From Bacteroidota bacterium (GTDB taxonomy: Bacteria > Bacteroidota > Bacteroidia > NS11-12g > UBA955): a DNA stretch of 64,000 nucleotides. Under the pieces are notes generated by a model, which worked only from the letters and a program-made list of their open reading frames with translations, ran no database searches and was not told where the DNA came from. Made by a program: the position numbers and the translations under genes. The stretch is taken from assembly GCA_947496065.1 (NCBI GenBank), contig CANMBF010000001.1:134018-198017 (forward strand), given 5' to 3'. Position 1 is the first letter of the stretch, and each line of letters opens with the position of its first letter. Positions 1 to 64,000 of this stretch are shown piece after piece.

Positions 1-950
1 CACTCGAAATGGTAGATGCTGCTTATGCGGCTGGTGCCGAAATTATAAAACACCAAACCCATATTGTTGCCGACGAAATGGCTGGCGCTGCTAGGAAGAC
101 CATTCCAGGCAATGCAACCGTTTCCATTTATGACATTATGGAGCGTTGCGCATTGAATGAAGATGAAGAATATGAAATGATGCGTTATACTGAATCAAAG
201 GGCATGATTTTTATAAGTACCCCATTCTCTAGAGCTGCAGCAGAAAGATTAAAGAAATTTGATATACCTGCCTATAAAATTGGATCGGGCGAATGCAATA
301 ATTATCCTTTGTTAGAGCATGTGGCATCCTTTGGTAAGCCAATCATATTGAGCACAGGAATGAATACCATTGAAAGTGTTGAGAAAGCCGTTAATATTTT
401 TAGGAAACACAAGGTGCCCTTTGCATTGTTGCATTGTACCAATGTATATCCTACGCCACCTGAATTGGTAAGATTAGGGGCGATGAATGAGTTAGAACAG
501 CATTTTCCTGATGCAGTCGTTGGCTTATCCGATCATACCTTAAATAATTATGCTTGTCTTGGAGCTGTAGCGGTTGGTGCCTCTATTTTAGAGCGACATT
601 TTACAGATAGTATGGACCGACCTGGTCCAGATATCATTTGTTCAATGGATACCAAAGCAATGAAGGAATTGATAGAAGGTTCTAAAATTTTGAAATTAGA
701 AAGAGGCGGACATAAAGGTCCAGTAAAAGAAGAACAACCCACCATTGATTTTGCATTCGCCACTGTTGTTGCAATCAAAGATATCCATCAGGGTGATGCT
801 TTTACAGCAGATAATATTTGGGTAAAGCGACCAGGTACAGGCGAAATACCAGCTGAGCGATACAATGAATTATTCGAACTAAAAGCGAATCAATTTATTT
901 CATCAGATACCCAAATCGAATGGTCGCACACCATGCCCAAAAACGCATAA
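1..950 (+). CDS. neuB: N-acetylneuraminate/legionaminate synthase NeuB, 5' partial
   Basis: This enzyme condenses phosphoenolpyruvate with an N-acetyl (or diacetamido) hexose to give a nine-carbon nonulosonic acid in the cytoplasm. The reading frame is open at base 1, so the true start lies upstream; the first ATG at base 9 is internal to the usual N-terminal LE.VDAAYAAGAE helix. Family signatures are KIGSGECNNYP, LSTGMNT, LLHCTNVYPTP, GLSDHT and ERHFTDSMDRPGPD. The C-terminal SAF (antifreeze-like) domain begins near KDIHQGDAFTADN and includes VKRPGTGEIP. NeuB, LegI and PseI are hard to separate by eye; the MDRPGPD form fits NeuB/LegI better than PseI. neuC follows 81 bp downstream, supporting the sialate/legionaminate branch. 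Confidence 0.93.
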   Translation, partial: LEMVDAAYAAGAEIIKHQTHIVADEMAGAARKTIPGNATVSIYDIMERCALNEDEEYEMMRYTESKGMIFISTPFSRAAAERLKKFDIPAYKIGSGECNNYPLLEHVASFGKPIILSTGMNTIESVEKAVNIFRKHKVPFALLHCTNVYPTPPELVRLGAMNELEQHFPDAVVGLSDHTLNNYACLGAVAVGASILERHFTDSMDRPGPDIICSMDTKAMKELIEGSKILKLERGGHKGPVKEEQPTIDFAFATVVAIKDIHQGDAFTADNIWVKRPGTGEIPAERYNELFELKANQFISSDTQIEWSHTMPKNA

Positions 951-991
951 GGGTGTTTATTAGTTTTATCTAGCAGTAGCAATTACTGTAT

Positions 992-999
992 TAACTTTG
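992..999 (+). promoter_or_regulatory. Candidate -7 box for neuC
   Basis: TAACTTTG matches the Bacteroidota -7 consensus TAnnTTTG and lies 32 bp before the neuC ATG. No clean TTTG -33 box is seen, only a T-rich stretch around 964-969, so this is a weak call. Confidence 0.38.
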
Positions 1000-1031
1000 T
1001 AAAAAATTTATTTCCTAAGGGGAAACAAAAA

Positions 1032-2156
1032 ATGGGTAATAAAAAAATTGTTTTTTTAACTGGTACAAGAGCTGATTTCGGAAAATTAAAATCGCTCATA
1101 GAGGTGGTTTTAAAAGAACCAAATTTGGAGGCGCATATTTTCGCAACTGGTATGCACATGGACTCTAAATATGGCAAAACCGTTGATGAAATTAAAAAAT
1201 GTGGTTACCCCAATATATTCAGCTATATCAACCACCATGAATATGACAGCATGGACACCATCCTATCAAAAACGATTGATGGATTTTCGGGGTATGTGAA
1301 AGAACTTAAACCCGATTTAATCATCATACATGGCGACAGGGTAGAGGCACTTGCAGGGGCCATTGTAGGTGCTCTAAATAATATTTTAGTAGCGCATATC
1401 GAAGGTGGCGAAGTTTCTGGCACCATTGATGAATTGATTCGACATGCTGTTAGTAAAATGAGCCATGTACATTTTGTTGCCCATGAGAGAGCTAAAATGC
1501 GTTTAATTCAAATGGGCGAAGTGCCAGGCTCCATATTTGTAATTGGTTCTCCTGATGTGGATGTGATGTTGTCGAACAAATTACCTGAATTACAAGTTGT
1601 GAAGGATTATTATGAAATACCTTTCGATGCCTATGCCATGGTGATGTTCCATCCTGTTACAACAGAGTTCGATCAAATTGATGAGCAATCGAAACAATTG
1701 GTAGACGCATTGATTGAATCTGAAAAAAATTATGTGGTGGTATTTCCTAATAACGATATGGGAAATGATTATATTCTGCGTAGTTTTAAGAAATTTCAGA
1801 ACAATCCTAAGTTTGTAATTTATCCATCACTTCGTTTCGAATATTTTTTAATTTTATTGAAACATGCTGAATTTATTATTGGTAATTCGAGTGCTGGTAT
1901 TCGCGAAGCACCTTATTATGGCGTGCCAACGATTAATATTGGCAGCCGTCAGAATAACCGTTCTTTGGCAAAAGATATTATCAATACCGACTATAGTAAT
2001 GAATCTATCTTAGCAGGTATTTTGAAGGCGGAAACGTTAAAATTAGAACCTATTCAGCATTTTGGTGATGGTAAGAGTGACGAACTATTTATATCTGAAT
2101 TGAAGAAGGAATCATTTTGGCAAATTCCAAAACAGAAGTATTTTCTTGATATTTAA
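1032..2156 (+). CDS. neuC: UDP-GlcNAc 2-epimerase (hydrolysing), NeuC/LegG type
   Basis: This enzyme epimerises and hydrolyses a UDP-N-acetylated hexose to the free manno sugar (ManNAc or 2,4-diacetamido-6-deoxymannose) that NeuB uses. The N-terminus KKIVFLTGTRADFGKLKSLI is the classic NeuC/LegG signature. AHIEGGEVSGTIDELIRHAVSKMSHVHF and GNSSAGIREAPYYGVPTINIG are conserved epimerase-2 blocks. At 374 aa it is full length. The ATG at 1032 is preceded by a likely promoter. Whether the substrate is UDP-GlcNAc or UDP-diNAc-bacillosamine cannot be told from this window. A second, non-hydrolysing epimerase (WecB type) occurs at 12348 in the same locus. Confidence 0.93.
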   Translation: MGNKKIVFLTGTRADFGKLKSLIEVVLKEPNLEAHIFATGMHMDSKYGKTVDEIKKCGYPNIFSYINHHEYDSMDTILSKTIDGFSGYVKELKPDLIIIHGDRVEALAGAIVGALNNILVAHIEGGEVSGTIDELIRHAVSKMSHVHFVAHERAKMRLIQMGEVPGSIFVIGSPDVDVMLSNKLPELQVVKDYYEIPFDAYAMVMFHPVTTEFDQIDEQSKQLVDALIESEKNYVVVFPNNDMGNDYILRSFKKFQNNPKFVIYPSLRFEYFLILLKHAEFIIGNSSAGIREAPYYGVPTINIGSRQNNRSLAKDIINTDYSNESILAGILKAETLKLEPIQHFGDGKSDELFISELKKESFWQIPKQKYFLDI

Positions 2157-2164
2157 TAATTGCA

Positions 2165-3496
2165 ATGATTTTAAATAGTCTTTACGTTTTTTGTTACTAC
2201 TTTTTGATGATTGCATCCTATTTTTTGGGAATAGGTAAAAAGTCAAAATTTTATCAGTCTGGCAAAAATCTAGTGGATAGACCACAAGGAAGTCACAGAC
2301 TAATCGATGGCAATAAATTGGGATTCTTGATAATACCTGCATTTTATTACCGCTTGGTTTATTCAATCTTATTTATCCCTAAAAAATTTGTTGTAAATCA
2401 AAAAACCAATGACGTTGCCGTTTACGATGAGGCAAATGATGAAAGTCAACGCTTGGATTTTATTTATAAAATGACGGGTGAGTTGCCATCTATTTATATC
2501 AATAAACAAGAATTATTAAGGTATGAATTTCCTTCCTATGTTAAAATTTCATTGAGTTTAGTATATTTTGTTTATTCACTCTTTTTACTACCATTTACCC
2601 TTTCCAAAAATCGACAATTATATGCACTACTATTACACGAGATTTACGAACTTTCAGTTTTACTTCTTATTTGTAAAAAGTATAAAATAAGAAAATTATA
2701 TTATTCATGTATTTTCGAGAAGGATTCTAATTCGTCAGCTTATATTCTGCAGAAAAAGGGTTTATATATTATTAAAAATCCTTCGGAAGACCCATTATAT
2801 TTTCACAACAAATTTATTATTGCAGATGAGTTAGGTATATGTAATGATTACCAATGGGAGGAATTGGAAGCATACAAGTCTACAATTTTTGTCAATAAAT
2901 TTCAACAATGGCTTCCAGAGCAATATGATGTTATACTCAATAAAAGTGTAGAAAAAAAGGCAGAAATCAAAAATCACACAATAGGGTATTATTCTGGTGC
3001 ATCTTGGCTAAACGCATTTTTAAAAAATAATCTAACAACCGATGCTTATAACCCCTACAAAGCAGAAGAAGAATTAGAGTTAAATCTCGCAAATTTTTTG
3101 AAGGAACATAACAATTATCATTTAAAAGTATATTTGCATCCATTGGAAAAAAGAGCGCAATACATTCACTTAAGTATTGAGCACTATGATAGTAAATGCA
3201 ATGGGTTAAAGTATGAAATTGCTGATGTAAAAAGACCAAATTACGAGATGTTCAATGAATGTGAAATTGGTGTGACAGTATTTTCTGGAATTATGATATA
3301 TCGATTTTATCAGGGCCTAAAAGGTATTTATTACAATCCATATTTTCCAAATTACCCTATAAAGGGCAGTACCTTTGATAGTATAAGTGCAAAAAATGAA
3401 GAACAATTGTCGCGTCTCATTTTAGAGGTTATTGAATTAGAAGACGCTGAATTTAAAAATATAAAATTAAATGGGAAGTACAATAAATCTTTTTAA
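2165..3496 (+). CDS. Unknown polysaccharide-locus protein, candidate nonulosonyl/sialyltransferase
   Basis: I do not recognise this 443-aa protein with certainty. It starts 8 bp after neuC, so it is probably cotranscribed. There is a hydrophobic N-terminus (residues about 5-22) and another hydrophobic stretch around 118-140. The C-terminal third contains YLHPLEKR (around residue 325), then EIGVTVFSGIMIYRFYQG and a segment ending in a short amphipathic tail. A His-Pro motif followed by a Ser-containing loop is the layout of bacterial sialyltransferases of GT38/GT52/GT80 type, which carry HP and S(S/T) motifs. I see no clear D/E-D/E-G motif. The position beside neuB/neuC makes a transferase for the nonulosonic acid the best guess, but this is inference. 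Confidence 0.5.
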   Translation: MILNSLYVFCYYFLMIASYFLGIGKKSKFYQSGKNLVDRPQGSHRLIDGNKLGFLIIPAFYYRLVYSILFIPKKFVVNQKTNDVAVYDEANDESQRLDFIYKMTGELPSIYINKQELLRYEFPSYVKISLSLVYFVYSLFLLPFTLSKNRQLYALLLHEIYELSVLLLICKKYKIRKLYYSCIFEKDSNSSAYILQKKGLYIIKNPSEDPLYFHNKFIIADELGICNDYQWEELEAYKSTIFVNKFQQWLPEQYDVILNKSVEKKAEIKNHTIGYYSGASWLNAFLKNNLTTDAYNPYKAEEELELNLANFLKEHNNYHLKVYLHPLEKRAQYIHLSIEHYDSKCNGLKYEIADVKRPNYEMFNECEIGVTVFSGIMIYRFYQGLKGIYYNPYFPNYPIKGSTFDSISAKNEEQLSRLILEVIELEDAEFKNIKLNGKYNKSF

Positions 3497-3549
3497 GGTT
3501 GATTGAATGGAAGTATCTCCGAACATTTAACATTTTAGTTGCATAGCAG

Positions 3550-4758
3550 ATGCAAAAAAAAACCCTAATAATTCTAACACACTGTTTCCCTAATAGAACT
3601 GGAGAAGAGTTTTTGATTGACGAGATTGAGACTACTAGTTTGTATTTTGATAAAATCTTAATAGTTCCTGTCAATTCAAAATTATCGGAGTCCTCACTTT
3701 ATGATTTGCCGCGTAATGTTGAAGTTCAAGCTTTAAATCCGTCATTAAAAGCAAATTCAAGTCCTCAGATGTTTAAACAAATCTTGAAATTACTATTCAA
3801 TGAATTTTTTAGAATACCAAATAAGAGGCTCTTTTTCGCAACATTGAAATTCAATTTAGCACTACTAAAACAATGTTATTTAAAAGCGCTTTTTGTTAAA
3901 TCATTAATTAGTATTCCAAAACAAACAATTGTATATGCTTATTGGACAGATGATTTGGCTACTATAGCTGGATTCACTAAGGCCTTAACACCTGAAATTT
4001 CCTTTGTTTCGCGCGCACACGGTTTTGATGTTTTTGAAGAACAATCGAAGTTTAAGCATATTTTTTTCAGAAGTTTTCAATTGGATAAAATTAACAAATT
4101 ATTGTCTGTTTCTGAGGTAGGCGCAAACCATTTAAAAGTAAAAAATAAGACATACGCAAAAAAAATAGGGTGCAGCTACCTTGGAATTAAAAGCAACGCT
4201 CAATTTGCTTTCGACAATAGCGCATGTATAAGATTAGTTACTTGCTCAAGAATTAGATCTATTAAGCGTTTAGAGTTGTTAGTTGAGGCCTTAAAATTGA
4301 TAGAACAGACTGTAGAATGGGAGGTGATTGGCGATGGCGAAGATTTAGAAAAATTAAAAGGCTTAACAAAGTCATTACCGGCCAATATCAAAGTTAATTT
4401 TCATGGTAATATGACGACCCATCAAATTCATGAATTTTATGCTTCAAACCATTTTGATTTTTTGGTAAGTTTAAGTTCTAGCGAGGGATTGCCAGTAAGT
4501 ATGATGGAGGCAATCAGTCATGGAATCCCTATTCTTTCGACCGATGTTGGTGGTTGTAAGGAAATAGTTACGGAAGTAACAGGGCTATTAATTCCTGCCA
4601 ATTTCCAATTAGAAGATTTGGCCCAATTAATTAAAAATTGTAAAGTAAATGCCTTTAATTCAATAAAAAGTCGAAAAGAAATCATTCAATTTTGGGAATC
4701 TAAATTTAAGTCAGAAATAAATTACAAGCAATTTGCGGAAACAATATTGCAGTTTTAA
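3550..4758 (+). CDS. GT4-family glycosyltransferase
   Basis: This is a GT-B retaining glycosyltransferase of 402 aa that adds a sugar to the growing oligosaccharide at the inner membrane face. The N-terminal domain has a short Rossmann start (KTLIILTHCFPNRTGEEF). The C-terminal GT1 domain holds TCSRIRSIKRLELLVEAL, EVIGDGEDLEKL and the E(x7)E nucleotide-sugar motif in SEGLPVSMMEAISHG followed by DVGGCKEIV. It is separated from the preceding gene by 53 bp and followed by a 235-bp AT-rich gap before hisH. The donor and acceptor cannot be predicted. Confidence 0.88.
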   Translation: MQKKTLIILTHCFPNRTGEEFLIDEIETTSLYFDKILIVPVNSKLSESSLYDLPRNVEVQALNPSLKANSSPQMFKQILKLLFNEFFRIPNKRLFFATLKFNLALLKQCYLKALFVKSLISIPKQTIVYAYWTDDLATIAGFTKALTPEISFVSRAHGFDVFEEQSKFKHIFFRSFQLDKINKLLSVSEVGANHLKVKNKTYAKKIGCSYLGIKSNAQFAFDNSACIRLVTCSRIRSIKRLELLVEALKLIEQTVEWEVIGDGEDLEKLKGLTKSLPANIKVNFHGNMTTHQIHEFYASNHFDFLVSLSSSEGLPVSMMEAISHGIPILSTDVGGCKEIVTEVTGLLIPANFQLEDLAQLIKNCKVNAFNSIKSRKEIIQFWESKFKSEINYKQFAETILQF

Positions 4759-4957
4759 TTTTGGATGGATTTGTAAAGCTTATTGACAAAAGTTTATAGT
4801 TGATTTTGAAACAAGTTTAAGTATTTTTTCTAAGCGATATTTAGGCCTTAAACTAATTTTCAAGTATTTTTCTTTTGAGGGTTGTAATATGTTAATTTTG
4901 TTAATTATTAACTTTTATTTAATTTGTTATTAAAAGTAATTTAAAAAGGAAATACGC

Positions 4958-4965
4958 TAGATTTG
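4958..4965 (+). promoter_or_regulatory. Candidate -7 box for the hisH-hisF-wbpG group
   Basis: TAGATTTG matches TAnnTTTG and lies 28 bp before the hisH ATG at 4994, at the end of a 235-bp AT-rich gap (4759-4993) in which I see no gene. No TTTG lies at the expected -33 distance; the nearest is at 4923-4926, which is too far. Confidence 0.35.
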
Positions 4966-4993
4966 AATAGTATAAAAATATTTGTATTTGAAA

Positions 4994-5608
4994 ATGATAA
5001 CTATTGTTAATTATGGTTTAGGCAATATTGGTAGCATTGAAAATATGCTAAAGAAAATTGGCGTAACAGAGATATTGGTTTCTAGTAATCATGAAGAAAT
5101 ATTAAAATCTGATAAACTCATTTTACCAGGCGTTGGCTCCTTTGATGCAGGTATGGAAAAAATTAATTCTTCAGGTTTAGTTAATGTTTTGAATGAGGCT
5201 GTATTAATAAATAAAGTTCCAATTTTGGGAATTTGTTTAGGAATGCAACTCATGACTAAGCATAGTGAAGAAGGTGAAAAAAGTGGATTTGGATGGGTGG
5301 ATGCTGAAACTGTTAAGTTTGATTTTAATAAGCAGAATATTAAGGTGCCTCATATGGGCTGGAATTATGTCGATATTTTAGATAATGGTCTTAAAGCAAA
5401 CTTACCTCCAAATCCTAAATTCTATTTTGTTCACTCTTACTTCGTTAAATGTAATAACATTAAAGATATAATGATAACGTGCGATTATGAGGGAAAATTT
5501 GTCGCAGGGTTTAAAAAAGACAATGTAATGGGTGTACAATTTCATCCTGAAAAAAGTCATAAGCATGGGATGGCATTTTTTAGATACTTTGTAGAGAATA
5601 ATTTTTAG
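4994..5608 (+). CDS. hisH: HisH-like glutaminase of sugar amidotransferase system
   Basis: This class I glutamine amidotransferase releases ammonia from glutamine. The catalytic nucleophile is C81 in GICLGMQLM, and the His/Glu pair is H184 and E186 in GVQFHPEKS. The frame also allows a TTG start at 4982, but the family begins MITIVNYGLGNIGS, so the ATG at 4994 is preferred (204 aa). It is followed by a HisF paralogue and a WbpG/PseA-type amidotransferase with no other his genes nearby. It therefore most likely serves nucleotide-sugar amidation rather than histidine synthesis, as HisH2/HisF2/WbpG do in Pseudomonas O-antigen loci. Confidence 0.88.
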   Translation: MITIVNYGLGNIGSIENMLKKIGVTEILVSSNHEEILKSDKLILPGVGSFDAGMEKINSSGLVNVLNEAVLINKVPILGICLGMQLMTKHSEEGEKSGFGWVDAETVKFDFNKQNIKVPHMGWNYVDILDNGLKANLPPNPKFYFVHSYFVKCNNIKDIMITCDYEGKFVAGFKKDNVMGVQFHPEKSHKHGMAFFRYFVENNF

Positions 5609-5623
5609 AATTCAATTAAAATA

Positions 5624-6388
5624 ATGTTACAAGCGCGCGTCATACCATGTCTGCAAATAATTGAAGGAGGACTTTATAAAACCACCCAGTTTAAAAATCC
5701 GAAATATATAGGCGATCCAATAAACGCTGTAAAAATTTTTAATGAAAAGGAGGTTGATGAACTCATGGTTTTGGATATTACAGCTTCTAAATCCAACAGA
5801 GAGCCTAATTATGAGTTACTGAAACAATTGGCAAGTGAGTGTTTTATGCCTTTGTCGTATGGTGGTGGTATAAATAACTTTAAACAAGCGTCACAATTAT
5901 TTGAATTGGGTATTGAAAAAATAGCAATCAATACTGCTGCTATTACGAATTCTAAGCTGATTTCAGAAATAGTTCAAGTTTATGGTAATCAAAGCATTAT
6001 TGTAAGCATAGATATAAAGAAGAATTTTTTCGGTAAACCTTGTATTTATACAAATAATGGAACAAAAAATACAGGACTTGATTTATTTGTATACCTTGAA
6101 AAATTAGAGTCACTAGGTGTAGGTGAATTATTAATAACAGACATTGATAGGGAAGGTAAGTGGAGTGGTTATAATATAGATCTACTTAAATCGATTACCG
6201 ATAAGGTTAAAATGCCAGTATTAATTAACGGAGGCTGTGGCAATATTGATCATATTTCTGACGCAATAAATATTGGAAAGGCAAATGGAGCAGTAGTTGG
6301 AAGCATGGCTGTTTATCAAAAACAGGGAATGGGCGTTTTAATTAGCTTCCCTAAGTATTCAGATTTAGAAAAAGTATTAAATCTATGA
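5624..6388 (+). CDS. hisF: HisF-like cyclase-fold partner of sugar amidotransferase
   Basis: This is a 254-aa TIM barrel of the HisF family, starting MLQARVIPCL. It carries LDITASKSNRE, YGGGINN, SINTAAI-like (AINTAAI), VSIDIKK and NGGCGN blocks that align with HisF. The catalytic Asp of true HisF at position 11 (PCLDV) is Gln here (PCLQI), while the second Asp (SIDIK) is kept. Loss of the first acid, and the phrase FKNPKYIGDPINAVKIFNEKEVDEL, are typical of the sugar-modifying HisF2 group, which probably channels HisH ammonia to the next gene product. It is 15 bp after hisH and 39 bp before the WbpG-like gene. Confidence 0.87.
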   Translation: MLQARVIPCLQIIEGGLYKTTQFKNPKYIGDPINAVKIFNEKEVDELMVLDITASKSNREPNYELLKQLASECFMPLSYGGGINNFKQASQLFELGIEKIAINTAAITNSKLISEIVQVYGNQSIIVSIDIKKNFFGKPCIYTNNGTKNTGLDLFVYLEKLESLGVGELLITDIDREGKWSGYNIDLLKSITDKVKMPVLINGGCGNIDHISDAINIGKANGAVVGSMAVYQKQGMGVLISFPKYSDLEKVLNL

Positions 6389-6427
6389 TTTCGGAGTTAA
6401 ATTAGAAGGTTTTAAATTAAAATATTT

Positions 6428-7579
6428 ATGAAGGAAATTAAAGAAAATAGTATAAGAGAGTGTACAAATTGTGTCCTAGATACACATGATGACCCATCTA
6501 TGACATTTGATGAAAATGGAGTTTGTAATTATTGCAGAACTTATCACAAAACATATGTTTTAAATGGTCTTACGAATGATCAAAAGAAGGACATATTGGA
6601 AGGTAAATTAGCTGCGATAAAAAAATCAAAAAAGGGCAAATATGACACAATTCTTGGTGTTTCTGGAGGTGTCGACAGTACGTATGCAGCATATATTTGC
6701 AAGCAATTAGGCTTGAATCCTTTGTTGGTACATTTTGATAATGGATGGAATAGTGAGTTAGCGGTTAGTAATATTGAGCAAATTACAAAAATTACAGGAT
6801 TCGATTTATATACATATGTGGTAGATTGGCCGGAGTTTAGGGATTTGCAACTTGCCTACATCAAAGCTTCGGTGTTAGATTGGGAAATTCCAACAGATCA
6901 TGGATTTTATGCCATTTTACATCATTTAGCAAATAAATTTAATATAAAGTATATTTTAACAGGACATAACCATCAAACCGAGGCTATTTTACCTAAGACA
7001 ATGCGCCATAACAAAATGGATGTCGCCAATATAATTGATATTCATAAGCATTTTGGTAAAATTCAATTGAAAACCGTTCCATTACTTAATTTTTGGAGAT
7101 ATAATTATTACCAAAGTGTAAAAAAAATTGAAAGGTTTAATCTGCTTGAATATTTAGATGAGTATGACAAGGAAAAAGCAAAACAACTAATTACAGAGAA
7201 AATGGGATGGAGAGATTACGGAGGAAAACATTATGAGTCTATATTTACACGCTTCTACCAAGGTTATGCACTAAAGGAAAAATTTGGATTTGAAAAAAGA
7301 AAAGCACATTTAGCAAATCTAATTTGTAGTGGTCAAATGACTAAAAAAGAGGCACTAATAGAATTGTCTACGCCGTTATATGATCAGGTAGTTTATGCGA
7401 CAGATAGGGAGTTTGTTTTAAAGAAGTTAGGATTAAGTGAAGAACAATTTAAATCTATCATGTCTGAGCCTGTGCGCTCACATTTGGAGTTCAAATCTTA
7501 CATGACCGGTTTGTACCTTAAACATGAAAAATTCATGCGTTCCATTAAACCCATCACCAAATTAATAAAATTCAGATAA
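6428..7579 (+). CDS. N-acetyl sugar amidotransferase, WbpG/PseA family
   Basis: This is an ATP-dependent PP-loop enzyme that turns an N-acetyl group of a nucleotide sugar or nonulosonate into an acetamidino group, using ammonia delivered by HisH/HisF. Two CxxC pairs (C12, C15 and C33, C36) form a likely zinc site. The PP-loop is SGGVDS at residues 79-84. Downstream blocks are HFDNGWNSELA, ILTGHNHQTEA and MGWRDYGGKHYES, all typical of the family. It is 383 aa, full length. Its TAA stop overlaps the ATG of the asparagine-synthase-like gene (TAATG), suggesting translational coupling. The substrate is unknown: with neuB/neuC nearby, legionaminate is possible, but diacetamido-uronates are the classic WbpG substrate. 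Confidence 0.9.
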   Translation: MKEIKENSIRECTNCVLDTHDDPSMTFDENGVCNYCRTYHKTYVLNGLTNDQKKDILEGKLAAIKKSKKGKYDTILGVSGGVDSTYAAYICKQLGLNPLLVHFDNGWNSELAVSNIEQITKITGFDLYTYVVDWPEFRDLQLAYIKASVLDWEIPTDHGFYAILHHLANKFNIKYILTGHNHQTEAILPKTMRHNKMDVANIIDIHKHFGKIQLKTVPLLNFWRYNYYQSVKKIERFNLLEYLDEYDKEKAKQLITEKMGWRDYGGKHYESIFTRFYQGYALKEKFGFEKRKAHLANLICSGQMTKKEALIELSTPLYDQVVYATDREFVLKKLGLSEEQFKSIMSEPVRSHLEFKSYMTGLYLKHEKFMRSIKPITKLIKFR

Positions 7580-9438
7580 TGTGTGGTATATTAACATTAT
7601 ATAAAAAGGAGGGACTTACTAGGTCAGATTTAGATGCCTCCTTGAAATCTTTGGATATTATAAAACATAGAGGTCCAGATGGGGAGGGGCTTATTTTAAT
7701 TAATACTAAAAATCAAAAGTATGAAATTATTATAACCACAGACACACCTGAGGGAATATCTGGTACAAGTGCTGAAGAAGTTGATTTTGACAAAGGGTAT
7801 GATTTATTACTTGGTCACAGAAGGCTTTCTATTTTCGACCTTAGTATCAATGGACACCAGCCTTTTATCTATAAAGATAAAATCATTGTCTTTAACGGTG
7901 AAATATTTAATTTTTTGGAACTTAGGGAAATATTGGAAAAGGAAGGCTTCACCTTTAATAGCAGCACGGATACTGAGGTTGTTTTAGCAGCCTATGAATT
8001 CTGGGGTAAGCATTGTTTTTCAAAATTTAATGGCATGTGGTCCATGTTAATTTATAATCTTAAAACCGGGGAGTTGATGGTTTCGAATGACAGATATGGC
8101 GTAAAACCTTTATATTACTTTAATGAGAACAATTCTTTCATTGTAATGTCAGAGGCTAAACAAATATTGGCTTTTCCGGATAAAATGAAAGGGATAAATT
8201 CCGAGGCAGTCAATGTTTTTATGGATTTAGGATACATCTCTATTGGCAATGAAACATTTTTTAAGGATATTTTTCGTTTTCCTGTTGCAAGTCATTATTG
8301 TTTCAAGCCTGGAGTGCAGAAGGCATCCTTTGAAAATGCATCTGAAAAATTTTATAGTTTACCAAAAACCATCAAGAGTAATCTATCAGATGAAGAAGGT
8401 ATTAAAACTTTTAAAACCCTGTTTACTGATGCCATTAAAATTAGACTTAGGTCGGATGTTGGGTGGGGTATTGCATTGTCTGGTGGGCTTGATTCGACAT
8501 CCATAGCCTTTGTAGCGAAGGAAATTTTGAGGAATCATAATTTTACTACATTTTCTGTTGTTTCGGAAAAAGGTTCTGAAGGCGATGAGTCTTATTTTAT
8601 AAATCTAGCCAACCAAAAACTGGGTTCAGATAATATTCAGGTGAATCCCATGTATAATTTTAATAGGGAATCATTTCTCAAACAGATTTATCAGATGGGC
8701 GCCCCTGTTGCTGACACTTCTTTTTTTGCACAATATATTCTTAGTAAGGTTGTAAAAGAAAAAGGGGTAACTGTTTTATTGACAGGTCAGGGGGGTGATG
8801 AAATTCTCGCAGGATATCACCAACATTTTTTCAAATATACTTACGAACTTTTCAGAAATGGAAGCGTTATCAAAGGAGTATCTGAAATTAGGAAATGGTC
8901 CAAATTAAAGGAGAGAAGCACAAGAGGTGTTTTAAAATCAGCATTAGGGGATGCTTATTTAACAATAAAAACTAAATTGGGATTAGCTAGATTTCCTTAT
9001 TCATTTCAGAAAAAAATATTTTCAGGTAAAAGCCTAGTTGATTATTTAAAACTAGAAATGGAGATGTTGCAATTACCCTACTATCTTATGGCAGAGGACA
9101 GGTTTAGCATGGCATTTGGAGTAGAAGCTAGGAATCCATTTTTAGACTATCGATTGGTGGATTTTGTATTTAGTCTTCCTAGTCAATATAAAATTCGGGA
9201 TGGTTGGCAAAAATGGCTTTTGAGAGAAGCTGTGAGTGAAATGCCTGATGAAATCAGATACCGGAAGGATAAAAAGGGTTTCACTACGCCAATGGAGACA
9301 TGGATCACATCCAATCAGGAAATGCTTTGTTCTTTAGCTGTTATTAGTGATCAGTATTTTCCGGAGCATAGTTCCAAACCTTTATTTAAAAGGGCCGCTC
9401 TGGGCGCTTGGATAGAGAATTTTCTATTAAAAAATTGA
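7579..9438 (+). CDS. asnB: Asparagine synthase-like glutamine amidotransferase (first copy)
   Basis: This 619-aa protein begins MCGI, so Cys2 is the N-terminal glutaminase nucleophile after Met removal. KHRGPDGEG, GHRRLSIFDLS and FNGEIFNF are class II glutaminase blocks. The synthetase domain holds ALSGGLDSTSIAF and TGQGGDEILAGYHQHF, and VEARNPFLDYRLVDF is conserved. In polysaccharide loci such enzymes (for example WbpS types) often amidate uronic acids, so it may be a sugar carboxamide synthase rather than a true asparagine synthetase. It overlaps the WbpG-like gene by 1 bp and the following glycosyltransferase by about 4 bp. A second paralogue lies at 25793. Confidence 0.9.
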   Translation: MCGILTLYKKEGLTRSDLDASLKSLDIIKHRGPDGEGLILINTKNQKYEIIITTDTPEGISGTSAEEVDFDKGYDLLLGHRRLSIFDLSINGHQPFIYKDKIIVFNGEIFNFLELREILEKEGFTFNSSTDTEVVLAAYEFWGKHCFSKFNGMWSMLIYNLKTGELMVSNDRYGVKPLYYFNENNSFIVMSEAKQILAFPDKMKGINSEAVNVFMDLGYISIGNETFFKDIFRFPVASHYCFKPGVQKASFENASEKFYSLPKTIKSNLSDEEGIKTFKTLFTDAIKIRLRSDVGWGIALSGGLDSTSIAFVAKEILRNHNFTTFSVVSEKGSEGDESYFINLANQKLGSDNIQVNPMYNFNRESFLKQIYQMGAPVADTSFFAQYILSKVVKEKGVTVLLTGQGGDEILAGYHQHFFKYTYELFRNGSVIKGVSEIRKWSKLKERSTRGVLKSALGDAYLTIKTKLGLARFPYSFQKKIFSGKSLVDYLKLEMEMLQLPYYLMAEDRFSMAFGVEARNPFLDYRLVDFVFSLPSQYKIRDGWQKWLLREAVSEMPDEIRYRKDKKGFTTPMETWITSNQEMLCSLAVISDQYFPEHSSKPLFKRAALGAWIENFLLKN

Positions 9439-10679
9439 GCAATAAAAAACTCCTGATAATTTGTTTTTCATTTCCCCCTTCGCCAGGAATTGGGGGTAGA
9501 CGTTGGGCTAAATTTGCTTCGTATTTACATCGATTTGGTACCGATGTGCAAGTGCTCTCGGCCGAATATAAGGGCAACCAATCGTCAGAGTGGCAAAAAG
9601 ACACTGAGGATTTAGAAAAAGCGAATAAGGTGCATTTCTTTAAAACAGGTTACCCATCCATTATTCAACAAGTTCCAAAAAATATTTTTGAGAAAATAAA
9701 ATACCATTTGGTATTAAGTTGGCTAAAGCGCAAGGTTAAAGGTAATTATTACGATCGATCTAGTTTATGCAAAGTTCATCTGTTAAACGAAGTGGAGAAA
9801 TTTATTAAGCTTGGTTATAGGTCGATTCTAATAACTGTTGGTCCATTTTATTATTCGAAATATCTGTTGGAAATAAAAAGAAAATATCCAGATGTTAGAT
9901 TGTATTTAGACGTGCGCGATCCTTGGACCAATAATAAAACGGCGTTTGGTTATTGGAACTTATCACCCAAGCGATTTAAGTTTGAAAAGGAAGCCGAAAG
10001 AGAGGTTGTAAATGGATACGATAAAATATTAACTGTGGCCGATGGCATCGGTGAATTTTTTGTAACAGAATATGGCATTAAAAAAGACAAAATAATTACC
10101 CTTAAAAATGGGTTTGATAGTTTAGATTTTCAGCACAAAACAAACCAGGACAATAGTAAACAAGTCATTATTTTTACTGGTAACTTGTATGAAAAGGCTG
10201 AGAAAAGTTTTTTGATGCTTGTGAATCAATTAAAGGCCTTAAAAGTGAATAATAACGCCTTTTTCGAGCAATATGAAATTCATTTTTATGGCGAAATTCA
10301 TCCTAACTTTAAGCATTATTTTACACCTGAATTAAATTTATTTTTTAAAGGTAATATACCATTGTCCGATGTGTTCGGTAAAATAGCTTCAGCAAAGGCT
10401 TGTTTGTTGTTTTTAACAGATGATTTGAATTATTCTTTTAGCACCAAATTTTATGAATATTTATCTCAAAAAAAACCAATCATAGTTTTTTCAAATCCTG
10501 GTAAAACAGGCGAATTTGTTGAAGAACATAATCTAGGCAGACAAGCTACTGCAGTTAATTTTATTGAAATATTAAAAGCAATAGATAATAATGAATTCTA
10601 TAAAAAGGAATTTGATATATCAGAATTTGAAGTAAGTAATTTGACAAAACAGTTAATAGGTCATCTAGAATTAAATTGA
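9435..10679 (+). CDS. Glycosyltransferase, GT4-like
   Basis: This is a GT-B type protein of about 414 aa. It begins SNKKLLIICFSFPPSPGIGGRRWAKF, a common start of bacterial glycosyltransferases with a G-G loop binding the acceptor. Further blocks are LDVRDPWTNN, ILTVADGIGEFF, ITLKNGFDS, IIFTGNLYEKAEKSF and the FSTKFYEYLSQKKPIIVF segment, which replaces the usual E(x7)E region. The frame opens at a TTG at 9408, but the TTG at 9435, whose last bases overlap the asnB TGA stop, gives the usual N-terminus and is preferred. Donor sugar is unknown. Confidence 0.82.
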   Translation: MSNKKLLIICFSFPPSPGIGGRRWAKFASYLHRFGTDVQVLSAEYKGNQSSEWQKDTEDLEKANKVHFFKTGYPSIIQQVPKNIFEKIKYHLVLSWLKRKVKGNYYDRSSLCKVHLLNEVEKFIKLGYRSILITVGPFYYSKYLLEIKRKYPDVRLYLDVRDPWTNNKTAFGYWNLSPKRFKFEKEAEREVVNGYDKILTVADGIGEFFVTEYGIKKDKIITLKNGFDSLDFQHKTNQDNSKQVIIFTGNLYEKAEKSFLMLVNQLKALKVNNNAFFEQYEIHFYGEIHPNFKHYFTPELNLFFKGNIPLSDVFGKIASAKACLLFLTDDLNYSFSTKFYEYLSQKKPIIVFSNPGKTGEFVEEHNLGRQATAVNFIEILKAIDNNEFYKKEFDISEFEVSNLTKQLIGHLELN

Positions 10680-10686
10680 TTACAAA

Positions 10687-11559
10687 TTGGAAAATTACAC
10701 ATTGCGCTATAGTGATATAAGAAAACCTAATAGTTTAAGGGCAAAAGCCAGAAATTTGGTTTTAAGCGTTTTGATTTTTAAACAAAATCTAAAGGGTATA
10801 GAAAAATATCTTGTAGTACCGAGAATTCAATTTTTATATATCCATCATGCATTTGCGGATGAATTAACGCAATTGGATCAATTGATGCAAGTACTGAGCA
10901 AACATCATACTTTTATTAGTCATTCTGAAGCAGTTGAACGCATACTAAACAATCAAATTGATAAGCCCTATATTGCCTTAAGTACAGATGATGGTTTTAA
11001 AAATAACATGGCAGCTGCACAGATTTTTAATAAGTATGATGCAAAAGCATGTTTTTTTATTAATCCTGGTTTAATAGATGAGCATGATTTTGAAACCATC
11101 AAAACACATTGCAAAGTAAAATTACATTTACCGCCGGTTGAATTTTTGACCTGGCAAGATGTTAATGAATTACTAGCACAGGGACATGAAATAGGTGCCC
11201 ATACAATGTACCACGATAATATCGCCAATATGAGCGAGCAAGCCATAGAGGAGGATATGAAATTGTCATATGAAATCCTCAATAAAAACTGCGGACCCGT
11301 TACGCATTTTGCATTTCCTTATGGTCGTTTTTCTCATTTTAATAAAACTGGAAAAGAATTGGTTTTTAAAGTCGGTTATCAAACCTGTTCATCTGCCGAA
11401 AGAGGTTGTCATATTCCGTCAAGTTCTGAGTTAAAGCAAAAGGATTTGTGCATTCGCAGAGACCATGTTATTTTGGATTGGCCAATGGATCATATTATTT
11501 ATTTTTTAGTGAATAATGTTAAAAATAGATCAGAAAAGAATAACTATTTCCCCTATTAA
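10687..11559 (+). CDS. Polysaccharide deacetylase family protein (NodB homology domain)
   Basis: This 290-aa protein has the NodB metal-dependent deacetylase motifs: TDDGF with D101 and D102, and HTMYH with H172 and H176 (HxxxH), followed by FAFPYGRF. It would remove N- or O-acetyl groups from the polysaccharide or a lipid-linked intermediate. No signal peptide is evident, so it may act in the cytoplasm. An in-frame TAA at 10672 forces the start after that point, and the TTG at 10687 is the only reasonable start. It is 7 bp after the upstream glycosyltransferase and 5 bp before the formyltransferase gene; the pair could remove one acyl group and add a formyl group instead. Confidence 0.85.
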   Translation: MENYTLRYSDIRKPNSLRAKARNLVLSVLIFKQNLKGIEKYLVVPRIQFLYIHHAFADELTQLDQLMQVLSKHHTFISHSEAVERILNNQIDKPYIALSTDDGFKNNMAAAQIFNKYDAKACFFINPGLIDEHDFETIKTHCKVKLHLPPVEFLTWQDVNELLAQGHEIGAHTMYHDNIANMSEQAIEEDMKLSYEILNKNCGPVTHFAFPYGRFSHFNKTGKELVFKVGYQTCSSAERGCHIPSSSELKQKDLCIRRDHVILDWPMDHIIYFLVNNVKNRSEKNNYFPY

Positions 11560-11564
11560 ATAAT

Positions 11565-12347
11565 ATGAAAGTGTTGATATTAACGTCCTCATTGAATGGC
11601 ACTGCAGCGCATCATTTGGAAGTAATACTCAAAGAGCCAAGTATTGAAGTTGTAAGTGTTATTTTTAACCAAGGAATGGTTAAATCAAAATATAAAAAGG
11701 CGATTCAAAAATGCAAAAAGTTGTTCAAAATAGGATTGTTAGGTGCACTGAATGGAATCAAAATGCGCAGATGGTATCAACAGGATTTATCGGCTTATCT
11801 TCAAATCAATAATTTAGAAAATATTTGTCGTGAGAATAAGGTTCCTTTTTTTAAAACTGAGCGCATTAATTCTGAACAAACTGTTACATTATTTAAAAAC
11901 GCGAAAGCCGATATAGGACTGAGCTTAGGCAATGGATACATTGTTAAGAAAGTTTTCTCAATTTTGCCATTTGGTATGCTAAATATTCACCATGAATTAT
12001 TGCCAGATTACCAGAATGCGCAAAGTGTTATTTGGCAAATTTACAATGGATCTAAAAACACCGGTTACACCATCCATAAAATAAATGAAAAAATTGATGC
12101 AGGCGAAATTCTCTTACAGGAGGCTTTACCAATTCAATTTGAGGAGACGTTTGCATCAACAGTATCAGCAACCTATGCATTACTATTAAAACATTCTGCA
12201 GAAGGGTTGGTAAGGGTTCTAAAATCATATGAAACATTTTTAAAATCGGCCAAAACACAAGGTCATGGACACACCTATACAACACCAAGTTATAGGCAAT
12301 ATTTAAAAATGAAGTCACAATTTATACAATTAAAAAACAAAGTGTAA
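11565..12347 (+). CDS. Formyltransferase-family protein, probable sugar N-formyltransferase
   Basis: This 260-aa protein has the 10-formyl-tetrahydrofolate transferase core. The catalytic triad is visible as N140 and H142 in LNIHHELLPDY and D178 in KIDAGEILL. LSLGNGYIVKK and QSVIWQIYNGSKNTGYTIH are typical of the family. Length and lack of a C-terminal tRNA-binding domain argue against Fmt. In O-antigen loci, such proteins N-formylate amino sugars (for example on Qui3N, Qui4N or Per4N). It sits between a deacetylase and WecB, all within a few bases of each other. Confidence 0.82.
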   Translation: MKVLILTSSLNGTAAHHLEVILKEPSIEVVSVIFNQGMVKSKYKKAIQKCKKLFKIGLLGALNGIKMRRWYQQDLSAYLQINNLENICRENKVPFFKTERINSEQTVTLFKNAKADIGLSLGNGYIVKKVFSILPFGMLNIHHELLPDYQNAQSVIWQIYNGSKNTGYTIHKINEKIDAGEILLQEALPIQFEETFASTVSATYALLLKHSAEGLVRVLKSYETFLKSAKTQGHGHTYTTPSYRQYLKMKSQFIQLKNKV

Positions 12348-13436
12348 TTGAAAGCAATAAAAATTTTAACAGTCGTAGGGGCTCGCCCACAATTTATTAA
12401 GGCCGCTGCATTGAGCAAAGCCATTGCAATGACGGAAGGTGTCGAAGAAATTATCGTGCATACTGGACAACATTTCGATGAGAATATGTCGGATATATTT
12501 TTTAAAGAAATGGGGATACCTCAACCAAATTATCAGCTCAATGTAAATGGATTGCACCATGGTGCGATGACTGGTCGTATGATGGAAGGTATTGAGGAAA
12601 TTTTATTAAAAGAAATACCAGATGTATTATTAGTGTATGGCGACACAAATTCAACATTAGCAGGAGCTTTAGCTGCTAAAAAATTGCATATAAAAGTTGC
12701 ACATGTTGAAGCGGGATTGAGAAGTTTTAACATGCAAATGCCCGAGGAGGTGAACCGAATACTAACCGACAGAATTTCAGATTTCCTCTTCTGTCCAACC
12801 CAAACGGCGATTGAAAACCTAAAAAAAGAGGGGTATGATCATTTTGGTGCCAGCATAGAAAATACCGGTGATATCATGCTAGATAGCCTTATGTTATTTT
12901 CTGAATTTGCTGAGCAAATGGCACTTGAGATTAAAAATATTGCCAATGATCCATTTGTTTTATGTACCATTCACCGTGCCGAGAATACAGATAATGAGGA
13001 ACGTTTAGTCAATATTTTTAAAGCTTTAAACCGTATTGCGGAAGAGAAAAAAATCATTATCCCACTGCACCCTCGCACCAAACAAAAATTAAATAATATA
13101 CTACTTCATCCAAACATTGTTTTAACAGAACCATTGGGTTACTTTGATATGTTATATTTAATTAAACATTGCGATATAGTAATGACCGACAGTGGTGGCT
13201 TGCAGAAAGAGGCCTTTTTTAACAAAAAATTCTGTATAACACTGCGTGATGAAACAGAATGGATTGAGTTGGTTGGCGCCAATTGTAACACCCTTGTGGG
13301 AGCTGATTCTGAACTTATATACAACCAATACGAAGCACTTTCAAATAAGGCTTTTGTCGAAACCAATGCCTTTTATGGCGACGGCAAAGCTGCCCACAAA
13401 ATACTATCCATTCTAAAACGAAGTATTGTTGGCTGA
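12348..13436 (+). CDS. wecB: UDP-N-acetylglucosamine 2-epimerase (non-hydrolysing)
   Basis: WecB reversibly converts UDP-GlcNAc to UDP-ManNAc, or a 2-epimer of a related diamino sugar. The 362-aa protein starts KAIKILTVVGARPQFIKAAA and carries VHTGQHFDENMSDIFF, VYGDTNSTLAGALAA, HVEAGLRSF, MPEEVNRILTD, TIHRAENT, HPRTKQKL, DSGGLQKEAF and RDETEWIELV, all hallmark blocks. The start is a TTG directly after the TAA of the formyltransferase gene. Family members such as WbpI (ManNAc3NAcA pathway) look alike, which would fit the amidination trio upstream. It seems to be the last gene before a possible new promoter. Confidence 0.93.
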   Translation: MKAIKILTVVGARPQFIKAAALSKAIAMTEGVEEIIVHTGQHFDENMSDIFFKEMGIPQPNYQLNVNGLHHGAMTGRMMEGIEEILLKEIPDVLLVYGDTNSTLAGALAAKKLHIKVAHVEAGLRSFNMQMPEEVNRILTDRISDFLFCPTQTAIENLKKEGYDHFGASIENTGDIMLDSLMLFSEFAEQMALEIKNIANDPFVLCTIHRAENTDNEERLVNIFKALNRIAEEKKIIIPLHPRTKQKLNNILLHPNIVLTEPLGYFDMLYLIKHCDIVMTDSGGLQKEAFFNKKFCITLRDETEWIELVGANCNTLVGADSELIYNQYEALSNKAFVETNAFYGDGKAAHKILSILKRSIVG

Positions 13437-13484
13437 TAGTTATCAGTTTGAATGATAGTAAGTCAATAATACGCTATGCTTACG

Positions 13485-13492
13485 TACCTTTG
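13485..13492 (+). promoter_or_regulatory. Candidate -7 box
   Basis: TACCTTTG matches TAnnTTTG and lies 25 bp before the ATG of the next gene, in the 80-bp gap after wecB. The only TTTG upstream (13447-13450) is about 34 bp away, too far for a standard -33 box. Confidence 0.4.
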
Positions 13493-13516
13493 CAAGAATA
13501 AAATAGAACACATAAA

Positions 13517-14506
13517 ATGCAAAATATATTAGAAAACCACCCCTATATTCAACAAGTTATCGCCTTGGAGAAACAATACGAGGATAGAACCGAGTTGCAT
13601 AAACATGTAGGTGGATTATTGCAAAAAATGGGTGCAGATGACGAATTTATTAAACTTGTCATTAAAAGAAATTTTGAGGATGAAGGTTTTTTAAAACAGC
13701 AGTGGAGTGAGTATAATATTCCTTATTTCTTTATCTATGAAACTGCGGACATTAATTTAAAAATACATTTTTTCCCAGCAATGGAACATTATGTAAAAGG
13801 AACTGCTGCGCATTGTATTCATCACCACAACAATTATATGCTTACTACAGCCGCTATATTTGGTTCAGGATACGAAACAATGTTATTTGATAAACATGTA
13901 GAGATGAATCCTGAAAATTTGACTTGTAAGATGAGAATTACAAAGCATTTCACGCAAGAAGCCTATCCAGTTCATACCATTGATGCATGGGAGCCACATA
14001 TTGTTTATAATCCCGAAATTTATTCTGCTACATTGCAATTATGGACACCAGATCAAAAACGATCTACAGACAGCCTTAGAGCCAATCCAATATTGAAAGC
14101 AATAAAAACGCCATTGCGCAAATTATTATATGTATTTGGTATAGAAAAAAGGTTTGGCATTGCACCAAAATACACCTATCAATGGTATCCTGAAGGCGAT
14201 CATTTCAAGGCCATCGAAGAAAATGAATATTTTGAACCAACACGAAAATCGATTGGTGATAAAGTGAATATTTTTTCTATACAAACAGTGTGTATTTTTA
14301 TGCAAAGACGTGGTGTGGTTGATAAGGACTATATATCCACGATACTTACTAAAAATAATCTACCAGCCTATTTCCATCAATGGCTAACGATGCTTGTAAA
14401 TAATGAACCAATTCCAGATTCATTTTGCAAAGCAGAAATAAATATACCGCAAAGAAAGTATAACATGCAAGATGTTATCACTGCTGCAGGCGGCCGTTCC
14501 AAATAA
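13517..14506 (+). CDS. Unknown protein with His-rich motif, possibly cupin-like
   Basis: I do not recognise this 329-aa soluble protein. Its most striking part is residues 84-125: a beta-strand-rich stretch with H99, H102, H103 and H104 in AAHCIHHHNNY, then LTTAAIFGSGYETMLF. This resembles a metal-binding HxH cupin strand pair, but the spacing to an acidic partner is not textbook. There is no signal peptide or membrane segment. The N-terminal 70 residues look helical. It has its own candidate promoter and is followed 6 bp later by a GT4 gene, so a role in polysaccharide sugar modification or in control of the locus is possible; both are guesses. Confidence 0.7.
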   Translation: MQNILENHPYIQQVIALEKQYEDRTELHKHVGGLLQKMGADDEFIKLVIKRNFEDEGFLKQQWSEYNIPYFFIYETADINLKIHFFPAMEHYVKGTAAHCIHHHNNYMLTTAAIFGSGYETMLFDKHVEMNPENLTCKMRITKHFTQEAYPVHTIDAWEPHIVYNPEIYSATLQLWTPDQKRSTDSLRANPILKAIKTPLRKLLYVFGIEKRFGIAPKYTYQWYPEGDHFKAIEENEYFEPTRKSIGDKVNIFSIQTVCIFMQRRGVVDKDYISTILTKNNLPAYFHQWLTMLVNNEPIPDSFCKAEINIPQRKYNMQDVITAAGGRSK

Positions 14507-14512
14507 TTCAAA

Positions 14513-15703
14513 TTGAAAATCCTTTACTACTCACCTCATCCTACCCATGATATTGTCAGTGAGGTAGGTTATGCCACGCATCAACGCGAGGTAATTAATG
14601 CGCTCAGAAAATTAGGGCATACAGTATTACCTGTCATCATGGGTGGTACAGAAAAAGGTAATTTGTCTTCTGCTGGAATTCCAGCATCAAAAAATAGCAT
14701 CAAAGCCCGCATCAAAAAATTTATACCGCGTTTTATATGGACATCCCTCAAAGATTTTCAATTGATGAAACACGATGTATCAGCGGCCCAAAAATTGGAA
14801 GAAGCAATCATTGCTTTTCAACCAGATTTAATTTATGAGCGTTCGGAATATTTGCAAGACAGAGGTGTTGCCATTATTAAAAAACATAGAATTAAGTATT
14901 TTTTAGAAATTAATGCACCTTTTGCTGAAGAGATGAAAGGTTTCGAAGGCTACTCCTTTTGGCACAGACTGGCGCATAAAAAGGAACAAAATAAGAATGA
15001 CAATGCCGATCAAATTTTTGTTGTTTCATCGGCACTTAAAACATTTATTGAAAACACTTATCAGGTGCCTTCCTCAAAGATTTTTGTTCAACCTAACTGT
15101 ATTAATTTTGACAATGTGCTTATCGATGAAAACAGAATAAGTGAAATAAAAATTAATTACCAATTGGAAGGTAAAAAGGTGATTGGTTTTGTAGGCTCTA
15201 TTTTTCCTCACCATGGGGTCGATATTTTGATTGATGCTTTTGCAATTGTCGAAAGAGATTTTCCTAATGCCTTACTATTGATTGTTGGGGATGGAAGTAT
15301 ACTAGCAGCATTGAAAGCAAGAGTAAATTCTAACGGTATTGAGCGCAAGGTTTGTTTTGCTGGTAAGCACGATCACAAAGCGGTTTTTAATTTTATAGCT
15401 ACAATGGATATATGTGTTATGGCCAAATCTAATTGGTATGGTTCTCCTATTAAAATTTTTGAATATGGTGCGATGCACAAACCAATAATTGCCCCAAACA
15501 CAGGCCCGGTGAAAGATGTTATGCAAAACAGTGTGAATGGCTTAGTGGTTGATATGAACAAGGAAAAAATGGCTGAAGCCATTGCCAATTTACTTAAAAA
15601 TGATGATTTTGGTAAAACCATTTCCGATAAATTTTATGCAGATATTGCTCAACATTATACTTGGGAAATGGCCGCGCAAAACATTCTTAAAAAAGTAAAC
15701 TAA
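14513..15703 (+). CDS. GT4-family glycosyltransferase
   Basis: This 396-aa GT-B enzyme starts at a TTG (KILYYSPHPTHD). It carries QADQIFVVSSALK-type (NADQIFVVSSALK) and FVQPNCINF junction motifs. The C-terminal domain has GFVGSIFPHHGVDILIDAF, LLIVGDGS, CVMAKSNWYGSPIKIFEYGAMHKPIIA and NTGPVKDVM. SPIKIFEYGA is the functional equivalent of the E(x7)E motif (one acid retained in FEYG). It follows the unknown protein by 6 bp and precedes the FkbH-like gene by 33 bp. Specificity is unknown. Confidence 0.87.
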   Translation: MKILYYSPHPTHDIVSEVGYATHQREVINALRKLGHTVLPVIMGGTEKGNLSSAGIPASKNSIKARIKKFIPRFIWTSLKDFQLMKHDVSAAQKLEEAIIAFQPDLIYERSEYLQDRGVAIIKKHRIKYFLEINAPFAEEMKGFEGYSFWHRLAHKKEQNKNDNADQIFVVSSALKTFIENTYQVPSSKIFVQPNCINFDNVLIDENRISEIKINYQLEGKKVIGFVGSIFPHHGVDILIDAFAIVERDFPNALLLIVGDGSILAALKARVNSNGIERKVCFAGKHDHKAVFNFIATMDICVMAKSNWYGSPIKIFEYGAMHKPIIAPNTGPVKDVMQNSVNGLVVDMNKEKMAEAIANLLKNDDFGKTISDKFYADIAQHYTWEMAAQNILKKVN

Positions 15704-15736
15704 AATCTTTTTCAATCCATATTTTCTAGTGCTTTA

Positions 15737-17458
15737 ATGAAAACATTTTCTCAACTTAAAAAAAATCTTAAGCAAGATTTTAGTGGTCTAAAAACCATTA
15801 AAGTAGCGTTATTAGGCGATTCGGCCACTCAATTTTTAGTTCAAGCCTTGCGGGCAACTGGTTACGAGGCTGGTTATGATTTACAAATTTGGGAGGCAGA
15901 TTTTAATCAAATTGAACGTCAGGTTTTTGATCCAACTTCTGAGTTATTTGAGTTCAATCCTGAACTTGTTATTTTATTTCATTCCTCCCACAAGTTATTA
16001 GCGAAATACAATAAGTCTAAACCAGCGCATTACCAGTTGTTGGCAGAGAATAGATTGGAGGAAATAAATTCAATTATTTCGGCTATTAACAGCCAATTAA
16101 ACGCTAAAATAATTTATTATAATTATTCTGAAATTAATGATTCAGTATTTGGAAATTATGCCAATAAACTAGAAGTATCATTTCAATTTCAACTTCGTAA
16201 ACTCAATTATGAGTTAATGAAATTATCTACCCAAGTAGCTAATCTCTATGTATGCGACTTATCTACTTTACAGAATCAGTTCGGCAAAATGGTGAATTTT
16301 CAAACATCAGTATACATCAATACAGAAATGGTATTGAGCATCGATGTCTTGCCATTTGTTGCCAAAGAAACGATTGATGTCATTGCCGCCATGAATGGTC
16401 ATTCTAAAAAATGTGTTATTTTGGATTTAGATAATACGGTATGGGGTGGCATTATTGGAGACGATGGCATTGAAAACATACAAATTGGCAGTCTAGGTAT
16501 CGGAAAAGCATTTACCGAGTTTCAGTATTGGATTAAGAAGCTTAAAAACCGAGGAATAATTATAGCAGTTTGTAGTAAAAATACCGAATCAGTTGCAAAG
16601 GAACCATTCGAAAAACATCCAGATATGGTGTTGCGACTCGATGATATCGCTGTTTTTATTGCCAATTGGGAGAATAAAGCAGACAATATTCGACATATAC
16701 AAAGCATACTCAATATAGGATTTGATTCCATGGTATTTTTAGACGACAATCCATTCGAGAGAAATATTGTGAGAGAGAATATTCCTGGTATTACTGTACC
16801 CGAATTACCTGTAGACCCTGCAGATTATCTCGAATATTTATATACACTTAATTTATTCGAAACCATCTCATACTCTAACGAAGATACAGAAAGAACAAAG
16901 TTATATCAGGTAGAGGCCCAAAGAACAATTCTACAACAAAAATTTACAAACGAGGATGAATTCCTTGAAAGCCTCAATATGCTTTCTTTGGTTGAACCAT
17001 TTAATAAATTTAATATACCCCGTGTAGCCCAATTATCCCAAAGGTCGAATCAGTTTAATTTGCGTACTATTCGCTATACAGAGTCTGATATCGAATTACT
17101 TTCCAATTCCGATAATTTCTATACATTTGCATTCACTTTAGAGGATAAGTTTGGCGACAATGGATTGATATGTGTTGTGATTATGAAGAAGGAAACTGAG
17201 AAAAAAGTATTTATTGATACTTGGTTCATGAGTTGCAGAGTATTGAAAAGAGGAATGGAACATTTTGTACTAAACACAATTGCTAATTTTGCAGTAGAAA
17301 AGGGTTTTGAAATGATACAAGGTGAATACCTTCCAACCGCAAAAAATGAAATGGTAAAAGACCATTACCAAAATCTGGGTTTTGAGAATAGGGATAACAC
17401 TTGGATATTGGATTTGAAAAGCTATAAAATCAAAAAAGTATTTATAAATTTAAAATAA
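15737..17458 (+). CDS. FkbH-like HAD-IIIC protein (glyceryl-ACP-type enzyme)
   Basis: This 573-aa protein has the three-part FkbH layout. An N-terminal SGNH-like region starts at VALLGDSATQ. A HAD phosphatase domain has the DxDxT nucleophile D230-L-D232-N-T234 in VILDLDNTVWGG, plus CSKNTES and FLDDNPFER. The C-terminal domain is GNAT-like (MSCRVLKRGMEHFVL, NEMVKDHYQNLGF). In methoxymalonyl-ACP pathways FkbH loads a glyceryl unit derived from 1,3-bisphosphoglycerate onto an ACP. An ACP gene lies two genes downstream, which fits. The stop overlaps the start of the methyltransferase gene (TAATG). The exact acyl group made here is unknown. Confidence 0.87.
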   Translation: MKTFSQLKKNLKQDFSGLKTIKVALLGDSATQFLVQALRATGYEAGYDLQIWEADFNQIERQVFDPTSELFEFNPELVILFHSSHKLLAKYNKSKPAHYQLLAENRLEEINSIISAINSQLNAKIIYYNYSEINDSVFGNYANKLEVSFQFQLRKLNYELMKLSTQVANLYVCDLSTLQNQFGKMVNFQTSVYINTEMVLSIDVLPFVAKETIDVIAAMNGHSKKCVILDLDNTVWGGIIGDDGIENIQIGSLGIGKAFTEFQYWIKKLKNRGIIIAVCSKNTESVAKEPFEKHPDMVLRLDDIAVFIANWENKADNIRHIQSILNIGFDSMVFLDDNPFERNIVRENIPGITVPELPVDPADYLEYLYTLNLFETISYSNEDTERTKLYQVEAQRTILQQKFTNEDEFLESLNMLSLVEPFNKFNIPRVAQLSQRSNQFNLRTIRYTESDIELLSNSDNFYTFAFTLEDKFGDNGLICVVIMKKETEKKVFIDTWFMSCRVLKRGMEHFVLNTIANFAVEKGFEMIQGEYLPTAKNEMVKDHYQNLGFENRDNTWILDLKSYKIKKVFINLK

Positions 17459-18366
17459 TGCAGGAACACATCAATTATATAGTTCAACGGATAGAGAGTT
17501 TAAACCCTCTGCATGGAAAAAAGATAAAAAAGAACATGACTTTTTTTGACGAGGCCTATGAAATAACTTTCAGTGGCTTTTTGAAAAAGTACATTACTTA
17601 TCTTGAAACAGAAAATAAAACACTGGATTATGCCATTGATTGCTATTTAAGCATGATAGCTGATATGAATGTTGAGGCAGTAGATTTTTTTAGGACCGGG
17701 AAGTACTCTAGCAGCACATTTCAAGAAGTCAACGATAGGGTTTACGCCAAACCTGGAATCATGGAATATTACATGCATGGTTTGATCATGTCACAGTTTT
17801 TATGGAAGCATCATTACCAATTATTTTCGAGCTACATAGAACAACTCCCCAATTATGCAAGCAAGATAGGAAGTTATCTTGAAATTGGCGCAGGACATGG
17901 TCTTTACCTTTCCAGGTCACTTGAAATATTAAATAATGAGACCACATTTGTTGTAGTAGATATAAGTCCAACGTCTATTGATTTAGCCAAGCGCTTTACG
18001 GATAGTGACCGTGTTAATTTTCATTTAATGGATGTATTTGATTTTAGCATTGAAACAAAGTTCGATTTTATTACAATGGGTGAAGTATTGGAACATGTTG
18101 AGGAGCCTTTAAAGTTATTGACAAAGTTGAATGACTTGCTCAATGAGGATGGTACAGTTTTTATTACTACACCCACCAACGCACCTACAATCGACCATCT
18201 CTACCTTTTCAATAATGTCACGGAGATACAAGCGCTTATTAGGTCAGCAGGGTTTGAAATTGAATCAGAAATGTCTTTTTTATCCGAGGATGTTTCTCCG
18301 GAAAAGGCTGAAAAATTTAAGGTAAGCACATTATATGGAGCTTTTCTTAAAAAAACAAAGAAGTGA
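17458..18366 (+). CDS. SAM-dependent class I methyltransferase
   Basis: This 302-aa protein has a class I Rossmann methyltransferase core in its second half: SAM-binding motif I YLEIGAGHGLYLSRSLE, acidic motif II VVVDISPTS, motif FITMGEVLEHVEEP, and LNEDGTVFITTPTNAP. The first about 135 residues are a helical region of unknown role. It is translationally coupled to the FkbH-like gene (1-bp overlap) and 35 bp before an ACP gene. In FkbG-type systems a methyltransferase O-methylates the ACP-bound glyceryl chain, so that role is reasonable, but methylation of a sugar is equally possible. Confidence 0.82.
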   Translation: MQEHINYIVQRIESLNPLHGKKIKKNMTFFDEAYEITFSGFLKKYITYLETENKTLDYAIDCYLSMIADMNVEAVDFFRTGKYSSSTFQEVNDRVYAKPGIMEYYMHGLIMSQFLWKHHYQLFSSYIEQLPNYASKIGSYLEIGAGHGLYLSRSLEILNNETTFVVVDISPTSIDLAKRFTDSDRVNFHLMDVFDFSIETKFDFITMGEVLEHVEEPLKLLTKLNDLLNEDGTVFITTPTNAPTIDHLYLFNNVTEIQALIRSAGFEIESEMSFLSEDVSPEKAEKFKVSTLYGAFLKKTKK

Positions 18367-18401
18367 AAATCATAATAAAAAAATAATCAAAAAATAAAAT
18401 C

Positions 18402-18644
18402 ATGGAAAAAGAGAAAGCACTCGAAAAAGTAAATAAAATATTTATTGATGTACTTGACAATGAAGAAATTGTTTTAAGCGATGCTACCACTGCAAATGAT
18501 GTAGAAGACTGGGACTCACTAACACACATACAATTGGTAGTAGCTATAGAAAGAGAATTTAATCTGAGGTTTACCTCAATGGAAATACAAAGCTGGACAA
18601 ATGTTGGAGAGATGATTGATTGTATTATATCAAAGAATAAATGA
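18402..18644 (+). CDS. Acyl carrier protein
   Basis: This is an 80-aa acidic ACP. The phosphopantetheine site is S39 in EDWDSLTHIQLV; the DSL triad and helix II are intact. The C-terminal helix EMIDCIISKNK ends the fold. It is not the fatty-acid AcpP, whose gene would sit with fabF; its neighbours are FkbH-like, MaoC and SDR genes, so it probably carries a specialised acyl group for polysaccharide decoration. The TGA stop overlaps the ATG of the MaoC gene (ATGA). Confidence 0.9.
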   Translation: MEKEKALEKVNKIFIDVLDNEEIVLSDATTANDVEDWDSLTHIQLVVAIEREFNLRFTSMEIQSWTNVGEMIDCIISKNK

Positions 18645-19039
18645 TCTTTAAGGAAGGGGATAAGTTTATAGAAAAATTCCATCTATCAGAAAAAATATAT
18701 GATGGATTTATTACCCTTTTCAAAGATAGAAATCCACTGCATACAGATGAGCAATTTGCCATTGACAACGGATTTAAAGGAAGGGTTATGCATGGGAATA
18801 TCCTGAATGGGTTTATTTCCTTTTTCATTGGTGAATGCCTTCCAGTAAAAAATGTTATCATTCATTTACAGGAGATACAGTTTAAAAATCCTGTTTATTT
18901 GGATGACAGATTAGATTTTTTTGCTGAAGTGAGTGGTGTTTTTGAATCAGTTAATACAGTTGAATTCAAATTCAATTTTAAAAACATTGAAACGAAAACG
19001 GTAGCAAAAGGTAAAATTCAAATAGGCGTTTTCAAATGA
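18641..19039 (+). CDS. MaoC-like (R)-specific enoyl hydratase/dehydratase
   Basis: This 132-aa single hot-dog-fold protein carries the MaoC hydratase-2 motif with catalytic D29 and H34 in FKDRNPLHTDEQFA, followed by GRVMHGNILNGF. Such enzymes interconvert enoyl and (R)-3-hydroxyacyl thioesters. It overlaps both neighbours by 4 bp (ATGA), so it is tightly coupled to the ACP and the SDR. With them it would form a small set for making or reducing a hydroxyacyl-ACP. No ketosynthase is present in the window, so chain extension would have to be supplied from elsewhere. Confidence 0.85.
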   Translation: MIFKEGDKFIEKFHLSEKIYDGFITLFKDRNPLHTDEQFAIDNGFKGRVMHGNILNGFISFFIGECLPVKNVIIHLQEIQFKNPVYLDDRLDFFAEVSGVFESVNTVEFKFNFKNIETKTVAKGKIQIGVFK

Positions 19040-19758
19040 ATATATTAATCACAGGCGGAGCATCTGGACTAGGTGGGGCAATAACAAGGAAACTTGCTGA
19101 GGACGCTCGTCATAAAGTTTATTTTACCTATAGCAAATCAAAAGCGGAAGCAGAAAAAATAGCAACTGATTTCAGTAACACAGTCCCAGTAAAATGTGAC
19201 TTTGGGGATGCTAATGAACTTAGTTCATTGATAGAAAACATTGCAAGTTTTGATCTAGATATTTTAATAAACAACGCCTATAATGGGGATTTTATAAAGA
19301 CACATTTTCATAAAACACCTTCCGAGGATTTTTTAAATGATTTTAGGGATAATATAATTCCTACGATTGAGATTACTCAAAAGGCCATTAATGGATTTCG
19401 TAAAAAAAGAATGGGAAAGATAATTACGATTTTAACTTCAGGCCTATCAGAGAACCCACCTATAGGCGCATCTGTATACATTGCCAATAAGGCCTACTTG
19501 GAAAAGTTAACCAAAGTATGGGCAACAGAAAATGCAGCATTTCATATTTCATCTAATTCCATTTCCCCTTCATTTATGCAGACAAACCTCACCTCAAAAG
19601 TGGATGAAAGGGTGGTTGAACAATTGCGTGAGAAACACCCCTTGAAGCAATTACTCTCTGTAGAGGAGGTAGCTAATACAGTGGCGTTTTTTGTTGATGC
19701 AACACCACAAATAAACGGGGTTGATATAACAATCAATGCTGCAACTTCAATTAAATAA
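19036..19758 (+). CDS. SDR-family oxidoreductase (FabG-like)
   Basis: This 240-aa short-chain dehydrogenase/reductase has the nucleotide loop TGGASGLGG (residues 6-14), the LINNA motif and the catalytic triad S135, Y148 and K152 in TSG...SVYIANKAY. The C-terminus SVEEVANTVAFFVDA...INGVDITINAA is typical of FabG-like reductases. It most likely reduces a ketoacyl-ACP or sugar-linked keto group with NAD(P)H. The start overlaps the MaoC stop by 4 bp and MBOAT begins 3 bp downstream. Confidence 0.87.
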   Translation: MNILITGGASGLGGAITRKLAEDARHKVYFTYSKSKAEAEKIATDFSNTVPVKCDFGDANELSSLIENIASFDLDILINNAYNGDFIKTHFHKTPSEDFLNDFRDNIIPTIEITQKAINGFRKKRMGKIITILTSGLSENPPIGASVYIANKAYLEKLTKVWATENAAFHISSNSISPSFMQTNLTSKVDERVVEQLREKHPLKQLLSVEEVANTVAFFVDATPQINGVDITINAATSIK

Positions 19759-19761
19759 AAA

Positions 19762-21216
19762 ATGTTATTTAATTCACTCGAATTTTTAGGATTCTTTTCG
19801 ATCTTCTTTTTTATTTACTGGTTAGTATTTAAAAAGCATCTAATGGCACAAAATTTATTTTTGTTGTTGGGAAGCTATGCCTTTTATGTTTGGTGGGACT
19901 GGCGCTTTTTGTTACTTATTGTAGGCAGTTCAATTCTCAACTATATTTTAGGTATTCAAATTCAAAAAAGGGAAAATATTAAAACCAAACGATGGCTAGT
20001 TGGATTATCAATTTTACATGGCATTGGTTTACTTATACTGTTTAAATATGCCGATTTCTTCATTACCTCATTCGTCGACTTAAGTAGGTCTTTAGGATTT
20101 AACGCAAACCTTCATACCTTAAATTTAATTTTACCCTTAGGCATTAGTTTTTATACATTTCGAACCCTAAGCTATATTCTTGATATTTATAAAAACAAAA
20201 TACAAGCAACAACTAACTGGGTTACTTTTTTTTCTTATGTAGCGTTTTTTCCATCACTTATTTCTGGACCAATAGATAGAGCATCAGCACTTATTCCTCA
20301 ACTTGAAAAGAAGCGAAATTTCGACCCTTCACAAATGTCTGATGCATTGCGACAAATTCTTTGGGGCTTATTTAAAAAAATGGTGATTGCAGATAATTGT
20401 GCAGCACTTACCAATCAGATATTTGATAATTACTTAACCTATCCGGCTAGCTCATTGGTGTTAGGTGCATTCTTCTTTACAATCCAAGTGTATGCAGATT
20501 TTTCAGGCTATTCGGACATGGCAATAGGCGTTGCTAGATTATTGGGCTTTAACGTGAGTAGAAATTTCAATTATCCATTCTTTTCTCAAACCATTGCTGA
20601 GTTCTGGCAAAAGTGGCATATCTCACTTACCTCCTGGATGACCGATTATGTATTTGCCCCACTCAATATCGCTTTTAGGGACTATGGAAATTTAGGTTTA
20701 ATACTGGCTATTCTTCTTAATTTTTTGGCTGTTGGCATATGGCATGGCGCCAATTGGACCTTCTTGTTTTATGGTTTCATACAAGCGTGTTTGTTTGTTC
20801 CAATGATACTTAGAGGGACTTTGTTTAAGAAAAAAAAGTTTCAGAAAGACAGAGTCTGGCCAACTTTTGGTGAATTAAAAAACATGCTTATTACATTTAT
20901 TCTGATAATGCTTTCGAATGTTATTTTTAGAGTTGATAAAATTTCACAAGGATTTGACTATTTAAAAAGAATCGTTTCAACCTCCTTATTTTCAATCCCA
21001 GAAATTACAAATAACAGAACAAATGCCATTATTGCATTAATTTTTATTGCCCTACTAATTCTAGTGGAGTGGCTACAACGTCACAAAGAACATGGTTTAG
21101 AAATAAGCTATATTAAAAAAATGCCGTTGAGATTTGGAATTTATTACGCAGTAATTTTCTGCATCATTTACTTCGGTGCTTCAGGCAATAACCAATTCAT
21201 TTATTTTAAATTCTAA
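19762..21216 (+). CDS. MBOAT-family O-acyltransferase (AlgI/DltB-like)
   Basis: This 484-aa polytopic inner-membrane protein moves acyl groups across the membrane onto extracytoplasmic polysaccharide. It starts LFNSLEFLGFFSIFFFIYWLVF, the usual opening of AlgI-like proteins. Further blocks are LPLGISFYTFRTLSYILDIYK, SFFPSLISGPIDR-like (AFFPSLISGPIDR), FSGYSDMAIGVARLLGF, FWQKWHISLTSWM and the catalytic-His segment AVGIWHGANWTFLFYGFIQA. It lies directly after ACP, MaoC and SDR genes and before an SGNH partner. The acyl donor is therefore probably the specialised ACP rather than acetyl-CoA. Confidence 0.93.
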   Translation: MLFNSLEFLGFFSIFFFIYWLVFKKHLMAQNLFLLLGSYAFYVWWDWRFLLLIVGSSILNYILGIQIQKRENIKTKRWLVGLSILHGIGLLILFKYADFFITSFVDLSRSLGFNANLHTLNLILPLGISFYTFRTLSYILDIYKNKIQATTNWVTFFSYVAFFPSLISGPIDRASALIPQLEKKRNFDPSQMSDALRQILWGLFKKMVIADNCAALTNQIFDNYLTYPASSLVLGAFFFTIQVYADFSGYSDMAIGVARLLGFNVSRNFNYPFFSQTIAEFWQKWHISLTSWMTDYVFAPLNIAFRDYGNLGLILAILLNFLAVGIWHGANWTFLFYGFIQACLFVPMILRGTLFKKKKFQKDRVWPTFGELKNMLITFILIMLSNVIFRVDKISQGFDYLKRIVSTSLFSIPEITNNRTNAIIALIFIALLILVEWLQRHKEHGLEISYIKKMPLRFGIYYAVIFCIIYFGASGNNQFIYFKF

Positions 21217-21220
21217 ATCA

Positions 21221-22303
21221 ATGAAAAAGTTCATTATAAAATTACTTTACATGTTGCCAATACCGCTTTTAATTATTAGCATCAACTATAAAGAAGATCC
21301 AGCGAATATTTTTAGAAAAGGACCCTACGAGAAAGGAATTGTTAGATATCTCAATGAAGGAAAGAACGTGACCAATGTAACCAACTACGATGAAAGGCTT
21401 TTACAGAGGTATTTTATAACAGATAATAAAAATTGTCCAGATGTTATTGTATTAGGTTCAAGCAGAGTAATGCAACTTGGTAAGCGCTTTTTTCCTAATG
21501 AAAATTTAATGAACAATGGCGTAAGTGGTGCCACAATTGAAGACTTATTAGCTATTTACGATTTATATGAAAATAAGGGCTGTAACATTAAGAAAGTAAG
21601 AATAGGTTTAGATCCCTATTTTTTTAACGAGAACAACGACCAATCACGCTGGAAAGTGCTCACCAAGGAATACAACGAGATGTTAGATAAGCTTGGTTTA
21701 ACAGCATATGCCGAGAAACCATTTGAGGATCAGTCCCTGTATGTTAAATACAACCAACTTTGGTCACTTTCCTATTTTAAAACTTCATGGAGTTATTTTA
21801 TACGCGGTGTTGATGTTCATTACCAACCTGTGAATTCAACTATGAATAAAGAATTTACCAAGGTTGTAGATGGTTCTATTGTGTATGGGGAAAGTTCTAG
21901 AAATTCAGCTCTCGAAATAGTGAATGGCTATGCCACGCAATCAATTACTGAAACACCATTGTATTCGATGGGCGAATTCAAGCAATTATCTCCAAAGTAT
22001 CAAACCATTTTCATACAGTTTATAGAGTATCTCCAAAAGAAAAACATAGAAGTAGAATTTTTTATTTCTCCATACCATCCTATTGTATACGATTTTATTA
22101 AAAAGAGCAAAGATTATCAAATTGCTTTTGAGGTTGAAAAATACTTCAATCAATTCGCTTCAGAGCATCATATAAAATTAATTGGTACGTATTCACCGTA
22201 TGTTTATCAATTTAAAGATTCAGCTTTCAACGATGGCTTCCATTGCAAAGAATTAGCCCTAAAAAAGGTATTTGAACAACAAGCCAAAGATTCCATAAAA
22301 TGA
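21221..22303 (+). CDS. SGNH-fold partner of MBOAT acyltransferase (AlgJ/DltD-like role)
   Basis: This 360-aa protein has one N-terminal membrane anchor (FIIKLLYMLPIPLLIIS) and would face the periplasm. SGNH/GDSL features are block I VIVLGSSRVMQ (S80/S81), block II-like NNGVSGA, and the block V Asp/His pair D338 and H341 in DGFHC. Such proteins work with an MBOAT protein to pass the acyl group to the polysaccharide. The frame is open from 21176, but that start would lie inside the MBOAT gene; the ATG at 21221 (KKFIIKLL), 4 bp after the MBOAT stop, is preferred. The stop overlaps the next ATG. Confidence 0.78.
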   Translation: MKKFIIKLLYMLPIPLLIISINYKEDPANIFRKGPYEKGIVRYLNEGKNVTNVTNYDERLLQRYFITDNKNCPDVIVLGSSRVMQLGKRFFPNENLMNNGVSGATIEDLLAIYDLYENKGCNIKKVRIGLDPYFFNENNDQSRWKVLTKEYNEMLDKLGLTAYAEKPFEDQSLYVKYNQLWSLSYFKTSWSYFIRGVDVHYQPVNSTMNKEFTKVVDGSIVYGESSRNSALEIVNGYATQSITETPLYSMGEFKQLSPKYQTIFIQFIEYLQKKNIEVEFFISPYHPIVYDFIKKSKDYQIAFEVEKYFNQFASEHHIKLIGTYSPYVYQFKDSAFNDGFHCKELALKKVFEQQAKDSIK

Positions 22304-23397
22304 GAATTGCATTACTTGCCGATGGCATATGGCCAGATACCATTGGAGGTATGCAAAAACACTCCTTTTATTTGGCAAAATACTTGTCCCTAAATGGCAT
22401 AAAGGTCGATTTATTTTATTGTGCCAAAGATGCTGCATTGGTAGTTAAACAATTTAATTTTGATGAAACTTTAAACATTCGTTTTTTTAAGGTTGATTTT
22501 CCAAGGGTGAAAATTCCTTTTCCTGGTCATTATGTTTATAATTCCTATCGCTATTCTAAAAGTTTGTATCAGTTGTATATTCAACAGAGACCTTATGATT
22601 TTACCTATTCACAAGGGTTTACAGGCTGGTATTTTGTAAAAAAAGGAGTTTCCATTGGAAGCAATTTACATGGTTTAGAAATGTATCAAAAGGCCTTTGG
22701 TTTAAAATCTAAATTGGCCCAATTGCTATTGCGGATTCCTGCTAATACCATCATTAAAAAAAGCGCCATTAGCTTTTCATTAGGTGGACAACTTACCCAA
22801 ATTTTAGAATCAAAAGGCGCCAAATTAATAAAGGAAACACCTATCGGGATTGGTGAGGAATGGTTATCTAATCAACCTATTCACAACGAAAAAATACATT
22901 TTGTATTTGTAGGCAGAAATGAAAAAAGAAAGGGACTTGATTTACTTTTCAAGGTGCTTCAAGACATTGACCCTTCTTCCTTTGTTTTTCATTTTATTGG
23001 GATCCATTCACAGGATAATCTTGCCAACAAAAGTCATTTAATATTTCATGGAGAATTACGTGATGCGAATCAAATCAAATCCATTGTATCCCAATGCGAT
23101 TGTTTGGTCTGTCCAAGTATTGCCGAAGGTATGCCAACCGTAATATTAGAAGCCATGGCCATGAATTTAGCAATATTGGCCACCGATACAGGCGCCACGC
23201 GCTTGCTTGTGGACAAGGAAAATGGTCTTTTAATTGAAACCGATAATGCCAATCAATTATTAAATGGCCTAAATTATTTCTGTTCCATTTCTAAAGAAGC
23301 GCTCTATCAACTAAAATATTCATCTTATAAAAAAGTATCTGAAAAATACTTATGGCCTGTGTCTATACAGGTCACAATCAATGCGCTAAAATCATAG
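22300..23397 (+). CDS. GT4-family glycosyltransferase
   Basis: This 365-aa GT-B enzyme starts RIALLADGIWPDTIGGMQKHSFYLAKYL, with the typical GG loop. The C-terminal donor domain has HFVFVGRNEKRKGLDLLFKVL, FIGIHSQ, and CDCLVCPSIAEGMPTVILEAMAMNLAILATDTGAT with the E(x7)E motif in EGMPTVILE. The start overlaps the SGNH gene by 4 bp. The 3' end overlaps the convergent wzy-like gene by 20 bp. Confidence 0.9.
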   Translation: MRIALLADGIWPDTIGGMQKHSFYLAKYLSLNGIKVDLFYCAKDAALVVKQFNFDETLNIRFFKVDFPRVKIPFPGHYVYNSYRYSKSLYQLYIQQRPYDFTYSQGFTGWYFVKKGVSIGSNLHGLEMYQKAFGLKSKLAQLLLRIPANTIIKKSAISFSLGGQLTQILESKGAKLIKETPIGIGEEWLSNQPIHNEKIHFVFVGRNEKRKGLDLLFKVLQDIDPSSFVFHFIGIHSQDNLANKSHLIFHGELRDANQIKSIVSQCDCLVCPSIAEGMPTVILEAMAMNLAILATDTGATRLLVDKENGLLIETDNANQLLNGLNYFCSISKEALYQLKYSSYKKVSEKYLWPVSIQVTINALKS

Positions 23398-24715
23398 TTG
23401 TTCTTTGGTTTTCTAGTCTTGCTTTTTGTTCGCGCAACTTCATTTTAACAATCTTACAGGAAAAGTAATAGATGAAGAAAAACAAAAAGAATCCATTTCC
23501 AAAATAGTTCCCCGTTCTTACCAATCGCACCACAAACCAAATAAATATACCTTGGTTTATCAAAGTGTATGCTCTTAATTCTTTATTATCATAACCCCTC
23601 TGCCATAAAAAGTTTTTAAATAGAAATATAAAAAACAAGCTCAGCCCGAGTAAACCAGTTTCAGACATTAACCGCAAGAAAAGGGAGTTGGCATCGTTGG
23701 CATTAAAGGCGCCATAGCGTTTTAAGAAGTCTTCATCAAAGAAATTTCCGAATTTATCCAAGTAGTTTTTTTCATGTGTTCCTAATCCAGTGCCAGTGAT
23801 TGGGTTGTCGGTGAATGAGGCCTTAGCTATCATGTAATTAGAGAAAATTGCAAAACTACTTGAGTTCAAGCTAGAGGCTTCTTTCTTACTCAATTTTTTA
23901 ACAGTGAAAGCATTCAGTGTTTCGGTGTATTTAGTGTCAAACTCTTGCCAACCATCCTTTACATTGGTAAATAAAACTGTCAGTAGGAGTATCACAAGCG
24001 GCAGGAAAATTATTTTCCAATTGGTGACTGAAAAGTACTTTCTATTATATAGCCAAAAGATGATAACGAGTGCAAAGCCTATTAATCCAGCTGTAGAAAA
24101 AGTTAAGACAAAGCAAACACCGACAATTAGCATATTGGTAAACTCGCGCGACAAATTGCCAAATTTTCGCATACTAGTAAAATTGGAGAGTAAATAGAAA
24201 AAAGCTGGTATTAAAACTACAGCTAAAAAGTAGGGCTCACCCATCACGCTATAAACCCTATAGAGGCCAAAGGTGGTTCGCCTAATATCCTTACTTATAT
24301 GAATACCACCTAAGTGTAAAAACTCTTCAAAAATGCCATATAAGGAGACAATCACAGCAATGCTGATATACCATTTGAATATTTTTTTAAGATTGAAGTT
24401 GTTGTAGGAGAGAAATGTATAGTAGGCCACCGAAGTGAATGTGATACCAATGATTTGTTTCATGACCTTAAAATCAAAGGAATTATCAAGCCAAGTGACA
24501 AATAAGGTGACCCCAATTAACAAACTTGTAAATCCGAAAAACCACCCTGGCAGTAGTTTAACCGTTTTTTTAGAAAACATGTAGTAAACAATGCTGACAA
24601 TAAAGAACAAATAATACACATAAAAATCAAAGGGCAAAACGAACCTTAGAATGATATAATCATCCATAAATATAGAGGCAACCATGCACCAACTAAGAAT
24701 GTTTTTGAAATTCAT
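23378..24715 (-). CDS. O-antigen polymerase/ligase-like membrane protein (Wzy-like)
   Basis: This protein of about 445 aa has many predicted membrane helices, a large periplasmic loop in the second half (about residues 240-320), and no enzymatic motif other than the general O-antigen polymerase/ligase look (PITGTGLGTHEKNY near residue 310, resembling the WaaL/Wzy G.G...N loop). It would polymerise or ligate lipid-linked repeat units. It is the only gene of the locus on the minus strand. The frame opens at 24736, but the ATG at 24715 (NFKNILSWCM) fits a candidate promoter at 24734-24741 better and reduces overlap with the divergent gene. Confidence 0.78.
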   Translation of the reverse strand: MNFKNILSWCMVASIFMDDYIILRFVLPFDFYVYYLFFIVSIVYYMFSKKTVKLLPGWFFGFTSLLIGVTLFVTWLDNSFDFKVMKQIIGITFTSVAYYTFLSYNNFNLKKIFKWYISIAVIVSLYGIFEEFLHLGGIHISKDIRRTTFGLYRVYSVMGEPYFLAVVLIPAFFYLLSNFTSMRKFGNLSREFTNMLIVGVCFVLTFSTAGLIGFALVIIFWLYNRKYFSVTNWKIIFLPLVILLLTVLFTNVKDGWQEFDTKYTETLNAFTVKKLSKKEASSLNSSSFAIFSNYMIAKASFTDNPITGTGLGTHEKNYLDKFGNFFDEDFLKRYGAFNANDANSLFLRLMSETGLLGLSLFFIFLFKNFLWQRGYDNKELRAYTLINQGIFIWFVVRLVRTGNYFGNGFFLFFFIYYFSCKIVKMKLREQKARLENQRTTMILAH

Positions 24716-24733
24716 TTTAAATGGTAATCTTTG

Positions 24734-24741
24734 CAAAAGTA
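24734..24741 (-). promoter_or_regulatory. Candidate -7 box for the Wzy-like gene
   Basis: On the minus strand this reads TACTTTTG, a match to TAnnTTTG, and lies 19 bp before the ATG at 24715. No TTTG is seen at the -33 distance. It lies between the two divergent start codons. Confidence 0.35.
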
Positions 24742-24746
24742 AATTA

Positions 24747-25793
24747 TTGCGCGTATTAATTTTATATACCGAGTTGGCTGGCTATTTTATTGCCTGTGTA
24801 AAACATTTGTTATTACAGAAAAAGGACATTAAAATTTTACTTGTTCACTATCCTGTAAATCAAGAGGCTCCATTTAACTTCGATTTATCAAACAACCTTG
24901 TTAGTATTCAATATGCGAAAGATTCAGAGGAAAAAATTCAACAAGAAATTGATCAATTTTCACCTCAATTAATTCTATGTTCGGGGTGGGGAAATAAATT
25001 CTATTTAAGTGTTATTAAAAAATACCGAACAAGCGCCAAAAATGTGGTATTTATCGATAACCAATGGTTAGGAACTGCAAAACAATACCTTTTGAGATTC
25101 ATTTCACCGTTTTGGTTGAGAAGATTATTTCATGCCACCTGGGTGCCAGGTGAACCCCAAAAATTATATGCTCAAAAGTTGGGATTCAAATCCAATCAAA
25201 TATTCACTGGCTTGTATGTGGCTGATTCCAACTTATTCAAACCAATTGGTGAACTGAAGCTTAGACAAAAAGGGCCCTATCCTAAAGTGATGATTAGTGT
25301 TGCTCGGTACATTAAGCAAAAGGATTTACCAACGTTGTGGAATGCATTCATCAAAGCGAATGCCAACACTGGCCATCAATGGCAATTGCATTGCTTTGGC
25401 TTTGGCGACTTATATGATCAACGCATAGAGAATACTTTTATCAAACACCATGGATTTGTTCAACCTGATGCAATGCGCGCTTACTTGTCAAAAAGCGGCG
25501 TATATGTTTTACCAAGTCTTTTCGAACCATGGGGTGTTGCTGTACATGAAATGGCCATGTCCGCTTTGCCTATGATTTTAAGTGACAAAATTGGTTCAGC
25601 TTCATTTTTTTTAGATGATCAGAATGGCTGTATTTTTGAAGCAGGCAATGTTGATATGCTTCAACAAAAGCTAGAAAAATTAATGTCTTTAAATGATGAT
25701 CAATTATGGCAAATGGCCGCCCATAGTTTTGAAAAAGGGTCAACATTAGAGCTTGATGATTGGGTTAATACTTTAAATAAAATGATATTGTAA
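24747..25793 (+). CDS. GT4-family glycosyltransferase
   Basis: This glycosyltransferase of about 348 aa begins RVLILYTELAGYFIACVKHLL, the typical opening of a GT4 subgroup, from a TTG at 24747. The frame opens earlier (24684), but those starts would lie within the 5' end of the divergent wzy-like gene. Donor-domain blocks are MISVARYIKQKDLPTLWNAF, HCFGFGDLYDQ and VYVLPSLFEPWGVAVHEMAMSALPMILSD, with the E(x7)E motif FEPWGVAVHE. The stop overlaps the ATG of the next gene (TAATG). Confidence 0.86.
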   Translation: MRVLILYTELAGYFIACVKHLLLQKKDIKILLVHYPVNQEAPFNFDLSNNLVSIQYAKDSEEKIQQEIDQFSPQLILCSGWGNKFYLSVIKKYRTSAKNVVFIDNQWLGTAKQYLLRFISPFWLRRLFHATWVPGEPQKLYAQKLGFKSNQIFTGLYVADSNLFKPIGELKLRQKGPYPKVMISVARYIKQKDLPTLWNAFIKANANTGHQWQLHCFGFGDLYDQRIENTFIKHHGFVQPDAMRAYLSKSGVYVLPSLFEPWGVAVHEMAMSALPMILSDKIGSASFFLDDQNGCIFEAGNVDMLQQKLEKLMSLNDDQLWQMAAHSFEKGSTLELDDWVNTLNKMIL

Positions 25794-27613
25794 TGTGCGG
25801 AATTAATGGAATTATAGGTACAAGTATAGCGGATTCAAAATCCATTATTGCTTCAATGAATGGCAGTATGAGACATCGTGGCCCAGATGATTTTGGAAGT
25901 TATGTAACAACCTCATTTGCCTTTGGTCAAACCCGACTTTCTATCATTGATTTGTCATCTGCAGGTCATCAGCCAATGTTTTCAAACGGTGGTAAAGTTT
26001 GCATTACATTTAATGGAGAAATCTATAATTTCAAGGGAATAAAAAGTCAATTGTCCGACTACCCTTTTATTACCAATACAGATACAGAGGTTATTATTGC
26101 GGCCTATCTTAAATGGGGAATTCAATGTGTTGAAAAACTAGATGGTATGTTTGCCTTTGCACTCCATGATAGCAATAGCAATCAAACATTTTTAGTACGC
26201 GATAGGTTAGGAGTAAAGCCATTATACTATTATCATACAAATGATGGAAGTCTGATTTTCGCTTCGGAAGTAAGAAGCCTGCTTGCAAGCGGTTTGATTA
26301 AAAGGAAACTGAATACAAACGCATTAAGTGATTATCTTACTTTTCAAACAATTCCAGGCTATGAAACACTTGTTGAAGGTGTCCAAATGTTGCCTTCTGG
26401 TTCCTACATGACCATAAAGGATGAAGCTTTTGATATTAAAGCGTATTGGTCTATAAATGATTTTAAGCAAACAGAAACAACGCGCGACTTAGCAATAAAA
26501 ACAACGCGCGATTTGTTTATGAGAGCCGTTGAGAAAAGACTGATGTCAGATGTTCCTTTGGGGGCATTTTTGTCTGGTGGAATCGATTCAAGTGCTGTCG
26601 TTGCTGCCATGAGCGAGTGCGGGGTTAGTATTAATTCTTACAATATTAATTTCAATGAAAAACAATTTAGTGAAGCTAAATTCGCAGCGTTAATTGCAAA
26701 AAAGTTCAAGACCAACCATACCCAAATTGACTTAAGTGCAGATGAGTTTTTGGGAATGTTCCCAGCGGCATTGAGCGCGCTAGATCAGCCTAGTTGGGAT
26801 GGCGTAAATACTTATGTTGTCTCTAAAGCCGTAAAAGGTGCTGGTATTTCGGTAGCACTCTCTGGGGTAGGAGGTGATGAATGGTTTGGAGGGTATCCTG
26901 TTTTTAATCGATTAGGCGGAGGTTCAATTGAAAAACTTAAATATATCCCGCAATCTATTCGTCAATTAATTGCAACTACTGCTAACTATACGAAACAAGA
27001 TTATTCAGGTGCTAAGAAATTCGAATTGTTGGCAAGCAATATGAATTTAGAGAATAGCTATTATGCCATTAGAAAATTATTTACCCAATCGCAAATTAAT
27101 TCCATTTTGAATCAACCCATAGGGTTTAATCATGCGTATTTCCCTGATTCCAATCAATACAAGGCCATTTCTATTGCTGAATGGGAAAACTATCTTAAAC
27201 CTATGTTATTGCGTGATACAGACCAAATGGGCATGGCACATGCACTCGAAATAAGAGAGCCATTTTTAGATTATCAGCTGGTGGAATATGTATTGTCATT
27301 GCCAGATGCGTTTAAAAAGGGCAAGGCTCCCAAGGCCTTGTTAGTTGATGCCATGGGTGATTTGATTCCAGACGAAATTGTTCACCGTCCTAAAATGGGT
27401 TTCGTTTTACCTTGGCAAAATTGGCTAAAAAATGAACTTAAACCAATTGTTAATGAAGGTTTAGATGTACTATGTCATCACCCCTTATTCAACGCAAATA
27501 CTATTAACGAATTGAGAAAAAATTATTACAGTAATAAAAACAATATTCGTTGGAACATGATCTTAAATTTGGCAGTACTTGGCTTATGGATAAAAAATAA
27601 TAAGATTGAATAA
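25793..27613 (+). CDS. asnB: Asparagine synthase-like glutamine amidotransferase (second copy)
   Basis: This 606-aa class II amidotransferase begins MCGINGIIG (Cys2 nucleophile) and has MRHRGPDDFG, FGQTRLSIIDLS, FNGEIYNF, the PP-loop FLSGGIDSSAVVAA, LSGVGGDEWFGGYPVF and IREPFLDYQLVEYVLSLP. It is clearly diverged from the copy at 7579, so they probably act on different substrates. It overlaps the neighbouring glycosyltransferase genes by 1 bp upstream and 8 bp downstream, so its product is probably used in polysaccharide modification, such as uronamide formation. Confidence 0.9.
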   Translation: MCGINGIIGTSIADSKSIIASMNGSMRHRGPDDFGSYVTTSFAFGQTRLSIIDLSSAGHQPMFSNGGKVCITFNGEIYNFKGIKSQLSDYPFITNTDTEVIIAAYLKWGIQCVEKLDGMFAFALHDSNSNQTFLVRDRLGVKPLYYYHTNDGSLIFASEVRSLLASGLIKRKLNTNALSDYLTFQTIPGYETLVEGVQMLPSGSYMTIKDEAFDIKAYWSINDFKQTETTRDLAIKTTRDLFMRAVEKRLMSDVPLGAFLSGGIDSSAVVAAMSECGVSINSYNINFNEKQFSEAKFAALIAKKFKTNHTQIDLSADEFLGMFPAALSALDQPSWDGVNTYVVSKAVKGAGISVALSGVGGDEWFGGYPVFNRLGGGSIEKLKYIPQSIRQLIATTANYTKQDYSGAKKFELLASNMNLENSYYAIRKLFTQSQINSILNQPIGFNHAYFPDSNQYKAISIAEWENYLKPMLLRDTDQMGMAHALEIREPFLDYQLVEYVLSLPDAFKKGKAPKALLVDAMGDLIPDEIVHRPKMGFVLPWQNWLKNELKPIVNEGLDVLCHHPLFNANTINELRKNYYSNKNNIRWNMILNLAVLGLWIKNNKIE

Positions 27614-28763
27614 ACCAACTACCATTTTAATTTTTACCGACTGGTATGTGCCAGGCTACAGAGCCGGTGGCCCCATTCAATCTGTTTACAATTTAGCAAA
27701 ACTGTTAAGCCATAATTTTCATGTTAAAGTTGTTACACGCAATACTGATTACGCATCTTCAGAAGCCTATTCTGGTGTTGTAGCCAATGAGTGGGTCACC
27801 CTTAACCATCAGCACGAAGTACTTTATATTTCTTCAGAAAATGTAACCGTAAAAGCCATTAAAAATTTATGCAAGGAACACAAAGCCAACGTAATTTTAA
27901 TCAATGGTTTGTTTTCTTTTTACTTCAGCATTCTACCCTTGTTTTTTGCTAATTTTTATGGTGCATTAAAAACCTTTGTGGCTGTAAGGGGCATGTTGCA
28001 TCAATCCGCATTAAAGGTCAAACCACTAAAGAAACAGCTATTTCTAGCATTCGCTCGCGGTTTTGGACTTTACAAATCAACTACCTTGTTGTCTACTTCA
28101 CCTTTTGAAAATGAGGAAATTGTTAGGACCCTAGGTAAGGTAAAGATTGTTTCTGCGCCCAATATTCCATTGCTGCCAGATAAAAATTTTAATTTTTCAA
28201 ATAAGGCATTTAAATCCGACAAAGGTATTTTGCGTTTGCTTTTTTTAGGTAGAATTTCACCCGAAAAAAACCCTGTAATGGTTTTGAAAGCATTGAAAAA
28301 TAGGAAAGAAAATATACAAATTAGTTTTGCTGGTGCCGGCATCGACGAAGCCTATCAACAAGTATTTGATAATGAATTAAAATCAATGCCAAAGAACATA
28401 GCGATAATTTGTTTGAAAGAATTACCTCACTCTGAAATTTTAAATTTATTCAATCACACGGATGTGATGATTTTGCCTTCTCATGGTGAAAACTTTGGAC
28501 ATGCAATTTTCGAAAGTTTAGCCTCTGCAACACCTGTTATTATTAGCAATAATACGCCCTGGAAGCAAATGCAAGAAAGCATGGCTGGTATTGAGGTGCA
28601 GGCAGACAGTATGGAAGAAATTAGCAATGCAATTGGATTTTTTGATGCGATGGAACTTTCTACTTACCGCCATTGGCAAGAAGGTGCTCTAAATAAGGCT
28701 TTAGATTATATTGATAAAAATGAATTTGAAAATAGATATGGAAATATTTTCCATACTAATTAA
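27606..28763 (+). CDS. GT4-family glycosyltransferase
   Basis: This 385-aa protein starts at a TTG overlapping the end of the AsnB-like gene (NKPTTILIFTDWYVPGYRAGGPIQSVYNLAKLL), the typical opening of a Bacteroidota capsule glycosyltransferase. Donor-domain blocks are LFLGRISPEKNPVMVLKAL, SFAGAGID and VMILPSHGENFGHAIFESLASATPVIIS, with the E(x7)E motif ENFGHAIFE, then NNTPWKQM. It is the last gene before a candidate promoter at 28790. Confidence 0.9.
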   Translation: MNKPTTILIFTDWYVPGYRAGGPIQSVYNLAKLLSHNFHVKVVTRNTDYASSEAYSGVVANEWVTLNHQHEVLYISSENVTVKAIKNLCKEHKANVILINGLFSFYFSILPLFFANFYGALKTFVAVRGMLHQSALKVKPLKKQLFLAFARGFGLYKSTTLLSTSPFENEEIVRTLGKVKIVSAPNIPLLPDKNFNFSNKAFKSDKGILRLLFLGRISPEKNPVMVLKALKNRKENIQISFAGAGIDEAYQQVFDNELKSMPKNIAIICLKELPHSEILNLFNHTDVMILPSHGENFGHAIFESLASATPVIISNNTPWKQMQESMAGIEVQADSMEEISNAIGFFDAMELSTYRHWQEGALNKALDYIDKNEFENRYGNIFHTN

Positions 28764-28789
28764 TCATATACTTAATTTATAAAATCACC

Positions 28790-28797
28790 TATTTTTG
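28790..28797 (+). promoter_or_regulatory. Candidate -7 box
   Basis: TATTTTTG matches TAnnTTTG and is 10 bp before the ATG at 28808, which implies a very short leader. No clean TTTG is seen at the -33 distance. Confidence 0.4.
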
Positions 28798-28807
28798 CAA
28801 CAATACA

Positions 28808-29362
28808 ATGCGTAAATCAGTCAATCTAGCAAAATTTGATAACAGCTCTTTTTTTAGAGTTGGAGCAGGTTTTTTCAAAAGAGGAAGCTGGTTTGTATGC
28901 AATGGTTTGTTTTTTAAAACACCATTTCACTTCTATGGGGTAAAAGTTTTTTTATTGCGATTGTTTGGAGCCCAAATTGGAAAGAATGTGGTGATTAAGC
29001 CACATGTAAACATTAAGTTCCCATGGCGTTTAACAATAGGAGATAATGTTTGGATAGGTGAGCAAGTTTGGATTGATAACTTAGATATAGTTAATATCGG
29101 CAATAATGTTTGTATTTCCCAAGGTGCTTTTTTGCTTTGTGGTAACCATAACTACAAAAAAGAAACCTTTGATTTAATGGTTGGTAGCATTACACTCGAA
29201 GATGGCGTTTGGATTGGTGCAAAGGCAATGGTGTGTGGAAATGTAATTTGCCATAGTCACAGTATTTTAATGGTACAAAGTGTAGCAGTTAAAAACCTCG
29301 ATGCTTATGGAATTTATAGAGGCAATCCTGCTGAAAAAATAAAGGAGAGAATAATTGAATAA
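28808..29362 (+). CDS. Left-handed beta-helix acetyltransferase (WcaF-like)
   Basis: This 184-aa hexapeptide-repeat acyltransferase resembles colanic acid WcaF. It has an N-terminal region (GSWFVCNGLFFKTPFHFYGVKVFLLRLFGAQIGKNVVIKPHVNIKFPWRL is split across the first third), then repeats such as IGDNVWIGEQVWIDN and ICISQGAFLLCGNHNYKK-like CISQGAF..CGNHNY with the catalytic His in GNHN. It would transfer acetyl from acetyl-CoA to a sugar hydroxyl. The TTG start of the GT2 gene overlaps its stop by 8 bp. Confidence 0.85.
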   Translation: MRKSVNLAKFDNSSFFRVGAGFFKRGSWFVCNGLFFKTPFHFYGVKVFLLRLFGAQIGKNVVIKPHVNIKFPWRLTIGDNVWIGEQVWIDNLDIVNIGNNVCISQGAFLLCGNHNYKKETFDLMVGSITLEDGVWIGAKAMVCGNVICHSHSILMVQSVAVKNLDAYGIYRGNPAEKIKERIIE

Positions 29363-30134
29363 CCCAAAAGTTTCGATAATCACCATCTGTTACAATGCAG
29401 AAAAAACAATTGCACAAACGATACAGTCTGTTTTAAACCAGACGTATGAGAACATAGAATATATCATTATCGATGGGGCTTCAAAGGATTCAACTTATAA
29501 AATTATAGAAACCTTTCAACCCAATATTACAAAAGTATTTTCTGAACCTGACAAGGGCTTATATGATGCTTTTAATAAAGGGTTAGGTCAAGTAAGTGGT
29601 GATATTGTAGGCATCCTCAATTCAGATGATTTTTATCCCCATTCATCTGTCATTACCAATGTGGTTGAATTATTTAATTTACACCCCAAGGCAGAGGCCA
29701 TAAGTACTTCAGTTCAAATATTTAAGAACAATCAGTTCATACAACCTTTCAGAACATACCACGCCAGAAGCTTTAAGAAATGGCAATTTAGAATTGGCAT
29801 ACAACCACCCCATCCAGGTTTTTTTATTACAACCACCGCTTTATCTAGGGTAGGTAAATACAATGAAAACTACCGCATCAGTGGCGACTTTGAGTGGCTA
29901 TTGCGAGCCATTTGGGTGCATAAAATAAAAGTTGTTTATTCTAATTTAGTAACCGTTTATATGCGTGATGGTGGTTTAAGTGCTTCAGGTTTTTCTAGTA
30001 AAAAAAGAATGAATACAGAAAACCTAAAAGCTTTGAAGACCAATGGAATTTACAGTAATTTGGCATTCATCTATTCAAAATATTTACTCAAAGTTTTTCA
30101 ATTGAATTTGTTGTCCAATAAAAATCCATCATGA
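29355..30134 (+). CDS. GT2-family glycosyltransferase
   Basis: This 259-aa GT-A enzyme starts at a TTG (NNPKVSIITICYNAEKTIAQTIQSVLNQTYENIEYIIIDGASKDSTY). It has the DxD-type metal motif NSDD in GILNSDDFYPH, and ISGDFEWLLRA near the C-terminus. It is of the WcaA/colanic type that often starts or extends repeat units. It overlaps the acetyltransferase by 8 bp and the nth gene by 4 bp (ATGA), so the housekeeping nth gene may be read through from the polysaccharide operon. Confidence 0.9.
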   Translation: MNNPKVSIITICYNAEKTIAQTIQSVLNQTYENIEYIIIDGASKDSTYKIIETFQPNITKVFSEPDKGLYDAFNKGLGQVSGDIVGILNSDDFYPHSSVITNVVELFNLHPKAEAISTSVQIFKNNQFIQPFRTYHARSFKKWQFRIGIQPPHPGFFITTTALSRVGKYNENYRISGDFEWLLRAIWVHKIKVVYSNLVTVYMRDGGLSASGFSSKKRMNTENLKALKTNGIYSNLAFIYSKYLLKVFQLNLLSNKNPS

Positions 30135-30766
30135 CTAAAAAGCAAAAGGTTGAATTCATTTTAAAAACACTTGAATCTTTATATCCTGAAACACCTATTC
30201 CGCTCGATCATAAGGATGCATATACACTTTTAATAGCAGTATTGCTCTCCGCACAATGCACAGATGAAAGGGTGAACAAAATTACGCCTGCACTTTTTGA
30301 AAGGGCCGACACACCTTATAAAATGGTTAAGCTATCGATCGAAGAAATTAGGGAAATAATAAAACCATGTGGTCTATCTCCTGCAAAATCAAAAGCCATT
30401 TTTGGACTAAGTGAAATCTTAATTAATGAATACAAAGGGGAGGTTCCAGAATCTTTCGAGGCACTCGAAAAATTGCCTGGCGTAGGTCACAAAACAGCTT
30501 CTGTAGTGATGTCTCAAAGTTTTGGCCATCCTGCTTTTCCAGTTGATACTCATATTCATAGACTCGCCACACGATGGGGTTTAACCAGCGGTAAAAATGT
30601 GACAGAAACTGAAAAGGATTTGAAAAAACTTATTCCAAAAATATTGTGGAATAAAGGGCATCTACAAATCATCTTTTTTGGGAGACAATTCTGCCCCGCA
30701 AGAGGTCATGATATTCTCAATTGTCCAATTTGCAGTATAGTTGGCTGTATAGACCATAAAGCCTAA
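30131..30766 (+). CDS. nth: Endonuclease III
   Basis: This 211-aa base-excision-repair glycosylase/AP lyase has the helix-hairpin-helix LPGVGHKTASVVMS with catalytic Lys, the catalytic Asp in FPVDTHIHRLATRWGL, and LLSAQCTDERVNK. The C-terminal iron-sulfur cysteines are present as C-x9-C-x2-C-x4-C (CPARGHDILNCPICSIVGC), whereas the classical spacing is C-x6-C-x2-C-x5-C; a real cluster is still likely. It overlaps the GT2 gene by 4 bp and is convergent with recX (4-bp overlap of the 3' ends). Confidence 0.93.
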   Translation: MTKKQKVEFILKTLESLYPETPIPLDHKDAYTLLIAVLLSAQCTDERVNKITPALFERADTPYKMVKLSIEEIREIIKPCGLSPAKSKAIFGLSEILINEYKGEVPESFEALEKLPGVGHKTASVVMSQSFGHPAFPVDTHIHRLATRWGLTSGKNVTETEKDLKKLIPKILWNKGHLQIIFFGRQFCPARGHDILNCPICSIVGCIDHKA

Positions 30767-31236
30767 GTTTTTTTTCGTTTAAGGTAATCTTGAATCAAAT
30801 CGTATTCAAAACCCTTTTGAATGAGGTGTTGAATTAGTTTTTGTTCTCTGATGTAATTTAATTTATCCTTCAAGGTGGCATAATATTTATCGCCTACTTT
30901 TTCAAGTGTATTGATGTAGGCCACATCATCAATTTCAAGGAGCGCTTTTTTTATACTATAGTCGCTTATTCTTTTAAATTTAAGCGCTTGTTTAATACGC
31001 ACCTTACCCCACTGTTTTTGCCTAAATTTACCTCCTGTAAACGCTGCGGCATAACGTTCTTCATTTACCAACCCACTCTTAACAACATGGGCCAAAAGCT
31101 CATTAACATCATCTGTGTCAAGTCCAAATGTGTAGAGTTTATCTTTTACCTCCGATTGACATCTTTCTTGATAATTACAATAGTATTCAATTTTAGGTTT
31201 CGCTTGTTGAAGTGTAAGTCTTATGTTTTTATCCAT
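30763..31236 (-). CDS. recX: Regulatory protein RecX
   Basis: This 157-aa helical protein binds and dampens RecA filaments. Three-helix RecX repeats are visible: YYCNYQERCQSEVKDKLY, VNELLAHVVKSGLVNEERYAAAFTGGKFRQKQWGKVRIKQALK, and KLNYIREQKLIQHLIQKGFEYDLIQDYL. It lies 21 bp downstream of the nuclease-like gene on the same strand, so it probably belongs to a three-gene minus-strand operon starting with the symporter. Confidence 0.9.
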   Translation of the reverse strand: MDKNIRLTLQQAKPKIEYYCNYQERCQSEVKDKLYTFGLDTDDVNELLAHVVKSGLVNEERYAAAFTGGKFRQKQWGKVRIKQALKFKRISDYSIKKALLEIDDVAYINTLEKVGDKYYATLKDKLNYIREQKLIQHLIQKGFEYDLIQDYLKRKKT

Positions 31237-31256
31237 TATGAACTAAAACAGATGTT

Positions 31257-32405
31257 TTAAAATAAGGCTATTTTTTGAGTTATAATCCCTTGGTTAGTTA
31301 TCATAGAAACCAAATAATATCCTTTCTGAAGTCTTGATATATCAAAACTTTGTGAGGCGATAATGGGTTGATCCATAACACAGCTACCTAGCATATTATA
31401 GAGTTTTATTTGGCCTTCCTCAACTTCGCCAGTAATGATAAGTTGGCTTAAACTTGAATTTAAATAAACCAAAGGACGGTTAGTGGTTGTTTTGTAATTG
31501 GTCTTGCTCGAACGTCTCGAAAATGATGAATAAACAGGATAGTGATCGCTTGTGGTATTTGAATAATTTGGGATATACTGATTCAAAGTAAAGAGCTTAG
31601 TAGAATTTGAAACGTAGTAAGCTTTTAAAGGTTTAGAAATTAATTGATGATCAATGGCTTCAGGGTATGAGGTAGTCGTGCCAATGTGATTATCAGAAAA
31701 TGTTTTTGTTATAAATGTAAAATCAAAGCCCAAATCCAACATTGGCGCAAACGGTGATGGCAATCCATTGTAAATGGATTCATCTATATCGTCATTCCAA
31801 TCACCTAAAACCATACAAAAACGTTTATTGTGTTGCTGGTTCAAATACATTTTTAGCCATTGACCAGATCGAATTCTGCTGTTATAAGCATTGAGTAATT
31901 CGGTGGAAGTGCCAATATTTGCTTTTAGGTGTAGAGCAATTAAAAAAAGGGTGTCAATGCCCATCGGAACTAGTGGTTTTAAGCTTACCTGAAAGGGGAA
32001 TCTTAATGTGCTAAAGCTATCTTTTTGCTTGGTTCCAATTAATTCACTTTTGATCAATTTAAACAGTGATTTTTTATAGACGATTGCTGTTTTTTGTTCG
32101 GGCAGGTAATTGCAAATTGTATAAGCGTATTCAGGCAGCTGTTGCATCATTGAATCAAAAACAAAATTATTAGAGACTTCGCAAAAGGTCCAAATATCAA
32201 TTTCACTTTTTTTAATAACGTCAATAATATTGTTTTGCTGCAATGTTTCATTACTGGGGCCATAGCCAATTTTACCCAGCCAATTGAGATTCCAATTGGC
32301 AATTTCCAATTGTAGGCTATCTCCGATGGTAGGCACCTGCGCTTCAATATTTTTTGACAAACACCACGTTAAAACAAATATGAATAATGTCTTTTTGATC
32401 ATCAA
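31257..32405 (-). CDS. Secreted endonuclease/exonuclease/phosphatase-family protein with type IX sorting domain
   Basis: This 382-aa protein has an N-terminal signal peptide (KKTLFIFVLTWCLSKNIEAQ) and an EEP-fold domain. Motifs are ANWNLNWLG near the start, the catalytic Glu in FCEVSNNF, GDWNDDIDES and SDHYPVYSSF at the end. The last about 75 residues (from around LSQLIITGEVEEGQIKLYNMLG to the final GIITQKIALF) look like a Por secretion C-terminal sorting domain. It is therefore probably exported to the surface by the type IX system as a nuclease or phosphatase. It overlaps the symporter gene by 4 bp. Confidence 0.83.
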   Translation of the reverse strand: MMIKKTLFIFVLTWCLSKNIEAQVPTIGDSLQLEIANWNLNWLGKIGYGPSNETLQQNNIIDVIKKSEIDIWTFCEVSNNFVFDSMMQQLPEYAYTICNYLPEQKTAIVYKKSLFKLIKSELIGTKQKDSFSTLRFPFQVSLKPLVPMGIDTLFLIALHLKANIGTSTELLNAYNSRIRSGQWLKMYLNQQHNKRFCMVLGDWNDDIDESIYNGLPSPFAPMLDLGFDFTFITKTFSDNHIGTTTSYPEAIDHQLISKPLKAYYVSNSTKLFTLNQYIPNYSNTTSDHYPVYSSFSRRSSKTNYKTTTNRPLVYLNSSLSQLIITGEVEEGQIKLYNMLGSCVMDQPIIASQSFDISRLQKGYYLVSMITNQGIITQKIALF

Positions 32406-33310
32406 ATGGATGGGTTTTTTTCAATGAATTTAAGGGCAATTGTTTTAATAAGCCATGCAAATAGGAGGGTAGAAAAAAAGGTGAACATAGCATATACCAT
32501 TATGGGTTTTTGCATTTCGGCATTGCGCAATAAATTGCCCGCTATGAGTAATGCTAATGCAGTATTATGTAATCCAACTTCAATAATAATAGTGATTTTA
32601 TTTTGAAAATTGAGTCGAAAAAAATAGCCAGTTAAATAGCCAAGTATAATGCCACTCAAATTTTGCAACAGCACCCAAAAGCTTAAGGCATAAATTTCGG
32701 CACTTGATAAGGCAATACCACCTTTATCTTCGGGCACAAATATTTTTACCATAAAAATGATTAACAACAAAGCTGGTAGAAGATACTTTAATATAGGTTG
32801 TAATTTGTTGGCTAAATCAGAAAATTTATTTCGAATCAAAACACCAATAGTTGCTGGAAATACAGTTACTAAAGCAATGTGCTGAATAGTATGCCAAACA
32901 GGTAATTCTATCGCCTCAGTATGATGAAAATAATAGCCAATGCCCATATTAACGAAAATAGGAATCGTAAACATGCACAATATACCATTCATTACTGTAA
33001 GTGAAATACTGAGCGCAACATTGCCTTTTAGTAAATAACTAACCAAATTAGAGGTTACACCACCTGGGCAAACTGAAATGATAATGAAGCCAACTTTTAT
33101 AGCAGGAGAAAAATCGGTAAACTTCATTAAAATAAAAGCCGCTAGTGGTAAAAGTACCATTTGTGCAAATAACCCAACAGTTAATGATTTGGGCATTATA
33201 AAAAGTTGTTTAAAATCATCCTTGGTTAAATTTAAGCCCAAACTCATGGTAATAAAAGCCAATACTAAATCAATCAGTAAATCGATGTTGGAGAAGAGAA
33301 TATCTAGCAT
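32402..33310 (-). CDS. Bile acid:sodium symporter family protein (BASS)
   Basis: This protein of about 302 aa has nine to ten hydrophobic helices: an opening segment LFSNIDLLIDLVLAFITMSLGLNLTKDDFKQL, a VCPGGVTSNLVSYLLKGNVALSISLT segment with the conserved GG..SN, and EVGLHNTALALLIAG near the C-terminus. It probably moves an organic anion with sodium. The frame opens at 33370, but the ATG at 33310 (LDILFSNIDLL) gives the usual start. It is followed by the secreted nuclease and recX genes in one direction. Confidence 0.87.
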   Translation of the reverse strand: MLDILFSNIDLLIDLVLAFITMSLGLNLTKDDFKQLFIMPKSLTVGLFAQMVLLPLAAFILMKFTDFSPAIKVGFIIISVCPGGVTSNLVSYLLKGNVALSISLTVMNGILCMFTIPIFVNMGIGYYFHHTEAIELPVWHTIQHIALVTVFPATIGVLIRNKFSDLANKLQPILKYLLPALLLIIFMVKIFVPEDKGGIALSSAEIYALSFWVLLQNLSGIILGYLTGYFFRLNFQNKITIIIEVGLHNTALALLIAGNLLRNAEMQKPIMVYAMFTFFSTLLFAWLIKTIALKFIEKNPSI

Positions 33311-33430
33311 GGCAATGGTTTTTCGAAAATAAGTTTTAACAAACCTACATTTTTTTAGGCAATTTTCCACCTTCGTTATTTTTTTACTGGACAGTTCTAA
33401 CGCACTATTTTTTAATCTCTAGATTATATT

Positions 33431-33438
33431 TACTTTTG
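33431..33438 (+). promoter_or_regulatory. Candidate -7 box of the ald promoter
   Basis: TACTTTTG matches TAnnTTTG; a T-rich stretch (33408-33411) lies at roughly the -33 distance. It lies 25 bp before the ald ATG. Confidence 0.5.
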
Positions 33439-33463
33439 CAGCACAATAAATAAAAACAATAAT

Positions 33464-34594
33464 ATGATTATCGGTGTCCCAAAAGAGATTAAAAATAATG
33501 AAAACCGCGTTGCGGTTACCCCAGGTGGTGTTGCTGAATTTGTGAAGCACGGACATACTGTATATGTTCAAGCAACTGCTGGCGAAGGCAGTGGATTTGC
33601 TAATGAGGAATACAAAGAAGCAGGGGCTACTATCTTAGCTACCATAGAGGAAGTATATGCAATTGCAGATATGATAGTAAAGGTTAAAGAACCAATTGAA
33701 AGTGAATATAAATTAATCAAAAAAGATCAATTATTATTTACCTATTTTCACTTTGCAAGTCATGAACCATTAACCAACGCAATGATTGCAAGTGGTGCGG
33801 TTTGTTTAGCTTATGAAACAGTTGAAAAGGCAGACAGATCATTGCCATTATTAGTGCCAATGAGCGAAGTTGCTGGTAGAATGAGTATTCAAGAAGGGGC
33901 TAAATATTTAGAAAAACCATTAGGAGGAAGAGGTATATTATTAGGTGGTGTGCCAGGTGTTAAACCAGCCGAAGTACTAGTATTAGGTGGTGGTATAGTT
34001 GGTACACAAGCAGCTAAAATGGCTGCTGGTTTTGGTGCGCAAGTAACCATTATGGATATTTCAATTCCGCGTTTACGTCAATTAGATGATATTATGCCTG
34101 CTAACGTTCAAACAATGTTTAGCAGTACTTATAATATTAAAGCTGCGGTAAAAACAGCCGATTTAGTAATTGGTGGTGTATTAATTCCAGGTGCCAAAGC
34201 ACCACATTTGATTACACGTGATATGCTAAGCACCATGAAAAAAGGTTCTGTAATTGTTGACGTTGCAGTTGATCAAGGCGGTTGTTTTGAAACCACCAAG
34301 GCTACTACGCATGCTGAACCAACCTATGTTATTGATAATGTCATTCACTATTGTGTTGCGAATATGCCAGGTGCAGTACCTTATACTTCAACACTTGCAT
34401 TAACAAATGCTACACTTCCTTATGCATTGCAATTAGCAAACACAGGATGGAAAGCAGCATGCAACAAGAATCAAGAATTAAAATTAGGTTTGAATGTGGT
34501 CAATGGTAAAGTTGTTTATAAAGGTGTTTCAGATGCCTTTAACTTGCCTTACACACCAGTTGAAGACGTTTTAAATGCAAACGCTGCAGCTTAA
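33464..34594 (+). CDS. ald: Alanine dehydrogenase
   Basis: This NAD-dependent enzyme interconverts L-alanine and pyruvate plus ammonia. The 376-aa protein carries the family start IIGVPKEIKNNENRVAVTPGGV. The catalytic His is in FTYFHFASHEPLT. The nucleotide loop is VLGGGIVGTQAAKMAAGFGA, and DVAVDQGGCFETTKATTHAEPTYVIDNVIHYCVANMPGAVP is the conserved signature. Length and motifs are full. A strong stem-loop terminator at 34613-34648 follows it. Confidence 0.96.
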   Translation: MIIGVPKEIKNNENRVAVTPGGVAEFVKHGHTVYVQATAGEGSGFANEEYKEAGATILATIEEVYAIADMIVKVKEPIESEYKLIKKDQLLFTYFHFASHEPLTNAMIASGAVCLAYETVEKADRSLPLLVPMSEVAGRMSIQEGAKYLEKPLGGRGILLGGVPGVKPAEVLVLGGGIVGTQAAKMAAGFGAQVTIMDISIPRLRQLDDIMPANVQTMFSSTYNIKAAVKTADLVIGGVLIPGAKAPHLITRDMLSTMKKGSVIVDVAVDQGGCFETTKATTHAEPTYVIDNVIHYCVANMPGAVPYTSTLALTNATLPYALQLANTGWKAACNKNQELKLGLNVVNGKVVYKGVSDAFNLPYTPVEDVLNANAAA

Positions 34595-34612
34595 CTAAAA
34601 AGCTTTATAAAT

Positions 34613-34648
34613 AAAAAATCCCGAATGAATTTCATTCGGGATTTTTTA
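34613..34648. terminator. Bidirectional rho-independent terminator between ald and purM
   Basis: A perfect stem CCCGAATGAA / TTCATTCGGG is flanked by A-rich and T-rich tracts on either side, so it can end both the ald (+) and purM (-) transcripts. Confidence 0.9.
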
Positions 34649-34673
34649 TGATTTTTAATTTTTTGAGATTAAA

Positions 34674-35846
34674 TTAGTATTCAAATTGGCCATGTTCAGA
34701 ATGAATACTTAGTTTGGTAGTTTCTGATGTTTCAACTTTGCCTATTATTTTGGCATTGATATTAAATGAATTTGAAATAGCGATAATTTGCTCTGCTAAT
34801 AAAGGGTTTACATAAATTTCTATTCTATGGCCCATGTTAAATACCTTATACATTTCTTGCCAAGATGTTCCACTTTGAGCTTGTATCGTTTTAAAAAGAA
34901 CAGGGGTTTCAAAAAGTTGATCTTTGATAATGTGTAAACGTTGTTTTACAAAATGTAATACTTTTGTTTGACCTCCTCCTGTGCAATGAATCATGCCATG
35001 TATCTCAGGTTTAACGGCATCAAAAATAGCTTTAATCACCGGAGCATAAGTTCTAGTTGGCGATAACACCATTTGACCAGCATTTAATGGAATACCATCT
35101 ATTGTGTCGGTTAAATGTAATTGACCTGTATAAGCCAATTCAGGTTTTAGCTGTTCATCATAACTTTCAGGGTATTTTTCTCTATAAATACTGCTGAAAA
35201 CATCGTGTCTAGCACTGGTTAAGCCATTGCTTCCCATGCCTCCATTGTATTGATTTTCATAAGTGGCCTGCCCATCACTTGCTAAACCGACAATTACATC
35301 ACCTGCTTGTATCCTATGGTTGGAAATTATTTCACTTCGTTTAGCCCTTGCAGTCACTGTGCTGTCTACGATAATCGTTTTAACTAAATCGCCAACATCT
35401 GCCGTTTCACCACCACCACTTACAATGTTCACGCCATAGGTTTTAAGATCGGCAATAAATGACTCAGTTCCATTGATGATTTCTGCAATTACTTCACCAG
35501 GAATGCGTTTTTTATTTCTTCCAATGGTACTTGACAATAAAAAATTATCGGTGATTCCTGCGCACAATAAGTCATCAATATTCATCACAATCGCATCTTG
35601 AGCGATTCCCCTCCAAACAGAGATATCACCTGTTTCTTTCCAATAGATATAAGCTAAACTACTTTTGGTGCCAGCACCATCTGCATGAATTACATTGCAG
35701 TAGTCTGCATCATTTCCCAAAACATCAGGTATAACCTTACAGAAAGCTTGCGGGAATAATCCCTTGTCAATATTGGCGATGGCTTTATGTACATCTTCTT
35801 TTTGTGAAGAGACACCGCGTTCAGCATATTTATCTGTTGGTTCCAT
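34674..35846 (-). CDS. purM: Phosphoribosylformylglycinamidine cyclo-ligase (AIR synthase)
   Basis: PurM performs the fifth step of purine synthesis, closing the imidazole ring of FGAM with ATP. The 390-aa protein has the glycine-rich ATP grasp-like PurM core with HADGAGTKSSLAY, MNIDDLLCAG, NIVSGGGETADVGDLVKT and VGLASDGQATYENQYNGGMGSNG. It is about 50 residues longer than the enterobacterial enzyme, as is usual in Bacteroidota. A candidate -7 box lies 11 bp upstream, so it may be transcribed apart from the suhB-like gene that precedes it on the same strand. Confidence 0.94.
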   Translation of the reverse strand: MEPTDKYAERGVSSQKEDVHKAIANIDKGLFPQAFCKVIPDVLGNDADYCNVIHADGAGTKSSLAYIYWKETGDISVWRGIAQDAIVMNIDDLLCAGITDNFLLSSTIGRNKKRIPGEVIAEIINGTESFIADLKTYGVNIVSGGGETADVGDLVKTIIVDSTVTARAKRSEIISNHRIQAGDVIVGLASDGQATYENQYNGGMGSNGLTSARHDVFSSIYREKYPESYDEQLKPELAYTGQLHLTDTIDGIPLNAGQMVLSPTRTYAPVIKAIFDAVKPEIHGMIHCTGGGQTKVLHFVKQRLHIIKDQLFETPVLFKTIQAQSGTSWQEMYKVFNMGHRIEIYVNPLLAEQIIAISNSFNINAKIIGKVETSETTKLSIHSEHGQFEY

Positions 35847-35856
35847 ATTAGGGCTA

Positions 35857-35864
35857 CAAAAATA
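35857..35864 (-). promoter_or_regulatory. Candidate -7 box of purM
   Basis: On the minus strand this reads TATTTTTG (TAnnTTTG), 10 bp before the purM ATG, in the 32-bp gap after the inositol monophosphatase gene. No clear -33 TTTG. Confidence 0.4.
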
Positions 35865-35878
35865 AGCTTAGAAATTAA

Positions 35879-36667
35879 TTAAAACTCACTTTTAATTAAC
35901 TTTAATAAGTCTTTGTGAATCTCCGTATTGCCAGAGATGATTGTTTTTCCAAATAAATAATCTTCACCTCCTTTAAAATCAACAACCTGCCCACCTGCTT
36001 CTTTTACTAAAAGAATACCAGCAGCAATATCCCAGGCATGTAAACCATATTCAAAAAAACCTTCAAATCGACCACAGGCTACATAGGCCATATCGACTGC
36101 TGCAGAACCCATTCGCCTGAGCCCGTGAGTGCTCCTTAGGAGTTGTTTTAAAACAGAAATATAAGCTTCCATATATTCAAAATCATAAAATGGAAAACCA
36201 GTAGCTAGCAGAGATTGTGACAAATTTCTTTCACTCGAAACATGAATTGATTGACCATTCAGCCAAGCACCACCGTTTTTCCATGCTGTAAAAAGTTCTT
36301 TCCTTCCTAATTCATAAATTGCCCCAACTAGTATTTCTTCGCCTTTTGCTAAAGCTACACTAACACTATATACGGGCATATCATGTATAAAATTGGTAGT
36401 ACCATCTAAAGGATCTATAATCCAGTTATAATCCTTTTGTCCTTTATCAGTTGTATTTTCTTCTGTTATAAATCCAGCTTCTGGTAGTAAATTAGTCAAT
36501 TGTTCGACCAGCATTTTTTCTGCGTTAATATCTACATAACTTACCAATTGGTTCATTGATTTAACTTCCACTTTATCCAAATAAAAACCTTTCCTCTGCG
36601 CTATAATATAGTCGCCAGCAGATAGAATAATGCCATTTAATTCAGCGCTTATTTTTTGGAAATTCAT
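35879..36667 (-). CDS. suhB: Inositol monophosphatase family protein (SuhB-like)
   Basis: This 262-aa protein hydrolyses inositol-1-phosphate or a related phosphate with magnesium. Metal-binding motifs are visible: EENT in FITEENTTDKG, DPLDGTTNF and WDIAAGILLVKEAGG. RRMGSAAVDMAYVACGRFEGFFE is the conserved middle block. Downstream purM is on the same strand with a 32-bp gap. The 5' side faces a long intergenic region with an 18-bp inverted repeat. Confidence 0.92.
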   Translation of the reverse strand: MNFQKISAELNGIILSAGDYIIAQRKGFYLDKVEVKSMNQLVSYVDINAEKMLVEQLTNLLPEAGFITEENTTDKGQKDYNWIIDPLDGTTNFIHDMPVYSVSVALAKGEEILVGAIYELGRKELFTAWKNGGAWLNGQSIHVSSERNLSQSLLATGFPFYDFEYMEAYISVLKQLLRSTHGLRRMGSAAVDMAYVACGRFEGFFEYGLHAWDIAAGILLVKEAGGQVVDFKGGEDYLFGKTIISGNTEIHKDLLKLIKSEF

Positions 36668-36736
36668 AGGAACGAAAGTAATAATTAAAAGTATTACTTG
36701 AATGTTCTGATTTTTTTTTGCAATATTGAAGAACGA

Positions 36737-36804
36737 TTTTATATGTAATTAAAACCTTATACGAATCATTTAACTTTTTCAGCAGCTTTTAATTACATAT
36801 AAAA
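36737..36804. repeat. Perfect 18-bp inverted repeat with 32-nt spacer
   Basis: Arm 1 is 36737-36754 (TTTTATATGTAATTAAAA) and arm 2 is 36787-36804, its exact reverse complement. The 32 bases between are not paired in an obvious way. It lies in the divergent promoter region between the suhB-like gene (-) and the GH3-family gene (+). It could be an operator for a dimeric regulator, a cruciform, or a remnant of a small element; there is no T-tract for a terminator on the gene side. Confidence 0.8.
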
Positions 36805-36848
36805 AGTAAACAGAACTTTTCACAAACAAACAATTAATAAATTATCCC

Positions 36849-38360
36849 TTGGCAGTTATTAGCACCATAATGAGTTGGTATTTTCGCAAACGCATGACAA
36901 TGATTGAGCATGCTATTGAAAATCCTGGCGACACGCAACAAAAAGTATTGAATCGCTTGATTAATGATGCCAAGCATACAGAGTGGGGAAGAAACTTCGA
37001 TTTCAAATCTATAAAAACTTACAATGATTTTAGAAATCGTGTACCAATGCAAGATTATGAATCACTTAAACCCTTTATCGATAGGATAATGAAAGGGGAG
37101 GAGAACGTCTTATGGCCAGGTGAAATTATGTGGTTCGCAAAGAGTAGTGGAACAACAAATGATAAAAGCAAATTTATACCTGTTAGTTTCGAAACTTTAG
37201 AGGAGTGCCATTTCCAAGGCGGAAGAGATATACTTACCTTCTATTGTGCCAACGTTTCAGAGACACAAATTTTTGATGGCAAGGGATTGCTAATAGGCGG
37301 GAGTCATAAAATAAATTCATTTAATGAAAATTCATTTTATGGTGATTTGAGTGCAGTTTTAATGAATAATCTACCTACTTGGGTGAATTTATTGAAAACA
37401 CCAGATAAATCAATTGCCTTAATGGATGATTGGGAGGAAAAGTTGGAAAAAATGGCCAATCAAACCATCAATGAAAATGTAACAAATATTTCGGGTGTGC
37501 CTACTTGGACACTAGTACTTTTGGAAAAACTCATGGCGATGAAAGGGATTACTAATATCCATGAATTATGGCCAAATCTCGAATTATACATCCATGGAGG
37601 GGTGAGTTTTGATCCCTATCGAAAACCATTTAACCAACTTTTAAAAAGTTCCAAAATGAATTATTTGGAAACGTATAATGCTAGCGAAGGTTTCTTTGGT
37701 TTGCAAAATGATTTAAGCAACAACGCTTTGCTCTTAATGCCAGACTATGGCATTTTCTATGAATTTGTAAAAGTTAATACCCTTACAGCCGAAAATCCTA
37801 AAACATATTTATTGTCTGAGGTTGAGATTGGGGAGAATTATGCAGTCATCATAAGCAATAACAGTGGCCTATGGCGTTACCAATTAGGGGATACCATAAG
37901 GTTTACTTCAGTTAACCCTTTTAAATTCACTATCAGTGGAAGAACAAAATTGTTTATGAATGCATTTGGCGAAGAGGTTGTGATTGAAAATGCTGAAAAA
38001 GCAATTGCACATGCCTGTCATGTAACAGATAGCAAGGTTCGAGAATACACAGCAGCACCAATTTTTCTTAACAGTGACAAAGATGCAGGGCACCAATGGT
38101 TAATTGAGTTCGAGCAAGCACCTCAAAGCATAAATGAATTTACGATTGCACTTGATAATAAGCTTAAGGAAATTAACAGTGATTATGAAGCTAAACGGCA
38201 TAAAGATATTGCATTGAAGCTGCCTACTATTACGCAAATGCCAAACCACACCTTTTACAATTGGCTTAAAAACAAGGGCAAATTAGGTGGTCAAAACAAG
38301 GTGCCTCGTTTGAGTAATGATCGAAAATTAGTGGACGAAATTTTAGCTCAGCTAAACTAA
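36849..38360 (+). CDS. GH3 auxin-responsive promoter family protein (acyl-adenylate type)
   Basis: This 503-aa protein belongs to the GH3 family of acyl-adenylating enzymes, common in Bacteroidota, whose function there is uncertain. Motifs include WFAKSSGTTNDKSKFIPVSFE (ATP loop), LETYNASEGFFGLQND (motif with Y.ASEG), LWRYQLGDTIRFT and FGEEVVIENAEKAI. The preferred start is the TTG at 36849 because family members begin with a helix matching ISTIMSWYFRKRM; the ATG at 36870 is the alternative. It is monocistronic, followed by 222 bp up to tRNA-Gly. Confidence 0.85.
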   Translation: MAVISTIMSWYFRKRMTMIEHAIENPGDTQQKVLNRLINDAKHTEWGRNFDFKSIKTYNDFRNRVPMQDYESLKPFIDRIMKGEENVLWPGEIMWFAKSSGTTNDKSKFIPVSFETLEECHFQGGRDILTFYCANVSETQIFDGKGLLIGGSHKINSFNENSFYGDLSAVLMNNLPTWVNLLKTPDKSIALMDDWEEKLEKMANQTINENVTNISGVPTWTLVLLEKLMAMKGITNIHELWPNLELYIHGGVSFDPYRKPFNQLLKSSKMNYLETYNASEGFFGLQNDLSNNALLLMPDYGIFYEFVKVNTLTAENPKTYLLSEVEIGENYAVIISNNSGLWRYQLGDTIRFTSVNPFKFTISGRTKLFMNAFGEEVVIENAEKAIAHACHVTDSKVREYTAAPIFLNSDKDAGHQWLIEFEQAPQSINEFTIALDNKLKEINSDYEAKRHKDIALKLPTITQMPNHTFYNWLKNKGKLGGQNKVPRLSNDRKLVDEILAQLN

Positions 38361-38515
38361 AGCATTGCGTTCAGCAGGATATTTTTATTATATTTTTGGC
38401 TATTTGTTTGCCTATAATTATAGCGCCAAGTGCAATAAAATCAATGGTCTTCAGTTGAATGGAACATTCCCAATAGGATGGATAAAATGACATTTTTTAA
38501 TTTTTTTTAATTTTT

Positions 38516-38548
38516 TTTGAAGGGGAAATAAATTTATTTCTATATTTG
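38516..38548 (+). promoter_or_regulatory. Promoter of the tRNA-Gly/tRNA-Leu cluster
   Basis: TTTG (38516-38519), a 21-nt spacer and TATATTTG (38541-38548) match the Bacteroidota promoter well. It lies 34 bp before tRNA-Gly. Confidence 0.65.
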
Positions 38549-38582
38549 CACCCCCGTAAGGGTACAAAGTTCTGAAAAAAAT

Positions 38583-38655
38583 GCGAGAATAGCTCAGTTG
38601 GTAGAGCGCAACCTTGCCAAGGTTGAGGTCGCGAGTTCGAACCTCGTTTCTCGCT
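38583..38655 (+). tRNA. tRNA-Gly (anticodon GCC)
   Basis: A complete cloverleaf can be folded: acceptor stem GCGAGAA/TTCTCGC, D arm GCTCAGTTGGTAGAGC, anticodon arm CAACC-TTGCCAA-GGTTG with GCC, and T arm GCGAG-TTCGAAC-CTCGT. CCA is not encoded. A strong terminator follows directly. Confidence 0.97.
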
Positions 38656-38671
38656 CATTTATGAAAAGGTG

Positions 38672-38696
38672 AAAAGCCCATTTATGGGCTTTTTTA
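38672..38696 (+). terminator. Rho-independent terminator after tRNA-Gly
   Basis: The stem AAAAGCCCA/TGGGCTTTT with a TTTA loop is followed by T residues, 17 bp after tRNA-Gly and 17 bp before tRNA-Leu. Confidence 0.85.
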
Positions 38697-38712
38697 ATTT
38701 TCAAAGGTAGTT

Positions 38713-38796
38713 GCCCAGATGGTGGAATCGGTAGACACGCAGGACTTAAAATCCTGTGGCTTCACGGCTGTGCGGGTTCAAGTCCCGCTCTGGGTA
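38713..38796 (+). tRNA. tRNA-Leu (anticodon TAA)
   Basis: The 84-nt gene folds with acceptor GCCCAGA/TCTGGGT, D arm GGTGGAATCGGTAGACACG, anticodon arm CAGGA-CTTAAAA-TCCTG with TAA, a class II variable arm TGGCTTCACGGCTGT, and T arm GCGGG-TTCAAGT-CCCGC. CCA is not encoded. Its 3' half and terminator recur in degenerate form at 39116-39204. Confidence 0.97.
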
Positions 38797-38800
38797 CATT

Positions 38801-38837
38801 AAAGGCCTTGTTATCCCTCAGATAGCGAGGCTTTTTT
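38801..38837 (+). terminator. Terminator after tRNA-Leu (copy A of a flanking repeat)
   Basis: Nested stems GCCT/AGGC and TATC/GATA are followed by a T6 run. Nearly the same sequence returns at 39168-39204 after the degenerate tRNA-Leu copy. Confidence 0.65.
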
Positions 38838-38868
38838 ATTTTTGGAGTAACAAATAAGTATCAATTTC

Positions 38869-39120
38869 ATGTTTTACGTTTACATTTTATACTCTGAAAA
38901 ATTAGATCGTTTTTATGTGGGTTATTCTGAAAACCCTGAGCTTCGATTGACGGAACGCCATAACATGGGCCGAGTAAAATCCACAAAGAATGGCATTCCA
39001 TATATTTTGAAAGCAAAGAAATCCTTTACAAGTGAGCTCGAAGCCATTCGCGAGGAAAGGCGCATCAAAAGCATGAAGAGCCGAAAATACATCCTCGAAT
39101 TACTAGCAGGGCAATGGTAG
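38869..39120 (+). CDS. GIY-YIG nuclease family protein
   Basis: This 83-aa single-domain protein has the GIY-YIG core as FYVYILYSEKLDRFYVGYSE, a conserved Arg/His stretch (LTERHN) and a Glu/Arg helix SELEAIREERRIKSMKSRKY. Such tiny GIY-YIG ORFs are abundant in Bacteroidota and often abut tRNA genes; their role is unproven. Here the stop codon falls inside a degenerate copy of the upstream tRNA-Leu, so the ORF lies between a tRNA and its partial duplicate, as expected for a small mobile or gene-conversion unit. Confidence 0.85.
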   Translation: MFYVYILYSEKLDRFYVGYSENPELRLTERHNMGRVKSTKNGIPYILKAKKSFTSELEAIREERRIKSMKSRKYILELLAGQW

Positions 39121-39164
39121 ACACGCCCCGATTGCATCGGGGTGGCTTCACGGCTGTGGGTACA
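39116..39164 (+). pseudogene. Degenerate tRNA-Leu remnant
   Basis: GGTAGACACG (39116-39125) matches the tRNA-Leu D arm, TGGCTTCACGGCTGT (39143-39157) is identical to its variable arm, and GGGTACA (39158-39164) is its 3' end. The 20-nt T-arm part (38772-38791 of the parent) is missing. The anticodon arm is replaced by another 17-nt hairpin of the same shape, CCCCG-ATTGCAT-CGGGG. It cannot be a normal tRNA. Confidence 0.8.
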
Positions 39165-39167
39165 AAA

Positions 39168-39204
39168 AAAGCCTTGTTATCCTCCAGATAGCGAGGCTTT
39201 TTTA
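39168..39204 (+). terminator. Terminator-like hairpin (copy B of the tRNA-Leu flanking repeat)
   Basis: AAGCCT/AGGCTT stem with inner TATC/GATA pairing and a T6 run. It is a near copy of 38801-38837 and probably ends the GIY-YIG transcript. Confidence 0.65.
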
Positions 39205-39550
39205 TTTTAATTTGATTGAAAGTTACAAGGTAAACAACCACGACTAGTAAAAAATACTATTTTGATATATTTATTACTAATTCTAATAAAGGTATATATT
39301 TTTAATTGTTCATTTATTTAATTTAATAACCTGTAAATCAATATTATATAATAAAGATGGCGAATATAATGATGATTTGTTTGAGACCTAACTTTTTTTT
39401 ACTAGCTTTGAGTATATCTATTAATAAAACTGAGTATAAATACCCATTAAGCATTAATACTCATATTATTACGGATATAAAAGTTGTCTAAAGGTCCCCT
39501 AAAACTAGGACTTTTTAATAACTTAAAAAACTTAAAAAACTTAAAAAACT
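39205..39550 (+). other. Long AT-rich intergenic leader
   Basis: No gene is seen in this 346-bp stretch. It holds a promoter at 39380-39410. Just before the ATG of the next gene lie several tandem copies of a roughly 9-nt AACTTAAAA unit (about 39519-39550). Confidence 0.6.
39380..39410 (+). promoter_or_regulatory. Promoter of the type IX cargo gene
   Basis: TTTG (39380-39383), 19-nt spacer and TAGCTTTG (39403-39410) match the Bacteroidota consensus. The predicted leader is about 130 nt long. Confidence 0.6.
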
Positions 39551-41176
39551 ATGAAACTAAAACCCTTCTTAAGGGTCATTCTATTGCTGTGCTTATGCAG
39601 TAGAGTTACTTTTATTAAAGCACAAATTCCAACTAGAATTATTGTTAATTCTGGTTTTGAATCACCTCTGATGGGATGCAGTGTTGCGAGCTTCAGCTTT
39701 TATCCCCAAGCGAATGTGCCTGGTTGGAAAACGTTGGATAGTATTCCAGCACCAACCATCAATTGCGGATCCTCAGGAAGTAAGCAACCTTATCTGATAG
39801 AATTATGGGGAAGTGGATTTAACAGTCGTAATTCTCATTCAGGAAATCAATTTGCAGAGATTAATGCTAGTGCAGCAACATTTCTTTATCAGGAAATATG
39901 CGTAGTTGCCAATGAGGTTGTTCCATTTTCGGTTTGGCATTTGAGAAGGGCCAATTCAGGAACAGGCGAACAGATGGCAGCCGAACTTAAAACATTAACT
40001 AACTCAAACATTGCGACGGCCTCTACACATACTGCCACTGGCTCTTGGTCCAACTATACTGGTAATTTAACTAATAATGGAACGAGCGGTATGAGAAAAT
40101 ATGGATTCAGGGCAATATCTGGAGGTAGTTTGGGTAACCTTGTAGATGATGTTACTATAACCTTAAAACCCCTTGTAGATATAAAAGCGTTTTCTTTCGC
40201 CACAGTTTATGAAACGGATAGTAATTATCTTTATTTGTATTTAAATGGAACTTTAAACGGGGTGGCAACTGTTACTCTTAATAAGTCTGGTACTGCTGTT
40301 TATGACACTGATTATACAATTGGAAACCCAAATAGAGGGACCAGATCTGTAAATGCTTCTGGTAACATTACACTCACACTTCCGGCAGGTGATTATAATC
40401 CAAATCAGACAAATGGATCAACACTTGGACTTATTAAAATTCCTTTTTATGTAGTTAATGAAGGTTTATATGAAACCAATGAAACGATTATTTATACTGT
40501 TACTAGTGCAGCCAATGGAGGGAATGGAAACGCGGCATTAGATTTAGTTACGGGTATCTCTGGCCAAAGTGCTAGATGTTCAACTAGCATGTCAACATCA
40601 CAGTTTACTATTTTAGATGCCATTGCTTTGCCAGTTAAGTTAATTTCATTCGAGGCAGAAGAGGAAGTAGGTTACAACACTATAAGATGGGAAGTAACGG
40701 AAGAAGAAAATATTGAAAAGTATCTATTGGAATACAGCACCAATGGGGATGTTTTTGCCATAGTTGATGAATTGGTTTATGATCCCAATCACGACAATGT
40801 TTATGTCAGTACGCACGATGCCAATCAGAACGAAAATGCCTACTATCGAATATCAACAGTAGATAAGAATGGCAATATTACCATCTTGAGTGATGTTATT
40901 ACGATTACTAAAAATATTAATTCAACCTTTAATATTTTCCCTAACCCTAGTAATGGCGCATTCTCAGTTAATTTTTTCTCAACAAAAGACCTTCAAACGG
41001 ATTTCATAATTTCAGACATGTATGGCAAAACGGTTCAGACCGTTCAAGCTTTTGCAACGAAGGGCGATAACACCATTCCATTCACACTTGGAAATGATTT
41101 GGCAAATGGGTTCTATCAAATAAGGTTCAAATATGGCAACAGCTCTAGAACACTTAGAGCTAGCATTTTAAGATAA
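39551..41176 (+). CDS. Secreted protein with type IX (Por) sorting domain
   Basis: This 541-aa protein has a signal peptide (KLKPFLRVILLLCLCSRVTFIKAQ). An N-terminal domain of about 170 residues looks like a carbohydrate-binding jelly roll (VNSGFESPLMGCS, VPGWKT, HSGNQFAEIN, LYQEICVV). A Calx-beta-like region follows (VATVTLNKSGTAVYDTDYTI). The linker ALPVKLISFEAEEEVGYNTIRWEVTEEENIEKYLLEYS is a very common module in Bacteroidota surface proteins. The last about 75 residues (FNIFPNPSNGAFSVNF...LRASILR) are a Por secretion sorting domain. The ligand is unknown. Confidence 0.87.
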   Translation: MKLKPFLRVILLLCLCSRVTFIKAQIPTRIIVNSGFESPLMGCSVASFSFYPQANVPGWKTLDSIPAPTINCGSSGSKQPYLIELWGSGFNSRNSHSGNQFAEINASAATFLYQEICVVANEVVPFSVWHLRRANSGTGEQMAAELKTLTNSNIATASTHTATGSWSNYTGNLTNNGTSGMRKYGFRAISGGSLGNLVDDVTITLKPLVDIKAFSFATVYETDSNYLYLYLNGTLNGVATVTLNKSGTAVYDTDYTIGNPNRGTRSVNASGNITLTLPAGDYNPNQTNGSTLGLIKIPFYVVNEGLYETNETIIYTVTSAANGGNGNAALDLVTGISGQSARCSTSMSTSQFTILDAIALPVKLISFEAEEEVGYNTIRWEVTEEENIEKYLLEYSTNGDVFAIVDELVYDPNHDNVYVSTHDANQNENAYYRISTVDKNGNITILSDVITITKNINSTFNIFPNPSNGAFSVNFFSTKDLQTDFIISDMYGKTVQTVQAFATKGDNTIPFTLGNDLANGFYQIRFKYGNSSRTLRASILR

Positions 41177-41195
41177 AACTAAAACTTGATTCTAT

Positions 41196-41232
41196 AAGCC
41201 AAGGGCCAGCCATAAGGTTGGCTTTTGTTTTT
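41196..41232 (+). terminator. Rho-independent terminator after the type IX cargo gene
   Basis: Stem AAGCCAA (41196-41202) / TTGGCTT (41218-41224) is followed by a T-rich run. Confidence 0.75.
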
Positions 41233-41294
41233 TTTAGGGATTGAACTTTCATTCACGAAAAATTGCTATTCTTGTATAACTTTTTAATTTTGAT

Positions 41295-42683
41295 ATGGAG
41301 TTAAGCCAAGACAGCCAATTAGGTAAAAAAAATAATAAAAAAATTACCAATGCATGGTGTATGTATGATTGGGCCAATAGTGTTTACCCTTTAACTATTA
41401 CTTCTGCAATATTTCCGATTTATTGGAACAGTCAAACAAAGGCTGGTGTTGATATATTTGGTATGCACCTCAGTAATTCAGTACTCTACACTTACTGTTT
41501 AAGTATCGCATTTTTGGTTATAGCGCTCGTAAATCCAATCTTAAGCGGAATAGCGGACATTGCAGGTAATAAAAAAACTTTTATGAAAGGCTTTGTTATA
41601 CTTGGCTGTTTGAGCTGTTTTGGCATGAGTTTTTTTGATAGCCAGCATATATGGATAGGAATTGTAACATTTATTTTTGGAACCATTGGTTTTGCTGGAA
41701 GTTTGGTGTTTTATAACGCCTATTTACCTGAAATTGCAACAGAGGACAACTTTGATAGATTAAGTGCAAAGGGCTTTTCACTCGGTTATATTGGCGGTGT
41801 TATTTTACTTATTTTTAATTTAGCACTTATATTATTTCCAGGTTTAATTTATGATATTGAGGGCAAAGCAAATGAATATTTGTTGAGTGGGATGAATGAG
41901 GCTGATTCAATAACTGCCGCAAAGAGCTTCTTTTCAGGACCTGCAAGTAGACTGGCATTTATGACTGTAGGTATTTGGTGGTTTTTGTTTTCGTTGATAC
42001 CATTTAAATACTTGCCAAAAAGTGAAGTTAAAAATCAAACCATTTCAATAACAAAAGGCTACAAAGAGCTTAGAAAGGCATATGCAGAAATCAAAAAGAA
42101 TGATGCAATCAAGAGATATTTAGGGGCATTTTTCTTTTATAGCATGGGAGTTCAAACTGTCATGTATGTTGCGGCCATTTTTGGTGATAAGGAGCTTAAA
42201 TTGCCAGCAGAGAATCTCATCGTCACAATATTAATAATACAGTTAATTGCCGTTTTGGGTGCCATAATTTTCTCTAAACTATCTCAAAAATTAGGAAATA
42301 TTAATGCACTTTTAATTTCTGTTATAATATGGATTGGCGTTTGTATTGGCGCTTATTATGTTAATTCAGTTAACTCATTTTATGTATTAGCGGCTGTTGT
42401 AGGTTCAATAATGGGCGGAATTCAAAGTTTATCTAGAAGCACTTATGCTAAGTTAATTCCTCCTTTAACGCACGACCATGCGTCTTATTTCAGCTTCTAT
42501 GAATTTACAGAAAAGGTAGCGATTGTTTTTGGAACATTCAGCTTCGGTTTTATTGAATTTGCAATCCACAAAATAACTGGTGAAACAAGTATGCGTTATT
42601 CAGTACTATCCCTTATGGTGTTTTTCATCATAGGGGCCATTCTTTTAAATGGTATACGAAAAAAATCCCTCTTAAATCAATAA
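41295..42683 (+). CDS. MFS transporter, UMF1/Atg22-like
   Basis: This 462-aa protein has about 12 membrane helices and matches the UMF1 (Atg22-like) MFS group: NAWCMYDWANSVYPLTITSAIFPIYW at the start, GSLVFYNAYLPEIATEDNFDRLSAKGFSLGYIGG, and GGIQSLSRSTYAKLIPP near the end. The substrate is unknown; relatives in fungi are vacuolar amino-acid effluxers. A stem-loop overlaps its 3' end. Confidence 0.88.
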   Translation: MELSQDSQLGKKNNKKITNAWCMYDWANSVYPLTITSAIFPIYWNSQTKAGVDIFGMHLSNSVLYTYCLSIAFLVIALVNPILSGIADIAGNKKTFMKGFVILGCLSCFGMSFFDSQHIWIGIVTFIFGTIGFAGSLVFYNAYLPEIATEDNFDRLSAKGFSLGYIGGVILLIFNLALILFPGLIYDIEGKANEYLLSGMNEADSITAAKSFFSGPASRLAFMTVGIWWFLFSLIPFKYLPKSEVKNQTISITKGYKELRKAYAEIKKNDAIKRYLGAFFFYSMGVQTVMYVAAIFGDKELKLPAENLIVTILIIQLIAVLGAIIFSKLSQKLGNINALLISVIIWIGVCIGAYYVNSVNSFYVLAAVVGSIMGGIQSLSRSTYAKLIPPLTHDHASYFSFYEFTEKVAIVFGTFSFGFIEFAIHKITGETSMRYSVLSLMVFFIIGAILLNGIRKKSLLNQ

Positions 42684-42693
42684 AAGGGATTTC
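42662..42693 (+). terminator. Stem-loop at the end of the MFS gene
   Basis: AAAATCCCT and AAGGGATTT form an inverted repeat that overlaps the stop codon; the downstream TTCTGTTTTG is only moderately T-rich. It may end transcripts from both sides, since the next gene converges. Confidence 0.55.
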
Positions 42694-42709
42694 TGTTTTG
42701 TGAAATTAT

Positions 42710-43171
42710 TTATTTAGGCTCATGAATAAAGTCAAGATGAACTAATTGTTTCTCTTGCTCGTTGTGATAGCCAATGCCTATTTCGCCATCATGTGCGCGG
42801 CTCACATAAAATGCAAGTTCACGTAAACTTTTGTGCAATTCAGAGGCAAACACAGTATCAATTTTATTAAAAATTAAATTCAACCCACTTAATTTTTCTT
42901 TTAATATCTGAGTTCTTTCATATGCTCCACTAGGTAAAGAATGGATCAATTCATCAATCATTTCCTCGCTATGGCCATCTAAATCTGTATAAACACCTCT
43001 CACATCTTTGCCTTCAGAATAGGTTTTTATATGAATTATTTTAACAGCTTTTTTAATTTCAGCATCCTGAAAATCGCCGTCAGCGCCTGCGATTAGGACT
43101 GTTACCAATAATGGTGCATCATGTATTAATTGTTTTTCAGAAGTGCTTAAATGCGCAATTTTGTTATGCAT
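42710..43171 (-). CDS. TerB-like domain protein
   Basis: This 153-aa helical protein resembles the TerB/tellurite-resistance-like domain: SEKQLIHDAPLLVTVLIAGADGDFQDAEIKKAVKII contains the D-G-D acidic loop, and SELHKSLRELAFYVSRAHDGEIG is the second conserved helix pair. It may bind a metal and act as a cytoplasmic scaffold; no other ter genes are nearby. It is divergently transcribed from ccmB. Confidence 0.75.
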   Translation of the reverse strand: MHNKIAHLSTSEKQLIHDAPLLVTVLIAGADGDFQDAEIKKAVKIIHIKTYSEGKDVRGVYTDLDGHSEEMIDELIHSLPSGAYERTQILKEKLSGLNLIFNKIDTVFASELHKSLRELAFYVSRAHDGEIGIGYHNEQEKQLVHLDFIHEPK

Positions 43172-43193
43172 AACTTGGTTTGTATTATTTTTG
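43160..43193 (+). promoter_or_regulatory. Promoter of ccmB
   Basis: TTTG (43160-43163), 22-nt spacer and TATTTTTG (43186-43193) match the consensus. It lies 24 bp upstream of the preferred TTG start, supporting that start over the earlier ATG at 43151. Confidence 0.6.
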
Positions 43194-43216
43194 TGCGAAA
43201 ATACATTTTTTTAAAC

Positions 43217-43867
43217 TTGTCATCAATACTTAATACCGTTAAATTTTTTCTAAAGTCAGAATGGAAAAATAAATATGCTCTTAGTAGTGTATTCATTCAC
43301 ATTTTTATTGCGGTTTTAATAACCTATCTAAGTTTGCCTGGGATTGATAAGGCCCTCTATAGCTCATTATTTTGGCTCATTGTTATTTTTACTACCATTC
43401 AAGGCATTAGTAAGTCTTTTATAAATTTAAATAAGGGTCATTTTCTGTATTGGCATCAACTACTTTCACCAGTTCAGTTTTTAGTTGCTAAACTTTTGAC
43501 CAATGCCCTGCTGATGTTGGTTTTCACGATTTTTTCTATGTTAATCTTCACCATAATACATGGGGTAATGGTTGACGATACTTTATCATTCTTATTGATT
43601 GCGATTGTTACGGGTGGTGGTATTTCATCTGTATTTACAATCAGCAGTAGTATTGCGGCTAAAACGAATCATCCTGGCATGCTGCTTCCAGTTTTAACAT
43701 TTCCATTGATTGTGCCATTGTTGCTGATTGGTGTGAAAGCGAGTAAAAAAGCGACAGATGGGCTTGGTTTTATGACTTCATTTCCAGATGTACTTATTCT
43801 GCTGCTAATGAACATTCTGATAGTTGTGCTTGGTGTTTTACTTGTAAAGTTTATTTGGAAGGAATAA
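43217..43867 (+). CDS. ccmB: Haem exporter permease CcmB
   Basis: This polytopic inner-membrane protein of about 216 aa works with CcmA, CcmC and CcmD in delivering haem to CcmE during cytochrome c maturation. It begins SSILNTVKFFLKSEWKNKYALSSVFI. The conserved block is FFTTIQGISKSFINLNKGHFLYWHQLLSP-like (IFTTIQGISKSF, QLLSPVQFLVAKLL), and the later segment PVLTFPLIVPLLLIGVKAS is typical of CcmB. The frame is open from an ATG at 43151, but the promoter and the divergent TerB-like gene argue for the TTG at 43217. No ccmA is seen in the window. Confidence 0.85.
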   Translation: MSSILNTVKFFLKSEWKNKYALSSVFIHIFIAVLITYLSLPGIDKALYSSLFWLIVIFTTIQGISKSFINLNKGHFLYWHQLLSPVQFLVAKLLTNALLMLVFTIFSMLIFTIIHGVMVDDTLSFLLIAIVTGGGISSVFTISSSIAAKTNHPGMLLPVLTFPLIVPLLLIGVKASKKATDGLGFMTSFPDVLILLLMNILIVVLGVLLVKFIWKE

Positions 43868-43912
43868 TAATTTAATAGACCTCAATCTGCCCATTTGAAT
43901 CAACTTAAATAT

Positions 43913-43945
43913 ATTGTAAAATAATAGGTATTATGCCTATTTTTG
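43913..43945 (+). promoter_or_regulatory. Candidate promoter of ccmC
   Basis: ATTG (43913-43916), 21-nt spacer and TATTTTTG (43938-43945) fit the consensus apart from one base in the -33 box. It lies 13 bp before the ccmC ATG. Confidence 0.5.
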
Positions 43946-43958
43946 CATCTCAATTAAC

Positions 43959-44648
43959 ATGGCAAAAATTCCTTATAAATGGTATAAAATTTTAGCAATA
44001 CTCTTGTTAGGCTATACCCTTATTTATGGCCTTTTAATCCCCTTGCCTGCAGATGTTGGAATGTTGGATGAAACCATTAGAAATTTATTTTACCATGTTC
44101 CAATGTGGTTTGGTATGATGATTATTTTAATGATTGCATGGATTTACAGTATTCTTTATCTCCAAAATCAAAATCCTAAACACGAAATAATTGCTAGAGC
44201 TTTAACGTTTACAGGTATTTTAATGGGCCTTTGCGGCTTGTTTACAGGTATGTTTTGGGGCTACAATACTTGGGGTTCACCTTGGACCAACGACCCTAAA
44301 CTCAATGGAGTTGCTGTTGGTATGACCATGTATGCTGGTTATTGGCTCATTCAAAAATCTGTTGATGATGGCGAAAAAAAGGCGAGATTAGCCTCTGTGT
44401 ATAATATTTTTATATTTCCACTTTTTATAGCACTCATTTTTGTGATGCCAAAATTGGCTAAATTTAGTATTCACCCCGGTAGTGGCGAGTCTGTAAATTT
44501 TAAAACCTACAATAAAACCAACAACATGGAAATGGTGTTTTATCCTGCAATTATTGGATGGACCTTATTCTTTGTTTGGATTGCAGAGATCAGAGCTAGA
44601 TATGAAATTTTAAAACAACGTAAAGAAAATGAAAAACTTTTTGCTTAA
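43959..44648 (+). CDS. ccmC: Cytochrome c maturation protein CcmC
   Basis: This 229-aa inner-membrane protein handles haem on the periplasmic side for transfer to CcmE. About six membrane helices are seen. The haem-handling tryptophan-rich motif is GMFWGYNTWGSPWTNDPKL, flanked by the conserved His residues in NLFYHVPMWFGMM (upstream) and FSIHPGSGESVNF (downstream). It overlaps the small ccmD gene by 20 bp. Confidence 0.92.
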   Translation: MAKIPYKWYKILAILLLGYTLIYGLLIPLPADVGMLDETIRNLFYHVPMWFGMMIILMIAWIYSILYLQNQNPKHEIIARALTFTGILMGLCGLFTGMFWGYNTWGSPWTNDPKLNGVAVGMTMYAGYWLIQKSVDDGEKKARLASVYNIFIFPLFIALIFVMPKLAKFSIHPGSGESVNFKTYNKTNNMEMVFYPAIIGWTLFFVWIAEIRARYEILKQRKENEKLFA

Positions 44649-44814
44649 TACGGTAATAGCAGATATTACACCTCAAGTTACAGAATCGCTTTTTAGAACT
44701 TCTGGGAAAATATATGTCGTGGTTGGAATTCTGACTATCATATTTTCACTTATTACTATTTATTTAATAAGATTGGATGCTAAAATAACAAAACTTGAGA
44801 CAGCTTCAAAATGA
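44629..44814 (+). CDS. ccmD: CcmD-like small membrane protein
   Basis: This 61-aa protein has a single membrane helix (KIYVVVGILTIIFSLITIYLIRL) followed by a charged tail DAKITKLETASK, the usual look of Bacteroidota CcmD. It would stabilise the CcmABC-CcmE complex. It overlaps ccmC and its stop overlaps the ccmE ATG (4 bp). Confidence 0.75.
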   Translation: MKNFLLNTVIADITPQVTESLFRTSGKIYVVVGILTIIFSLITIYLIRLDAKITKLETASK

Positions 44815-45254
44815 ACCAAGAAAACAACAATATTGAAGTAAACCCAACTGCATTTAAAAAGACTAAAGGGTTTAAACCAATTTATCTAATCATTCTCGTT
44901 GTGATCTCGATATCTTTGGCCATAGGCATTAGTTTTTATGGCGATACTAGCAAGTATGTGTGTTTTGCCGAGGCCGACGAAATAGCAAAAGATAGACCCA
45001 ATTTACAACTTCATGTAGTAACAACCTTAAATAAAACTAAGGGTGAAGTATATAACCCACAGCAGGATCCAAACTATTATGAATTTTATGCGAGTGATAC
45101 CACCGGCAATGAAAGAAAGGTTATTTATTACAATGCAAAGCCACAGGATATGGAGCGAACCGATAAGGTTGTACTAATTGGCTACAGTAGAAATGGATAT
45201 TTCGAAGCGCGAGATATTCTAAAAAAGTGCCCTAGCAAATACGAAAAAAAATAA
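44811..45254 (+). CDS. ccmE: Haem chaperone CcmE, CxxxY type
   Basis: This 147-aa protein has one N-terminal membrane anchor (about residues 26-44, PIYLIILVVISISLAIGISFYG) and a periplasmic OB-fold domain. In most proteobacteria, haem is bound covalently by His in HxxxY. Here the equivalent position is Cys140 in CPSKY with Tyr144, so this is the CxxxY form known from Desulfovibrio and archaea. It overlaps ccmD by 4 bp and ccmF follows 6 bp later. Confidence 0.9.
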   Translation: MNQENNNIEVNPTAFKKTKGFKPIYLIILVVISISLAIGISFYGDTSKYVCFAEADEIAKDRPNLQLHVVTTLNKTKGEVYNPQQDPNYYEFYASDTTGNERKVIYYNAKPQDMERTDKVVLIGYSRNGYFEARDILKKCPSKYEKK

Positions 45255-45260
45255 TCAAAA

Positions 45261-47873
45261 TTGGAAACTATTTTATTTAAAAATGAGCATTTAGCCATTG
45301 GAAATTTTGGTCAAATTGCTGTTGTAATTGCTGTGTTTTCTGCATTATTTTCAGCCATTGCTTATGCTTTTTCAACCAATGCAAAATACAAAGATCTATT
45401 GAATTTTGGTCGTTTGTTTTTTATTGTACAAAGTATAGCAGTGTTTGCTGTATTCATCACACTTTTTTCAATCATACAAAACCACTACTACGAGTATCAT
45501 TATGCCTATAAGCACTCTTCTAACGACTTGCCAATCTATTATATGATTAGCTGTTTTTGGGAAGGCCAAGAGGGTAGTTTTTTACTTTGGATGTTTTGGC
45601 ATGTGGTATTGGGTTTAATTCTCATGAAAAGCGCAAAGACATGGGAGGCACCTGTTTTAGCAATTGTTGCATTAGCACAAGTTGTTTTAGGTTCTATGTT
45701 AATGGGTATTCATGTAGGTGATATTAAAATTGGTAGCAGCCCTTTTATTCTTTTAAGAGAACATAGTCCGGAAGCACTGCTTATCCCTATGTTGGAGAAA
45801 ATAGGCCGAGCCAATTATCTTCAAATTTATAAAGATGGCAATGGTTTAAATCCATTGTTACAAAATTATTGGATGGTAATACACCCACCTACCTTATTTC
45901 TAGGATTTGCTGCTACAATTGTTCCATTTGCCTATGCATTTGCAGGACTATGGACCAAAAGAATTAAGGAATGGACTATACCGGCTTTGCCTTGGGCTTT
46001 AGTGGCGGTTTTAGTTTTGGGAACGGGTATCATAATGGGAGGTTATTGGGCTTACGAAAGTTTAACCTTTGGCGGCTATTGGGCATGGGATCCTGTAGAA
46101 AATGCATCGCTGATGCCATGGTTATTAATTATTACAGCACTTCATTTATTACTCATTAATAAATCCACAGGAAAGTATCCAGTACTAACAATGGTACTGA
46201 CCATCTTTTCTTTCTTTATGGTTTTATATGCCACTTTCCTAACACGCAGTGGGGTTTTAGGCAATGCCAGTGTGCATTCATTTACAGATTTGGGTTTATC
46301 AGGTCAGTTGTTATTGTTTCTATTCTTATTTATTGCGCTCACGTTTGCCTTAAGCTTTAAAAAGCAAAAGCACGCGGCCTTGTTTTTTGGAGTTGTATTT
46401 ATCATTTTAATGTTGTTGGTATTTTGGCCATTTAATACATCGATGGTTACTGTTAGTATTATCGGTTCTGTTATTTTGCTTATTAGCACCATCTGGTTTA
46501 TTAGTAATCTATTTAATTTACATGCTTCCGGATTAGAAAATGACAAAGCCTATAGCCGTGAATTATGGATGTTAATTGGCAGCATGGTTTTATTGCTTTC
46601 AGGACTGCATATAATTACTCAAACCAGCATTCCTGTATTTAATAAGTTATTCAACACCTCGCGAGCACCGAGAGGCGAAGATTATTATAATTTATGGCAA
46701 ATGCCTTTCGCGGTAATGGTGGTCTTTTTAACAGGAATTGGGCAATTTTTTAAATACAAAAATTCAGATGCTAAGAAATTTTGGGAGCCAGTATTGACCG
46801 CTTTATTAATATCTGTAATGCTTTCGGTGGGCGCCTTGTATTTATTCAAACTTTGGGACATCAAATATTTGCTCTTATTAATTGGTGGAATTTTCGCAAT
46901 TGTTGCCAACACACATTATATCCGAGTCGTACTTAAGGGTAAAATAAAATTGGCAGGAGCAAGTATAGCACATGCAGGCTTTGGTTTAATGATGGTTGGT
47001 ATTTTAGTATCTTCTGTAAACAAAAAAATATTGAGTGATAATAGCAGAGGACAAGGTTTTTTTGCTGAAAAAACAGAAGATGGTAAGGTTGACCAGGTTT
47101 CTATCAAAAATAATAAGGAGAACATTCTATTGGCCAAAGGCCGCCCTATTCGATTAGCAAATAATACCCTAGAAGCAACGTATCAAAAATCTAAAGAAGT
47201 AGCGCCCAATAAATATTTTGAAGTATCCTATAAGTTTTTTGATGAAAAGGGTGCGGTAAAAGATTCATTTGTTTTGCAACCTAATTCGCAGAACAATCCT
47301 AAAATGGGCTTGGTCAACAACCCCGATACACGTCATTTTTTAACACGCGATATTTTCACGCATATTACGTTTGAAAGCGGCTTAGAAAGAGTAGAAGAGC
47401 AAAATTTTGATCACTTTAAAACTGATACTGTTGGTATTGGGGGAGTCTTTGTAACAGAAGATGGAACAAGACAATTAACTTTTAATAATATCAATGTAAT
47501 TGAGGCAAGTAAAGATTTAAAAACGCTCCACCTTCAAGCCGAAATAATCGTGAATAGTTTAGGCGATACTTTTATCGCAAGGCCTGAGTTCATTAGTGAA
47601 GATAGAATTCGCATTAAAGAGTCTATTATCAATGAAGCCGGTATCATGGTCATCATGGATAGAATTATTCAAGATGAGAATGACGAGAGAAACATGAAGT
47701 TTATTATTACTACTGCCACGCGAAGACCAAAAATTGATTATATTATCTTAAAAGCCATTGAATTTCCATACATCAATTTACTATGGGGTGGCACACTCAT
47801 CATGATATTTGGTTTCACACTTTCGATATTTCAGCGTTTTAAGGAAGCCAAAAGAAGGCGACTAGTGGAATGA
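45261..47873 (+). CDS. ccmF: Cytochrome c haem lyase CcmF
   Basis: This 870-aa polytopic protein attaches haem to apocytochrome c. The WWD-domain core is GGYWAWDPVENASLMPWLL. Other blocks are SCFWEGQEGSFLLWMFWH, IHPPTLFLGFAATIVPFAYAFAGL and FLTRSGVLGNASVHSF. The C-terminal part from around residue 590 is a large periplasmic domain. The start is a TTG 6 bp after ccmE. The following dehydrogenase gene overlaps its stop by 4 bp (ATGA). Confidence 0.96.
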   Translation: METILFKNEHLAIGNFGQIAVVIAVFSALFSAIAYAFSTNAKYKDLLNFGRLFFIVQSIAVFAVFITLFSIIQNHYYEYHYAYKHSSNDLPIYYMISCFWEGQEGSFLLWMFWHVVLGLILMKSAKTWEAPVLAIVALAQVVLGSMLMGIHVGDIKIGSSPFILLREHSPEALLIPMLEKIGRANYLQIYKDGNGLNPLLQNYWMVIHPPTLFLGFAATIVPFAYAFAGLWTKRIKEWTIPALPWALVAVLVLGTGIIMGGYWAYESLTFGGYWAWDPVENASLMPWLLIITALHLLLINKSTGKYPVLTMVLTIFSFFMVLYATFLTRSGVLGNASVHSFTDLGLSGQLLLFLFLFIALTFALSFKKQKHAALFFGVVFIILMLLVFWPFNTSMVTVSIIGSVILLISTIWFISNLFNLHASGLENDKAYSRELWMLIGSMVLLLSGLHIITQTSIPVFNKLFNTSRAPRGEDYYNLWQMPFAVMVVFLTGIGQFFKYKNSDAKKFWEPVLTALLISVMLSVGALYLFKLWDIKYLLLLIGGIFAIVANTHYIRVVLKGKIKLAGASIAHAGFGLMMVGILVSSVNKKILSDNSRGQGFFAEKTEDGKVDQVSIKNNKENILLAKGRPIRLANNTLEATYQKSKEVAPNKYFEVSYKFFDEKGAVKDSFVLQPNSQNNPKMGLVNNPDTRHFLTRDIFTHITFESGLERVEEQNFDHFKTDTVGIGGVFVTEDGTRQLTFNNINVIEASKDLKTLHLQAEIIVNSLGDTFIARPEFISEDRIRIKESIINEAGIMVIMDRIIQDENDERNMKFIITTATRRPKIDYIILKAIEFPYINLLWGGTLIMIFGFTLSIFQRFKEAKRRRLVE

Positions 47874-48640
47874 TTACCATTCAAAATATAAGCATTGTTG
47901 GTTCTGGAAATACAGCCAATTTTTTTGCCAATAAACTTGCAAAACATGGTTTTAATATTCTGCAAATTATGAGTAGAAATGAGCAAACAGGGCAACTGTT
48001 GGCCAACCAAGTAAATGCTAAATTTGACAATACGTATTTTATTGATAGTTTATCGCAATTAGTGCTCTTATGTGTACCCGATGATCAAATAGCAGAGTGT
48101 GTTGTAAAATTGCATTTAACAAATAACGCTATTGTATGCCATTGCGCTGGTAGTGTCGAAATGCAATTGCTGAACACTTTTGCTAATCATGCTGTGATTT
48201 ATCCTTTGCAAAGTCTTTCAAAAGGCACACCTACCAATGAAATAGAAGTGCCTTTTTTAATTGAATCAAATAATCCTTTAGTATTAGAGGTCATTCAATC
48301 AATTATTAAGGCAGTTGGGTTTAAATCCTATTTGGCAGATAGTAAAGTTCGAATGAGTTACCATCTCGCAGCAGTATTTGCCAATAATTTTACCAATGCT
48401 ATGTTTATAGCGGTCGAAAGATTATCGGATGCCCAGCACTTAGATTTTAATTTATTCAGACCCCTTATCAATAGAACCATCGAAAAAATTGAAATGCTGA
48501 AACCCTCAGAAGCACAAACTGGACCAGCCGTTAGAAATGACTTAATTACTATCAATAAGCACCTAGCGCTATTGAAAGATACCCCTGAGTTATTAAATGT
48601 ATATAAAACCATTACCGACTTTATTCAGTCAGAAGGGTAA
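47870..48640 (+). CDS. Rossmann-fold dehydrogenase-like protein, DUF2520 family
   Basis: This 256-aa protein has an N-terminal NAD(P)-binding fold (ISIVGSGNTANFFANKLAKHG) like ketopantoate reductase/F420-type oxidoreductases, and a C-terminal helical DUF2520 domain (DSKVRMSYHLAAVFANNFTNAMFIAVERL, PSEAQTGPAVRNDLITINKHLALLKDTPEL). The natural substrate is not known. It is coupled to ccmF (4-bp overlap), probably for transcription only. Its 3' end overlaps the convergent pnuC by 12 bp. Confidence 0.82.
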   Translation: MITIQNISIVGSGNTANFFANKLAKHGFNILQIMSRNEQTGQLLANQVNAKFDNTYFIDSLSQLVLLCVPDDQIAECVVKLHLTNNAIVCHCAGSVEMQLLNTFANHAVIYPLQSLSKGTPTNEIEVPFLIESNNPLVLEVIQSIIKAVGFKSYLADSKVRMSYHLAAVFANNFTNAMFIAVERLSDAQHLDFNLFRPLINRTIEKIEMLKPSEAQTGPAVRNDLITINKHLALLKDTPELLNVYKTITDFIQSEG

Positions 48641-49204
48641 TACAATAGGCTTTTTATTGGTCCATTCTTTCAAAGCCCAAATTGAAAAGACGCCAAAACC
48701 AAACATCATAAGGGCATAACCATACAATCCTTGGTAACTGTATAGAACAGTGTACAGGCTATTTAAAACAATCCAATAATACCAGCAGGCTGTCTCCTTT
48801 TTGATTTCAAGAAAGGTGGTGAGCACACAAAAGAGGGCTAGAAGTACATCTAATTTAGCAACATTGTTGAGCTTAAAGGATTTAAGCAACAATAGTGAGA
48901 TTAGAAAAACCATCAAAATAAATCCGATAAGAAAAAGGTGATCTTTTAGCTTTAGTTTAAAGGCTGGCGCATCATATTGTTTTATGAATTGCCATTGAAA
49001 AAAACCAAAGAGGCCTTGCAATGCATAGACAATATTAAGCAAGGCACTTCCGTTTAAGTTTAAGAAATAAAACAAAAAGAAACTTGAAATTGATGCGGTA
49101 ACGCCAAATAACCAAGCTTTTGGCTGTTGTTGAATAGCAAAATATAAATACATAAAATTGCAGCAAACGGACAATATTTCTAAAACTATTAACACAATGG
49201 GCAA
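48629..49204 (-). CDS. pnuC: Nicotinamide riboside/mononucleotide transporter PnuC
   Basis: This 191-aa membrane protein has about seven helices. The PnuC pattern is visible: KAWLFGVTASISSFFLFYF, LQGLFGFFQW, and ETACWYYWIVLNSLYTVLYSYQGLYGYALMMFGFGVFSIWAL, with the aromatic/Asn substrate residues. It imports nicotinamide riboside (or thiamine in PnuT relatives). The start is a TTG at 49204; a GTG at 49195 is an alternative. Its 5' end overlaps the 5' end of the divergent outer-membrane gene by a few bases. Confidence 0.85.
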   Translation of the reverse strand: MPIVLIVLEILSVCCNFMYLYFAIQQQPKAWLFGVTASISSFFLFYFLNLNGSALLNIVYALQGLFGFFQWQFIKQYDAPAFKLKLKDHLFLIGFILMVFLISLLLLKSFKLNNVAKLDVLLALFCVLTTFLEIKKETACWYYWIVLNSLYTVLYSYQGLYGYALMMFGFGVFSIWALKEWTNKKPIVLPF

Positions 49205-49913
49205 ATATCAATTAAATAATAGGCCAAATATATATTTATTTTGTCGACCATTGAAAAAGGCCATTCTATTTACAGCTATCCTTGTGAGCATTTCTACAAA
49301 TGCTCAAGTGCGACATGCGATCGATACCATCAAATATGATCTATCCAAAAAAGGAAAATTTTTTATTGGGCTTGACGGGAAAAACAATATTGTTGGTGAT
49401 TTAAAAGTTAATATGTTCGGTTTACAAGGGGGATATTTATATAACAACAGAACAAGTTTATTTGTTGGTTTTTACAACAGTTATGCGAATGCAGTGTCGA
49501 TTGTAGAAAATAGAACCGCACCTCAAGGAAAAACTGACTCGAATACCGTTTATGCCACCTATGGCATGGGGTATTTTAACTTTGGCATCGAATACATGTT
49601 CCATGATTCCCGTAAGTGGCGTTTGTCTGTTCCCGTAGCAATAGGAATTGGCGCAGGAAGTTACACTAGACAATCCCAGAGAACTCACTATGATAACAGA
49701 CACCCTGGTATTGTGCCGATTGAATTGAGTATTAATGCCAGTTATAAATTAAAATGGTGGTTATGGATAGGAGGCGGACTAGGTACAAGGATATCACTCA
49801 CGAATGCCCATGAGTTCAATGGTCCTTTTTATACTTTTGGTTTACAAATAAAAACAGGTGCAATTATTAGAAGAGCAAAAGAGACTTACAAAGAGTATCG
49901 AGGAATGCGATAG
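49197..49913 (+). CDS. Outer-membrane beta-barrel protein, hypothetical
   Basis: This protein of about 238 aa has a signal peptide (LKKAILFTAILVSISTNAQ) after a short N-terminal extension. The mature part is rich in alternating hydrophobic strands ending in aromatics (GLQGGYLYNNRTSLFVGFYNSYA, YGMGYFNFGIEYMFHD, WLWIGGGLGTRISL), as in a small outer-membrane beta-barrel. Function is unknown. The frame opens at 49158, but the ATG at 49197 is preferred. Its divergent neighbour is pnuC, which may suggest shared regulation. Confidence 0.72.
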   Translation: MGKYQLNNRPNIYLFCRPLKKAILFTAILVSISTNAQVRHAIDTIKYDLSKKGKFFIGLDGKNNIVGDLKVNMFGLQGGYLYNNRTSLFVGFYNSYANAVSIVENRTAPQGKTDSNTVYATYGMGYFNFGIEYMFHDSRKWRLSVPVAIGIGAGSYTRQSQRTHYDNRHPGIVPIELSINASYKLKWWLWIGGGLGTRISLTNAHEFNGPFYTFGLQIKTGAIIRRAKETYKEYRGMR

Positions 49914-49916
49914 TAA

Positions 49917-51575
49917 TTAGTGGCTGTCTTTTACCTCATCTTTCGAACTTTCATCTTTTTTATCTGAAGGCGGAATTGGTTTTACATTGATAATCCCTTT
50001 TTCAAATAGTAATGACTCAATGAAGAATTCAAGTTGGTGCTCATCTATTTTTTTACCAATAATTTTACCATTGTTATCTAATACAAATAATGTAGGGTTT
50101 GCAACAATGTTATAATCATATTTATTGAGCGGCCAAGGGTAGTAACGGTCGGTTTTACAAACATTTACCCACTCGCCTAACTCAGGACGCTTACGCATCA
50201 TTTCTCTCCATTCTTCGTATTTATTTTCGGTAGAAACAGCATACACTTTAATACCGTTTAATTTGTGTTTTTGAAACACGGTATTAACCACTGGTATGAC
50301 CTCTTTGCAATGGCCGCAAGTAGGGTCGTAGAAAAATAGGATGGTTAAGTTTTGACCTAAGTTATCATACAATCTATGCATATTACCTGCTGTATCGCTC
50401 ATATTTAAGTCAGGCGCAATTCTTCCACACATGGTAGGTGTTGCTTTTTTACCCTCTTCGCACATTTTACGAAGTTCTGCAGTATCGTTGTACCACCAAG
50501 CCCGCCCAGTGCAATAAAAATTATTAATCATGTGAATGGTCACATTGTCCTGACACATGATTTTTCTATCTTGAAATTTATTGGTTAAATATTGAACAAA
50601 ATATTTTTGAGTTTCTGTATAAGGAAGGGTTTTGTTTATTACAAAGTTAACGGCTTGTGTTAAACTATCAGGATCTTGCAAGGTCACTTTATCAATAAAG
50701 TCATTCAATTTCATGACTAGTAATCCTTGAGGCGCTCTGATTAACCCATCTTCCGAAAAGTCAACGTTGTCCCAATAGTGGTTCTTGTAATATCTATACT
50801 CAAACATAGAATCTTTTGGATCTGTTGGTTTTGGTACATTGATTTGTTTAAATGCCGTAAACAATTTGGTTAAAAAATAATTGGGGTGTTGCGCAGCATA
50901 GCCCTCTCTGTATCGTGTATCTCTAGCTTCTAAGGTGTCAATTTCCCTTTTTAAGGTTTGAATTGTATTTTGATCCCCTGCGGCTTTTGCATCGGTGTAA
51001 TTTCTTTCAAGATTATAGCGTTGTTCGCCATATTTTCTTCTAATATTTTGATAAGCAACAAACGATTCATTTTCTTCTGAACCTATTATTTTAATTTTAG
51101 ATTCGTCAAGTGAAGTATCTGCTTCGAAATAAAAATCTTGGTCATCGGTAATTGGTAATTCATAATAGCCAGCCGCATTTGGGAAAACAATCATGTACAA
51201 ACCTCTTTGTAATTTTGGATTTCCTTTAAAGGTTCCAACCCCATTCTCATCTAACCAACAAGTGTCACGGTAGTATTGTTTATCTCCAAAATTATCAGCA
51301 AGATAGATGAATACTTTTTTAAACCCTTTTAACTTCACTTTTATGGCATAGCTACCTGGTGCACGTCCAACTTGATTAGGGTCAATCGTTGGCTTTATAG
51401 GAACAACAGGTGCATTGATATTTGTTGGGGAGCTAGCCTTAGGTTTGCCTTCATCAGCGATAACTGGCTTTTTGGGTGTTGTAGGTTTTTTATTAACCTG
51501 AGCCATCATTCCACTATTAAAAGTGAAAAAAACAAAGGCGAAAAGGGCGATTTTGAAAATATTTTTGTTTTTCAT
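49917..51575 (-). CDS. Thioredoxin-like (TlpA/AhpC-TSA) protein with DUF5106-like region
   Basis: This 552-aa exported protein has a signal peptide (FKIALFAFVFFTFNSGMMAQ) and a Pro-rich low-complexity segment. An N-terminal beta domain (GSYAIKVKLKGFKKVFIYLADNFGDKQYY) resembles DUF4369. A helical middle resembles DUF5106. The C-terminal thioredoxin fold has FFYDPTCGHCKEVIPVV (active-site CGHC) and the cis-Pro loop VANPTLFVLDNNG. It is probably a periplasmic or lipid-free thiol-disulfide enzyme. A candidate -7 box lies 12 bp upstream. Confidence 0.87.
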   Translation of the reverse strand: MKNKNIFKIALFAFVFFTFNSGMMAQVNKKPTTPKKPVIADEGKPKASSPTNINAPVVPIKPTIDPNQVGRAPGSYAIKVKLKGFKKVFIYLADNFGDKQYYRDTCWLDENGVGTFKGNPKLQRGLYMIVFPNAAGYYELPITDDQDFYFEADTSLDESKIKIIGSEENESFVAYQNIRRKYGEQRYNLERNYTDAKAAGDQNTIQTLKREIDTLEARDTRYREGYAAQHPNYFLTKLFTAFKQINVPKPTDPKDSMFEYRYYKNHYWDNVDFSEDGLIRAPQGLLVMKLNDFIDKVTLQDPDSLTQAVNFVINKTLPYTETQKYFVQYLTNKFQDRKIMCQDNVTIHMINNFYCTGRAWWYNDTAELRKMCEEGKKATPTMCGRIAPDLNMSDTAGNMHRLYDNLGQNLTILFFYDPTCGHCKEVIPVVNTVFQKHKLNGIKVYAVSTENKYEEWREMMRKRPELGEWVNVCKTDRYYPWPLNKYDYNIVANPTLFVLDNNGKIIGKKIDEHQLEFFIESLLFEKGIINVKPIPPSDKKDESSKDEVKDSH

Positions 51576-51586
51576 GGGTTCTTATG

Positions 51587-51594
51587 CAAAATTA
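51587..51594 (-). promoter_or_regulatory. Candidate -7 box of the thioredoxin-like gene
   Basis: On the minus strand this reads TAATTTTG (TAnnTTTG), 11 bp before the ATG. No clear -33 TTTG at the standard distance. Confidence 0.4.
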
Positions 51595-51653
51595 TGATTC
51601 TTTTGTGAATACTGTAGACAACAATTTTGCCAAAATAGTTTACTGACATAAAA

Positions 51654-51983
51654 ATGACACAAGAAATTTTTTTCGAAAATGTAATTGAGGTTGTGAAATT
51701 GATTCCAAAAGGCCGCGTTACAAGCTATGGTGCAATTGCCGCGTATTTAGGCACTAAGTCCTCCTCTCGTATGGTCGGTTGGGCATTGAATCATTCTCAT
51801 CCAAATCCGATTGATATGCCAGCGCATAGGGTGGTGAACAGAATAGGTTTGTTAACAGGCAAGCGCAATTTTGGCGGCGAACGCATGGCTGAATTACTAA
51901 TAGCCGAGGGAATATTGGTGGAAAATGATCAAATTATTAATTTTAACAAACACTTTTGGGACCCTAGTATAGAATTAATTTAA
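51654..51983 (+). CDS. Alkyltransferase-like protein (MGMT family, Cys replaced)
   Basis: This 109-aa protein is the C-terminal DNA-binding domain of O6-alkylguanine-DNA alkyltransferases (IPKGRVTSYGAIAAYLG, SSRMVGWALNHSH, HRVVNRIGLLTGKR). The catalytic PCHRV motif is PAHRV with Ala57, so it cannot accept alkyl groups. Such ATL proteins bind O6-alkylguanine and hand it to nucleotide excision repair. It lies alone between two opposite-strand genes. Confidence 0.88.
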   Translation: MTQEIFFENVIEVVKLIPKGRVTSYGAIAAYLGTKSSSRMVGWALNHSHPNPIDMPAHRVVNRIGLLTGKRNFGGERMAELLIAEGILVENDQIINFNKHFWDPSIELI

Positions 51984-52005
51984 TTAATTTATTTTTTACA
52001 AATAA

Positions 52006-52164
52006 ATGATGCCTGCTTATCAATCCATGAGCAGCTATGTGAAATCAAATAATATGGGCGATGAACCTGAATTGGTGATCGAGGAATACATGTCCGATTC
52101 CACAATGGAAAAAGATGCTGCTAAATGGCAGACCAATATTATTTTCTTTGAAAAAGCGAAATAA
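52006..52164 (+). CDS. Small hypothetical ORF (52 aa)
   Basis: A 52-aa acidic reading frame (MPAYQSMSSYVKSNN, then GDEPELVIEEYMSDSTMEK) starts 22 bp after the ATL gene and ends next to yidD. An in-frame TAA precedes the first ATG, so it is not the tail of a longer frame here. No domain is recognised; it could be a real small protein or a decayed gene. Confidence 0.4.
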   Translation: MMPAYQSMSSYVKSNNMGDEPELVIEEYMSDSTMEKDAAKWQTNIIFFEKAK

Positions 52165-52395
52165 TTAGGGTACCGGATCATAGCCACTGCCGCCTCCTGG
52201 GTGGCATCTGCTAATTCTTTTTAAAGTCAAAAAGCTGCCTTTTATAAGACCATATTTTTTCATGGCCTCAATACCGTATTGACTGCAAGTAGGCGTATAT
52301 CTGCATGCTGGCGGAAAAAAAGGTGAAATAAACCATTGATAAAATTTAATTAACATAATACCCAAATAGCTGCTTAACTTTTTAAATAAATTCAT
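52165..52395 (-). CDS. yidD: Membrane protein insertion efficiency factor YidD
   Basis: This 76-aa protein has the YidD signature [29 protein letters not shown] with three Cys, and [17 protein letters not shown] at the end. It assists YidC-dependent insertion at the inner membrane. The start overlaps the rnpA stop by 4 bp, and the gene order rpmH-rnpA-yidD is the common bacterial one. Confidence 0.95.
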
Positions 52396-52784
52396 TCTGA
52401 AGGATTTGAATTTTTTAGTTGCAGAATGACTTTAGTAAATGCTTGATAGATGCTGGTGTAATCGGCAATGACTTTATTCGTATAGATAAAAGCGCCAATT
52501 AATTTACGTTCACCAAGTGCCTGAATAAATTCAGCTTTTTGTAATCTAAAACTTTCACGCATCAATCGTTTGATGCGGTTGCGATCAACAGCGCGTTTAA
52601 ATTTCTTCTTAGAAACAGAGAACAATACCTGATAGTTAGTTGGCCCCTGAAGGTCTAAAGAAAAATGAATAAATAAAATAGGGAAAGCCTTTAAATTTTC
52701 TGTTGAGGAAAAAACAGACGCAATGAGTTTAACATTGGTTAAACGTTCGGATTTTGTAAAGGTATAACTTAAACTTTCACCCAT
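52392..52784 (-). CDS. rnpA: Ribonuclease P protein component
   Basis: This 130-aa protein is the protein subunit of RNase P, which trims tRNA 5' ends. The RNR-type motif [22 protein letters not shown] is intact, and it starts [13 protein letters not shown]. It lies 27 bp downstream of rpmH and overlaps yidD by 4 bp. Confidence 0.95.
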
Positions 52785-52811
52785 AATTAAATAGGAGGGT
52801 GATACGATAAA

Positions 52812-52970
52812 TTAACGTTTGTGACGACCTTCGTCAGAAACTGATAATCTTTTACGACCGCGTTTTCTGCGGGCTGCTAATACTTTTCTGCCGTTGGCAG
52901 TAGCCATTCTTTCTCTAAAGCCGTGCTTGTTACGTCTTTTACGTTGTGATGGTTGGAAGGTACGTTTCAT
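52812..52970 (-). CDS. rpmH: 50S ribosomal protein L34
   Basis: This 52-aa basic protein reads [20 protein letters not shown] at its start, and continues with [22 protein letters not shown], the universal L34 signature. A good promoter lies about 86 bp upstream. It is followed by rnpA and yidD on the same strand. Confidence 0.97.
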
Positions 52971-53055
52971 CTCTGATTATCTTTTTTAATTGGCTGTTAA
53001 AATTCTTTTTATTCATCAGAACATTCAACAACCCTTGATTTTTTTAAAAGGACTG

Positions 53056-53086
53056 CAAAAATAGGCTTATTTTTTATCTATGCAAA
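53056..53086 (-). promoter_or_regulatory. Promoter of rpmH-rnpA-yidD
   Basis: On the minus strand TTTG (53083-53086), 19-nt spacer and TATTTTTG (53056-53063) match the consensus exactly. Confidence 0.65.
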
Positions 53087-53269
53087 CTTTTGCACAAAAA
53101 AATGTTGATTATTCAAGGATTTCTGATTCAAAACTGTGATTTTGATAATCTGGAGTAACATTTCATTTTGAATAAGTTGGGCATTTCTAGGACATAATAC
53201 TAATTGACCTCAACAATATCAGATGGATAATTTTTAAGAATTTTAAGTCTCACTTTTATCTAAAACAAT

Positions 53270-53301
53270 TTTGCGTATGCAATTGGTATAATTTATCTTC
53301 G
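53270..53301 (+). promoter_or_regulatory. Promoter of polA
   Basis: TTTG (53270-53273), 20-nt spacer and TATCTTCG (53294-53301, one mismatch to TAnnTTTG) lie 8 bp before the polA ATG, giving a very short leader. Confidence 0.5.
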
Positions 53302-53309
53302 TTGCAATA

Positions 53310-56102
53310 ATGACAGAGAAAAAATTATTCCTTTTAGATGGTATGGCGCTTATATACCGTGCCTTTTTTGCTTTTAAAGATTATCCAAGAATTACAAGCT
53401 ATGGTTTGAATACCTCTGCCATGTATGGTTTTACTAATACGCTTTTAGAAGTTATACAAAAACAAAAACCAACCCATATTGCGGTCGTGTTTGATACCGC
53501 GGCCCCAACAGAAAGACATATTGAATATGAAGCCTATAAAGCCCATAGGGAAGCGATGCCCGAAGATTTAAGTAAAAGTATTCCCTATATTTTTAGATTA
53601 ATTGAAGGTTTTAATATTCCTGTAATTACAATGGATGGCTATGAGGCAGATGATATTATTGGTACCCTCGCAAAAAAAGCGGAACAGCATGGTTTCATAA
53701 CCTTTATGATGACGCCTGACAAAGATTTTGCGCAGTTGGTAAGTGATAAAATTTTTATTCATAAACCTGCAAGAATGGGTAACGGCACTGAAACCATTGG
53801 TGTGCCTGAGGTTTTAAAGAAATGGGAGATTGAACGCGTTGAACAAGTGATTGATATTCTTGGGTTATGGGGCGATGCAGTAGATAATATCCCAGGAGTA
53901 CCAGGCGTTGGTGAAAAAACGGCCAAGAAATTAATTCAAGAGTATGGTACAATGGAGAACATTATTGCCAATGCTGCCAACTTGAAAGGGGTGATGAAGG
54001 AAAAATTTGTGACGCATGCGGAACAAGCCCTAATGTCAAAGAGATTGGCGACCATTAATGTAAATGTACCAGTAGATTTAGATGAAAGCACCCTCATACT
54101 TGAAGCACCTAATTTTGAAGTTTTAGAACCTTTGTTTAAAGAGCTTGAATTTAAAACCTTGGCAACACGTGTGTTTGGAAAAACAGCTGCAGCGCCAGAA
54201 GGCAGTGCTAGTGCTGTCGCAAACCCGAATGCCCAAACCGATTTATTCGGCATAGAGGTTGGCGATAATACAGAAGAGGAACGCGAGCATATTATCTATA
54301 ACAATATTGAAAATACACCGCATAATTATCAATTAATAGAGACCAAAGAACAACGTGCCGAACTAATTGCTGAATTATTAAAGCAGCCTGAATTTTGTTT
54401 TGATACTGAAACCACTGGTCTTGAAGCAATAGATGCGAAGGTTATTGGTTTGGCCATTTCTCATAAGGCAGGCGAGGGCTATTATGTATTGGTGAATGCT
54501 CAAAATTCTGATGAAATATTGGCAGAATTTAAACCTGTATTTGAAGGCCCAGCTTTGAAAATTGCTCAAAATTTGAAATACGATTTACAAGTATTGAGTA
54601 ATCATAAAATAGGACTGAATGGTCCCTTTTTCGATACTATGTTAGCACACTACGTTTTGGAGCCAGATAAGCGCCATAACATGGATGTTTTGGCTGAACA
54701 GTATTTGCAATATTCACCGGTATCAATCGAAACGTTGATTGGAAAGAAAGGAAAGAACCAATTGAACATGGCCATGGTTGATCCAATGAAGGTAAAAGAA
54801 TATGCAGCTGAAGATGCCGATGTTACTTATCAGTTGAAACAAATACTGGGTCCTGAATTAAAAAAGCATGAAGCTGAATACATTGTGAACGAAGTTGAAT
54901 TGCCATTGGTACCTGTTTTAGTTGCCATAGAAAGAGAGGGTATTAAGATTGATAAACAATTCCTTGCCAATTATTCGGTTGAATTGCAGAAAGAAATTAC
55001 AGAAGCAGAGCGCAAGATTTATGAAATGGCCGGCGTGCATTTTAACATAGCCTCACCAAAACAATTGGGCGAAGTATTGTTCGATAAATTAAAATTAGAC
55101 GACAAAGCCAAGAAAACAAAAACCGGTCAATATCAAACGGGTGAAGATGTATTGATGAAGTTGGTTCATAAATCGGATATCGTAAAAGAAATTGTGGATT
55201 TCCGTCAGCTACAAAAATTAAAAAGTACCTACGTAGATGCCTTGCCACAATTGATTAATCACACGACAGGCCGAGTGCATACTTCCTTTAACCAAGCCAT
55301 CGCAGCAACTGGTAGATTAAGTAGTACCAATCCGAATTTGCAGAATATTCCTATTCGAACAGATAGAGGCAAAGAAGTACGTAAGGCCTTTATTCCACGC
55401 GATAGTAACCACATGATTTTATCTGCGGATTACTCTCAAATTGAATTAAGAATTGTAGCGTCTATAAGCGAAGATCCAAACATGATGGAAGCATTCATTG
55501 CCAACAAAGATATTCATAGGGCTACTGCTGCTAAGGTATATGGTATACCAGAAAGTGAAGTGACTAGCGAACAAAGAAGAAATGCTAAGTCAGTAAATTT
55601 TGGAATTATATACGGGCAACAAGCTTTTGGATTAAGCGAAAATTTAGGCATTAGTAGAGGTGAAGCAAAAACCTTAATTGATAATTATTATGCTGAGTTT
55701 GTCAACATTAAAAAGTACATGGATACCACCATAGAATTTGCAAGAAAACATGGGTATGTAGAAACTTTGAAAGGTCGCAAGCGTTGGTTAAGAGACATTA
55801 ATAGCAACAATGCTACCGTGCGTAATTTTGCCGAGCGAATGGCCATTAATGCACCTATTCAGGGAACTGCAGCCGATATGATAAAGTTAGCCATGATCGA
55901 TATTCATGCGGAGATGAAGAAACGCCAATTGAAATCGAAAATGATATTACAAGTGCATGACGAATTGCTCTTTGATGTGACCCTCGATGAAATAGATGAA
56001 TTAAAATTATTGGTGACCGATTTAATGGCCAAAGCCATGCCTTTAAAAGTGCCTGTGTTGGCCGAGGCAGGCGTTGGATTGAATTGGTTGGAAGCGCACT
56101 AA
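53310..56102 (+). CDS. polA: DNA polymerase I
   Basis: This 930-aa enzyme fills gaps and removes RNA primers. Three domains are visible: the 5'-3' exonuclease at residues 1-290 ([43 protein letters not shown]), a 3'-5' proofreading exonuclease with intact acids ([21 protein letters not shown]), and the polymerase ([48 protein letters not shown]). It is full length. Its stop overlaps the convergent transporter gene by 4 bp. Confidence 0.97.
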
Positions 56103-57973
56103 ACAATCAACACAGGAATATTTACAGAATGTCGCACTGAATCTACAGTTGTGCCATATAAGAAATCTTTGATGCCGGTATGTCCGTGAGCCCCCATTAC
56201 GAGTAGGTCGGCATTAAATTCTTTCACCAGTTTAGGAATGGCTTTCTTAGGACTGCCATAGCCAATTTTTATTTCAGAAGTATAACCCAAGCTAGCTAAA
56301 TAATTGGTGTATTCTTGGAGCGTTAGTAAATCACTTTCGGTTTCATAATCTGATATGTTTTGGCCGGCCACCATGGCACCCGCACTTTCAACAATATGAA
56401 TTAAAAGATAATGGGCTTTTTCTTTTCCTTGCGAGAGCGCATGCCTGATGGCCTTATTGTCGACATCAGAAAAATCGAGGGTAATGGCAACGCGCTGATA
56501 AGCCTCTACTTCGAGGTTTTGTAAAGCTTTAAAGCTACCATGTGGTAATTTAACTTCAGTTTCTTTTTTGCGTTTAATAATTGGAAAGACAATAATATAA
56601 AGCAATAGAAAAGCCGCAAAAATGACAACCCCTAAAATGAGCAGTTTAAGCGCCATTGGTAATTCCACAGTTGTGAACAGACTCATAAGTTCTTCGGCTA
56701 CTAATTTAATGTTGAGTCCTACGATGACCGCAGCGCATAACCATGCCAATATTTTAACTGGTAAGCCAATACTAAAGGTGCCCATTTTCTTTTTATCGCT
56801 CACAAAATGAATCAAAGGAATAATGGCAAAACCCAATTGCATACTAAGAATAACTTGACTGAATATAAGCAATTGCCCTGTTCCTCGCTCACCCATCATT
56901 TGAATGGTGATTAAGGCTGGAACTATAGCGATTAGGCGGGTAATGATTCTTCTTATCCAAGGTTGAATTCTTAAATTTAAGTAGCCTTCCATAACAATTT
57001 GACCAGCTAAAGTACCTGTGATTGTTGAGCTTTGTCCAGCTGCTATTAATGCGACTGCAAATAAAATGGGGGCCAATTTAGTACCCAACATAGGCGCTAA
57101 AAGTTTATGCGCATCTTGAATTTGTGCTACCTCAAATAATCCATTTTTAAAGAAAACGGTGGCCGCTAAAATGAGGATGGCCGCATTTACAAAAAAGGCA
57201 AAATTGAGGGCGATGGTTGAATCAATGATATTGAATTTTATAGCCTTCTTTTTAGCAGCATCTGTTTTTTCGAAATAGCGGGTTTGTACCAAAGATGAAT
57301 GTAGGTACAGGTTATGAGGCATTACTGTGGCTCCAATGATACCGATTGCAATATAAAGCGCAGTATCACTAGGCATGCTTGGTATAAAGCCCACCAATAA
57401 CTCGCCCATATCTGGTTTTGCTAGAAATATTTCAGTAAGAAAAGCAGCGCCAATAATGAATACCAATGACATAATAAATGCTTCCATTTTGCGAATGCCT
57501 TTATTTAATAAAAATAATAATAAGAAGGTATCGAGTACAGTTATTAGAACACCTTGTGTAAGTGTAATGCCAAATAGTAATTGTAAGCCAATGGCCATCC
57601 CTAAGACCTCGGCTAGATCGCAGGCTGCTATGGCAATTTCTGCTAGTATGTATAAACTAATATTAACGAATCTAGGATAGTTCTCGCGCGAGGCTTGGGC
57701 CAAATCTAAACCTCTTACGATACCTAATCTTGCACTCAAACTTTGCAACAAAAGCGCTATTAAATTCGACATTAAGAGCACCCATAATAGCGAATATCCA
57801 AATTGACTACCACCTGCTAAATCGGTGGCCCAATTGCCTGGATCCATATAACCAACACTTACTAAATAGGCAGGACCTAAAAATGCTAAAATCTTACGGC
57901 CTTTTTTCTTAGTCGTATCAACTGAACCATGCACTTCTTGCAGCGATGGGGTATGTCCTTTATGATCGGTCAT
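56099..57973 (-). CDS. mntH: Nramp divalent metal transporter fused to a Usp domain
   Basis: This 624-aa protein has an Nramp/MntH membrane part (residues about 25-445) with the metal-binding DPGNW in [16 protein letters not shown] and the second motif [16 protein letters not shown]. It is probably a proton-coupled manganese or iron importer. The last about 145 residues ([19 protein letters not shown] ... [34 protein letters not shown]) form a universal-stress-protein domain. Its G-x-H-G-x2-G-x9-G-T ATP-binding pattern is intact, suggesting nucleotide control of transport. Such fusions occur in several Bacteroidota. Confidence 0.93.
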
Positions 57974-58036
57974 TGTAATTTTAAAAACAGTTGTTTTTTA
58001 GAATACACGCAATTTAGTTGATAGATATGGAAACAC

Positions 58037-58068
58037 AAAAAAAAGGCCCCGATTATCGGAGCCTTTTT
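58037..58068 (-). terminator. Rho-independent terminator of the aconitase gene
   Basis: The stem AAAAAGGC.CCGA / TCGG.GCCTTTTT, with loop TTA, lies 18 bp after the aconitase stop on the minus strand and reads T-rich outward. Confidence 0.85.
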
Positions 58069-58085
58069 AATTATTTAATTTTTAA

Positions 58086-60353
58086 TTAAGCACTAACACC
58101 TGCTCTGATAATATTCAAAGCACCACCTGCTTTAAACCACTCAATTTGTTGAGCGTTGTAAGTGTGGTTGCAATTAATTGTATCAGTGGTTCCATTCTTA
58201 TGGTTCAATACCAATCGCAATGGTTTGCCTGGCGTAAAATCTTTTAAACCTAATAAGTTGAAAGAATCATCTTCCATAATCAAATCGTAATCTGCTTTAT
58301 TGGCAAACGTTAAACCAAGCATTCCTTGCTTTTTAAGGTTGGTTTCGTGGATTCTAGCGAATGATTTAGTTAATACCACTCTTACGCCTAAGAAACGAGG
58401 CTCCATAGCTGCGTGCTCTCTTGAAGAACCTTCGCCATAGTTTTCGTCACCTACCACTATACTGCCAATACCAGCGGCTTTGTAAGCGCGTTGTACTTTA
58501 GGTACTTCATCATACTGACCAGTCAATTGATTTTTAACAGTATTGGTTTTCTCGTTGAAGAAATTCACAGCACCGATTAACATGTTATTGCTAATATTAT
58601 CTAAGTGACCACGGAATTTAAGCCATGGACCAGCCATTGATATATGATCGGTTGTACATTTACCTTTTGCTTTGATTAAAAGTTTCAATCCTTTTAATTC
58701 GGTACCTTCCCAAGCTTGGAATGGCTCTAATAATTGTAAACGGTCAGAAGTTGGAGATACCAGAATATGAACATCTGAACCATCTGCGGCTGGTGCTTGA
58801 TAACCTGCATCACCTACTGCAAAACCATTTACTGGCATTTCAATACCCAATGGTTCTGCTAGTTTTACTTTTTCACCTTTATCGTTGGTTAAATAATCCG
58901 TCATTGGATTAAAGGTAAGGCTACCAGCAATAGCCAATGCAGTAACAATTTCAGGAGATGCTACAAAGGCATGTGTATTAGGATTACCATCATTCCTTTT
59001 CGCAAAGTTTCTATTAAAGGACGTAATAATGGAATTTCTTTTATTGGGGTCGCTAGTATGTCTAGCCCATTGTCCGATACATGGTCCGCAAGCATTAGCC
59101 AAAACAACACCACCCATATTTTCGAATGTTTTAAGGAAACCATCACGCTCGACAGTAAATCGAACCAATTCAGAGCCGGGCGTAATCGTAAATTCAGAGA
59201 CTGCTTTGATACCAGCATCAGCAGCTTGTTTTGCTAACGATGCTGCACGACTGATATCTTCATATGAAGAATTGGTGCATGATCCAATTAAACCAACTTC
59301 TAGTTCTTCAGGCCAGTTATTGTCTTTAACAGCTTGTGCAAATTGAGATAATGGCCAAGCTAGATCGGGTGTGAATGGTCCGTTGATATAAGGTTCAAGT
59401 TCAGATAAATTAATTTCAATTACCTGATCAAAATATTTTTCAGGCTCTGCATATACTGCGGCATCTCCGGTTAAGTGTTCTGCAATTGTATTAGCGGCAG
59501 TTGCAATCTCACTTCTTTCGGTGCCATTAAGGTATTCGGCCATTTTTTTATCGTATCCGAAAATAGAAGTTGTGGCGCCAATTTCAGCACCCATATTGCA
59601 AATTGTTCCCTTCCCTGTGCAAGATAAACTTTCGGCACCGTCACCAAAATATTCTAGGATAGCACCAGTGCCTCCTTTAACGGTAAGGATACCAGCTACT
59701 TTTAAAATGACATCTTTAGAGGCAGTCCATCCAGATAATTTACCTGTTAATTTAACACCAATAATTTTTGGAAACTTTAATTCCCAAGGTAAGCCTGCCA
59801 TTACATCGCAAGCATCTGCACCACCAACACCGATGGCAATAATGCCTAAACCACCAGCATTCACCGTATGAGAATCTGTGCCTATCATTAAGCCTCCCGG
59901 GAAAGCATAATTTTCCAATACCACTTGGTGAATAATACCCGCACCCGGTTTCCAAAAACCAATACCGTATTTATTGGAGACAGAAGCAAGAAAATCGTAG
60001 ACTTCTTTATTTTTATCATTAGCTGTTGCCAAATCAGTAACAGCACCATCTTTAGCCTGAATAAGGTGATCGCAATGCACTGTAGAAGGCACGGCAACTT
60101 GCGGGCGACCCGCTTGCATGAATTGCAAAAGGGCCATCTGAGCAGTTGCATCTTGCATAGCCACTCTGTCTGGCGCAAAGTCAACATAACTATTGCCTCT
60201 CTCAAAAGTATGGGTTGGGTTGCCGTCCCATAAGTGAGAATAAAGAATTTTTTCAGTTAAAGTAAGTGGTTTGTTTAGTAATTGGCGGGCGGCTTCAATG
60301 CGAGAAGGCATGTTGGCGTAAACCCTTTTAATCATTTCTATATCAAAAGCCAT
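58086..60353 (-). CDS. acn: Aconitate hydratase (mitochondrial type)
   Basis: This 755-aa TCA-cycle enzyme interconverts citrate and isocitrate. The [4Fe-4S] ligands are visible in [11 protein letters not shown] and [10 protein letters not shown]. Other blocks are [36 protein letters not shown] and, at the swivel domain, [22 protein letters not shown]. Length and motifs fit the mitochondrial-type aconitase used by many Bacteroidota, rather than AcnB. A candidate -7 box lies at 60374-60381. Confidence 0.96.
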
Positions 60354-60373
60354 GGGTATAAATTTTTGTGTTG

Positions 60374-60381
60374 CAAATTTA
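60374..60381 (-). promoter_or_regulatory. Candidate -7 box of the aconitase gene
   Basis: On the minus strand this reads TAAATTTG (TAnnTTTG), 20 bp before the ATG. No -33 TTTG at the usual distance. Confidence 0.35.
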
Positions 60382-60460
60382 ATGATTTTATAATTTAAAA
60401 CCGTTATAAATAATCAAAATATAAGCCGATAAAGCGCATAGAATAAGTTACACCCTAAAC

Positions 60461-60501
60461 AAAACAGGCATACCCATTTAAGAATATGCCTGTCCCGTTT
60501 T
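60461..60501. other. Stem-loop in the divergent acn-comM gap
   Basis: ACAGGCATA (60464-60472) pairs with TATGCCTGT (60485-60493) over a 12-nt loop; AAAAC/GTTTT can extend it after a CCC bulge. It lies upstream of both flanking promoters, so neither gene ends here. Confidence 0.7.
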
Positions 60502-60568
60502 ATGAAAATTTACTACACCTTATAGACGTATTGAAACCTAAAAACGTTGCAGCAAAGTCAAAATATTT

Positions 60569-60601
60569 TTTGAATCCTTTAACTCATTGCCCTTATATTT
60601 G
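60569..60601 (+). promoter_or_regulatory. Promoter of comM
   Basis: TTTG (60569-60572), 21-nt spacer and TATATTTG (60594-60601) match the consensus well, 28 bp before the comM ATG. Confidence 0.65.
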
Positions 60602-60629
60602 CTTTTGAAAAACTAAATTTTGTTAAACT

Positions 60630-61319
60630 ATGTTCGTGAAAACATTTGGCTCTGCCGTCTACGGTGTGAATGCCTACACAATTACAATTGAAGTGAATGT
60701 GAGTGGTGACGGCGCAGGATATTCCTTAGTTGGATTGCCCGATAATGCTGTCAAAGAAAGTTGGCTGCGCATTCACACTGCTTTCAAAAATACTGGACTC
60801 AATACCCCTCGTAAAAAAATAGTGGTGAACATGGCCCCTGCCGATATTCGCAAGGAGGGCAGCGCCTATGATTTAACCATCGCAACAGGCATTCTTGCAG
60901 CAACCGAGCAAATCGTAGATGGTACAGAAATTGAAAAATATATCATCATGGGTGAATTGTCACTCGATGGCAGTATTTTACCAATTAAAGGTGCGCTTCC
61001 AATTGCCATTCAAGCCCAAAAGGAGGGTTTTAAAGGCTTTATTTTACCCATACAAAATGCACGAGAAGCAGGTATTGTAAAGGGTTTAGAAGTATATGGT
61101 GTAGAAACCATTTCGGATGTGGTAGGATTTTTTAATGGCACCAAGGTTTTGGAGCAGGTAATGGTCGACCCAAGGGCCGATTTTGCCAATGCGGTTTCTG
61201 AATTTGATTTGGATTTTTCGGATGTGCAAGGGCAAGAAAACATTAAACGCGCGATGGAAATTGCCGCTGCCGGTGGACATAATATTATAATAATAGGTAT
61301 GTATTATACACCATCATAA
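60630..61319 (+). pseudogene. comM: ComM/YifB Mg-chelatase-like ATPase, interrupted 5' part
   Basis: The N-terminal about 223 residues of ComM (a hexameric helicase-like ATPase linked to natural transformation) are intact: MFVKTFGSAVYGVNAYTITIEV, GLPDNAVKESWLRI, GELSLDGSILPIKGALP and DVQGQENIKRAMEIAAAGGHN. Intact family members continue with MIGPPGAGKT, the Walker A loop. Here the frame after GGT (61296-61298) changes to six unrelated residues (MYYTPS) and a stop. The gene is therefore cut just before the ATP-binding loop by an integrated element, and is non-functional unless the element excises. Confidence 0.92.
61286..61308. other. Candidate attachment site (attL) of the element
   Basis: A dyad of TATAATA (61286-61292) and TATTATA (61302-61308) is centred at 61297, exactly the comM-to-element junction at GGT (61296-61298). 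An imperfect dyad around a 2-bp crossover is what large serine integrases use. The opposite site is outside the window. Confidence 0.6.
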
Positions 61320-61396
61320 TTTTTTCACCTAAATCATAATATGATATTGAAAGTATCAGGCACACTTGCTTTGTAAAGGCTATTAATCAGTTTAAC

Positions 61397-63217
61397 CTAT
61401 TGTATTAAATTTAATTTTGTAAGGTTAAATCGATTTACATCACGAGAAATTAGTTTATTCTCTGTATCAGAGGGTCTGGTATCAAATAATCTTTCTATCG
61501 GAATCAATTGACCTAGATTAATTTCATCATTCTCAATTATCAAATTCGCTTTCGTTATCTTAATTGCTTTTATATTCAGAGTATTTCTCTTATCTAATAC
61601 AATATGAGTAAAGGTTCCGTATTCGCTATCAACGTATTCTAACCTACCATTAAAGTCAATGATTCGTCTTTCTTTACCGCTGGATTTGAAATTAATTTTT
61701 AAAATAGTGAATTTTTTATCATGTAAGAGTATTTCAATTCGATTAACAAAATAAGAAATGTATCGTCTTAGAAGTATCCGATTACTTTCGATTGAGTCAA
61801 TATTCTTAACAATTACGTCTTCAATATTCATTAACTTCTTTTCTGAGATGCTAAATTGATTTTTAACCTTTACTAACTCTTTTTGTAATGTCTCTTTATC
61901 CTTACTAAGTTTTTTTATTCGTGACTCGAATGTAGAAATAAGATTACTCAGGTTGATATTTCTATGTATCGTAGATGTAATTAATCCATTCTCTAATTGT
62001 ATTTTTTCAGACTCAATGGATTTAAGTTTATTTTCAATACTTAACTTGTTTGTTTTAAGTATTTCAATGTTTTCGTCCGGATTTAATTGATTTATGGTTT
62101 CAGATAATAAACTTAAATCGGTTTTAATTAACGACCATATTGCAGAATCTAGCATACTCATGCTAATGACTTGTTTGTTCGTACATGGGACTGTTTTACT
62201 TCTACCTCCGCACCTCAAACTATTCTTTATGATATTCTTTACAGTTCTATAATCACCAGTATAATAGTTCCCACAATTAGGGCAGACAACCATTCGAGAC
62301 AGCAATGTTGTGTGTTTGTTAGCTTTATCGGAGGTTGTATTATTTAATTTAAGTTTTCTCTGTACAGCATCAAATAATTCTCTATCAATTATTTCAGGAT
62401 ATTTTATTTCGTTTTGAGTTATTATATATTTTTCTTCGTTCGTAAATTCTACATAATTCAGATTTTTCCTTTTGTTATTTGTGACTTTAAATCCAGTATA
62501 ACCCTCTTCTTTTAGTAGTTTATTTACATTTCTTTTACTGTGAGTGTATCTTGGGAAATTTTCTTTCAAACATTTGAGGGAGATATCACGTATTGATGGA
62601 CTCTCCTTGTTTTCATATCCATTAAGATACCAATTGAATATTTGTTTAACTATATCACTATTTTTTTCATCTAATATCAAGGTGCTCTTCTGTTTTTCTG
62701 ATGTCTGTTTTTTATAACCAAATAATGTCTTGCCAGAAATTGATAACCCCAATTTCATAAGATGTTTTTTTGCACGTTGAAATCGGTCTTTCTTGGCTTT
62801 AACTTCACTTTCTGCGAAATATCCGTAAAGGGTAAACATAATTTCACCTGCTGCACTAATATTTCCTCCAGAATCAAAAAGAGAATAACCAGTATCCTTT
62901 AAGTGTAGTTGAATTTTATTGGTTATTAGCCATTCCTTAATTTGGTGCAGTATTGATTGCCTTCGCCCAATGCGAGATAATTCTGTGGCAAAAATTGTTT
63001 TATATTCTTTGTTGTCCTTTACAAACAATTTAAGTCTTTCTAACCCCTCTTTGTCGTTTAAATCTGCAAGTCCAGACTCTTTCGTTTCAATTTTATAAAA
63101 TTGAGTGTATCCTAATTTTTTCGCGTAATTTATTAAGTCGTCAACTTGTGGCAAATAATCTTGGATAACTGTACTTACCCTAACGAGAATAATGGCACAT
63201 CCTTTGTCTTCCATCAT
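61397..63217 (-). CDS. Large serine recombinase (integrase)
   Basis: This 606-aa large serine integrase probably inserted the element into comM. The N-terminal resolvase domain has the nucleophile Ser15 in ILVRVSTVIQD and the active-site Arg block ATELSRIGRRQS. The recombinase domain follows (SGKTLFGYKKQ, IFNWYLNGYENKESPSIRDISLK). A zinc ribbon has Cys pairs in VVCPNCGNYYTGDY and LRCGGRSKTVPC. A long coiled coil covers about residues 385-470. It reads toward the attL-like dyad 89 bp from its stop, the usual position of an integrase at an element end. The start codon overlaps the stop of a 25-codon ORF. Confidence 0.93.
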   Translation of the reverse strand: MMEDKGCAIILVRVSTVIQDYLPQVDDLINYAKKLGYTQFYKIETKESGLADLNDKEGLERLKLFVKDNKEYKTIFATELSRIGRRQSILHQIKEWLITNKIQLHLKDTGYSLFDSGGNISAAGEIMFTLYGYFAESEVKAKKDRFQRAKKHLMKLGLSISGKTLFGYKKQTSEKQKSTLILDEKNSDIVKQIFNWYLNGYENKESPSIRDISLKCLKENFPRYTHSKRNVNKLLKEEGYTGFKVTNNKRKNLNYVEFTNEEKYIITQNEIKYPEIIDRELFDAVQRKLKLNNTTSDKANKHTTLLSRMVVCPNCGNYYTGDYRTVKNIIKNSLRCGGRSKTVPCTNKQVISMSMLDSAIWSLIKTDLSLLSETINQLNPDENIEILKTNKLSIENKLKSIESEKIQLENGLITSTIHRNINLSNLISTFESRIKKLSKDKETLQKELVKVKNQFSISEKKLMNIEDVIVKNIDSIESNRILLRRYISYFVNRIEILLHDKKFTILKINFKSSGKERRIIDFNGRLEYVDSEYGTFTHIVLDKRNTLNIKAIKITKANLIIENDEINLGQLIPIERLFDTRPSDTENKLISRDVNRFNLTKLNLIQ

Positions 63218-63291
63218 GACTTTTTTTGATTATAGACTTCAGTGACTAGTGCGTCATTTTCAACTTTTGTATCTTCAATGTCTGTTTTCAT
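63214..63291 (-). CDS. Possible 25-aa leader ORF coupled to the integrase
   Basis: A short frame MKTDIEDTKVENDALVTEV... ends with a TGA that overlaps the integrase ATG (ATGA). It may be a leader peptide that couples translation of the recombinase, or a chance frame. Confidence 0.35.
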   Translation of the reverse strand: MKTDIEDTKVENDALVTEVYNQKKS

Positions 63292-63368
63292 TTTATTTTT
63301 TCTTTAGGTTACTTATCAAAGGGAAGGGTTCTCACCGCATTGCATTTAAGGTAGTTTTTAGGTCTTCT

Positions 63369-63394
63369 GGGGTGATTTTAACCCCATGATGGGG
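63369..63394 (-). other. Overlapping alternative hairpins upstream of the integrase
   Basis: GGGGT (63369-63373) and GGGG (63391-63394) can each pair with the shared ACCCC arm at 63381-63385, making two mutually exclusive hairpins. The hairpin CCCCATGATGGGG may end the methyltransferase transcript. Confidence 0.45.
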
Positions 63395-63448
63395 AATCTG
63401 TCACTCCAAACATTAAAAGTGAACCAGTGTCCCTTTTACGATAAAAAA

Positions 63449-64000
63449 TTACGCTGCCTTTCTCACCTTTCTTTTTATGGGTGAGATAAACATTTGCTCT
63501 ACCGTCTCCATTTCTTCATTTGTGAAAATGTGGTGGTCGCAAGATTCGATTCGATTTACCGCGTATTCTGACGATACTGGGTCGATGTCGATTGAGATTG
63601 AGTTTCTATGAAGGATTTTAGCCCCATGACTGACTGTACCAATTCCCCCATATAGGTCACAAACAACATCCCCAATGTCTGTCACCAACAATGTTAAAAA
63701 AATTGCTAAATTGATTGGCAGCGGACAAGGGTGATTCGGTTTTCCAAATTCCTTGACTTCCTGTGCGTTGAAACAATTATGTTTTAGGACACCTATGAAA
63801 TTTTGTTCATCAATAAAGGTTCTGAATCGTTCATAAGGACGTTTTAGGTAATATCCGGGTCTTTTTACACCGTCTACAAAATCTTCACCCGTAGTTCTTC
63901 CTAGTTCAATAGGTTTATCCACCCAATTAAAGAATTCATTCCATTTGTGATTTTTACTTAATGTGAAATGCAACACGTGTTCACCTGATGGTTGAAGTCT
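63449..64000 (-). CDS. DNA methyltransferase (N4/N6 type), 5' partial
   Basis: The frame runs off the right edge of the window, so the start and much of the enzyme are missing. The visible C-terminal part has the target-recognition end HPCPLPINLAIFLTLLVTDIGDVVCDLYGGIGTVSHGAKILHRNSISIDID, i.e. the SAM-binding motif I, here DLYGGIGT (in place of the more usual D.F.GSGTT), in a DNA_methylase-like arrangement that puts motif I late in the protein. The catalytic (D/S/N)PPY motif should lie upstream. It is 231 bp upstream of the integrase start, and is likely cargo of the element, either an orphan methylase or part of a restriction-modification system. Confidence 0.82.
   Translation of the reverse strand, partial: RLQPSGEHVLHFTLSKNHKWNEFFNWVDKPIELGRTTGEDFVDGVKRPGYYLKRPYERFRTFIDEQNFIGVLKHNCFNAQEVKEFGKPNHPCPLPINLAIFLTLLVTDIGDVVCDLYGGIGTVSHGAKILHRNSISIDIDPVSSEYAVNRIESCDHHIFTNEEMETVEQMFISPIKRKVRKAA

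Follow-up and report, generated by a model that had tools for sequence, protein, structure and literature searches.

A modular gene cassette of a Bacteroidota bacterium predicted to build a small acyl group on its own carrier protein for export to surface glycans

Seven linked genes of a Bacteroidota bacterium very probably serve to assemble a small custom acid on a carrier protein of their own and to transfer it to surface sugars. The genes lie within a window of 64,000 nucleotides, the whole stretch of DNA analysed herein, and as judged from sequence they probably form a Dlt-like acylation system, which is fed by a carrier protein and makes its own acyl group. All seven open reading frames were found on the plus strand where the initial annotation had placed them. 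The first gene (15737..17458) encodes an FkbH-like glyceryltransferase/phosphatase, the predicted loader of the acyl carrier protein (ACP). It overlaps by 1 bp with the gene for a SAM methyltransferase (MT) of an FkbH-associated family, probably O-methylating (17458..18366), and after a gap of 35 bp the private ACP follows (18402..18644). A MaoC-type hot-dog dehydratase/hydratase (18641..19039) overlaps with the ACP gene by 4 bp and, again by 4 bp, with the gene for an SDR ketoreductase of the YxxxK type (19036..19758). Then come, after 3 bp, an MBOAT protein predicted to carry the acyl group over the membrane (19762..21216) and, after 4 bp as counted from its ATG at 21221 (a longer frame with a GTG start begins at 21176), an SGNH acyltransferase with an N-terminal membrane anchor and a DltD-like role (21221..22303). 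The run extends in both directions, since an upstream glycosyltransferase gene (14513..15703; Glycos_transf_1) ends 33 bp before the FkbH-like gene and a downstream glycosyltransferase-like gene (22300..23397) shares 4 bp with the SGNH gene. The coordinates thus bear out the earlier description of a one-strand run with overlaps of 1–4 bp and gaps of at most 35 bp. Six of the seven proteins scored above the curated cut-offs of Pfam and NCBIfam, the SGNH protein being the exception, and inspection of motifs indicated that the catalytic residues of FkbH, ACP, MaoC, SDR and MBOAT are intact.

Enzymes of the FkbH family transfer a glyceryl unit from 1,3-bisphosphoglycerate onto an ACP. The cassette protein, the sole FkbH_N protein of the genome, scored 292.9 bits with TIGR01686 (cut-off 146.65) and 246.6 bits with FkbH_N (PF21211; cut-off 27), its DLDNT and CSKN motifs are kept in 83 homologues, and its N-terminal part matches PDB 3slr (BF1531; E=1e-156). 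By analogy with the known family chemistry, it is highly likely that the first step of the pathway would be the loading of glyceryl from 1,3-bisphosphoglycerate onto the private ACP. The ACP was recognized by the PP-binding model (28.9 bits; cut-off 20.8) and differs from both the housekeeping-type ACP (contig C54) and the large PP-binding proteins (C22) of the same genome.

For comparison, 80 loci were collected purely by similarity to the FkbH-like gene. In this sample, drawn by FkbH similarity, an ACP gene adjoins the FkbH gene at all 80 loci, with the serine corresponding to Ser39 (in WDSL) invariant, and at least 63 carry an MBOAT gene in the same run, indicating that the linkage of the cassette is not due to chance. 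Between FkbH/ACP and the exporter lie MaoC plus SDR (32 loci), a VOC protein resembling methylmalonyl-CoA epimerase (18 loci), methyltransferases (16 loci) or none of these, and 20 loci carry a minimal machine of FkbH-ACP-MBOAT devoid of other tailoring genes. At three loci of congeners (L006-L008), both flanks, FkbH, MBOAT and SGNH are as in the window, and ACP-MT'-VOC replaces MT-ACP-MaoC-SDR; the upstream glycosyltransferase (75–87% identity) and the downstream glycosyltransferase-like gene (69–81% identity) are kept at their positions. The exact combination of seven genes was encountered at this locus only. The search for the same gene order proposed in the initial annotation therefore revealed a co-conserved core and not a co-conserved set: the seven genes are one combination built on a modular FkbH-ACP-MBOAT-SGNH core. 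As relatives put a VOC protein, other methyltransferases or nothing in the place of the tailoring steps, one exporter appears to serve various small acyl groups.

The donor of the acyl group was suggested previously to be a private ACP thioester. The MBOAT protein was identified by its domain (55.3 bits; cut-off 27), and we compared 155 MBOATs for the motif PLGG[NS][RK], typical of the generic MBOATs sampled and replaced in those of the cassettes. A carrier-protein operon was found for none of the 85 MBOATs with this motif and for 63 of the 70 without it, the labels of 6 of these 63 (MBOATs located upstream of FkbH) having been refined once the motif was known; for the other 7 of the 70, a carrier gene was not in view. 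Because a background of best-scoring MBOATs favoured generic ones, 40 lower-scoring loci were added. In random genomes, an ACP or AMP-ligase neighbour was detected for 0 of 72 MBOATs with the motif and for 6 of 13 without it. On the tree of MBOATs, those adjacent to an ACP gene are clustered (6 changes, against at least 36 in 300 shuffles), a pattern that may also reflect joint inheritance of the cassettes. The MBOAT-SGNH pair could instead be an ordinary O-acetyltransferase using acetyl-CoA, beside which the FkbH-ACP-tailoring genes, serving a cytoplasmic sugar, lie by coincidence. Acyl-CoA is indeed the donor for other MBOAT-SGNH pairs (PMC12148441), NeuB and further sugar genes are present in the window, the pseudaminic acid of Campylobacter jejuni bears di-O-methylglyceric acid and its locus includes the FkbH-domain gene Cj1302, and 11 of the 80 loci, some on cut contigs, are devoid of MBOAT, AT3 and KAS III in the run. 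We consider this coincidence quite unlikely, however, because the minimal loci join FkbH-ACP directly to an MBOAT, ACP-MBOAT pairs occur even where FkbH is lacking (L150, L137 and L187), and the cassette MBOATs form clades of their own; PLGG is absent from all 50 cassette MBOATs, while the second MBOATs at the same loci retain it in 7 of 7 cases. Taken together, co-conservation, MBOAT phylogeny, loss of PLGG beside carrier proteins, and resemblance to DltB and DltD make the private ACP thioester, as predicted in the initial annotation, a well-supported donor on comparative grounds.

The solved relatives of the MBOAT protein are DltB structures (6bug and 8jem), but its score with the curated DltB model TIGR04091 (170.6 bits; cut-off 375) indicates that it is not DltB as defined by that model. 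In the position of PLGG[NS][RK], the protein carries residues 298-307, FAPLNIAFRD (20653..20682), which phmmer aligned with helix HC of DltB, the local alignment being uncertain by a few residues. In DltB, Met302, Val305, Ile306 and Met309 of this helix contact the carrier DltC (PMC11035591). The DltB fragment included in the tree was grouped with background MBOATs, apart from the cassette clade, and the likeness of the proposed docking segment is thus neither explained nor backed by close kinship. At its C-terminus the MBOAT carries the hexapeptide FIYFKF (21196..21213), a putative acyl-tyrosine shuttle, as the corresponding motif of PatA and DltX forms acyl-Tyr (PMC12148441). Tyr481 and Phe484 of this motif, and also His328, are conserved in 72 of 72 proteins and His286 in 71 of 72. 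We predict with some confidence that the loaded ACP would dock at the DltB-like segment and that the acyl group would be moved to the tyrosine of FIYFKF. The hexapeptide was considered also as a mark of an ACP donor and was rejected, since nearly all background Bacteroidota MBOATs examined have it and it is therefore uninformative on the donor.

The SGNH protein gave no match in the Pfam search. Its AlphaFold model (pLDDT 88.8) matched DltD and other SGNH esterases in fold, the best PDB matches being the DltD structures 6pfx, 7dxm, 6o93 and 3bma; DltD ranked first with E=6e-5 and a TM-score of about 0.4, and a profile search also reached DltD 6o93 (E=0.0023). Gly80, Ser82 and His342 are invariant among 34 relatives. 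In the last step of the pathway, SGNH would take over the acyl group and esterify the polysaccharide of the surrounding gene cluster; its general role as the final acyl transferase is assigned with good confidence, and this glycan is the presumed acceptor.

We then considered the acyl group itself. The MaoC protein (44.1 bits; cut-off 27) is the only MaoC in the genome and keeps the D-x-N-P-L-H motif of R-specific hydratases; relatives of more than 50% identity were found in a single genome with an FkbH cassette in a survey of 390 genomes. The SDR protein (adh_short_C2, 107.8 bits) gave 3-oxoacyl-ACP reductase as the best NCBIfam match, below its cut-off, and its Tyr148 and Lys152 (YxxxK) are invariant in 32 of 32 proteins. 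An SDR gene lies beside MaoC at 31 of 32 MaoC loci. A VOC protein was observed with MaoC-SDR at none of 32 loci and at 18 of the remaining 48 (p=2e-5), and such mutual exclusion would be expected if the two modules process a single C3 unit in alternative ways. The L057 protein, a VOC/AMP-ligase fusion, was left out of the VOC profile; matches obtained with a profile containing it were rejected and read as AMP-ligases. The presence of MaoC and SDR suggests that glyceryl is not the final group and that its reduction probably yields a group of the lactyl type. The bryostatin loading module is a precedent for this conversion. In the second step, MaoC would take off the 3-hydroxyl of glyceryl-ACP as water to yield enol/pyruvoyl-ACP, from which SDR would then form lactyl-ACP by reduction; we give this sequence of reactions about an even chance. 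The short acyl group foreseen in the initial annotation is supported, and of its examples glyceryl stands as the likely unit loaded onto ACP and is doubtful as the one delivered.

A different source of the group is conceivable, in which MaoC and SDR act on a ketoacyl or enoyl group from another enzyme such as a housekeeping KAS III, a 3-hydroxyacyl group (for instance 3-hydroxybutyryl) is delivered, and FkbH provides a starter or a separate group. The affinities of SDR to 3-oxoacyl-ACP reductases and of MaoC to R-specific enoyl hydratases agree with it, and the distant locus L188 carries MT, a fused MaoC-SDR, FkbH and ACP together with KAS III and an AMP-ligase, so that at this locus MaoC-SDR may act on a ketoacyl chain. 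MaoC-SDR is followed by KAS III also at L034 and L080, but these are only 2 of the 32 MaoC loci. KAS III takes the place of MBOAT at 5 loci in all, twice beside VOC, twice beside MaoC-SDR and once beside neither, which indicates that tailoring is independent of the ketosynthase. Given also the mutual exclusion of MaoC-SDR and VOC, we regard this ketoacyl origin as rather improbable and retain the conversion of glyceryl to lactyl.

MT matched the Methyltransf_23/12 domains, and its relatives (n=14; 34–65% identity) all lie inside FkbH-ACP cassettes; proteins of this type are present in 3 of 395 Bacteroidota genomes. The fold matches of its model (pLDDT 92.4) were chiefly O-methyltransferases and included C-methyltransferases, the fold search giving no separation between O- and C-methylation. 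As a third step, MT may tentatively be proposed to add a methyl group to a hydroxyl, in the simplest case at O-2, so that 2-methoxypropionyl (O-methyl-lactyl)-ACP would result. MT occurs together with MaoC-SDR at none of the other 80 loci, and the joint product accordingly has no comparator among them.

The cassette resembles the Dlt pathway (DltABCDX) for D-alanylation of teichoic acids in that a small carrier protein would, as predicted here, feed an MBOAT with an acyl-Tyr hexapeptide, a proposed carrier-docking segment and an SGNH partner of the DltD type. It differs in that FkbH takes the place of the DltA ligase (an AMP-binding gene is absent), dedicated enzymes would tailor the carrier-bound group, the hexapeptide is fused to an MBOAT far below the DltB cut-off instead of residing on the separate microprotein DltX, and the setting is a Gram-negative glycan cluster. 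PatA/PatB and the AlgI-type O-acetyltransferases share the MBOAT with C-terminal F-x-Y-x-x-F and conserved histidine and the separate SGNH protein, but PatA works without a carrier protein, with acetyl-CoA as its donor. In FkbH/OzmB-type loading for polyketides, tetronates and nonribosomal peptides, a discrete ACP likewise lies beside FkbH, often with an O-methyltransferase, but the product goes to a ketosynthase or NRPS instead of, as predicted here, to an MBOAT for export, and the MaoC, SDR and VOC modules are particular to the present loci. The C. jejuni flagellin glycosylation locus is similar in its FkbH-domain gene and in a surface glycan that bears methylated glyceryl, but the publications read on it describe no MBOAT route and do not connect Cj1302 to the glyceryl group. 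Our search of the available literature for FkbH (or HAD-IIIC) joined with MBOAT in glycan acylation found no report. The replacement of acetyl-CoA by an ACP has a known precedent in Dlt. Campylobacter flagellin also offers a lead for methylated glyceric acid as a glycan substituent.

On balance we lean slightly towards a wider reading, that carrier-fed transmembrane acylation machines are widespread in Bacteroidota. Swappable cartridges would set the acyl chemistry (glyceryl, epimerised, O-methylated or lactyl-type) on the private ACP, a dedicated clade of PLGG-less MBOATs with a DltB-like docking site would take any ACP cargo, and recombination between the flanks would alter the glycan with the exporter unchanged. 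If so, the Dlt principle of carrier protein to MBOAT to SGNH would extend to Gram-negative surface glycans with acyl groups made in place, retention or loss of PLGG would be a sequence rule predicting use of acyl-CoA or acyl-ACP by bacterial MBOATs, and cartridge swapping would allow surface chemistry to vary rapidly. The swapping seen among relatives points to a route, little known so far, by which bacteria may alter their coats. The hosts of the loci include culturable species of Flavobacterium, Pedobacter, Mucilaginibacter and Chryseobacterium.

In the window, the seven genes lie unbroken and closely spaced on the plus strand, as the initial annotation stated, and its gene names agreed with the family assignments obtained by family searches. 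The SGNH gene had no Pfam match; its predicted structure (pLDDT 88.8) matched first the fold of DltD and then SGNH esterases including PatB, and its family profile reached DltD 6o93. The gene run extends beyond the seven, with one glycosyltransferase gene ending 33 bp upstream of FkbH and a second overlapping the SGNH gene by 4 bp. Upstream are NeuB, two UDP-GlcNAc 2-epimerase-like genes and a HisF-like protein paired with a PP-loop protein; the upstream genes also encode a polysaccharide deacetylase and proteins resembling asparagine synthase and formyltransferase. A Wzy_C ligase/polymerase lies downstream on the opposite strand, and housekeeping genes start near 30 kb of the window. From these neighbours, sugar genes and Wzy_C, the cassette is located within a cell-surface glycan cluster. 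The NeuB, UDP-GlcNAc 2-epimerase, HisF-like and PP-loop genes at 9-7579 of the window are probably for nonulosonic acid and amidino-sugar synthesis in this same cluster. The window's genome carries FkbH_N once, MaoC once, five MBOATs and five phosphopantetheine-binding places; besides the cassette ACP, the latter comprise large, NRPS-sized proteins and what is probably a housekeeping ACP. Three such places on its contig C22 (L189, L191 and L192) fall in long frames of 1096-1594 aa, probably an NRPS/PKS cluster.

Scanning one-genome-per-species contigs with FkbH as the sole query yielded 80 loci, nearly all from Bacteroidota; one record was labelled Methylobacter and one Deltaproteobacteria. 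Conservation of the gene order elsewhere held for the FkbH-ACP core, present in 80/80 loci, but not for the tailoring genes, which are optional; compared with these loci, only the window combines the methyltransferase with MaoC-SDR. The modules between core and acceptor were MaoC (32 loci), SDR (31), VOC of the Glyoxalase_4, methylmalonyl-CoA epimerase type (18), methyltransferase (16) and, rarely, a TylF-type methyltransferase or radical SAM protein. MaoC never shared one of the 80 loci with VOC (p=2e-5) or with the methyltransferase (p=1e-4), and the latter two were associated (p=1e-4), all p values ignoring shared ancestry. At least 63 loci had MBOAT as the acceptor gene, five had KAS III and one had an AT3 acyltransferase; in 20 loci FkbH-ACP-MBOAT came with no tailoring gene at all. 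FkbH_N was above the cut-off in 11 of 390 evenly sampled Bacteroidota genomes. Eight of the ten non-window genomes were opened, two of them duplicating loci of the 80-locus scan; ACP was beside FkbH in all eight and MBOAT was present in three. Across this sample, close MaoC relatives turned up in the window genome and a single FkbH-cassette genome, and nowhere else. Five loci (L034, L031, L053, L080 and L082) carry these FkbH-ACP cassettes with KAS III where MBOAT would be; their products may be small and either secreted or lipid-like. In the record labelled Deltaproteobacteria (L063:12346-13968), a radical SAM protein replaces SDR between MaoC and MBOAT. The complete FkbH-ACP-MaoC-SDR-MBOAT cassette on the 2.4 Mb contig labelled Methylobacter (L013; FkbH 75% identical) is probably a transfer between phyla, or else a mislabelled bin.

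The window's flanking glycosyltransferases, FkbH, MBOAT and SGNH have collinear counterparts, 68-88% identical, in three congeners (L006-L008), where ACP-MT'-VOC stands in place of MT-ACP-MaoC-SDR. As judged from the sequences, the acyl chemistry appears to change while the exporter is retained. FkbH proteins put glyceryl on carrier domains (PMC8949500; PMC4979870). Since glyceryl-ACP carries a beta-hydroxyl, a MaoC dehydratase could act on it; dehydration would give the enol of pyruvoyl-ACP, which the ketoreductase (SDR) would turn into lactyl-ACP. On chemical grounds, this route would give both MaoC and SDR a role with no ketosynthase needed. A ketoacyl alternative is compatible with the distant locus L188:8301-16476, where KAS III and an AMP-ligase accompany a MaoC-SDR fusion, FkbH and ACP in one run with a methyltransferase, GNAT and aminotransferase. 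This run probably builds an N-acyl amino sugar that bears a custom acyl group, and its fusion supports action of MaoC and SDR in sequence. The glyceryl-to-lactyl route would also explain the mutual exclusion of MaoC-SDR and a C2 epimerase, because SDR would set C2 anew. The simplest reading of the methyltransferase would be O-methylation of a hydroxyl, because sampled relatives of its family sit in FkbH cassettes without MaoC-SDR.

Every step has precedent: a carrier-fed MBOAT in D-alanylation of teichoic acids (Dlt), glyceryl-ACP in FkbH pathways, and a surface glycan bearing methylated glyceric acid in Campylobacter flagellin (PMC3068675; PMC7099621). Among the papers that could be searched, which leave out most subscription journals, none was found to combine them. 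The cassette probably works like Dlt, yet it is not a Dlt system, because it has neither the adenylating ligase nor DltX and its MBOAT does not reach the DltB model cut-off.

To see whether the ACP is the donor, a tree was built of 155 MBOATs, 85 of which came from random genomes of the class. One clade of 51 MBOATs (support 0.999) held 46 of the 55 then labelled carrier-adjacent, and most of the other nine fell in a small second clade; the label needed six changes, against at least 36 in shuffles. The MBOATs of L150 and L137, with ACP directly before MBOAT and without FkbH, branched beside cassette MBOATs, and that of L143 was basal in the main clade. L143:430-5192, from a random Bacteroidota genome, carries an AMP-ligase, a GNAT-ACP fusion, an MBOAT without PLGG and SGNH, and its gene content points to a further MBOAT system fed by a carrier, here with a Dlt-like loader. 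At L187:2452-10700, where no FkbH is in view, two GDSL/SGNH-ACP-MBOAT sets in succession are followed by a cassette-family methyltransferase.

The sharpest column difference between MBOAT groups was at residues 302-306 (window MBOAT), PLGG[NS][RK] in generic MBOATs versus PLxIxFR[DN] in cassette MBOATs. GG was present in 0/50 cassette MBOATs and in 7/7 second MBOATs of those same loci. In random genomes, ACP or AMP-ligase lay within 2.5 kb of 0/72 GG MBOATs versus 6/13 non-GG ones (p=4e-6), one of the six (L141) being counted on a weak ligase match alone. Among all 155, carrier operon membership was 0/85 for GG and 63/70 for non-GG, including 6 re-labelled on inspection as the sole MBOAT of an FkbH-ACP run but upstream of it. 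By phmmer alignment this segment corresponds to DltB helix HC, a second alignment shifting it by a few residues; Met302, Val305, Ile306 and Met309 of that helix touch the carrier DltC (PMC11035591). A C-terminal hexapeptide forms acyl-Tyr in PatA and DltX (PMC12148441). Tyr481 of the MBOAT hexapeptide was invariant, and the hexapeptide was rejected as a donor-specific mark, being shared by nearly all background MBOATs.
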